DNA of 32,039 nucleotides from Streptosporangium minutum. GTDB taxonomy: Bacteria; Actinomycetota; Actinomycetes; Streptosporangiales; Streptosporangiaceae. The DNA lies in the NCBI RefSeq assembly GCF_002149035.1, contig NZ_NGFP01000091.1:1-32039 (forward strand), written 5' to 3'. The notes under the pieces were generated by a model. The model ran no database searches, had not been told where the DNA came from, and saw nothing but the letters and a program-made list of their open reading frames with translations. Positions 1 through 32,039 of this stretch are shown in pieces. The stretch's first letter is position 1. Each line of letters starts with the position of its first letter. A program made the position numbers and the translations under genes.

Positions 1-333
1 GACCACGGTGTCCTGGCGCGCCCTGCCCGACGGATCGCCCCAGCCGCTCTCGCCCGGGTGGGCACCCGGACCGGGCTGCCCGCCCCGGTCGTCGGGCCGG
101 GGCTGCTGGGCGCCGCCCTGCGGGGCCTGACCCCACCGGCCCTGGCCCGGCGGCCCGCCGAGCTGGCTCCAGCCGTCGTTGCGGGGCTGCTCACCGTGGG
201 AGGGGACCGCCTCTTCGGCGGGCAGGAAGTCCGGGCGGGAGGACTCGGGGGCCTGGCCTCTGTCGTCGGTGAAGTCCGACGGCGTACGCCCCTCAGCACC
301 GTGCGCCTCGCGGGTACGGATCTCGTCGGTCAT
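1..333 (-). CDS. HtrA/DegP-type serine protease, N-terminal cytoplasmic part only (partial)
   Basis: Only the first 111 codons are in the window; the gene runs off the left edge. The start is ATG at 333-331, with AAGGAG about 13 bases upstream. The visible protein begins MTDEIRTREAHGAEG and is wholly low-complexity, rich in Gly, Pro, Gln and Asp, with no fold, membrane segment or catalytic residue yet. Actinobacterial HtrA-type membrane proteases typically begin with such a disordered cytoplasmic tail before one membrane helix, a trypsin domain and a PDZ domain. The assignment rests on position: sigE, anti-sigma, rseB-like, then this gene, as in sigE-rseA-htrA of Mycobacterium. If right, it is envelope protein quality control under SigE. 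Any other disordered-tailed membrane protein is possible from this fragment alone. Confidence 0.6.
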   Translation of the reverse strand, partial: MTDEIRTREAHGAEGRTPSDFTDDRGQAPESSRPDFLPAEEAVPSHGEQPRNDGWSQLGGPPGQGRWGQAPQGGAQQPRPDDRGGQPGPGAHPGESGWGDPSGRARQDTVV

Positions 334-428
334 CGAATATTCACCACTCCTTGCCTCGTATGAGGCCGCTCACAGGGACGCCCCGGCAATCTTCCCCTGA
401 GCGGGATACGAGAGATGTAAAGCGCGCC

Positions 429-1454
429 TTACCCGAAGGGGTTGACCCAGGACAGGAGGCGATCCGCCCCTCGGCCGAGCCGCGTCCACAGGTCGGGCGC
501 GGGCACCGGCTCGTGCGGCAGCGCCGCGACGGCGGCGACGACCATGTCGGCCGGAGCGTCCGCGAAGACGGTGTAGACATGACCCCCACTCGCCCAGATC
601 GTCTCCTGCTCGGCTGAGTCCCGGATCCAGATCGTATGCCCGTTGCGTTGCCGAGCATGCCATCCCTGGAGCCGTTCCTCATCAAGGACACCAGGCTGGA
701 CAAAAACCGACACAACTGACAAGCCATCCGAATATCCCAGATACAAGTATCCAGGAGATGCGTCGTGCGCGGCGAACAGCTCCAGACGGCCGGGCAGCGC
801 GGCGGGGAAACGCCAGCCCCGGGCCAGCAGCCCGGGCGTCTCCCCCAGGTCGAGACCGCCGGCGGCCGACACGGGGACGGCGGCCTTCCGCACCGGCCCG
901 AGGGTCAGATCGACGAAGGCCCCGGCGTGGACGACCCTGCCGTGACCGTCGAGGAGCTCGCGGCGCAGCACCGGCCCCCCGGCCTCGTCGAGCCAGTAAC
1001 GGGCCGCGACCGTGCCGTCCGAGCGCACCACGTGGACCAGGCGGGCCGGCCGGCCGCAGACGCGCCCCCCGCCCGCGGCCACGACCCGGTAGTTGCGGGC
1101 CAGCACCTCAAGCATGGTCTCGGACGGGGTGGACATGCCGCCGGCGGGGGTGCCGGGGTCCACCGTCTGAACGAGACCCGACGGCTGGGTGTGCACGGTC
1201 AGTCCCTCACCGGGGACGTTGCGGACCTCCAGCACCGAGGAGACGGCGCCGGAGCCGGAGCGGCCCCAGGCGGTGACGTACTGGGTGCCCGAGTATCCGC
1301 GGGTGCGGCCCGCGATCGCGGCCTCGCGCAGCAGGTGCAGGCCGGTGTCGTCGCCCTCGGGCTCGTCCGGCCGGGCGGCGTGCGCCGGACTGCCCACCAC
1401 CAGCCCCAGCAGCATGAGAGCGGCGAGGACGAGGGTGGCGGGCAGCCGGATCAC
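429..1454 (-). CDS. RseB/MucB-like sigma-E regulatory lipid-binding protein
   Basis: A secreted or membrane-tethered sensor expected to bind envelope damage signals and modulate the anti-sigma factor encoded just upstream. The 341-residue product starts MIRLPATLVLAALMLL, a clear Sec signal peptide with an Ala-His-Ala cleavage site near residue 26. The next ~180 residues fit the LolA-like MucB/RseB N-terminal domain: a GYSGTQYV-type strand, a block ending ARNYRVVAAGGG, then GRPARLVHVVRSDGTVAARYWLD. The C-terminal third is the second RseB domain. The start is GTG at 1454, overlapping the anti-sigma stop by four bases (GTGA), so translation is probably coupled. The M. tuberculosis sigE-rseA-htrA locus has no gene here, so this is an addition relative to that layout. 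Family assignment is good; the regulatory role is inferred from context. Confidence 0.82.
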   Translation of the reverse strand: MIRLPATLVLAALMLLGLVVGSPAHAARPDEPEGDDTGLHLLREAAIAGRTRGYSGTQYVTAWGRSGSGAVSSVLEVRNVPGEGLTVHTQPSGLVQTVDPGTPAGGMSTPSETMLEVLARNYRVVAAGGGRVCGRPARLVHVVRSDGTVAARYWLDEAGGPVLRRELLDGHGRVVHAGAFVDLTLGPVRKAAVPVSAAGGLDLGETPGLLARGWRFPAALPGRLELFAAHDASPGYLYLGYSDGLSVVSVFVQPGVLDEERLQGWHARQRNGHTIWIRDSAEQETIWASGGHVYTVFADAPADMVVAAVAALPHEPVPAPDLWTRLGRGADRLLSWVNPFG

Positions 1455-1993
1455 GGAGTGGGGGAGAAGGTCGGCGTCGCCGACCCTCCGTAGGGCGCGG
1501 TGTTCCTGTGCTGGTTGGCGAACATGTCGACCGGCGGCACGACACGCGGGCTGGGGCCGGAGCCGCCCGCGACGAACAGCGTGCCGATCGCCACGGCCGC
1601 GGAGGCGACGCCCACCGCGACGTAACCCGCCCTCCTCGACCGGCGGGGACCTCCCCCGGCGCGGCCGCGTGGCCGGTTGTCCGGCGGCGCCACGCTGTGC
1701 ATGCTCGGGATCGGCGCGCCGCCGAACGTCCGCGAGGCCGACGAGATCGGGAAAGGCCGCTCACGCGGCGGTAACGGGCCGCCGGGCTCGGACATCCGCA
1801 GCAACGACATGGTCAGGTCGGCGGGCATGGCGGGCCCGTCCAGGGATCGCAACCGGTTCTTGAGTGCCCGCATGGCATCGACCTCGGCCCGGCAGGCGGC
1901 GCAGAAGGTCAGATGCGACAGGGCACGGTCGCGCTCATGGTGGTTCAGCTCACCGTCCACCAGTGCGGAAACACGCTCTCCGAGATGACTCAT
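1451..1993 (-). CDS. rseA: Zinc-binding anti-sigma factor (RseA-like, zf-HC2 / ZAS domain)
   Basis: Expected to hold the adjacent SigE inactive at the membrane until envelope stress. The N-terminus carries the ZAS zinc motif H27-x3-C31-x2-C34 within MSHLGERVSALVDGEL...SHLTFCAAC, followed by a Pro/Arg-rich linker. One membrane helix lies at residues 122-144 (AGYVAVGVASAAVAIGTLF), with a short extracytoplasmic tail of about 35 residues. The ATG at 1993 is chosen because AAGGAG lies five bases upstream and because ZAS proteins start at this point; an ATG at 2026 would add an unconserved tail. The gene lies 52 bases after sigE and overlaps the rseB-like gene by four bases. The architecture supports a membrane anti-sigma factor. 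Whether release is by proteolysis, phosphorylation or redox cannot be read from the sequence. Confidence 0.88.
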   Translation of the reverse strand: MSHLGERVSALVDGELNHHERDRALSHLTFCAACRAEVDAMRALKNRLRSLDGPAMPADLTMSLLRMSEPGGPLPPRERPFPISSASRTFGGAPIPSMHSVAPPDNRPRGRAGGGPRRSRRAGYVAVGVASAAVAIGTLFVAGGSGPSPRVVPPVDMFANQHRNTAPYGGSATPTFSPTP

Positions 1994-2045
1994 GCCCACT
2001 CCTTGCCAAGCGGCTCGTCGTGACATTCGTCATGACTGTGGTTTC

Positions 2046-2678
2046 TCATGCGAACTCCTCCCCGCGGGTGATGGTCGGGGGGAATTGGTCGCCACGGGGC
2101 GCGCGGTGCTCCAGCGCCTCACGCAACTGCGCCCGGCCGCGGTGGATGCGGCTGCGGACCGTGCCGAGCTTCACGCCGAGCGTGGCGGCGATCTCCTCGT
2201 AGGACAGCCCCTCGATGTCACACAGAACGACGGCCGCGCGGAACTCCGGCGCGAGCGCGTCGAGCGCCGCCTGGATGTCCGGCTCCAGATGGCTGTCGTC
2301 GTACGCCTGGGCGGGGGACGGCTCACGTCCGCGCAGCCGCTCGGCGGCGTCGTCGGCGAGCCCCTCGAACCTGATGCGCTGCTTGCGCCGCGCCATGTCG
2401 AGGAACAGGTTGGTGGTGATGCGGTGCAGCCACCCCTCGAAGGTGCCCGGGGTGTAGTTCGACAGGGACCTGAAGACCCGGACGAAGACCTCCTGAGTGA
2501 GGTCCTCGGCGTCGTGCACGTTGCCGGTCAGCCGATAGGCCAGCCGGTACACACGCGCCGAATGATTCCTGACCACCTCCTCCCAGGTGGGAGGCGTCCA
2601 GTCGGGCATGGGAGCTTCCGTCTGGTGGTCGGACTCCTCCACCAGCACTCCTCTCTCCGGGACCACCGCTATCGCCAT
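2046..2678 (-). CDS. sigE: ECF RNA polymerase sigma factor SigE
   Basis: Group 4 sigma factor directing RNA polymerase to envelope and heat stress genes. Region 2 spans roughly residues 35-105 and includes [19 protein letters not shown] and [16 protein letters not shown]. Region 4 spans about 145-200 with [19 protein letters not shown] and [15 protein letters not shown]. These strings are nearly those of mycobacterial SigE and the Streptomyces SCO5147-type factor. The start is uncertain. The frame opens at TTG 2729, but that lacks a ribosome site and would lie only ~11 bases after the predicted start of transcription. ATG 2678 is listed; GTG 2642, with AGAGGAG five bases upstream, has the better ribosome site. 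A GGGAAC-N18-GTTG promoter upstream suggests autoregulation. The divergent methyltransferase reproduces the mycobacterial Rv1220c-sigE arrangement. Confidence 0.92.
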
Positions 2679-2746
2679 AGTGCCTGGTTTCGTCCCTTCG
2701 TGCGCACTCACTACCTTCAGGACCGGCAAAGGCCGCTTAAACCGTG

Positions 2747-2774
2747 CAACGCACCGGGCGCGACATGAGTTCCC
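2747..2774 (-). promoter_or_regulatory. ECF-type promoter upstream of sigE (GGGAAC-N18-GTTG)
   Basis: On the minus strand GGGAAC (2774-2769) is followed after exactly 18 bases by GTTG (2750-2747). This matches the -35/-10 pattern of SigE/SigH/SigR-class ECF promoters (GGAAY, 16-18 bases, GTT). Transcription would start near 2740, giving a short leader to the sigE starts at 2678 or 2642. It suggests that SigE, or a related redox/stress ECF factor, drives its own operon. The match is by eye; no start site has been mapped. Confidence 0.6.
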
Positions 2775-2849
2775 GATCGGGCCTGCCTCCCTTAGGCTGC
2801 GACCCAGTGCCTATATGACTGTGTACGGAGAAAGCGGGAGGAGAGGCCG

Positions 2850-3500
2850 ATGGCAGAGACGCCGACAAGTCCGTTGGAGGCCACTCTGGCCTATGCCGAG
2901 GAATTCCACACGGAGGACGAGATCCTGCTCACCGCGCGTCAGCGCGGAGCGGAGGTGGGAGCGCCCCCGATCCTGCCCGGTGGCGGCGCCGCCCTCTGCT
3001 TCCTCGCCACGGCCGTCAACGCCCGTGCGGTCGTGGAGATCGGCACCGGCTGCGGTGTGTCCGGACTGTGGCTCCTCCGCGGCATGCGCCAGGACGGCAC
3101 GCTCACCAGCGTGGACGTGGAGCCGGAGCACCAGCGTCTGGCACGGCAGAGCTTCGCCCAGGCCGGCTTCTCCGGCGGCCGGATCCGGCTGATCACCGGC
3201 CGCGCCCTGGACGTCCTCCCCCGCCTGTCCGACGGTGGCTACGACCTGGTCTTCTGTGACGGCGCCCAGCAGGAGTACGGCGACTACCTGGCCGAGGCCG
3301 TCCGCCTGCTGCGCCCCGGCGGGATCGTGGTCTTCGACCACGCCCTGTGGGACAACCGGGTCGCCGACCCGGCGCAGCGCGACCCGGACACCGTCGCCGT
3401 GCGGGAGCTGGGCAAGCTGGTCCGTTCCGACGAACGGCTCCGCCCGCTGATGATGCCCCTCGGCGACGGCGTCCTGGCCGCCATCAAACTCACCGACTAG
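2850..3500 (+). CDS. Class I SAM-dependent O-methyltransferase (family 3, Rv1220c-like)
   Basis: A 216-residue cytoplasmic methyltransferase of the catechol/caffeoyl-CoA O-methyltransferase type; the substrate is unknown. The glycine-rich SAM motif is at residues 61-71 (VVEIGTGCGVS). An acidic strand end follows in LTSVDVEPEH, and the metal/SAM region VFCDGAQQEYGDY precedes LRPGGIVVFDHALW, typical of this family. The ATG at 2850 has GGGAGGAG about seven bases upstream. It is divergent from sigE, as Rv1220c is from Rv1221 (sigE), so orthology is likely. Its last 11 bases overlap the 3' end of convergent pepA. Confidence 0.9.
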   Translation: MAETPTSPLEATLAYAEEFHTEDEILLTARQRGAEVGAPPILPGGGAALCFLATAVNARAVVEIGTGCGVSGLWLLRGMRQDGTLTSVDVEPEHQRLARQSFAQAGFSGGRIRLITGRALDVLPRLSDGGYDLVFCDGAQQEYGDYLAEAVRLLRPGGIVVFDHALWDNRVADPAQRDPDTVAVRELGKLVRSDERLRPLMMPLGDGVLAAIKLTD

Positions 3501-4965
3501 ACAGCCACTCCAGTAGCAGACGCACACCGTAGCCGGTGGCGCCCTTGCTGAGGATGCCCTCGTCCACGCTGCTGCGGCCGACGCCGGCGATGTCCAGGTG
3601 CGCCCACGGCCGCTTGCCGGTGAACTCGCGCAGGAACAGCGCCGCGGTGATGGAACCCGCGCCGTAGGACGACCCGACCTCGATGTTGGCCAGGTCGGCC
3701 ACGCCGGAGTCGAGAGCCGGGGCGTAGTCGTCGATCAGCGGCATCCGCCAGAGCCGCTCGCCGGTGCTCTCGCCCGCCCCGGTCAGCTCGGCGGCCAGGT
3801 CGTCGTCGGAGGCGAAGACGGCGCCGAGGTCCTTGCCCAGGGCGATGCCGATGGCCCCGGTCAGCGTGGCGATGTCCACCATGACGTCCGGGTCCAGCTC
3901 GGCGTCGGCGTAGGCCAGCGCGTCGGCCATCACCAGGCGGCCCTCGGCGTCGGTGTTGAGGACCTCGACGGTCCGCCCGCCGTACTGGGTGATCACGTCG
4001 GAGGGACGCTGGGCCGTGCCGGAGAAGGAGTTCTCCGCGGCCGCGATCAGGCCGGTGACCCTGACCCGCACGCCGAGGGCGGCCAGCGCGCCCAGGACCG
4101 CGATGACGACCGCGCCGCCGGCCATGTCGGTCTTCATGAACTTCATGCCCTCGGTCGGCTTGAGCGACAGGCCGCCGGTGTCGTAGGTGATGCCCTTGCC
4201 GACCAGGACGACGTGACCGGTGGCGCCCTCGGGCTCGTAGGACAGCCGGATCAGGCGCGGCGGGTTGGCCGATCCCTGGCCGACGGCGACGATGCCGCCG
4301 AACTTCCCGGCGCGCAGCTCCTCCTCGTCCCACACCTTGGCGGTGACGCCCTGCTCCGCGGCGCGCTCGGCGAGCCAGGCGGGGGTCTTCACCGAGGAGG
4401 GCATGTTGGCCAGGTCCCTGGCGAGGGTGACGGCCTTGGCGATCACCTCGCCCCTGGCGACCTCGGCCTCGACCCCGTCACCGACGAACTCGATCACCGC
4501 CACCGGCGGGGACTTCGCCTCGCCGATCCGGAAGGTGTAGGTGGCCAGCAGGGCGCCCTCCACGAACGCGGCCACCGGCCCCTCGGGCAGCACGATCCTG
4601 ATCGCGGCTCTGCCCTTGCCCCGCCTGGCCACCGCGGCGCCGGCCTTGCGCAGGGCACCGGCCGAACCGTCGCCGATCCCGTAGAGCAGCACCCGGCCGA
4701 CGGTCTCACCGTTCGCGACGGGGACCTCGACGACCTCGCCGGCCTCGCCCTTGGCCTCGTAGTGGGCCAGCAGCGCGGCGGCGGGCAGCGGTAGGCCCAC
4801 CTCGGGTGCGAGGTCCGCCGCGAAGGGGACCGCGAAAAGCTGGGCGTCCTCCGCGACGGGGGCCTCGGCGTCCGCGCCGCTCCCGGAGGGGGCCGGTGGC
4901 GTCACGGCGGACAGGCCCCGCCCGTAGGAGGCGCGGGGCAGCAGCAGATAGGGAGATATGGGCAT
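3490..4965 (-). CDS. pepA: Leucyl aminopeptidase (cytosol aminopeptidase, M17)
   Basis: Two-metal aminopeptidase removing N-terminal residues from peptides in the cytoplasm. Of 491 residues, the first ~160 form the variable N-terminal M17 domain. The catalytic domain carries GKGITYDTGG (K257, D262), FMKTDMAGG, and the hallmark NTDAEGR at 337-343, close to the E. coli PepA numbering; these supply the metal ligands and catalytic Lys/Arg. ATG 4965 is chosen because GGAG lies five bases upstream; the in-frame ATG pair at 4983 has no ribosome site. The gene is monocistronic by layout and converges on the methyltransferase with an 11-base overlap. Length and motifs are complete. Confidence 0.96.
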   Translation of the reverse strand: MPISPYLLLPRASYGRGLSAVTPPAPSGSGADAEAPVAEDAQLFAVPFAADLAPEVGLPLPAAALLAHYEAKGEAGEVVEVPVANGETVGRVLLYGIGDGSAGALRKAGAAVARRGKGRAAIRIVLPEGPVAAFVEGALLATYTFRIGEAKSPPVAVIEFVGDGVEAEVARGEVIAKAVTLARDLANMPSSVKTPAWLAERAAEQGVTAKVWDEEELRAGKFGGIVAVGQGSANPPRLIRLSYEPEGATGHVVLVGKGITYDTGGLSLKPTEGMKFMKTDMAGGAVVIAVLGALAALGVRVRVTGLIAAAENSFSGTAQRPSDVITQYGGRTVEVLNTDAEGRLVMADALAYADAELDPDVMVDIATLTGAIGIALGKDLGAVFASDDDLAAELTGAGESTGERLWRMPLIDDYAPALDSGVADLANIEVGSSYGAGSITAALFLREFTGKRPWAHLDIAGVGRSSVDEGILSKGATGYGVRLLLEWLSSR

Positions 4966-4997
4966 GCGAACTCCAGTCATCATCCGGGAAGAACACT

Positions 4998-5045
4998 ACG
5001 GCCCTGGCGCGAGCCGCCACAGGGCGGTCCGGCGGCCAGGGCCGT
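4998..5045 (-). terminator. Hairpin between pepA and the DUF3117 gene
   Basis: ACGGCCCTGGC at 4998-5008 and its exact complement at 5035-5045 form an 11-bp stem. A second small stem (CCGCC/GGCGG) lies inside the loop. It sits downstream of the minus-strand DUF3117 gene and just upstream of pepA. There is no U tract, as is common in high-GC actinomycetes. A role in termination is inferred; it could also affect the pepA leader. Confidence 0.45.
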
Positions 5046-5141
5046 GTTCATCGGTCGCGGTCGCGTGGGCCATGGCGGGTGTCATGCTCTCCAAGCAAGA
5101 TCAGATAAGGCCCGGCTACACCGCTGCATCTCAGATCGGGA

Positions 5142-5309
5142 TCAGACGACGACCTTCTTCAATTCCTCACCAAGGGCGCTGGCTTCGTCCGCCGAGAGTT
5201 CGACGACGAGGCGGCCGCCGCCCTCCAGAGGGACCCGCATGACGATTCCCCTGCCTTCTTTGACGACCTCCAGCGGACCATCACCGGTCCTCGGCTTCAT
5301 AGCCGCCAT
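5142..5309 (-). CDS. Small conserved actinobacterial protein (DUF3117)
   Basis: A 55-residue protein, MAAMKPRTGDGPLEV..., with the block GRGIVMRVPLEGGGRLVVEL and a C-terminal ALGEEL helix. This is the whole DUF3117 family, near-invariant in Actinobacteria and of unknown function. The ATG at 5309 has AAGGG eight bases upstream and gives the usual family length; the longer frame from 5375 adds unconserved residues. The M. tuberculosis counterpart (Rv1211) sits next to tagA, as a tag gene does nearby here. It is divergent from the PaaX-type regulator. Confidence 0.9.
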   Translation of the reverse strand: MAAMKPRTGDGPLEVVKEGRGIVMRVPLEGGGRLVVELSADEASALGEELKKVVV

Positions 5310-5392
5310 GCGTGTATCCCTTCCTGCTTCGGGCTCCGGATCTCCGACTGACCCGAGGGTGGCCGACGCATTCACGTCTTCTGTGATGTCCT

Positions 5393-5422
5393 ATTATCCC
5401 GTCTCCGCGCTCGGAATGGGAA
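5393..5422 (-). promoter_or_regulatory. Possible housekeeping promoter for the DUF3117 gene
   Basis: On the minus strand TTCCCA (5422-5417) and GATAAT (5398-5393) are separated by 18 bases. This AT-rich island stands out from its surroundings. It would give a leader of about 80 bases. The -35 match is weak, so only the -10 element is convincing. Confidence 0.35.
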
Positions 5423-5462
5423 CGATCAGCCTCAGCATCGACTCATCGGGCAATCAAGACCG

Positions 5463-6281
5463 TTGTCCGAGACCCTTCAGACGACCAAACTTGTCCTCGT
5501 GAACGCCCGTGCCGCTCTCTTCGATCTGTATGGGGACCACCTGCGGTCCCGAGGCGGTCGCGCGTCCGTAGCCGCCCTCGTCCGCCTGCTCGCACCGTTG
5601 GATATCGCCCCTCCCGCAGTCCGCACCGCCGTCTCGCGGATGGTCCGGCAGGGCTGGCTGACCCCCACCCGGCTGCCGCAGGGGCCCGGCTACGAGGTCA
5701 CCCCCAGGTGCGTGCGCCGTCTCGACGAGACGGCGCTGAGAATTTACCGAGTTGGGACGATCACCTGGACCGGCCGATGGCACATACTCGTAGTCGGACC
5801 GGTGCGCGAGCGGCCCCGCCGGGAGCGCCTGAAGGCCGATCTGGCCTTCCTCGGCTACGCCCCGCTGTCCGATACGACCTGGATAGGTCCGCGCCCCTCC
5901 CCCGAGCTCGGCGCGCTCCTCGCCGGGGAGGACATCCGCGCCGACCGGTTCGACGCGGTGCTCGACGGCGACCCCAGGGCGCTGGTCGCCAGGACCTGGG
6001 ATCTGGACGGCCTCGGCTCGGCCTACGAGGAGTGGCTGTCCCGGGCGGTCGACCTGATCGGCGCGCTGCCCGGGGACGCCGCCGACGACCGGGTGTTCGC
6101 CACCCGGAGCAGGCTGCTGCACGGCTGGCGCAACTTCCTGTTCCGGGACCCCGGCCTCCCCGCCGACCTCCTGCCGCCGGGCTGGCCCGGTGAGAAGGCC
6201 AGGGCCTACTTCGAGCAGGAGGCGGCCCGCCTGCTCCCCGCCGCCGCCGCGTTCGTCGACCGCCATCTGACCGAGCCGTAG
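5463..6281 (+). CDS. PaaX family transcriptional regulator
   Basis: A 272-residue cytoplasmic DNA-binding protein. The N-terminal winged helix is recognisable in NARAALFDLYGDHLRSRGGR, VRTAVSRMVRQGWL and GPGYEVTP. A central PaaX domain follows (RWHILVVGPVRERPRRERLKADLAFLGYAPL...WIGPRP), then a helical PaaX_C region. PaaX proteins repress phenylacetate catabolism and respond to aryl-CoA thioesters. The enoyl-CoA hydratase 14 bases downstream supports a linked role. The start is uncertain: TTG 5463 and a GTG near 5502 both lack a clear ribosome site, so the transcript may be leaderless. The ligand is unknown. Confidence 0.88.
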   Translation: MSETLQTTKLVLVNARAALFDLYGDHLRSRGGRASVAALVRLLAPLDIAPPAVRTAVSRMVRQGWLTPTRLPQGPGYEVTPRCVRRLDETALRIYRVGTITWTGRWHILVVGPVRERPRRERLKADLAFLGYAPLSDTTWIGPRPSPELGALLAGEDIRADRFDAVLDGDPRALVARTWDLDGLGSAYEEWLSRAVDLIGALPGDAADDRVFATRSRLLHGWRNFLFRDPGLPADLLPPGWPGEKARAYFEQEAARLLPAAAAFVDRHLTEP

Positions 6282-6295
6282 AAGGAGCCTCTCCG

Positions 6296-7081
6296 TTGAA
6301 CGACGTTCTCTACTCCGTCGGCGACGACGCCGTCGCCACCATCACCCTGGACCGGCCGGAGGCGATGAACTCGCTGACGGTGCGGGCGAAGACCGACCTC
6401 CTTGAGGCGCTGACCAGGGCCTCGCAGGCCGACGCCGTACGGGCGGTGCTGCTGACCGGGTCGGGCCGGGCGTTCTGCGCGGGCCAGGACCTCAACGAGC
6501 ACGCCGCCAACCTGGAGGCGGGCCGGGGCCTGAACGACACCGTGCGCACGCACTACAACCCGATCATCCGCACGATCACCGAGATGGGCAAGCCGGTCGT
6601 CGCGGCGGTGAACGGCGTCGCCGCGGGCGCGGGCGCCTCCCTGGCCTTCGCCTGCGACCTGCGGATCGCCTCCGACAGGGCGAAGTTCGCGATGGCCTTC
6701 ACCGGCATCGGCCTGGCCCCGGACTCCGGCGCGTCCTGGACGCTCCAGCGCCTGGTCGGCCCGGCCCGCGCGGCCGAGCTCCTGCTGCTCGGCGAGCCCT
6801 TCGACGCGGCCCGCGCGCTGGAGCTCGGCATCGTCTCCAAGGTCGTCCCCGCCGACGAGCTGGCCGCCGCGGCCCACGCCCTGGCCGTACGGCTGGCACA
6901 GGGCCCGACGAGCGCCTACGCCGCCACCAAGCGGGCTCTGGAGTGCGCCGCGAGCGGTTCCCTGGCCGACGCCCTGGCCCTGGAGGCCGACCTCCAGGAC
7001 GCCTGCGCCAAGACCGCCGACCATCTGAACGCCACCCGCGCCTTCCTCAACAAGGAGCGCCCCGTGTTCGAGGGCCGCTAG
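6296..7081 (+). CDS. Enoyl-CoA hydratase/isomerase (PaaG-like)
   Basis: Crotonase-fold enzyme of 261 residues acting on an enoyl-CoA or ring-epoxide CoA thioester. The two oxyanion-hole segments are GSGRAFCAGQDLNEH and VAAGAGASLAFACDLRIAS. The region FAMAFTGIGLAPDSGASW holds an Asp at the position used by PaaG isomerases rather than the Glu pair of classical hydratases. The TTG start at 6296 has AAGGAG eight bases upstream. The 14-base gap from the PaaX-type gene implies one operon. The pair could serve phenylacetyl-CoA or another CoA-ester pathway, but no other paa genes are in the window, so the substrate stays open. Confidence 0.9.
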   Translation: MNDVLYSVGDDAVATITLDRPEAMNSLTVRAKTDLLEALTRASQADAVRAVLLTGSGRAFCAGQDLNEHAANLEAGRGLNDTVRTHYNPIIRTITEMGKPVVAAVNGVAAGAGASLAFACDLRIASDRAKFAMAFTGIGLAPDSGASWTLQRLVGPARAAELLLLGEPFDAARALELGIVSKVVPADELAAAAHALAVRLAQGPTSAYAATKRALECAASGSLADALALEADLQDACAKTADHLNATRAFLNKERPVFEGR

Positions 7082-7118
7082 ACCTGTCCGGCCGACCATG
7101 GACGGGGCGGCCGTTCTC

Positions 7119-7222
7119 CTCTCGGGGCACGGCTCGGAGCGCGGCTTCCGGCGCACGGCTCGGAGCGCGGCTCTCGGGGCACGGCTCGGAGCGCGGCTCT
7201 CGGGGCACGGCTCGGAGCGCGG
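7119..7222. repeat. Four-copy 26-bp tandem repeat
   Basis: Four head-to-tail units of exactly 26 bases lie at 7119-7144, 7145-7170, 7171-7196 and 7197-7222. All share the 18-base core GCACGGCTCGGAGCGCGG. Copies 1, 3 and 4 are identical; copy 2 differs at three positions in its first eight bases. The array lies between the convergent ends of the hydratase and tag genes. The period is not a multiple of three, so it is not a coding repeat. The function is unknown. Confidence 0.9.
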
Positions 7223-7257
7223 CCGGGCTGACCGGAGACCACCGGCCCGCCGGGGCG

Positions 7258-7821
7258 CTACCTGCCGGCGTCGCGCACCCAGCAGTCGGACAGGTGGTCG
7301 TTGACCAGGCCGATGGCCTGCATCAGCGCGTAGGCGGTGGTGGGGCCGACGAACCGGAAGCCGTGCGATCTGAGCTCCTTGGCGAGCGCCTTGGAGCCGG
7401 GGGTGTGGGCGGGGACGTCCGCCAGGGTCTTCGGGACGGGGGAGGCCGGGTCGGCGTGGCGCCAGACGAGGTCGGACAGGCCGACGTCGAGGGCGGCCCT
7501 GGCGTTGGCGATCGCGGCCTCGATCTTGGCCCGGTTGCGGACGATGCCGGCGTCGGCCAGCAGGCGGTCCACGTCGGACTGGTCGAACGCCGCCACAGCC
7601 GGGATCGAGAACCCGGCGAAGGCGGCCCGGAAGTTCTCCCGCTTGCGCAGGATCGTGATCCATGACAGGCCGGACTGGAAGGCCTCCAGGGTGAGCCGCT
7701 CGAACACGCGGTCGTCGCCCTCGACCCTGCGGCCCCACTCCTCGTCGTGGTAGGCGACGTAGTCGGGGGCCGAGCTCACCCAGCCGCAGCGGACGGGCTG
7801 CTCGGACTCGGGCTCGGTCAT
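7258..7821 (-). CDS. tag: DNA-3-methyladenine glycosylase I
   Basis: Base-excision repair enzyme removing 3-methyladenine from alkylated DNA. The 187 residues contain RCGWV, YVAYHDEEWG, FQSGLSWITILRKRE, AGIVRNRAKI and the C-terminal GLVNDHLSDCW. The four residues that bind the structural zinc in E. coli Tag correspond to C12, H25, H176 and C180. The ATG at 7821 overlaps the stop of the upstream DivIVA-like gene by four bases, so the two are coupled. The pairing of tag with a DivIVA-like gene is also seen around Rv1209-Rv1210 in mycobacteria. The product is complete. Confidence 0.95.
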   Translation of the reverse strand: MTEPESEQPVRCGWVSSAPDYVAYHDEEWGRRVEGDDRVFERLTLEAFQSGLSWITILRKRENFRAAFAGFSIPAVAAFDQSDVDRLLADAGIVRNRAKIEAAIANARAALDVGLSDLVWRHADPASPVPKTLADVPAHTPGSKALAKELRSHGFRFVGPTTAYALMQAIGLVNDHLSDCWVRDAGR

Positions 7822-8528
7822 CGGATCTCCTTCGCGTCCGGCACGCCCAGCCGGTCGCGCTCCCGGCCGTCTTCCCGGGCGTCCTCCCCGTCGCCGTCCC
7901 GGACGTCCTTCCGATCACCGTCCTGGGTGTCTTCCCGGGTGTCTTCCCGGGCTTCCACACCGTCGCCCTTCCCGTCGCCGTCTCGGGCGTCCTTCCGATC
8001 ACCGTCGCGGACGTCCTCCCGGGCGTCCTCCCCGTCGCCCTTCCGGACGGCTCCGCCGCCATCCCCGCGGACGTCTTCGCCGTCGCCGTCGCGGGCGGCG
8101 AGAGACTCCGGCGGCGCCTCGGACAGCTCGGGGAACTCCGCGGGGCCCTCGGGCTCGTGCTCGGTGCGCGGGGCGGTCAGCGGGCCGGCGTGGATCTCCT
8201 GGCGGGCCTGGAGCCTGCTCGCCAGCAGCTCCGACACCCGCTGTTCGAGCACCGCGATCCTGGTGTCCCGCTCGCCCAGCGCGTTCACGACCCGGTTCAG
8301 CGTCTCGTCCACGCTCTGCGTGTGATAGCCGACGAGGCTGACCGGGAGCTGCAGGGCCATGAGGTCGGCGGCGCCGACCGGCCCGGCGACGGGGAGATCC
8401 AGCGGGGGGACGTCGGGAGCGAACTCGCTCAGTTCGCCGCCCCCTCCCATGGCGACCACCACCACGCCTACGAGGATGGCTACGGCAGCGAGAGCGAGTA
8501 CGACCAGCACATACGAATCGTGCCACAA
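7818..8528 (-). CDS. DivIVA-like membrane protein with a charged repetitive tail
   Basis: A 236-residue protein with one N-terminal membrane helix (YVLVVLALAAVAILVGVVVV). A short DivIVA-like segment follows (SLVGYHTQSVDETLNRVVNAL), running into a coiled coil (RDTRIAVLEQRVSELL). The last ~100 residues are almost entirely Asp, Arg, Glu, Gly and Lys in repeated DGDRKDARDGDGK-type phrases. Such proteins are presumed to sit at the membrane at poles or septa; the tail's role is unknown. The start is doubtful: TTG 8528 lies directly against GAGGAG, while GTG 8510 is the next in-frame choice. The tail is encoded by a degenerate direct repeat (about 7860-8100), so its length probably varies between strains. 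Confidence 0.68.
   Translation of the reverse strand: MWHDSYVLVVLALAAVAILVGVVVVAMGGGGELSEFAPDVPPLDLPVAGPVGAADLMALQLPVSLVGYHTQSVDETLNRVVNALGERDTRIAVLEQRVSELLASRLQARQEIHAGPLTAPRTEHEPEGPAEFPELSEAPPESLAARDGDGEDVRGDGGGAVRKGDGEDAREDVRDGDRKDARDGDGKGDGVEAREDTREDTQDGDRKDVRDGDGEDAREDGRERDRLGVPDAKEIR
7860..8100. repeat. Degenerate in-frame direct repeats encoding the charged tail
   Basis: The phrase TCTTCCCGGGCGTCCTCCCC and relatives, together with CGTCCTTCCGATCACCGTC, recur two to four times between 7860 and 8100. They spell repeated Asp-Gly-Asp-Arg-Lys-Asp-type peptides in the minus-strand gene. Spacing keeps the frame throughout, so the repeats have been selected as coding sequence. Confidence 0.7.
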
Positions 8529-8551
8529 CTCCTCTGATCTAGGATCGCACC

Positions 8552-8851
8552 GTGAGAGCTCTCGTGGTATTCGCTCCCGACGAACCGGGTGAACCCGACT
8601 GGGCCGAGGCCCACTCGATCGCCGAGATCGAGGAGCTCGTCCGCGCCGGGCGCACGGTCGCCGTCACGCCCGCCACGCTGGCCGGAGACGGCAGCGAGGC
8701 CGCGGAGCTCGCCGCGGCCTCGATCTGCGCCTGGGCCGGCGCCCGGGTCTTCCGCACCACCCGCCCCGCTCAGGTACGGCTGGCGGTCGAGATGACCGAG
8801 TCCCTGGCCGGGCGGCGGCCGCCCGAGCTAACCCGCCGTGGCCTCGCCTAG
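8552..8851 (+). CDS. Small protein resembling the C-terminal end of dihydropteroate synthase
   Basis: A 99-residue protein. Its middle, AAASICAWAGARVFRTTRPAQVR followed by LAVEMTESL, resembles the closing strand and helix of FolP (E. coli: AAMQGAHIIRVHDVKETVEAM). The pterin- and pABA-binding parts of the barrel are absent, so enzyme activity is unlikely. In mycobacteria folP2 lies between the LOG gene and tagA, the slot this gene fills. It may therefore be a reduced FolP relative or a domain kept for another purpose. The GTG start at 8552 has AGGA about seven bases upstream. It is divergent from the DivIVA-like gene (23 bases) and overlaps the LOG gene by 24 bases at its 3' end. The resemblance is judged by eye. 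Confidence 0.6.
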   Translation: MRALVVFAPDEPGEPDWAEAHSIAEIEELVRAGRTVAVTPATLAGDGSEAAELAAASICAWAGARVFRTTRPAQVRLAVEMTESLAGRRPPELTRRGLA

Positions 8852-9415
8852 CTCCTCGGCGCTGGGCACCAGGTGCGTGGTCGTCTTCTCCAGGTGCCGG
8901 AACGCCTCCTCGACCGTGGTGGTCCAGGAGATCGCGTCGAAGACGTCCGGCCGGGTGAACCCCTGCTCGTGCATCCCTTCGACCAGGGTCCTCAGCGGCG
9001 CGTAGACGCCCCACGGGTCGAGGAGCACCAGCGGCTTGTCGTGCAGGCCGATCGTCCGCGACGTCCAGATCTCGAACAGCTCCTCCAGCGTCCCGATGCC
9101 TCCGGGCAGGACCAGGAAGGCGTCGGAGCGGGCGTCCATGATGCCCTTGCGCTCGCGCATGTCGGTGGTGACGATCAGCTCGTCGGACTCCTCGTCGGAG
9201 ACCTCGATGTCCACCAGGGCCTGCGGGATCACCCCGATGGTCCGGCCACCGCCCGCGCGTGCCGCCCGCGCCACCGCGCCCATGCAGGAGACCTTGGCTC
9301 CCCCGCTCACCAGCGTGTGCCCCCGCCTGGCCAGCTCGGCGCCGACCTCCTCGGCCAGGGCCAGATACTTGTTGTCGATCTTCTGACTCGATGCCAGGAA
9401 TACGCAAATGAACAC
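8828..9415 (-). CDS. LOG family protein (TIGR00730, nucleoside 5'-monophosphate phosphoribohydrolase-like)
   Basis: A Rossmann-fold protein of the lysine decarboxylase-like/LOG family, whose studied members release free cytokinin bases from riboside monophosphates. The family signature PGGxGTxxE is present as LPGGIGTLEELFE, preceded by DMRERKGIMDARSDAF. GTG at 9415 is preferred because AAGG lies seven bases upstream; TTG at 9421 abuts that site. It follows a longer paralogue by about ten bases on the same strand. It is probably the counterpart of M. tuberculosis Rv1205, a LOG enzyme making cytokinins, but the substrate here is not proven. Confidence 0.9.
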   Translation of the reverse strand: MFICVFLASSQKIDNKYLALAEEVGAELARRGHTLVSGGAKVSCMGAVARAARAGGGRTIGVIPQALVDIEVSDEESDELIVTTDMRERKGIMDARSDAFLVLPGGIGTLEELFEIWTSRTIGLHDKPLVLLDPWGVYAPLRTLVEGMHEQGFTRPDVFDAISWTTTVEEAFRHLEKTTTHLVPSAEELGEATAG

Positions 9416-9424
9416 GGGCAAACC

Positions 9425-10228
9425 TTATTGGGCGTCGCCGACCGTGTTGCGGACCGCCCGCTGTTCCTCCCTGAGCCGCTCCGCCCTGTTCCGGTCGGCG
9501 TCGGCAATGATCCGTACGGCCTCGTCCACGTCGTCGGTGAGGTGGACGAGATCCACGTCCGCCGAAGAGATCTTGCCGCTGGGCATGAGGGTGTTCTTGA
9601 TCCAGTCGAGCAGCCCTCCCCAGAACTCCGTGCCCACCAGCACGACGGGGAAGGAGGTGACCTTGCGCGTCTGGACCAGCGTCAGCGCCTCGAACAGCTC
9701 GTCCATCGTGCCGAAGCCGCCCGGCAGCGCGATGAAGCCGCAGGAGTACTTCACGAACATGGTCTTGCGGACGAAGAAGTAGCGGAACTCGATCCCGAGA
9801 TCCACGTATTCGTTCATGTGCTGCTCGAAGGGGAGCTCGATGCCGAGGCCGACGGAGACCCCGCCCGCCTCCCTGGCGCCCCTGTTGGCCGCCTCCATGC
9901 AGCCGGGCCCGCCACCGGTGATCACGGCGTAGCCCGCCTCGGAGAGTTTCCGGCCGATCTTGATGCCCATCTCGTACTCGGGCGTGTCCTCGGAACTCCG
10001 GGCGGACCCGAAGACGGTCACCGCCTGAGGCAGTTCGGCGAGCTGACCGAAGCCCTCCACGAACTCCGCCTGGATGCGCATCACCCGCCACGGGTCCATG
10101 TGCAGCCAGTCGGCGGGGCCTCTGCGATCAAGAAGTCGCTGGTCATGGGTGGAGTCGGAGACGAGGTCGCCGCGGACCACGACGGCTCCCTGACGGCGTT
10201 CCGGACGTGTCTTCTTCATGTCGGTCAC
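9425..10228 (-). CDS. LOG family protein, longer paralogue
   Basis: A 267-residue second member of the TIGR00730/LOG family, with the signature LPGGFGTMDELFEALTLVQT and the nucleotide-binding start VTVFGSARSSEDTPEYEMG. Compared with its neighbour it has an N-terminal extension of about 60 residues (RQGAVVVRGDLVSDSTHDQRLLDRRG...) and a short C-terminal helix. The long form is widespread in actinomycetes and less studied. GTG 10228 has GAAGG about ten bases upstream; ATG 10219 is an alternative. The two LOG genes form a tandem pair that is probably co-transcribed. Paralogy does not show whether they share a substrate. Confidence 0.88.
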   Translation of the reverse strand: MTDMKKTRPERRQGAVVVRGDLVSDSTHDQRLLDRRGPADWLHMDPWRVMRIQAEFVEGFGQLAELPQAVTVFGSARSSEDTPEYEMGIKIGRKLSEAGYAVITGGGPGCMEAANRGAREAGGVSVGLGIELPFEQHMNEYVDLGIEFRYFFVRKTMFVKYSCGFIALPGGFGTMDELFEALTLVQTRKVTSFPVVLVGTEFWGGLLDWIKNTLMPSGKISSADVDLVHLTDDVDEAVRIIADADRNRAERLREEQRAVRNTVGDAQ

Positions 10229-10328
10229 CGTAGCGCCGCCTTCGGAAAAATCTTGGAAAATCTCCGGGAAAAGACGGAACCGGATTTCGAGGAGCCTGCG
10301 TCTAACTGCCGAGGGTGCTGCTCGGGAC

Positions 10329-10376
10329 TGAAAGTGGCTTTCCCCGCCAAATGGCCGGCGAGGAAAGCCACTTTCA
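10329..10376 (-). terminator. Strong hairpin after dapE
   Basis: A perfect 15-bp inverted repeat, TGAAAGTGGCTTTCC at 10329-10343 and its complement at 10362-10376, encloses an 18-base loop that can itself pair (CGCC/GGCG). It lies 36 bases past the dapE stop codon and before the LOG genes on the same strand. It therefore most likely ends the dapE transcript. There is no U tract. Confidence 0.7.
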
Positions 10377-10411
10377 TTTATGCCCAGCCGCCCGGACGGC
10401 GTCTGGGCAGG

Positions 10412-11473
10412 TCAGCCCAGCCAGCCGAGCATTCTGCGCTCGCAGTCGACGATCTTCTCCAGCGAGACGTACTCCCCGCGTTGATGCGCCAGATTCGGGT
10501 CGCCGGGGCCGTAGTTCACGGCGGGGACCCCGAGGCTGGAGAACAGCGAGACATCGGTCCAGCCGAGCTTGGCCCTCGGAGTGCCGCCGACGGCCTCCAG
10601 GAAGGCCGCCGCCACCGGATGGGTCAGGCCGGGCCGCGCCGCCGCGGCCCCGTCGGTGAACCGGACCTCGAAGCCGTCGAACACCTCGCTCACGTGCGCC
10701 TGGGCGTCCTCCAGGGACAGGTCGGGGGCGAAGCGGTAGTTGACGGTCACCACGCACTCGTCGGGGATCACGTTGCCCGCCACGCCGCCGCCGATCGCCA
10801 CCGCGTTCAGGCCCTCGTGGTACTCCAGCCCGTCCACCACCGGCAGCCTGGCCCGGTAGGCGTTCAGGATCGCGAGAACCGGCTCGGCGGCGTGGACGGC
10901 GTTGACCCCGAGCCAGGACCTGGCGCTGTGCGCGCGCTTGCCGCGGGTCGTGATCTGGGCGCGGAGCGTGCCCTGGCAGCCGCCCTCGATCACGCCGTCG
11001 GTGGGCTCCATGAGCACCGCGAAGTCACCCGCGAGCAGCGCGGGGTGCCTGCGGCTGAGCCGGAGCAGGCCGTTGCGCTCGGCCTCGATCTCCTCGCAGT
11101 CGTAGAAGACGTAGGTGACGTCCCGGCTCGGCGCGCGGAGCGCCGCGGCCAGCTTCAGCGCGACCGCGACGCCGGCCTTCATGTCCGAGGTGCCGCAGCC
11201 GTACAGCAGGTCGCCCTCGACCCGGCTGGGCAGGTTGCCGGCGACCGGGACGGTGTCGATGTGCCCGGCGATCACCACCCGCTCGCCGCGACCGAGCTCG
11301 GTGCGGGCGACGATCGCCTCGCCGTCGCGATGCACGGTCAGGTGCGGGAGGGGGCGCAGGGCCTCCTCGACCGCGTCCGCCAGGGCCTTCTCGTCGCCGC
11401 TGACCGACTCGACGTCGACGATCCGCGCGGTGAGCGCCCCGACGTCCTGTGTGAGATCCAGACGCGTACTCAT
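10412..11473 (-). CDS. dapE: Succinyl-diaminopimelate desuccinylase
   Basis: M20-family zinc enzyme cleaving N-succinyl-L,L-diaminopimelate, the penultimate stage of meso-diaminopimelate synthesis for lysine and peptidoglycan. The 353 residues carry the metal and catalytic motifs in order: GHIDTVPV, GCGTSDMKAGVA, VFYDCEEIEAERNGL (general-base Glu pair), LMEPTDG and, near the end, NLAHQRGEYV. The central dimerisation domain begins near GTLRAQITTRGKRAHSARSW. The ATG at 11473 has AAGG eight bases upstream. It is divergent from the MerR-type gene across 41 bases. dapD and dapC lie 1-5 kb away but in separate transcription units, so the pathway is clustered rather than in one operon. Confidence 0.93.
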   Translation of the reverse strand: MSTRLDLTQDVGALTARIVDVESVSGDEKALADAVEEALRPLPHLTVHRDGEAIVARTELGRGERVVIAGHIDTVPVAGNLPSRVEGDLLYGCGTSDMKAGVAVALKLAAALRAPSRDVTYVFYDCEEIEAERNGLLRLSRRHPALLAGDFAVLMEPTDGVIEGGCQGTLRAQITTRGKRAHSARSWLGVNAVHAAEPVLAILNAYRARLPVVDGLEYHEGLNAVAIGGGVAGNVIPDECVVTVNYRFAPDLSLEDAQAHVSEVFDGFEVRFTDGAAAARPGLTHPVAAAFLEAVGGTPRAKLGWTDVSLFSSLGVPAVNYGPGDPNLAHQRGEYVSLEKIVDCERRMLGWLG

Positions 11474-11514
11474 GCTCGCGACCTTATCCCCGGCCGTGGG
11501 CTTTACTGGAAGAC

Positions 11515-12270
11515 GTGTTACGCATCGGCGAACTGGCCGCGCTGGCCGGCGTCACGACCAGGACGATCCGCCACTACCACCAGGTGGGGCTGCTGGCCGA
11601 ACCCCCGCGGACCGCGGCGGGCTACCGGCTGTACGGCATGGCCGACGTGGTCCGCCTGATCAGGATCCGCCGGCTGGCGGCCCTCGGCATGAGCCTTCCC
11701 GACATCGGCCGGGTGCTCAGCCCCAGGCAGGACCTGCGCGAGGCGCTGGCGGATCTGGACGCCGACCTGGCCAGGGAGGAGGAGGCCGTCCGGCGGCAGC
11801 GGGCCATGCTCGCCGAGCTCATGCACACCGGTCGCGACCCGGCGCTGACGCCGGAGCTGGGCCACATCTTCGCCGAGCTGGAACAGATCTTCCCCGCCCA
11901 CCCGCTGCTGGAGCGGGAACGGGAGACGATCACCCTCCTGGAGGCGGCCGCGCCGGAGGCGGCCCAGGCGCTGACCGGCGTCTACCGGACGTCGATGGGC
12001 GACGAGAGGCTCCAGCGCCGGATGTGGGACCTCGGGCTCCGGTTCGAGGCGCTGCAGGACGCCTCCCCCGACGACCCGGAGGTCGCGGCGCTCGCCGCCG
12101 AGATGGCCGACGCGATGCGCCCCTTCATGGACGCCGTGTCGGCCGACGGCCGGGCCGAGGCCGGGTCCGGCGGCCCGGCGGGGACCGTGTCGGGAGAGAG
12201 GCTCAGCGCGATGATGGTCGACGCCCTGTCACCCGCCCAGCGCAGGGTCGTCGAGCTCCTCACGCCCTGA
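11515..12270 (+). CDS. MerR family transcriptional regulator
   Basis: A 251-residue regulator. The N-terminal MerR winged helix is clear: LRIGELAALAGVTTRTIRHY, GLLAEPPRTAAGYRLY, then VVRLIRIRRLAALGMSLPDI. The dimerisation helix follows (EALADLDADLAREEEAVRRQ). The C-terminal ~140 residues are helical with no motif I recognise, and no cysteine cluster for metal sensing was seen. The GTG start at 11515 is followed directly by TTA (Leu), a very rare codon in such genomes and the target of bldA-type control in Streptomyces. The ribosome site is weak (GGAAG). It may control itself or the divergent dapE, since the 41-base gap must hold both promoters; this is inference. Confidence 0.9.
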   Translation: MLRIGELAALAGVTTRTIRHYHQVGLLAEPPRTAAGYRLYGMADVVRLIRIRRLAALGMSLPDIGRVLSPRQDLREALADLDADLAREEEAVRRQRAMLAELMHTGRDPALTPELGHIFAELEQIFPAHPLLERERETITLLEAAAPEAAQALTGVYRTSMGDERLQRRMWDLGLRFEALQDASPDDPEVAALAAEMADAMRPFMDAVSADGRAEAGSGGPAGTVSGERLSAMMVDALSPAQRRVVELLTP

Positions 12271-12279
12271 CACCCAGGA

Positions 12280-12365
12280 CGCCCACCCGCCGCGCGGTTC
12301 CGTCGCGTCTCATACACCGCCGTCCCGTCGCGCCTCACTCGCCGTGCGGTCCCCGCCGCGCCCCG
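12280..12365. repeat. Imperfect GC-rich tandem repeat between convergent merR-type and dapD genes
   Basis: Three degenerate units of about 25 bases can be read across 12280-12365, each with a CGCCG(C/T)GCGGT-like part and a CCGTCGCG(T/C)CTCA-like part. The middle copy has a short deletion. The region lies downstream of both convergent stop codons and no gene is visible in it. The repeat is weak and was judged by eye. Confidence 0.35.
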
Positions 12366-12373
12366 GTCGCGGC

Positions 12374-13204
12374 TCAGGCGTTGGCCCCGTACTCGCGGAG
12401 GATCTCGTCGAGCTCCGCCTTGTCGTGCCGTCGCTCCTCCCGCAGGCGCTCGAGCACCAGCACGCAGGGCAGCCCGAAGGTGCCCCCGGGGAACTCCCGG
12501 TCGCGGGTGCCGCCGACCGCCACGCACCAGTCGGGGACGCGGCCCCGGCCCAGCTCCTCACCCGTCCGCACGTCGACGACCGGCGTAGAGGCGGACAGGA
12601 CCGCGCCGGCGCCGACCACCGCGCCCCTGCCCACCCGGGCCCCTTCCATGATCATCGCTCGGCTGCCGATCAGCGCGTCGTCCTCGACGACCACCGGGAC
12701 CGCGTCCGGAGGCTCCAGGACGCCGCCGATCCCGGCCCCGCCGGACAGGTGGACGTTCTTGCCGATCTGGGCGCACGAGCCGACCGTGGCCCAGGTGTCC
12801 ACCATGGTCCCGGCGTCCACGTGGGCGCCGATGTCGACGAAGGAGGGCATCAGCACGACGCCGGGCGCGACGTGGGCGCCCCAGCGGGCGATCGCCCCGG
12901 GCACCACGCGGACGCCGTCGAAGGAGGTCTTCAGCGGGACGCGGTCATGATGGTGGAAGTCGCCCACCTGGGACCTGGCCATACCGAGCACGCGGAACGC
13001 CAGCAGGACGGCCCGCCTGGCCCGCTCGTCCACGACCACCTCTCCGGTGGGGGAGACAGCGGCGACCCGGGCTCTGCCGGTGTCGAGCATGTCGACGGCG
13101 CCGACGACGACGCTCCGCGCCTCGGCGTCGCCGGGGCCCAGCTCGGTCCTGCGCTCCCACAGCTCGTCGACGGCCGCCGGCAGCGGACTGGAATGGGTCT
13201 GGAT
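12374..13204 (-). CDS. dapD: 2,3,4,5-tetrahydropyridine-2,6-dicarboxylate N-succinyltransferase, E. coli-type
   Basis: Transfers succinyl from succinyl-CoA to tetrahydrodipicolinate in the succinylase branch of lysine/DAP synthesis. The left-handed beta-helix is evident in GAHVAPGVVLMPSFVDIGAH, MVDTWATVGSCAQIGKNVH, LSGGAGIGGVLEP and EDDALIGSRAMIMEGARVG. These match the E. coli DapD type, not the distinct DapD of mycobacteria and Streptomyces. No ATG, GTG or TTG lies near the expected N-terminus. The best ribosome site, GGAGGAG at 13216-13210, is five bases before an ATC codon at 13204-13202. Starting there gives 276 residues (E. coli 274), beginning xQTHSSPLP. The frame stays open to 13603, but those extra residues overlap the divergent gene and look unreal. 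The ATC start is inferred; a sequencing error is the main alternative. Confidence 0.88.
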   Translation of the reverse strand: MQTHSSPLPAAVDELWERRTELGPGDAEARSVVVGAVDMLDTGRARVAAVSPTGEVVVDERARRAVLLAFRVLGMARSQVGDFHHHDRVPLKTSFDGVRVVPGAIARWGAHVAPGVVLMPSFVDIGAHVDAGTMVDTWATVGSCAQIGKNVHLSGGAGIGGVLEPPDAVPVVVEDDALIGSRAMIMEGARVGRGAVVGAGAVLSASTPVVDVRTGEELGRGRVPDWCVAVGGTRDREFPGGTFGLPCVLVLERLREERRHDKAELDEILREYGANA

Positions 13205-13216
13205 CGTGGCTCCTCC
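13202..13216 (-). promoter_or_regulatory. Strong ribosome binding site before an ATC codon of dapD
   Basis: GGAGGAG occupies 13216-13210 on the minus strand, then CCACG, then ATC. No standard start codon occurs in frame for more than 60 codons upstream. The first residues downstream already align with the DapD N-terminus. This makes ATC the most plausible initiation codon. Confidence 0.55.
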
Positions 13217-13406
13217 GCTCCCACGCGAAAGCGGCTTCCCACCCCCCGGAGGGAGCGGCTTCCCGCTAGGCCGCAGGGCGTCGCGACGGACAAGCCCTGC
13301 CCGCAGAACGTGTGGAACGATAACAGAGCGCGACGGTCCGACTTCAAGATTCGACCGATAATTTCCGGCGGTTCTTCCCCTGCCAGGGACCGGTAGGTTC
13401 TTCAGG

Positions 13407-14231
13407 GTGCGACGGCGATTCTCCAAAGGGGTCATCGCGATCATCGCGATCGTGAGCGTGCTCGCGGTGGCCATCACCGTGGGTATCTTCGCCCTGCTCA
13501 ACAGGGTCACGCCGTTCACCGAGCCGGTGGAGGGGTGCAAGATCACCACTCCGGAGGGCTCCTTGGAGCTGGAGATCCCGCAGGCCCAGGTGGCCTCGGT
13601 CATCGCGGCGGTGGCCGCCCGCAGGAAGCTGCCCGAGCGGGCCGTCGTGATCGCCTACGCCACCGGCATCCAGGAGTCCAAGCTGCTGAACCTGCCGTTC
13701 GGCGACCGCGACTCGGTCGGGGTGTTCCAGCAGCGCCCCTCGCAGGGCTGGGGCAAGCCCGAGCAGCTCGTCGACCCGGTCTACTCCTCGGGCAAGTTCT
13801 TCTCCGCCCTGGTGAAGGTGAAGCGCTACCGGAAGCTGCCGCTCCACGAGGCGGCCCAGGAGGTGCAGCGCTCGGCCGACGGCTCGGCCTACGCCCAGCA
13901 CGAGGGGGAGGCGAAGATCCTCGCCGCGGCGTTCACCGGGCGGGTGCCCCAGGCCGTGCACTGCTGGTTCCCGGCTCCCACCGGGAAGACGCCCGTCTCC
14001 GGCACGGCCGGGGCCAGGCAGGAGCTCGCCCGCGCGCTCGGCTCCGGGACCACGCTCAACGCCACCTCGCAGAAGCACGGCTGGCTGATGTCCGGCTGGT
14101 CGGTCGCCCACGCCAAGGAGTTCGGGCTGCGGCAGGTCCGCTACAACGGCCGGAGCTGGACACCGGTGCGCGGCGACGACGGCTGGCAGGCCGACGCCGG
14201 AGCCCCGGCGGGCAAGGTCGAGATCTCCTAG
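13407..14231 (+). CDS. Membrane-anchored lysozyme-like actinobacterial protein
   Basis: A 274-residue protein with an N-terminal anchor (residues 8-31, GVIAIIAIVSVLAVAITVGIF) and an extracytoplasmic domain. The conserved centre, YATGIQESKLLNLPFGDRDS followed by VGVFQQRPSQGWG, is widespread in actinomycetes and has the layout of a lysozyme-like fold. E90 stands where the catalytic Glu of transglycosylases would be. Cysteines 44 and 186 could form a disulfide. Family members are unnamed and sometimes mislabelled as transporters. Muralytic activity is inference. The GTG start at 13407 is divergent from dapD. Its stop shares a CTAG tetranucleotide with the convergent DUF4178 gene. Confidence 0.75.
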   Translation: MRRRFSKGVIAIIAIVSVLAVAITVGIFALLNRVTPFTEPVEGCKITTPEGSLELEIPQAQVASVIAAVAARRKLPERAVVIAYATGIQESKLLNLPFGDRDSVGVFQQRPSQGWGKPEQLVDPVYSSGKFFSALVKVKRYRKLPLHEAAQEVQRSADGSAYAQHEGEAKILAAAFTGRVPQAVHCWFPAPTGKTPVSGTAGARQELARALGSGTTLNATSQKHGWLMSGWSVAHAKEFGLRQVRYNGRSWTPVRGDDGWQADAGAPAGKVEIS

Positions 14232-14896
14232 CCCTTCTTCTCGATCTTGATGGAGCCCGGCGGCAGCGGCTGGGCGTAGGAGGAGCTCCAGGGCTGCCCC
14301 TGGAGCCGCTCGAAGCAGAGCAGGCGGCCGTCGGCGGCCCGGTAGTCGGCGAAGTCGAGCAGGCCCCGCTCGGGCATCGAGGTGACGCCCTCCCCGCGGA
14401 AGGCGGCGGTCCCGCGGTCCACCGGGAAGAACTCGACCCCCTCGACGCTCAGCGTGGTCTTGGCCGGGATCATGCCCTGCGTGGGCACCGGCGTCCACAG
14501 CAGCACCTCGAGGTGGGGCGGGTCACCCGGGTTCAGACCGGCGCGCGTCTCGATCGACAGCCACTGGTAGCGGCGGGTGCCGTCGTCGAGGAGGTACTCC
14601 GTCCACTGGTTTCCCTGCCACGACAGGTACATCGCGCCCAGGACGCGGGTCCGCACGCTCTGGCAGTCGATCGTGTCGCCCACCTTGATCGTGCGGGGAT
14701 CGGGGTAGTCGATGCCGACATGGCCCGCGCTCGGTTGAGGCGGCGGCGCGACCTCGGCCGGCTGGAGGGGGATATCGCCGGGCGGCTCGGTCTTGCGCGG
14801 CTTCCTGTCCTGACGCGTGGTCGCGAAGAACGCGCCAAGCAGAAGAACAAGTGTCACTGCGCTCAATCCGAGTATCGCGGCGACCTCAGGGGTCAT
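14228..14896 (-). CDS. DUF4178 domain protein with N-terminal membrane anchor
   Basis: A 222-residue protein of unknown function. A membrane helix (AAILGLSAVTLVLLLGAFFA) and a Pro/Lys-rich linker precede a beta-rich domain with VGDTIDCQSVRTRVLGAMYL, WTEYLLDDGTRRYQWLSIET and a closing LLCFERL. This is the pattern of DUF4178. The ATG at 14896 lies 11 bases after the dapC stop, and its ribosome site (TAGGA) overlaps that stop codon. It is thus read from the fdxA-dapC transcription unit. Nothing links it chemically to lysine synthesis. It ends convergently with the lysozyme-like gene, sharing CTAG. Confidence 0.78.
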   Translation of the reverse strand: MTPEVAAILGLSAVTLVLLLGAFFATTRQDRKPRKTEPPGDIPLQPAEVAPPPQPSAGHVGIDYPDPRTIKVGDTIDCQSVRTRVLGAMYLSWQGNQWTEYLLDDGTRRYQWLSIETRAGLNPGDPPHLEVLLWTPVPTQGMIPAKTTLSVEGVEFFPVDRGTAAFRGEGVTSMPERGLLDFADYRAADGRLLCFERLQGQPWSSSYAQPLPPGSIKIEKKG

Positions 14897-14907
14897 GCCG
14901 CGCGATC

Positions 14908-15987
14908 CTACTGGAGGCGGCGGACCGCCGCACTGATGCGTTCGTCACTCGCGGTCACGGCAATTCGGATATGTCCACTACCGGCTTCTCCGTAAAAATC
15001 GCCGGGTGCAACCAAAATCCCCTTATCGGCCAGTGCGCGCACCTGCTTCCAGCAGTCCGTGCCATTGGACGCCCACAGGTACAGGCCCGCGGTGGAGTGC
15101 TCGATCTCCCAGCCGGCCGCCTCCAGGGCGGGGCGGAGCACCGCCCGGCGGGCGGCGTAACGGGCGCGCTGCTCCTCGGCGTGCGCGTCGTCGTCCAGGG
15201 CCACGGCCATCGCCGCCTGGACCGGCGCCGGCATGAGCATGCCGGCGTGCTTGCGGACCTCCAGCAGTCGCCGGATCAGCGCGGGGTCGCCCGCGACGAA
15301 CCCGGCGCGGTAGCCCGCCAGGTTGGAGCGCTTGGACAGCGAGTGCACCGCGAGCAGGCCCTCGTGTGACCCGCCGCACACCTCCGGGTGCAGGATCGAG
15401 ACCGGCTGCTCCTCCCAGCCCAGCTCGATGTAGCACTCGTCGGAGGCCACGACCGCGCCGTGCTCGCGCGCCCACGAGACGACCTTGCGCAGGTGCTCGG
15501 CGGGCAGGACCTTGCCCGTCGGGTTGGACGGGGAGTTCACCCAGACCAGCGGCACCCGCTCGGGCCCGAGCGCCAGCAGCCCGTCGGTGGCGTACGGCTC
15601 GGCGCCCGCGAGGCGGGCTCCCACGTCGTAGGTGGGGTAGGCCAGCTCGGGGAAGATCACGCGCTGGCCGGAACCGATGCCGAGCAGCGTCGGCAGCCAG
15701 GCCACGAACTCCTTGGAGCCGATCAACGGCAGCACGTCCGCCTGGTCCAGGGTCACGCCGTGCCGGCGCCGCAGCCAGCCCGCGGCGGCGGAGCGGAGCC
15801 GCTCGGTGCCGTAGGTGAGCGGGTAGCCCGGACTGTCGGAGGCGTCCGCCAGCGCCTGCCGTACGACGGCCGGCACCGGGTCGACGGGCGTGCCGACCGA
15901 GAGGTCGACGATCCCGTCGGGGTGCGACTGCGCCAGCTCCTTAAGCGGCGTGAGCCGATCCCACGGGAAATCCGGCAGGCCGATCAC
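14908..15987 (-). CDS. dapC: Succinyldiaminopimelate transaminase (DapC-type, PLP-dependent)
   Basis: Aminotransferase converting N-succinyl-2-amino-6-ketopimelate to N-succinyl-DAP with glutamate. The 359-residue fold-type I PLP protein begins VIGLPDFPWDRLTPL. It contains DLSVGTPVDPVP, PLTYGTERLRSAAAGWL, the asparagine turn VNSPSNPTGK, DECYIELGW and the PLP lysine motif HSLSKRSNLAGYR. GTG at 15987 is chosen for GGGAG four bases upstream and because the family begins with this motif. It lies 116 bases after fdxA, as Rv1178 follows fdxC (Rv1177) in M. tuberculosis. Its association with dapD and dapE supports DapC over other class I aminotransferases. Confidence 0.9.
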   Translation of the reverse strand: MIGLPDFPWDRLTPLKELAQSHPDGIVDLSVGTPVDPVPAVVRQALADASDSPGYPLTYGTERLRSAAAGWLRRRHGVTLDQADVLPLIGSKEFVAWLPTLLGIGSGQRVIFPELAYPTYDVGARLAGAEPYATDGLLALGPERVPLVWVNSPSNPTGKVLPAEHLRKVVSWAREHGAVVASDECYIELGWEEQPVSILHPEVCGGSHEGLLAVHSLSKRSNLAGYRAGFVAGDPALIRRLLEVRKHAGMLMPAPVQAAMAVALDDDAHAEEQRARYAARRAVLRPALEAAGWEIEHSTAGLYLWASNGTDCWKQVRALADKGILVAPGDFYGEAGSGHIRIAVTASDERISAAVRRLQ

Positions 15988-16050
15988 AGCTCTCCCCACT
16001 AGGCATGTCCCCCACCGGGCCGGGAGGGAAAAGAGGTCTTCTCCGCGGAC

Positions 16051-16095
16051 GCCGCCGGGCGGGGACGGCGCGCTGCGCGCTCCCCGCCCGGCGGC
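16051..16095 (-). terminator. GC-rich hairpin between fdxA and dapC
   Basis: A perfect 14-bp inverted repeat, GCCGCCGGGCGGGG (16051-16064) and its complement (16082-16095), encloses 17 bases that include GCGCGCTGCGCGC. It begins 8 bases beyond the fdxA stop. It probably ends or attenuates the ferredoxin transcript before dapC. There is no U tract. Confidence 0.65.
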
Positions 16096-16103
16096 ACGGG
16101 CCG

Positions 16104-16430
16104 CTAGTGGCTCTCGGCCTGCGGGGGCAGGACCGCGACGACCGGGTGGTCCTTGTGGATCTTGCCGACCTTGGATGCGCCGCCGGGCGACCCGAGGTCT
16201 TCGAAGAAGTCCACGTTCGCCTTGTAGAAGTCCTTCCACTGGTCGGGAAGGTCGTCCTCGTAGAAGATCGCTTCAACGGGGCAGACGGGTTCGCACGCAC
16301 CGCAGTCCACGCACTCGTCAGGGTGGATGTAGAGCATGCGCTCGCCCTCGTAGATGCAATCGACGGGGCACTCCTCGATGCACGCCTTGTCCAGGACGTC
16401 CACGCAAGGCTGCGCGATGACGTAGGTCAC
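16104..16430 (-). CDS. fdxA: 7Fe ferredoxin ([3Fe-4S][4Fe-4S])
   Basis: A 108-residue soluble electron carrier. The cysteines are spaced as in Azotobacter-type 7Fe ferredoxins: C9, C17 and C50 suit the 3Fe-4S cluster; C21, C40, C43 and C46 the 4Fe-4S cluster; C25 is the usual free cysteine. The visible text is [20 protein letters not shown] and [15 protein letters not shown], followed by the acidic C-terminal extension of the family. GTG at 16430 is chosen because AAGGAG is six bases upstream and MTYVI is the family start; ATG 16463 would add a lysine-rich tail. The fdxA-dapC neighbourhood is conserved in actinobacteria. Redox partners are not evident locally. Confidence 0.95.
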
Positions 16431-16539
16431 CTCGGGCTCCTTCTTCTTTACGCACCTAGGCACGACTTCGACCGCGGGTTGCTACGCCCTAGTATTGCCG
16501 TGCCCGCCAAATGACTGAAACGGGAGGGGGCAAAAGACG

Positions 16540-16758
16540 GTGAACCCGGGCCTCGGCGCTCGCCTCAATATCACCATAACCCCTTCTGACGTGGGCAAAA
16601 GAGTAACCACACGACGACGGGTCCCAGAAGGGTTTCGCGACGCGGTGGGCGAGCTCGAATTCTGGCGGAACGGCGTGCTCGGCGTACGCAAACGCGACGG
16701 CACCCTGGTCGAGATCCCCCAGGAGACGCTCGCGGCGGCGAAGGTCGTCCCGGGCTGA
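16540..16758 (+). CDS. Small stand-alone SH3-like domain protein
   Basis: A 72-residue protein with a compact beta-barrel-like pattern: VGKRVTTRRRVPEG, DAVGELEFWRNGVLGVRKRD and VEIPQETLAAAKVVP. This block resembles the N-terminal domain placed before the GNAT domain in Rv0428c-type acetyltransferases, which also ends in AKxVP. Here the frame stops straight after it and no GNAT domain follows. It may therefore be a free-standing domain or a truncated gene. The GTG start at 16540 has GGGAGG about 11 bases upstream. It is divergent from fdxA. The function is unknown. Confidence 0.7.
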   Translation: MNPGLGARLNITITPSDVGKRVTTRRRVPEGFRDAVGELEFWRNGVLGVRKRDGTLVEIPQETLAAAKVVPG

Positions 16759-16849
16759 CCGCCCCGGTGCCCTCCAAAGGCATGCCGGGCGTAAGCCGTT
16801 CACCAAAAAAGGCCGCGCCTCCTCGATCCACCCGATCGTCGCATGGAGT

Positions 16850-17908
16850 ATGCGACGCGTGACCGTACGCATCAGTGCCGCCGCCGCCGTGATCCTCACC
16901 GCCACGATCGCCGGGTGCGGCGCCCCGGCTACTCCGAACAGACAACTCCCGCCGGTCAAGCCCCAGGCGGCCTCCTTGCAGGAGGGGTTCTCGACGATGG
17001 AGAACCTCGTCGAGACGGCCCGCAAGGAGGGCGCGCTCACCGTGGTCGGGCTGCCACGCGACTGGGTGAACTACGGCGAGATCATCGACGCCTTCTCCGA
17101 AGAGTACGGAATCAAGGTCGACCAGCTGGAGCCGGACGCGAGCAGCAAGCAGGAGATCGACTCCGCCGCCCGGCTCAAGCCCGACGTGTTCGACCTGAGC
17201 CTGGAGGTCGCGGTGGCCAACGCCGCCGCCTTCGCCCCGTACAAGGTGCAGAACTGGCAGGACATCCCCGACGACGTCAAGGACAACGCCGGGCGCTGGT
17301 ACGCCGGGTACGGGGGCTACATGTCCATCGGCTACGACCCCCGCAAGGTCGCGGCCCCCACCTCCTACGGCGACCTGCTCAAGCCCGGCTACAGCGTCGC
17401 GCTGCCCGGCGACCCGCGCCAGACCGCGGCGGCCTTCAACGCGGTGATGGCGGCCTCGCTCAGCCGCGGCGAGCCCCGGGCGAAGCGGGGCGTGGAGTTC
17501 TTCGAGCGCCTGAGGAAGGCGGGCAACTTCGCGGCGTCGGAGCGGACGGCCACGGCCGTCCTCGACTGGGACTACGACAACGCCGCGCGGTCGGGCTGGA
17601 AGGTCGCGATCCCGGGTGACGCGGTGCTCAGCTCGTACTACGTCCAGGCCGTCAGCAAGAACGCCCCGCACCCGGCCGCCGCCCGGCTGTGGCAGGAGTT
17701 CCTCTTCTCCGACCGGGGCCAGAACCTGTTCCTCAAGGGCTACGCCCGCCCGGCCCGGATGGAGGCCCTCCAGATGCGCGGCACGCTGGACAGAGAGCTC
17801 GCCGCCAAGCTTCCCGCCACGACCGCCACGCCGGTGATGCTGAACATCGCGGAGATCGACGCCGCCAAGGCATACCTCCACCGCGCGTGGAACGGAAAGA
17901 CCAGATAG
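16850..17908 (+). CDS. Solute-binding lipoprotein (ABC transporter, extracellular family 1-type)
   Basis: A 352-residue lipoprotein with a lipobox (TIAGC, Cys23) after a signal helix. It should sit on the outer face of the membrane and capture a solute. The mature part reads as a type II periplasmic-binding fold: ARKEGALTVVGLPRDWVNYG, FSEEYGIKVDQLEPDASSKQ, then GYMSIGYDPRK, SYGDLLKPGY and a C-terminal LWQEFLFSDRGQNLF. These suit iron(III)- or polyamine-type binders, but the ligand is not determined. No permease or ATPase gene is adjacent, so it must use components encoded elsewhere. ATG 16850 lies too close to GGAG; GTG 16859 is equally possible. Confidence 0.85.
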   Translation: MRRVTVRISAAAAVILTATIAGCGAPATPNRQLPPVKPQAASLQEGFSTMENLVETARKEGALTVVGLPRDWVNYGEIIDAFSEEYGIKVDQLEPDASSKQEIDSAARLKPDVFDLSLEVAVANAAAFAPYKVQNWQDIPDDVKDNAGRWYAGYGGYMSIGYDPRKVAAPTSYGDLLKPGYSVALPGDPRQTAAAFNAVMAASLSRGEPRAKRGVEFFERLRKAGNFAASERTATAVLDWDYDNAARSGWKVAIPGDAVLSSYYVQAVSKNAPHPAAARLWQEFLFSDRGQNLFLKGYARPARMEALQMRGTLDRELAAKLPATTATPVMLNIAEIDAAKAYLHRAWNGKTR

Positions 17909-17930
17909 GCCTGAGGCTGCTGGGACTGAC

Positions 17931-17942
17931 ATGTCGCGACAT
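17931..17942. promoter_or_regulatory. 12-bp perfect palindrome, possible operator
   Basis: ATGTCGCGACAT reads the same on both strands and lies in the 105-base gap before the methyltransferase gene. Its size and symmetry suit a dimeric regulator site. There is no second copy nearby and no assigned regulator, so the role is speculative. Confidence 0.3.
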
Positions 17943-18013
17943 CTCGGAGGCTCTAAAGTGTCTGGGGAGCACCGATAAGAGGCCGTGGCGTCTCAGAATG
18001 TGAGCTGATCGTC

Positions 18014-18790
18014 TTGCGATACGACGCCCCGAGCCCGACGAGGTGGAACGCTCGCTCCCATGACAGCGGCTTCGGATACGTTTCGGCACACGGCGCGCCC
18101 CTGGTCGAGCTGCTCGACCCCCAGCCAGGGGAGCGCGTCGTGGACCTCGGCTGCGGCACCGGGGTGCTGACCGCCGAGATCTCCTCCCGGGGGACCCGCG
18201 TCCTGGGGATCGACGGATCCCCGGCGATGATCGAGAAGGCCCTGGCGCAGTATCCGGGGCTGGACTTCATCGTCGGCGACGGCCGTGACTTCACGGTCGC
18301 CCAGCCGTACGACGCGGTCTTCTCCAACGCCGCCCTGCACTGGATGGGGCGCGAGCCGGACGCGGTGATATCCAGCGTGCGCGAGGCGCTGATCCCCGGC
18401 GGGCGGTTCGTGGCCGAGATGGGCGGCGCGGGCAACTGCGCCGCGCTGACGGCGGCGCTGTTCACCGCGTGGCGGGAGCACGGGCTGCGCGAGCCCGATC
18501 TCCCCTGGTACTTCCCGACTCCGGCCGAGTACGCCGCGCGGCTGGAGAAGGGCGGATTCGTCGTCCGCCTGCTGGAATACTTCGACCGGCCGACTCCGCT
18601 CGACGAATGCCCCAACGGAGCGGCGGACTGGGTGCGGATGTTCGCCGGATCGCTGCTCCAGGGAGTGCCCGCAGACCTGGTCGAATCGCTGCTGCGCCGG
18701 GTGAACGAGCTGGCCGCGCCCGCACTGCGCCGGGAGACCGGTTGGATGGCCGACTACGTGCGGCTCCGGTTCGCAGCCGTACGCCGCTGA
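18014..18790 (+). CDS. Class I SAM-dependent methyltransferase (trans-aconitate methyltransferase-like)
   Basis: A 258-residue small-molecule methyltransferase. SAM motif I is VVDLGCGTGVLTAEI (from residue 42), followed by GTRVLGIDGSPAMIEKA, DFIVGDGRDFTV, AVFSNAALHWM and ALIPGGRFVAEMGG, the usual order for Methyltransf_11/25 proteins. The WNARSHDSGFGYVSAHGAPL opening and the HWM motif resemble trans-aconitate methyltransferase relatives; the substrate is unknown. TTG 18014 is the first start and has only a weak ribosome site. It precedes the helicase cassette by 111 bases on the same strand and may or may not belong to it. Confidence 0.85.
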   Translation: MRYDAPSPTRWNARSHDSGFGYVSAHGAPLVELLDPQPGERVVDLGCGTGVLTAEISSRGTRVLGIDGSPAMIEKALAQYPGLDFIVGDGRDFTVAQPYDAVFSNAALHWMGREPDAVISSVREALIPGGRFVAEMGGAGNCAALTAALFTAWREHGLREPDLPWYFPTPAEYAARLEKGGFVVRLLEYFDRPTPLDECPNGAADWVRMFAGSLLQGVPADLVESLLRRVNELAAPALRRETGWMADYVRLRFAAVRR

Positions 18791-18818
18791 CAAGACCCGA
18801 TGCGCCAGGGCGATTTGC

Positions 18819-18832
18819 CAGACTATGGTCTG
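18819..18832. promoter_or_regulatory. Dyad upstream of the helicase cassette
   Basis: CAGAC-TATG-GTCTG is a 5-bp inverted repeat around a TATGGT that fits the TANNNT -10 consensus. It lies about 70 bases before the first cassette gene. It could be the cassette promoter with an overlapping operator. No good -35 was seen. Low certainty. Confidence 0.3.
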
Positions 18833-18901
18833 TTCCATGAGTCTCGTTCCCCGGCGACGTGGAGTGACTCGGGCGGCTTGAGGGGCTGGTGAAGGGAACG
18901 G

Positions 18902-21217
18902 ATGAACTTCTGTCTGAGTGACCTCGTGCCGCCGCTGCGCTGGAGCGACGCGGCCACGATCCCACTCCTGCGCGACCAGCCCGACCTCCCGGACGCCTGG
19001 TGGCGCAGCCTGCCGATGGCCCGGGTGCTCGCCGTGCTGGACCCGGACGAGCTGGCCGAGATCCTCGCCCGGATCGCCCTGGAGCACTGGCCGGCCGCCG
19101 CTCTGGGCGACGTGCTCCCCGCCCTGTACGTCCTGGATCCCGACGAGGCCGACGAACCCTGTACGGCCATCGCCCTCGACCGTACCGGCTCCTGGTCCGG
19201 CCTCCTCTCCCTCACCGGCCACGAGCTGCGCGACCAGCCCTTCATCCAGCCCTTCCCCGTGCTGAACGTCCTGTTCTCGGCGGTCTTCCACCGGTTGACC
19301 CACCCCGGTGCCGGCTCCGGCTCCGGCTTCCCCGCGATGGCGCCCGCCACGGCCGGCTCCAGGACCGGGACCGAGGAGGTGGCCGTGGACCGCGATCGCC
19401 CGGCCGCCAACGGGGCGGGAGCGCGCGAGGCGGCCTTCGGGCTCGCGGCCGCGGCCGCCGCCGTCGCGGCGCGTCCGGAGACGCCGGCGCAGGCCGCCGT
19501 GCCGGGGGCCGTCGTGAACGGGTCCGAGGCGCCGTTCCGGGCTGCGCCGGAGCGGCCGGACGCCGCTCCCGCCGCCGCCGAGGCTCTGTACGCGCGGCCG
19601 GACGCCGCTCCCGCCGAGGCCGGGGCACCGCCGGAGCTCCCGCGCGACGCCGGAGCCGGGCCCGCGGCGCCGGGGAGCGACGCGGACCGCCCCGGGCCCG
19701 CCGGGGCGGCCCCGGCCGGGTCCCGCCCGGAGACCGGCACCGGACCGGAACCGGGCCCGGGAACCGATCCCCGGGACGACCCGCAGGACGGCCCGGGAGA
19801 CGGCCCCGAGCACGCCTCCGCCGGCCCGGAGCCCCTGCCCGGCCCGGAGCCCCTGCCCGGCCCGGACCCCGGCCCGGACCCTGGTGCGGCGCCGGCCGCG
19901 TCCGTACCGGCCGCACGGGCCGCGCTGGAGGCCGAGGCGACGGACGGCGCGGAGGAGGCCGGGCGGCCCGCCGAGAGCGTTCACGCGCTGGTGGACGGCG
20001 CCTTCGCCAACCTGGAGGACAAGAGCTGGGCCATCGCGCAGAACAGGCTGTTCAGCGACGAACCGGCGACCGTGGAGGCGCTGGCCAAGCTCTTCGCGGT
20101 GCAGCCCGAGGTGATCCGCGAGCTGGAGGGCGACCTGCGCCTGCGGTTCAACGCATGGCTCGGCTCGGAGGAGGCCGCGCCGTACCGGGAGCATCTGGCC
20201 GAGGTCAAGCGGGTCCTCGGCAAGGCCGCGCCCAAGGCGCGCCTGATCACGGCCGCCGACTGGCACTCCCTCGAGCTCCACTCCCTCGACGTGCCCGCCT
20301 GGCAGTTCGTGCTGGCCAGCCTCCCCGAGTACCACCTGGTCGACGAGTGGCTGGTGGAGGGTGACATCGCCGAGCTGCGGCACCACACGCGTGACGTGAT
20401 CAGCGGCGCCAAGCCGCCGCTGACGATGACGAAGGCCCTCGCCCTGGTCACCTCCCTCGGCATCCACCCCGATGTCTCGAAGGAGTGGCTGGAGAACGTC
20501 CCCCAGCTCCGCATCCTGGGGGCCGGCCAGCGACCACCCCAGCGGGTGAACGGCTCGGCGGCCAAGGCCAAGGGGTCCGAGCGGACCAAGAGCGCCGACA
20601 GGGCCGAGAAGACCGAGAAGGCGGAGAAGGCGGAGCGCGCCGGGAAGACCGAGGGGCCGGCCGCCGGCGCCCGCGGCGGGGAGCCGGGCAAGAGCCCGTT
20701 CCGGCCGCTCAAGGACGTCTCGCTGACCCGGCGCTGCTTCCGGCAGCCGGACGGCCGGTGGTGGCTCAGGATCGACGTCACCCCCGAGCACATCCAGGGA
20801 GCCGAGTGCCCGCTGCCCAGCGGGTTCGCCGCCTACCTCGGCATGTCGCCCGGCGGCAGCCGTACGGTCAACAGCGCGGTGGGCGAGCTCACCCTGAGCT
20901 GGCAGGAGCGGCCCGTGGTGGAGTCGCTCAGGACGCTCCTCACGGACGTGGGCGCCAAGCAGGGGAGCTACCTGTTCCTGACGCTGTCCGACGAGGGGGT
21001 GCTGCGTGCCAGGCACCTGCCGGCCGCGGGCAAGGGGGTCGAGGCGACGGCGCAGGCGCTGCGGCTGGTCGGCTACACCGCGCCGGGCGGCACCCCGGAG
21101 CAGGCCGGCCGGGTCATCGCCACCCGGGTCGGCATGACGGGCCAGGTGAGCATGCCCGACCTCCTCAGCCGGCTGCGAGAGCGCGGGGACCGCGACCTGC
21201 TGTCCCTGCTGGCCTAG
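18902..21217 (+). CDS. Helicase-cassette protein A: paralogue with decayed sigma-4-like HTH and long disordered inserts
   Basis: A 771-residue protein of unknown function. Residues 1-130 (MNFCLSDLVPPLRW, LPDAWWRSL, LGDVLPALYVLD) match the N-terminus of the 615-residue protein encoded at 23328. Residues ~134-357 are Ala/Pro/Gly-rich and disordered. Residues ~358-420 correspond to the partner's sigma-70 region-4 segment, but the DNA-reading motif is changed to VQPEVIRELEGDL. A domain with HSLELHSLDVPAWQFVLASL follows, then a Lys/Glu/Ala linker (~554-586) where the partner has winged helices. Residues ~600-771 match the partner's C-terminal domain (TRRCFRQPDGRWWLRIDV, GFAAYLGMSPGG, LVGYTAP). ATG 18902 has GAAGGGA four bases upstream. 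The helicase starts three bases after the stop. A structural or adaptor role is plausible but unproven. Confidence 0.75.
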   Translation: MNFCLSDLVPPLRWSDAATIPLLRDQPDLPDAWWRSLPMARVLAVLDPDELAEILARIALEHWPAAALGDVLPALYVLDPDEADEPCTAIALDRTGSWSGLLSLTGHELRDQPFIQPFPVLNVLFSAVFHRLTHPGAGSGSGFPAMAPATAGSRTGTEEVAVDRDRPAANGAGAREAAFGLAAAAAAVAARPETPAQAAVPGAVVNGSEAPFRAAPERPDAAPAAAEALYARPDAAPAEAGAPPELPRDAGAGPAAPGSDADRPGPAGAAPAGSRPETGTGPEPGPGTDPRDDPQDGPGDGPEHASAGPEPLPGPEPLPGPDPGPDPGAAPAASVPAARAALEAEATDGAEEAGRPAESVHALVDGAFANLEDKSWAIAQNRLFSDEPATVEALAKLFAVQPEVIRELEGDLRLRFNAWLGSEEAAPYREHLAEVKRVLGKAAPKARLITAADWHSLELHSLDVPAWQFVLASLPEYHLVDEWLVEGDIAELRHHTRDVISGAKPPLTMTKALALVTSLGIHPDVSKEWLENVPQLRILGAGQRPPQRVNGSAAKAKGSERTKSADRAEKTEKAEKAERAGKTEGPAAGARGGEPGKSPFRPLKDVSLTRRCFRQPDGRWWLRIDVTPEHIQGAECPLPSGFAAYLGMSPGGSRTVNSAVGELTLSWQERPVVESLRTLLTDVGAKQGSYLFLTLSDEGVLRARHLPAAGKGVEATAQALRLVGYTAPGGTPEQAGRVIATRVGMTGQVSMPDLLSRLRERGDRDLLSLLA

Positions 21218-21220
21218 CCG

Positions 21221-23278
21221 ATGCCCCGAATCGCGATCTCCCCGGAGTTCCCCGCGGAACTCGCCGCCCTGGCCCAGCCGGTGCGCCGTGACGCCGTCGT
21301 CGCGGTGCGCCGGTTCATGCAGAACGTGGCGGGCGCGCCGCACCCCGAGCGGGTCAGGGGGGCCAGGGACCCCCGGACCGTCACCCTCCGGCTGGGCGAG
21401 GGCCACCGCGGCGTCGTGGTCAAGCAGCGGGACGTCTACTGGCTGCTGACCGTGCTGCCGGACGCCGAGGCGTGGGCCTACGCACGGCGGTACCGGTTCG
21501 GCGTCAACACCGCGCTGGGCGTGATCGAGACGTGGGACGCCGAGGCGCTCGACCGGGTGGAGCCCGCCGTACGCAGGGCGGCCGAGTCCTCCCCGGCGCG
21601 GCTGTTCGCCGACACCTGCGACACCGACCTGGCCGAACTGGGGATCGACAGGCGGTTCCTGCCGCTCGCCCGGCAGATCACCGACGAGCTGATCCTGGAG
21701 GCGCTGGCGCCGCTGCTGCCCCCGACGCAGTACGCGCCGCTGGCCGCGCTGGCCAGGGGCGAGTCGATGACCGGGGCCTGGCGGGAACTGGAGGCCTGCC
21801 GCGCGGTCGCCGCCACCGGGGACCCGGTCGACCCCGAGGACTTCGCCGCCGCGCTCCTGCGCAGCCCGGACCGGGCCGTCTTCGTCGGCAGCCCGCGCGA
21901 GCTGAACCACGTGCTCGACGCGCCCGGCTGGTGCGTGTTCCTGCACCCGCCGCAGCACCGGCTGGCCCGCTGGGAGTCCTACGAGCAGCCGATGCTGGTC
22001 ACCGGCGGCGCGGGCACCGGCAAGACCCTCGTCGCCCTCCAGCGCTCGGCCTTCCTGGCCGGGCGCGCCACCGGCCAGGTCCTGCTCGTCACCTTCTCCC
22101 AGGGGCTGAGCGCCGACCTCGCCGCCCGGCTCGACCTGCTGATCGAGGACGAGGCGGCACGCAAGCGGGTCGAGGTCGGCAACGTCGACCGGCTGGCCCA
22201 CCGCATCGTCTCCGAGTTCGAGGCGCGCTCGCCCGCGCTGGCCGGCGCCGCCGAGATGACCGAGCTCTGGCGGGAGACGGAGAGCGGCCACAGCCCGGCG
22301 TTCCTGCTGCGCGAGTGGGAGCAGGTGGTGCTGGCGCAGAACCTCCGGACCCTGGAGGAGTATCTGAGCGCCCCGCGTCCCGGCCGCAGCGTCGAGCTCA
22401 CGGCCCCGGAGCGGACCGCGGTCTGGCGGGCCGTCGAGCACGTCACCGGGGAGCTGCGGGAGCGCGGCAGGCGCACCCTGCTCCAGCTGGCGGCCGAGGC
22501 GTCGCTGCTCCTGGGCCAGACGACGGGCGACCTGCTGGAGGAGACGGCGCCCAGGCGGGAGCCGTACCGGCACATCGTGGTGGACGAGGCGCAGGACCTG
22601 CACCCCGCGCAGTGGCGGCTGCTGCGCGCGGCGGTGCCGCACGCCCGCGACGACCTGTTCATCGTGGGCGACCCGCACCAGCGCATCTTCGACACGCGGG
22701 TCACACTGAGCTCCGTGGGAATCGACGCGATCCAGCGCCGACTTCAGGTGTCATACCGGCTTCCTCAGGAGATCCTCTCCTGGGGGGTACGGCTGCGCGG
22801 GGGCGGGCCCGCCGACGGACTGGTGAAGGGGGTCCAGGAACTGTACGGCTTCCACGCCACCCGGCACGGGCACCGTCCGATGGTCCGAGCCTACGATTCA
22901 CCGGAGGAAGAGCTGACCGGTCTGGTCGCACAAGTGGGACAGTGGGTGGAGGACGGCGTGCCGCCGCACGAGATCGGGGTGGCCGCCAGGACCTCCGGCC
23001 TCGTGCGCGATGCCCGGTCCGCCCTGCGCGAGTTGGGGGTGAGAGTGACGACGTTGCACGGCATGAAGGGACTGGAGTTCCGGCGGGTCGCCGTGATCGG
23101 CGTGGCCGACGGGATCGTGCCGTCCCCGGAGTCGCTGACTCCCGCCGGTGAGGATCCCTCGGCCCGGGCACACGACCTCCAGCGTGAGCGCGGCCTGCTG
23201 TACGTGGCCTGCACCCGGGCGAGGGAGCTGCTCTATGTCTCCTACTCCGGGCGAGCCAGTCCCTTTCTTCCCACCTGA
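21221..23278 (+). CDS. UvrD/Rep-like superfamily 1 helicase with N-terminal RelE/ParE-like domain
   Basis: A 685-residue protein. Residues 1-100 (FPAELAALAQPVRRDAVVAV, RTVTLRLGEGHRGVVVKQRD, AYARRYRFGVN) follow the strand/helix pattern of RelE/ParE toxins. The SF1 core then carries Walker A GGAGTGKT (262-269), DEAQD (455-459), IVGDPHQRIF (481-490), VSYR (510-513), HGMKGLEF (613-620) and YVACTRARE (661-669), so the ATPase looks intact. It is shorter than UvrD, with little 1B/2B insertion. It starts three bases after gene A's stop with no ribosome site, implying translational coupling. The function is probably unwinding or remodelling of DNA or DNA-RNA. Whether the RelE-like part cuts RNA, binds ribosomes or only docks is unknown; catalytic residues could not be assigned. 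Confidence 0.9.
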   Translation: MPRIAISPEFPAELAALAQPVRRDAVVAVRRFMQNVAGAPHPERVRGARDPRTVTLRLGEGHRGVVVKQRDVYWLLTVLPDAEAWAYARRYRFGVNTALGVIETWDAEALDRVEPAVRRAAESSPARLFADTCDTDLAELGIDRRFLPLARQITDELILEALAPLLPPTQYAPLAALARGESMTGAWRELEACRAVAATGDPVDPEDFAAALLRSPDRAVFVGSPRELNHVLDAPGWCVFLHPPQHRLARWESYEQPMLVTGGAGTGKTLVALQRSAFLAGRATGQVLLVTFSQGLSADLAARLDLLIEDEAARKRVEVGNVDRLAHRIVSEFEARSPALAGAAEMTELWRETESGHSPAFLLREWEQVVLAQNLRTLEEYLSAPRPGRSVELTAPERTAVWRAVEHVTGELRERGRRTLLQLAAEASLLLGQTTGDLLEETAPRREPYRHIVVDEAQDLHPAQWRLLRAAVPHARDDLFIVGDPHQRIFDTRVTLSSVGIDAIQRRLQVSYRLPQEILSWGVRLRGGGPADGLVKGVQELYGFHATRHGHRPMVRAYDSPEEELTGLVAQVGQWVEDGVPPHEIGVAARTSGLVRDARSALRELGVRVTTLHGMKGLEFRRVAVIGVADGIVPSPESLTPAGEDPSARAHDLQRERGLLYVACTRARELLYVSYSGRASPFLPT

Positions 23279-23327
23279 TCACATACTCTGAACTGCGGAT
23301 ATATTCCCCTTTGCCGGTTGGACCTCA

Positions 23328-25175
23328 ATGAACCTCAGCCTGAGCGACATCGCGCCACCCCTGCGCTGGACCTCTCCCGGCCAGGTAGCGCCGATCGCAA
23401 CCGACCCCCGTCTCCCAGAGGCGTGGTGGCAGGCACTTACGCTGGACCGGGCCTGCTCCACCATCGGGACCTCAGAGGTCGCCGGACGTCTCGCCGATCT
23501 CGCCCTGGCGTGCTGGGGTCATCTGATGCTCGGCGACATCCTGCCCCTGCTCAGGTTCGCCGACCCGGCGGAGAGTGTCCGCACCCCCGAGGGGCTCGGC
23601 CGGGAAGTGGTGCACAAGCTGTTCACCGGCGTGCTGGAGCGGCTGCTCGAGCCCGTCACCGAGGAGAGCGTCGCCCAGGTCCGTCCCTCCCGGCCGGACC
23701 GGCCGCTGCCCGAGCTGATCGACGAGGTCTTCGCCACCCTGGACGAGCGCCAGCGGGCCATCGCCAGGGACCGCCTCTACGCCTCGCAGCGGGCCACGCT
23801 CGACGACCTGGCCCAGCGGTTCTCGGTGACCAGGGAACGCATCCGGCAGATCGAGCGCGACCTGCGCGACCACGTCGAGGCCTGGCTGGCGAGTGAGGAC
23901 GCCGCGCCGCTGGTCGCCCACGTCTCCTGGCTGCGGGGCCGGCTCGGCTCCGCGGTGCCGGCCGACGACCTGGCCGCGGCGGTGCCGTGGCACCGCACCG
24001 ACATGGCCACCCTGGGCATCCCGGCCTGGCGGTTCGTGCGGACCCTGCTGAGCGGTTACGACCAGGTGGACGGCTGGCTGGTGGCGGGCGGCGCCGACGA
24101 GCTGCGGGAGAAGACCCGGCAGCTCTTCACCGACGGGCCGCGTCCCCTCGACGAGGCCGTCACGCTGGTCAGCCAGCTCGGGATCCGCGAGGACGTGGCC
24201 GAGCGGTGGCTCATCGCCGTGCCCCAGCTCCGGGTCCTCGAAGGCCACGTGGTGCCCTGGCCGCGCAGCGTCAACGACAAGGCCGAGGCCGTGCTCGCGG
24301 TGGCCGGGAACGCGCTGACCCCCGAGGAGATCCAGGAGCGCATCGGCGAGGACTACAGCCTCGTCGGCATCCGCAACCAGCTCACCGCCGACGACCGGTT
24401 CCTGCGGCTGGACCGCAACAAGTACGGGCTGTCCCGCTGGGGCGGCGAGCAGTACCTGGGCATCAGGGAGATGATCGTCCGGGAGATCGAGCGGTCCAAC
24501 GGCGAGGCGTCGGTCAACACGATCGTGACGAACCTCACCGCGCGCTACGACGTGAGCGAGAGCTCGGTCCGCGCCTACGCGGGCGGGCCCGGCTTCGAGC
24601 GCACGCAGCGCGGGTGGATCCGGGTCGCCGGGGCCGAGCAGGCCGACTACCAGCCCCGCCGCGACGTCTCGGCGACCCGCCGCTGCTTCCGCAGCCGTGA
24701 CGGGCGCTGGTGGCACCGGGTGGACGTCAACGCCGAGCACCTGCGCGGTTCGGGCTCCCCCCTGCCCACCGGCTTCGCCGCGCACCTGGGCATGGCCCCC
24801 GGCGGCCAGCTCACCGCCTCCACCCCGTCCGGCGACGTGGTGATCAGCTGGCACAACCAGCCGACCATGGGGTCCATCCGGCCGATCCTGGTCGCCTCCA
24901 ACGCCTCCGAGGGCGACCACGTCTTCCTGACGGTCTCCGACGGCGGCGAGCTGCTGACCCGTTACCTCCCCGCCGCGTCCCCGGGCCTTCCGGCCCTGAA
25001 CCGGGCCCTCTACCTGATCGGCTACACCGCGCCGGTCGCCTCCGAGGCCGAGGGCCTCCGCCTGATCGGCGCCCGGATCGGCCTCGCCGACGGCTGCACC
25101 CGCGAGGAGGTCATCGCCCGCCTGCGCGACCGCGGCGACCGCGAGATCCTCGCCTTCCTGGAGGGTTCCGGCTGA
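23328..25175 (+). CDS. Helicase-cassette protein B: sigma-70 region-4-like and HARE-like HTH protein
   Basis: A 615-residue protein. Residues 1-120 are shared with protein A (MNLSLSDIAPPLRW, LPEAWWQAL). Residues ~125-190 form a sigma-70 region-4-like HTH, with LDDLAQRFSVTRERIRQIER at ~158-177; RERIRQIE is the classic -35 recognition helix of primary sigma factors. Residues ~315-375 (AGNALTPEEIQERIG, IRNQLTADDRFLRLDRNKYG, LSRWG) look like a HARE-HTH winged helix, followed by a second helical unit to ~440. Residues ~455-615 are the C-terminal domain shared with A (TRRCFRSRDGRWWHRVDV, LIGYTAP). No sigma region 2 exists, so it is not a sigma factor. ATG 23328 lacks a ribosome site; TATATT at about 23301 may be its own -10. 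The cysS-like gene follows after 18 bases. Confidence 0.85.
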   Translation: MNLSLSDIAPPLRWTSPGQVAPIATDPRLPEAWWQALTLDRACSTIGTSEVAGRLADLALACWGHLMLGDILPLLRFADPAESVRTPEGLGREVVHKLFTGVLERLLEPVTEESVAQVRPSRPDRPLPELIDEVFATLDERQRAIARDRLYASQRATLDDLAQRFSVTRERIRQIERDLRDHVEAWLASEDAAPLVAHVSWLRGRLGSAVPADDLAAAVPWHRTDMATLGIPAWRFVRTLLSGYDQVDGWLVAGGADELREKTRQLFTDGPRPLDEAVTLVSQLGIREDVAERWLIAVPQLRVLEGHVVPWPRSVNDKAEAVLAVAGNALTPEEIQERIGEDYSLVGIRNQLTADDRFLRLDRNKYGLSRWGGEQYLGIREMIVREIERSNGEASVNTIVTNLTARYDVSESSVRAYAGGPGFERTQRGWIRVAGAEQADYQPRRDVSATRRCFRSRDGRWWHRVDVNAEHLRGSGSPLPTGFAAHLGMAPGGQLTASTPSGDVVISWHNQPTMGSIRPILVASNASEGDHVFLTVSDGGELLTRYLPAASPGLPALNRALYLIGYTAPVASEAEGLRLIGARIGLADGCTREEVIARLRDRGDREILAFLEGSG

Positions 25176-25193
25176 GGAGAATGGGGTCGAGGC

Positions 25194-26573
25194 ATGCTAC
25201 GGCTGTATGACACACGGAACCGCCAGGTCGGACCGGTCCTCCCCGAAGGGGCCCGGTCCATGCGGATGTACACCTGCGGGCCCACCGTCTACCGCTACGC
25301 CCATGTCGGCAATTTCCGGTCGTACGTGCTGGCGGACCTGATCAGGCGGGTCAGCGAGCGGCAGCGGATCCGGGTGGTCGCCTGCCGGAACATCACCGAC
25401 GTCGGGCATCTGGTGGACGACGCCGAGATCGACCCCGGCGGTGAGGACAAGATCCTGCTCCAGGCGCGGGCCGAGGGGCGGACCGGGCTGGAGGTCGCGC
25501 GGTTCTACGAGGCGGCCTTCCTGTCCGACACCGCCACGCTGAACATCCGGCCGCCCGAGCACTCCCCCAGGGCCACCGAGACGATCGACCTCATGATCGA
25601 GATGATCGCCAAGCTGATCGAGAAGGGGCACGCCTACCCGACCCCCGACGGGTCGGTCTTCTTCGACGCGGCCTCCTTCCCGACCTACGGCGAGATCTCC
25701 GGCAACCGGCTCGACCGGCTGAAGCCCGGCCACCGGCTCGAAGGCGTCGACCCCCGCAAGCGGTTCCACGCCGACTGGGCCCTGTGGAAGCCCTCGGACC
25801 GCGAGATGACCTGGGAGACTCCCTGGGGCCGCGGCTTCCCCGGCTGGCATATCGAGTGCTCGGCCATGTCGCTGCGGTTCCTCGGCGAGCACATCGACGT
25901 GCACACCGGCGGCATCGACCTGCGCTTCCCGCACCACGAGGACGAGCGCGCCCAGTCCGACGCCACCGCCGGCCACGAGGTGGTCAGGCACTGGGTCCAC
26001 GGGGAGCACCTGCTGTTCGACGGGCGCAAGATGGCCAAGTCCACCGGCAACGTGGTGCTGCTCCAGGACGTGGTGGACGCGGGCCTGGATCCGCTGGCCG
26101 TACGGCTGGCGCTGCTGGAGCACCGCTACCGCCAGCAGATGAACCTCACCTGGGACACGCTCCGGGCCGCCGACAGGACCCTGCGGCGCTGGCGCTCCCG
26201 CGTCGCCGAGTGGTCGGAGACGCCGAGCCGCCCGATGCCCGCCGAGCGGGTCGCGCGGATCGAGGCCGCCTTCGACGACGACCTCGACACCCCGCTGGCC
26301 CTGCGCCTCCTGCGGGAGCTGGAACGCGACGACTCGATCGCGCCCGGCTCCCGGTTCGAGGCGTTCCTGCACCTGGACCAGATCCTCGGGCTGGACCTGT
26401 CGGCCGACATCGGCAGAGCCAGGAGCCTGCCGCCGGGCGCCGCCGAGCTGCTGGAGCGGCGCCTGCGGGCACGCGACGCCAGGGACTGGGCCGTCTCCGA
26501 CCGCCTCCGCGACGAGCTGGCCGCCCTGGGCGTGCAGGTGGCCGACACCCCCGAGGGCCAGACCTGGTCGTAG
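25194..26573 (+). CDS. cysS: Cysteinyl-tRNA synthetase, divergent second type
   Basis: A 459-residue class I synthetase joining cysteine to tRNA-Cys. Zinc ligands are present: C28 in YTCGPTVY, C222 in GWHIECSAM, and H248/E251 in FPHHEDE. The first signature is HVGN (37-40) in place of HIGH. The second is KMAKS (279-283) with STGN following. The C-terminal helical and anticodon regions are complete (DLDTPLALRLL, RDWAVSDRLRDEL). HxGN-type CysS proteins occur in several non-actinobacterial groups, so transfer is possible. Actinomycetes normally carry a housekeeping cysS and the related mshC elsewhere. This one lacks the MshC-type opening (CGITPYDATHLGHA) and is more likely a tRNA synthetase. GAGGAG lies about 15 bases before the ATG, and the gene follows the cassette closely. 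Confidence 0.88.
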   Translation: MLRLYDTRNRQVGPVLPEGARSMRMYTCGPTVYRYAHVGNFRSYVLADLIRRVSERQRIRVVACRNITDVGHLVDDAEIDPGGEDKILLQARAEGRTGLEVARFYEAAFLSDTATLNIRPPEHSPRATETIDLMIEMIAKLIEKGHAYPTPDGSVFFDAASFPTYGEISGNRLDRLKPGHRLEGVDPRKRFHADWALWKPSDREMTWETPWGRGFPGWHIECSAMSLRFLGEHIDVHTGGIDLRFPHHEDERAQSDATAGHEVVRHWVHGEHLLFDGRKMAKSTGNVVLLQDVVDAGLDPLAVRLALLEHRYRQQMNLTWDTLRAADRTLRRWRSRVAEWSETPSRPMPAERVARIEAAFDDDLDTPLALRLLRELERDDSIAPGSRFEAFLHLDQILGLDLSADIGRARSLPPGAAELLERRLRARDARDWAVSDRLRDELAALGVQVADTPEGQTWS

Positions 26574-26712
26574 TCCCCGCCCCGGCGGCCGCGTCCCTCC
26601 CGTTCCGCGGGCGGACGCCGGCCTCGCCGATCCAGCATGGAATGGTCATGTTTCGGCAGGGCGTAGGGGCGGATCGCGCTTAATGTCGGTGGCGGCCGAT
26701 ACCGTCCCGATC

Positions 26713-27192
26713 ATGAGCGAGACTGGCGTTGTCGTACGGCCTGCCACGGTTGCGGATCTGGAGGGGGTAGTGGCCTGCAGTTCCGCGCTGTTCGCCGAGG
26801 ACGCCGGAGCCCGTGACCTCACCCTCGACCTGGGCTGGCCCACGGAGCACGGCCCGGCCTGGTTCGCCGGAGCGCTGGACGACCCCGACCGCCTGGTGAT
26901 GGTCGCCGAGGCCGGCGGCCGGATCGTCGGCCACCTGTCCGGCCGGCTGTCCGGGCCCACCTCGATGCGGCCGGTCACGGTGGCGACGCTGGGCAGCATC
27001 TACGTGCGGCCCGCCCACCGCGGCCGGAAGATCGGGGCCGATCTGGTGGAGGAGTTCAGGGCGTGGGCCCGCCGCCGCGGGGCGCGGTACGCCGGGGTGA
27101 CGGCGTACGCGAGCAACGAGGCGGCCGTGCGTTTCTACGAGCGCAACGGCTTCGCCACGCGGTCGGTGGTGCTGGAGACCGCGCTGCAGTAG
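26713..27192 (+). CDS. GNAT family N-acetyltransferase
   Basis: A 159-residue acyl-CoA-dependent acetyltransferase. The GNAT landmarks are VVRPATVADLEGVVACS, the strand LGSIYVRPAHRGRKIG (acetyl-CoA loop RGRKIG), and the closing TAYASNEAAVRFYERNGFAT. The substrate is unknown. ATG 26713 is preferred over ATG 26683 because a TACCGT -10 element ends seven bases before it, the spacing of a leaderless transcript, and because the family starts near this residue. Neither ATG has a ribosome site. It converges on the RraA-like gene across a repeat-filled gap. Confidence 0.88.
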   Translation: MSETGVVVRPATVADLEGVVACSSALFAEDAGARDLTLDLGWPTEHGPAWFAGALDDPDRLVMVAEAGGRIVGHLSGRLSGPTSMRPVTVATLGSIYVRPAHRGRKIGADLVEEFRAWARRRGARYAGVTAYASNEAAVRFYERNGFATRSVVLETALQ

Positions 27193-27241
27193 TCCTCGGC
27201 CCGTGTACGCCCGGACACCACGCCCGGCAACCGTCGGCCGC

Positions 27242-27355
27242 GACGCGGGGCTCAAGGCAGGGCGCGCGGGCTCAGGTAGAGCGCGCGGGCTCAGAGCAGG
27301 ACGCGGGGGGCTAAGGGCAGGACGCGGGGGGCTCAGAACAGGGCGCGGGGGCTGA
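27242..27355. repeat. Five to six 20-21-bp repeats derived from the end of the rraA-like gene
   Basis: Units near 27242-27260, 27261-27280, 27281-27300, 27301-27321, 27322-27342 and 27343-27355 share a CGCGGGGGGCTCAG-like core. Read on the minus strand, each resembles the last codons of the RraA-like gene (Pro-Arg-Ala-Leu-Phe-stop). The array starts inside that gene and extends past its stop, suggesting tandem duplication of a gene end. Copies differ at several positions. Confidence 0.8.
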
Positions 27356-27812
27356 CGACGAGGCCGTCCTCGTCGCTGTAGAGCCATGCGCCCGGGACGA
27401 AGGTGACCTCGCCGAAGGTGACAGGGACGTCGAGGTCGCCGGCGCCCTCCTTGGCGCTCTTGCGGGGGTTGGAACCGAGGGCCTTGACCCCCAGGTCCAG
27501 ACCGCCCAGGGCGACCGTGTCGCGGACGGCCCCGTTGACGACGACGCCGGACCAGCCGGACGAGACGGCGGAGGCGGCGATCAGGTCGCCCATCAGGGCG
27601 GTGCGCAGGGAACCCGCGCCGTCCACGACCAGCACGCGTCCCCCGCCCGGCGTGGCCAGGACCTGCTTGACCAGGGCGTTGTCCTCCAGGCAGCGGATGG
27701 TCGCGATCGGCCCGGCGAAGCGCGGGCGCAGGCCGTACGAGCGGAACTGCGTCAGGCAGCTGTCGAGGACGTCGCCGTGGGCGTCGATGAGATCGGCGGT
27801 CGTGAACTCCAT
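27333..27812 (-). CDS. RraA family protein (RNase E regulator / HMG-oxaloacetate aldolase-like)
   Basis: A 159-residue protein of the RraA fold, a compact trimer. Members either inhibit RNase E or act as 4-hydroxy-4-methyl-2-oxoglutarate aldolase/oxaloacetate decarboxylase. The characteristic strings are [53 protein letters not shown] and [17 protein letters not shown]. They align with E. coli RraA along its length. ATG 27812 gives the family N-terminus (MEFTTADL); ATG 27821 is three codons earlier. No ribosome site was seen. Sequence alone cannot decide between the RNase and aldolase roles. The final codons are part of a tandem repeat. Confidence 0.9.
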
Positions 27813-27898
27813 GCGTCGCATTCTGACGAACGCGGAATCGGCGTTTCGCCTCCGGGGTGCTGCCAAACTTGTTCGAGCACGTCGCATAGGAGGTCTTT

Positions 27899-30466
27899 GT
27901 GAGGTTCCGGCCGTATGCCTGGATGCCCCGGCCGTTCACGTGGCTCGCACGGGCGTTCACCGTCCTCGTGGTGCTCGGGCTGGTTCTCGCCGGGGTGGGC
28001 GTGTGGACGGTGCGCGCCTCCTTCCCGCAGCTCGCGGGCGAGCTCAAGGTAGACGGCCTAACCGGAAAAGTCACCGTATATCGCGACAAAACAGGTATTC
28101 CACATATCTACGCGGACTCTTCCGATGACCTGTTCCTCGCCCAGGGATACGTACACGCCCAGGACCGGTTCTTCGAGATGGACTTCCGCCGGCACGTGAC
28201 GGCCGGGCGGCTGTCGGAGATGTTCGGCTCCGCGACGCTCGTCGAGGACAAGGTCATCCGAACCATGGGCTGGCGCAAAGTCGCCGAGGCCGAGCTGCCG
28301 ATGCTCACCGAGCAGACCCGGCACCACCTCGACGCCTACGCCAAGGGCGTGAACTCCTGGATGGACCAGCACGAGGGCTTCACCGCCAAGAGCCTGGAGT
28401 ACGCGGTCCTCAAGCTCACCAACTTCGGCTACGAACCCGAACCGTGGACTCCGGTGGACTCCCTGTCCTGGCTCAAGGCCATGGCCTGGGATCTGCGCTC
28501 CAACATGTCCGACGAGATCGGCCGGGCGCTCGCGGCGAGCAGGCTGCCCCGCGAGCGGGTCGAACAGCTCTGGCCCGGCTACCCCTTCGACACCCACCAG
28601 CCGATCGTCACCCAGGGGTCGGTCACCCGGCGCGGCTTCGACCAGGACACCGAGCCCGGCGCGGACACCGACCAGGTGGACACCGGAACCGGACGGCCGG
28701 ACACGGGCGCGCTGACCCGGGCGGCCGAGGCCCTGCGGGCGGTGCCGAGCCTGATGGGCGACCCCAAGGGCGGCAACGGCATCGGCTCGAACTCCTGGGT
28801 GGTCGGCGGCAGGCACACCGGCTCGGGCAAGCCGCTGCTCGCCAACGACCCGCACCTGTCGGCGAACATGCCCTCGGTCTGGTACCAGGCCGGGCTGCAC
28901 TGCCGTACCAAGAGCGCCGAATGCCCGTTCGACGTCACCGGGTTCACCTTCTCCGGGGTGCCCGGCGTGATCATCGGGCACAACGACAAGATCGCCTGGG
29001 GCTTCACCAACCTCGGCCCGGACGTCGCCGACCTGTATCTGGAGCGGGTGAAGGACGACTCCTACCTGTTCATGGGCGACTGGAAGCCGCTCACCACCAG
29101 GACCGAGACGATCAAGGTCGCGGGAGGCGACCCGGTCCGGCTCACGGTCCGGGAGACCATGCACGGCCCGATCCTCTCCGACGTCATGGAGAACGTGAAG
29201 GACACCCTGCCCGGCGCGGCGACGGCCTTCCAGGAGAAGGCCGACGCGGTCGCGCTGAAGTGGACGGCGCTGGAGCCCGGCAGGAGCGCCGACGCGATCT
29301 TCGCCCTCGACGCCGCGCAGGACTGGCAGGAGTTCCGGGCGGCGGCGAGCAGGTTCGACGTGCCCGCGCAGAACCTGGTCTACGCCGACACCAAGGGCAA
29401 CATCGGCTACCAGGCGCCTGGCCGGATCCCGGTGCGGACCCGGGGCGACGGCACCTGGCCGGTGCCGGGCTGGACCGGCGAGTACTCCTGGCAGTCGACC
29501 ATCCCCTTCAACGAGCTGCCCAGCGTCTACAACCCGCCCGAGGGCTACATCGTGACCGCCAACAACGCGGCCATCGACCCCGAGCGCTACCCGCACATGC
29601 TCACCAAGGACTGGGCGTACGGCTACCGCTCCCAGCGCATCCTGGACCGCCTCCAGACCGAGCTGAAGAAGGGCAAGGTCGACGCGGAGACGATGGGCGA
29701 GGTGCAGCAGGACACCCACAACGGCTTCGCCCAGTTTCTGGTGCCCAAGCTGATGGCCCTCAAGGTCGCCGGGTCCTCCGGAGACGCCCGTGAGCTGCTG
29801 CGCACCTGGGACTACTCCCAGGGCGCGGGGTCGAGCCCGGCGATGTACTTCAACGCCGTCTGGCGGCACCTGCTCATCGAGACCTTCAACGACGACCTGC
29901 CGGAGAGCGCCTGGCCGACCGGCGGCGACCGCTGGTTCGAGGTGGTCCGCGTCATGCTCGACAACCCCGGCGACCCGTTCTGGGACGACGCGCGGACCTC
30001 GGGGACGGAGACCCGCGACGACATGCTGCGGCGGGCCATGGCCCTGGCCTACGACGAGCTGAACGCCCGCCTCGGCCCGGACGTCAAGGCCTGGCGCTGG
30101 GGCGACCTGCACTCGCTGACGCTCACCAACCAGACCTTCGGCACCTCCGGGATCGGCCCGGTCGAGTGGCTGTTCAACCGGGGCCCGTTCCCGGTGAGCG
30201 GCAACGACGACGCGGTCAACGCCGCGGGCTGGGACGTCCAGGAGGGCTACGCCGTGGGCTGGCTGCCGTCCATGCGGATGGTGGTCGACCTGGCGGACCT
30301 GGACAGGTCCCAGTGGATCAACCTGACCGGCGCGTCGGGCCACGCCTTCCACGACAACTACTGGGACCAGGCCCCGCTCTGGGCGGATGGGAGGACCACC
30401 CCCATGCTCGCCCGGGAGGAGTCGATCAAGAAGGCCGCCAGGAACACCCTGGTCCTCAGGCCTTGA
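27899..30466 (+). CDS. Penicillin acylase family Ntn hydrolase, membrane-anchored
   Basis: An 855-residue amidase precursor of the penicillin G / AHL / aculeacin acylase family, self-cleaved into two chains. A membrane or signal helix (residues ~20-41, [15 protein letters not shown]) places it outside the membrane. The alpha chain shows [37 protein letters not shown] and GRLSEMFG. An acidic spacer ([20 protein letters not shown]) precedes the cleavage site G296|S297 in [12 protein letters not shown]297 should be the nucleophile, supported by LANDPHL and, later, [18 protein letters not shown]. The GTG at 27899 has AGGAGGT four bases upstream. The substrate could be beta-lactams, acyl-homoserine lactones or lipopeptides. 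It overlaps the convergent hydrolase by 11 bases. Confidence 0.92.
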
Positions 30467-31427
30467 GTGTGCGGGACTCGCCGACGGCGAGGTCCCACAG
30501 GTCCGCGCGGTCCCGGCCGGCTTCCGCCCAGGCCGCGCGGGCCTGTTCCACCGGCGCGAGCAGCCGCTCGCCCGACAGCACGAACGTGCCCCAGTGCATG
30601 GTCGCCATCCGCCGCGCCCCGACCTCCTCACACGCCCGTACGGCCTCCGCCGGATCGACGTGCGAGGCCTTCATGAACCAGCGGGGCTCGAACGCCCCCA
30701 CCGGCATCAGCGCCAGGTCGATGCCGTCCGGGTAACGTGCCCCGATCTGGGCGAAACGCTCGCCGTAGGCGCTGTCCCCCGCGAAGTAGACCGCCCGCCC
30801 GGCGTACCTGATGACCCAGCCGCCCCACAGGGTCCTGCAGGTGTCCCAGACCGAGCGGCGGCTCCAGTGGTGGGCGGGCACGAAGTCGAACCCGACCTCT
30901 CCGATCCGGGCGCTCTCCCACCAGTCGAGTTCGGTGACGTCGCGGAACCGCCGCCGGGTGAACCAGGGCTTCAGCCTGGCCGGGACGAGGATGGGGGTCG
31001 TCCTGGGCAGCCGGTTCATCGTCGGCGCGTCCAGGTGGTCGTAGTGGTTGTGACTGATCACCACGGCGTCCACCCGGGGCAGGTCCGTCCACGCGACGCC
31101 CGGCGGGGTGAGCCGCTGCCGGACCCCGGGGATCTTTCTCGCCCAGACCGGGTCGGTGAGGATCGTCAGACCGCCGATCTGCAGGACGTAGGTCGCATGA
31201 CCCACCCAGGTGACGATCGTCTCGGTCCCGCTCGCCCGGGGCAGCCCGTCGCGGTGGACCGGGATCCGGTCGGCGTCCCCGATGTCGGGCCGGAACCCGC
31301 CGTGCCAGGCCACGGCCAGCAGTTCCCGGAACGCGGGGAGCGGAGAGGTCAGCCGATCCCTGAAACTCCGCGGCCACGACCGCTCGGGCACGCGCGGCGA
31401 TGTCTCCGGCTGGATCGTCTGCGACAT
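30456..31427 (-). CDS. MBL-fold metal-dependent hydrolase (UlaG / NAPE-PLD-like)
   Basis: A 323-residue cytoplasmic metallo-beta-lactamase-fold hydrolase. The opening TWVGHATYVLQIGGLTILTD, then the metal motif VISHNHYDHLDAPTM (HxHxDH), PAHHWSRRS, YFAGDSAYGERF and a C-terminal ATMHWGTFVLSGE are the order seen in UlaG and NAPE-PLD-like proteins. It likely cleaves a phosphodiester or lactone; the substrate is unknown. The ATG at 31427 follows GGGGGAG by three bases. The N-terminal ~70 residues, including AWHGGFRPDIGDADRIPV, match bacterial NAPE-PLD relatives. It is convergent with the acylase (11-base overlap); no functional link is evident. Confidence 0.9.
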   Translation of the reverse strand: MSQTIQPETSPRVPERSWPRSFRDRLTSPLPAFRELLAVAWHGGFRPDIGDADRIPVHRDGLPRASGTETIVTWVGHATYVLQIGGLTILTDPVWARKIPGVRQRLTPPGVAWTDLPRVDAVVISHNHYDHLDAPTMNRLPRTTPILVPARLKPWFTRRRFRDVTELDWWESARIGEVGFDFVPAHHWSRRSVWDTCRTLWGGWVIRYAGRAVYFAGDSAYGERFAQIGARYPDGIDLALMPVGAFEPRWFMKASHVDPAEAVRACEEVGARRMATMHWGTFVLSGERLLAPVEQARAAWAEAGRDRADLWDLAVGESRTLKA

Positions 31428-31463
31428 GGACTCCCCCTTTAACAGGTATTCGCCCCCATGAAC

Positions 31464-31910
31464 CTATTGCGGGAAATCACCCCTCTCATGATTTTTTGTA
31501 CGGATCCACCAGGGCGTTTTACGGGGATAGTTCCCGTCTTCCAGGTTCGCCAGTCGCTCGAAGACATTCCACGAGGCCTGGTGCCCGCAGATCAGGACGG
31601 AGACGACCACCGCCACGACGTACAGCGGGAGCATCGGCAGGCCGACGCAGGCCATGTACTGGGAGGCGTGCCGGTCCTCATGCCTGAGCAGGTCACCGGC
31701 CAGGTAACCCTCCTCGTGCCGGGTCAGCACCACGTTGCCGACGGTGAACGCGCCTGCGACCGGGAAGGGGATGCGGTAGCCGTGGGCGAGGATCAGCCCG
31801 CCGGGCCCCGCCGCCGTCCGGGCCCCGCCGAGGCGCGCCACCAGTAGCCCCAGCGGGGTGGACAGGTTCACGTAGTTGAGCGTCCGCCGTACCCGGTGCA
31901 ACCGCCGCAT
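31464..31910 (-). CDS. Small membrane protein with HExxH motif, unknown function
   Basis: A 148-residue protein. An HEDRH sequence (residues 77-81, in GDLLRHEDRHASQYMACVGL) fits the HExxH zinc signature of metallopeptidases. It is followed at once by a membrane helix (PMLPLYVVAVVVSVLICG) and a conserved-looking ASWNVFERLANLEDGNY tail that offers possible third-ligand Glu residues. Similar short actinomycete proteins are uncharacterised. ATG 31910 is preferred; the frame opens at 31958 with an unlikely Pro-rich tail. No ribosome site was seen. Protease activity is inference, because the protein is small and the fold unknown. Confidence 0.72.
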   Translation of the reverse strand: MRRLHRVRRTLNYVNLSTPLGLLVARLGGARTAAGPGGLILAHGYRIPFPVAGAFTVGNVVLTRHEEGYLAGDLLRHEDRHASQYMACVGLPMLPLYVVAVVVSVLICGHQASWNVFERLANLEDGNYPRKTPWWIRTKNHERGDFPQ

Positions 31911-31927
31911 ACCAGGATTGTGCGCTA

Positions 31928-31988
31928 TCAGGCCGGGCCGCGGTAGCGGTCCTCCCACTCAGGCCGGGCCGCGGTAGCGGTCCTCCCC
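31928..31988. repeat. Two-copy 31-bp direct repeat near the right edge
   Basis: The sequence from TCAGGCCGGGCCGCGGTAGC at 31928 recurs exactly 31 bases later at 31959, identical through the CGGTCCTCCC part. It lies upstream of the HExxH membrane protein gene. The array may continue beyond the window. The function is unknown. Confidence 0.8.
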
Positions 31989-32039
31989 CTGCGGGTGGGA
32001 GGGGTCCGGTCCGGCCGGGTGGGAAGCGCCCGGCTGGGC

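Follow-up and report, generated by a model that had tools for sequence, protein, structure and literature searches.

A three-gene unit in which a UvrD-type helicase gene (H) lies between two paralogous, DNA-reader-like genes (A and B) is conserved in a large part of the Streptosporangiaceae, and we tentatively read A-H-B as a reader-plus-motor module of defense origin that became fixed as an operon and is most likely still acting on invading DNA. In the analyzed stretch of 32,039 nucleotides (the window), all three genes lie on the + strand with the coordinates and lengths claimed by an earlier, sequence-only reading of this DNA: gene A at 18902-21217 (771 aa), gene H at 21221-23278 (685 aa) and gene B at 23328-25175 (615 aa). 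Its statement that gene A and the helicase are three bases apart was likewise borne out by the coordinates, and H and B are separated by 49 bases. Gene A encodes an N-terminal domain, a long variable low-complexity linker, a sigma4/HTH-like middle and a C-terminal domain common with B; H combines a probable RelE/ParE-like N-terminus with an ArmD-like UvrD/SF1 helicase; and B starts with an N-terminal domain, continues with sigma region 4 and winged-HTH/HARE-like modules, and ends in a beta domain with a probable B3/LlaJI-like fold. A literature search returned no recognized description of this trio.

Conservation and inheritance of the A-H-B unit

The order A-H-B was found in 80 of 80 loci (the 80 retrieved of 125 loci that were confirmed by scanning genome contigs with B), three of which (L026, L050 and L051) are represented by stretches that begin inside A. 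The genera named in the titles of these loci are ones that we take to be Streptosporangiaceae (one title reads [Actinomadura] parvosata). The B profile (E 1e-10) had matches in 199 and the H N-terminal profile (E 1e-20) in 212 of 297 genomes of the order; among the matches listed, H lay 1.86-2.24 kb upstream, in the same orientation, for 122 of 126 near-full-length B genes. The idea of a single system had been made to depend on co-occurrence of the three genes in this order, and both counts agree with it. Four of the 126 B genes were without an adjacent H: in G592 and G678 H lies on another contig and in G627 it runs into the contig end, while G519 (L181, 4973-7201) has B at 74% identity with only about 100 C-terminal residues of H and no A, which may reflect natural loss or an assembly fault. 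The remaining 73 of the 199 genomes contained either a more distant B-like gene (6) or weaker matches only (67), and in G601 a single A-type gene was observed near CysS-like and penicillin-amidase-like genes, with no H or B there. Because these 73 genomes, G519 and G601 differ, the claim that the three genes form a conserved unit holds for a large part of the Streptosporangiaceae, where the trio is fixed, and not for all of the family. Six genomes fetched from other genera of the family (g239, g241, g252 and g253, perhaps Actinomadura and kin) have an A-like gene that is not accompanied by H or B and whose surroundings are common to them; their H-like genes, where any were identified, are located at other sites.

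Mean pairwise identities across 75 sequences were 81.6% for B, 68.2% for H and 70.5% for the C-terminal 180 residues of A, compared to 83.2% and 80.4% for two flanking genes. Evolutionary distances were correlated most strongly between H and B (r 0.91), with the other nine pairs ranging from 0.71 to 0.88 (75 of 81 sequences; B of L024 and L026 and A of L026, L050 and L051 were left out). These correlated distances of A, H, B and their flanks fit vertical co-inheritance. All 16 genomes of the window's genus among the matches listed have the trio with H adjacent, and A-H-B, being vertically inherited, does not look like a patchy defense island. Further afield, the B profile matched 7 of 396 genomes of the phylum and the H N-terminal profile 8 of 296, the window's own genome being included in both. 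Of 72,556 plasmid records, 16 had a B match at E 1e-8 (including an 11.85 Mb Nonomuraea record), and a phage origin of B was rejected on the basis of 0 matches in 50,697 phage records.

The surroundings of the trio are also stable, with a methyltransferase-like gene (77/80 loci), a CysS-like gene (77/80) and an aminotransferase-like gene (75/80) kept nearby. In the window, the CysS-like gene lies directly downstream of B at 25194-26573. A scan of 10 flanking ORFs (12374-31844) identified no nuclease, DNA methylase, other ARMADA, Pbe or McrBC gene.

Helicase H and its RelE/ParE-like front end

H was identified as an SF1 UvrD-type helicase by Pfam (E 9.7e-21), and at least 95% of 81 aligned helicases retain each of its motifs GTGKT, DEAQD, GDPHQR, KGLEF and VACTRA, which confirms the earlier description of the middle gene as a motif-complete SF1 helicase. 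The Walker A motif GGAGTGKTL (22004-22030, + strand) and the Walker B/motif II segment VDEAQDLHPAQ (22580-22612, + strand) contain residues K268 and D455, respectively, both of which are invariant in 18 rows. Among the 81 aligned proteins, 35 short ones, mostly from Nonomuraea, lack a 72-residue stretch that lies between motifs (residues 343-414 of the window's H) and retain the motifs themselves. The best PADLOC match of H was GajB of Gabija (E 1.4e-30), and matches to HelD/HelR in NCBIfam (E 6.7e-17 to 7.5e-11) were far below their cut-offs.

The RelE/ParE-like assignment of residues 1-105 (21221-21535, + strand) comes from reading the topology of a structure model that is partly poor (mean pLDDT 69.1) and is weak by sequence. 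Foldseek returned no RelE or ParE protein among the 50 matches listed for the H model. When 25 H N-termini were analyzed using Pfam, three weak ParE_like matches (best E 0.11) and one ParE_toxin match (E 0.14) were obtained, and individual N-termini had better scores with unrelated families (DUF3022, E 0.0028). Compared with eight ParE proteins, the H N-terminal profile reached a probability of 7.7% over 33 columns (40 column shuffles, at most 2.45%), and it gave 0 matches up to E 10 against 177,635 distinct PDB sequences. The front end claimed by the sequence-only reading rests on our reading of the model topology and on the published description of ArmD, is weak or absent in the sequence comparisons and does not show in the Foldseek list; we consider a RelE/ParE-like fold likely.

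Paralogy and domain composition of A and B

BLASTP aligned A and B as paralogues (E 7e-50) in three blocks of 40-42% identity: residues 1-83 (41%), A355-553 with B122-319 (42%), and some 175 residues at the C-terminus, within an alignment of 232 columns (40%). The outer genes had been described as sharing an N-terminal domain of ~120 residues and a C-terminal domain of ~165 residues, with their paralogy named beforehand as a point on which the system idea could fall; the paralogy stands, and three common blocks replace the two. In gene A, the middle block (residues 355-553; 19964-20560, + strand) is homologous to the sigma4/HTH region of B and the C-terminal block (residues 592-771; 20675-21214, + strand) to the C-terminus of B. 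No Pfam match above cut-off was obtained for A, and a weak NCBIfam RpoH match at residues 357-409 (E 3.2e-4) is below its cut-off. A third A/B paralogue is found in the same genome (L089; G000, C189, 10629-12347; a 572 aa ORF), where, by our reading of the ORFs, it adjoins PfkB-like and pseudouridine-5'-phosphate glycosidase-like genes.

The sigma-region-4 and HARE-HTH modules named by the sequence-only reading fared differently. Among A, H and B, Sigma70_r4 was matched above the Pfam cut-off in B only (residues 135-178; 23730-23861, + strand; E 3.2e-7), whereas HARE-HTH was listed, again for B only, below its cut-off (residues 314-371; 24267-24440, + strand; PF05066, E 0.01, 16.7 bits vs a cut-off of 25.9). 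Alignment of B proteins placed a sigma 4.2-type recognition helix, TRERIRQIE, at residues 168-176 (23829-23855, + strand), and it is invariant in 79 of 79 aligned B proteins. These residues presumably correspond to those that read the -35 element in sigma-70. The sigma4/HTH-like middle of A has not kept this helix, which is absent from all of the 12 commonest A variants listed. Among B relatives outside the trio, it is exact in L100, near in L101, L169 and L176, and less so in L103, and a pattern search gave no match in eight others. B was rejected as a sigma factor, having region 4 only, with no sigma region 2 or 3 listed by Pfam.

The structure model of B (mean pLDDT 77.9, pTM 0.43) is composed of helical HTH-type modules and a C-terminal beta domain, the packing of these domains being unsure given the pTM. 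Foldseek returned no match at E 0.001 or better for this model; the top two matches were to a UFL1-DDRGK1 chimera (E 1.3e-3), which is not a B3 protein, followed by the N-domain of LlaJI.R1 (6c5d, E 0.027) and then by plant B3 domains and sigma region 4 structures. Matches to LlaJI.R1 and plant B3 domains had E values of 0.027-0.3 and probabilities of mostly 0.9-1.0. Together with the strand order of the model, they suggest a probable B3/EcoRII-N-like pseudobarrel at residues about 450-550 (24675-24977, + strand), which we infer to be the B3 match because the Foldseek answer gives no aligned range. The C-terminal domain of B is therefore probably B3-like as modeled. According to the accessible part of the published account, LlaJI.R1 binds DNA site-specifically through its B3 domain (PMC7680126).

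Conserved non-coding elements

Upstream of A, within TTTGCCAGACTATGGTCTG, lies a conserved 19 bp palindromic element, CAGAC-TATG-GTCTG (18814-18832, + strand). Scanning for the best + strand site in the 80 loci, with a motif drawn from the same sequences, gave 0 mismatches in 29 loci, 1 in 42, 2 in 2, 3 in 2, 4 in 1 and 6 in 1 (L051), with no site at up to 6 mismatches in 3. The element is therefore present with at most 4 mismatches in 76 of 80 loci, the other four being the three that begin inside A (L026, L050 and L051) and L028, which is without it. With as many as 3 mismatches allowed, its first 18 bases fit a single site in the window's genome of 9.58 Mb, and the reversed control fits none. 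When 15 paralogue or divergent loci were scanned with up to 5 mismatches allowed, 14 were without the element, including the divergent A-H-B locus L145, and L146 had one site with 5 mismatches. No canonical TTGAC-N17-20-TAnnnT promoter was found at the element in the 80 upstream stretches, and the palindrome may be an operator or part of a promoter.

The gap between H and B (23278-23327) is also conserved and contains a promoter-like site (23278-23305, + strand) that overlaps a conserved element at 23287-23304, suggesting a separate promoter for B. The 18-mer of this gap occurs once without mismatch in the window's genome and at four more places with 3 mismatches (control, 0). From its sequence, B may thus have its own promoter.

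Relatives of H and B outside the trio

The genomic surroundings of H homologues were assessed in 22 other loci (L113, L114 and L118-L137), which were hand-picked and fetched with 8-20 kb each. No A or B match was found beside H in any of the 22. McrBC was present in 4 loci, and a clear N6-methylase in L113 and 6 more (with one weak match in L136). In 8 loci there was a member of a gene cluster obtained by single linkage, from which two members were scanned, both of them protein kinases. Overall, 12 of the 22 loci contained McrBC, an N6-methylase or a member of the kinase cluster and 10 were without, L136 with its weak match being counted among the latter. In the helicase tree, from which L127 and L132 were left out, the A-H-B helicases (12 of 34 rows) form one clade (100/100), and many homologues lie by McrBC, methylase or kinase genes; group labels were assigned by hand with 9 of 34 rows unlabeled, and the root and two long plasmid rows are uncertain. 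On a Haematobacter plasmid, the H homologue is preceded by genes for an N-6 DNA methylase and a DEAD/DEAH helicase, and in Aulosira it is preceded by two very large hypothetical genes, surroundings that we read as ARMADA-like.

For B, 15 outside loci with relatives were available, with plasmid contexts covering 9 of 16 records. PbeA or a homologue lies immediately downstream of the B relative in 3 of the 15, L100 (PADLOC) and L104 and L176 (both by similarity to it), and the B relatives of L100 and L104 lie in Pbe/Dnd-type loci. On two Microbacterium chocolatum plasmids (L169 and L177), which count as one event since they are near-identical plasmids of one strain, the B relative is flanked by annotated UvrD-helicase/3'-5' exonuclease genes on one side and a DUF4011 gene on the other, a gene set that is possibly an unnamed defense cluster. 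A PD-(D/E)XK nuclease gene was also observed on one of these plasmids. In 10 of the 15 loci, no helicase was directly beside the B relative in what was annotated or scanned, and in L171 a helicase-related gene lies about 7 kb away.

Relation to described systems

The sequence-only reading knew of no described system with this composition; this does not hold for the helicase, as a UvrD helicase with a RelE-like N-terminus has been published as ArmD of ARMADA Type II (PMC12458937, bioRxiv 2025). According to the accessible part of that account, mutation of ArmD Walker A abolished ARMADA defense and mutation of Walker B reduced it, and the Walker residues K266 and D454 of ArmD are the counterparts of K268 and D455 in H. 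Of the RelE-UvrD hallmark, the UvrD part of H is matched by Pfam, and the RelE-like front is suggested by model topology but weak or absent by sequence. H differs from ArmD in lying between two paralogous DNA-reader-like genes and in being vertically inherited. Membership in ARMADA Type II was rejected, as BrxHII-like ArmA, PglX-like ArmB and YprA-like ArmC are absent from the 10 flanking ORFs.

Likeness to Gabija consists of the PADLOC match of H to GajB. GajB is not known to have a RelE-like front end, and Gabija membership was rejected since none of the 10 flanking ORFs is GajA-like and A and B do not match GajA. Likeness to LlaJI/McrBC consists of the LlaJI.R1 N-domain among the Foldseek matches of B and of McrB/McrC near some H homologues, and membership was likewise rejected, with no McrB GTPase or McrC nuclease match in A, H, B or the 10 flanking ORFs. 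The same ORFs and genes contained no HKD-SF2 PbeA, CxC ABC ATPase or DndE, so that PbeABCD/Dnd membership was rejected even though three B relatives directly precede PbeA or its homologue; the accessible part of the account of PbeABCD/CxC-DndE mentions no B-like protein (PMC10853773). Finally, B resembles MzaA and sigma-70 in its region 4, with an MzaA NCBIfam match (E 4.3e-9) below its cut-off, and differs in that the match spans about 50 residues, with no sigma region 2 or 3 listed.

Possible roles of the module

The reader-plus-motor idea stands because the trio is a conserved unit, A and B are paralogues, and relatives of its parts occur in restriction and defense settings. We infer that A-H-B was assembled from components of restriction and anti-phage systems and then became established as one operon across a large part of the Streptosporangiaceae. 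B, and probably also A as a possible partner, would bind particular DNA via the B3-like C-terminal domain and the HTH modules, with B alone keeping the sigma-type helix for reading -35 elements. The two readers, presumably in a physical complex with the ArmD-like helicase, would place H on the bound DNA, where it would translocate, and its RelE-like front end could serve for docking or as an effector with RNase activity. The present job of the module would most likely be permanently installed defense, with invading DNA as its putative target. Counted for this reading, which we hold as a tentative preference, are the near-fixed gene order, the correlated distances of H and B, an H clade among homologues many of which are defense-linked, the ArmD architecture known from Walker-dependent ARMADA defense, the B relatives by PbeA and by UvrD-helicase/exonuclease genes, and the LlaJI.R1/B3 matches of B. 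Against it count the vertical inheritance and the slow evolution of B, which keeps pace with its neighbors, unlike typical patchy defense genes; the flanking ORFs free of nuclease, methylase, ARMADA, Pbe and McrBC genes; the occurrence of H homologues without A/B elsewhere and the persistence of B in G519, where A and most of H are missing (perhaps through an assembly fault); the weak Foldseek matches of B and weak sequence relation to RelE; and the B relatives that have no adjacent helicase.

Inheritance with the chromosome would be expected if a defense-derived module now served its host, e.g., by clearing stalled RNA polymerase or by settling conflicts between transcription and replication. 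B would then use sigma region 4 to read -35-like promoter DNA or the polymerase flap and to bring H there. The conservation of B at the level of its neighbors, the identical recognition helix in every aligned B, the sigma region 4 structures among the Foldseek matches and the distant resemblance of H to HelD/HelR, helicases of a type that acts on RNA polymerase, are all in line with such domestication. Nevertheless, H groups with many defense-linked homologues and has the architecture of ArmD, GajB is a better match for it than HelD, and the A variants listed are without the recognition helix, and we regard domestication, the main rival, as somewhat unlikely. It is improbable that A and B are transcription regulators with H an unrelated helicase carried along in the operon. 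B has HTH modules, as less clearly does A, A-like genes stand without adjacent H or B in other genera where H copies lie elsewhere or were not found, and B may have its own promoter; set against this are the near-fixed order and spacing and the helicase-nuclease genes that adjoin B relatives in other lineages. It is very improbable that the three genes stay together as the neutral remnant of an old insertion into a stable part of the chromosome, where flanking genes are likewise kept nearby, in view of the motifs kept in H and the strong conservation of B and of the operon-specific upstream element.

A bolder proposal, which we consider somewhat unlikely, is that a lineage of DNA-reader genes took up an anti-phage helicase in a single event and made it part of a fixed chromosomal machine, in which B, through its intact sigma-4 recognition helix and B3-like domain, marks promoters or other self DNA and steers the RelE-UvrD motor there. 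If true, this would represent a bacterial immune motor domesticated into transcription or genome maintenance. A-H-B connects the RelE-UvrD helicases, described only recently, with a family of DNA-reader-like proteins whose genes neighbor PbeA as well, and it offers a natural series for separating the functions of the parts, from an A-like gene alone through A-H-B to B without A and most of H. Overall, the trio appears to be a case of defense parts turned into a vertically inherited operon in the Streptosporangiaceae, and raises the question of whether such parts still act against invaders or now work for the host.
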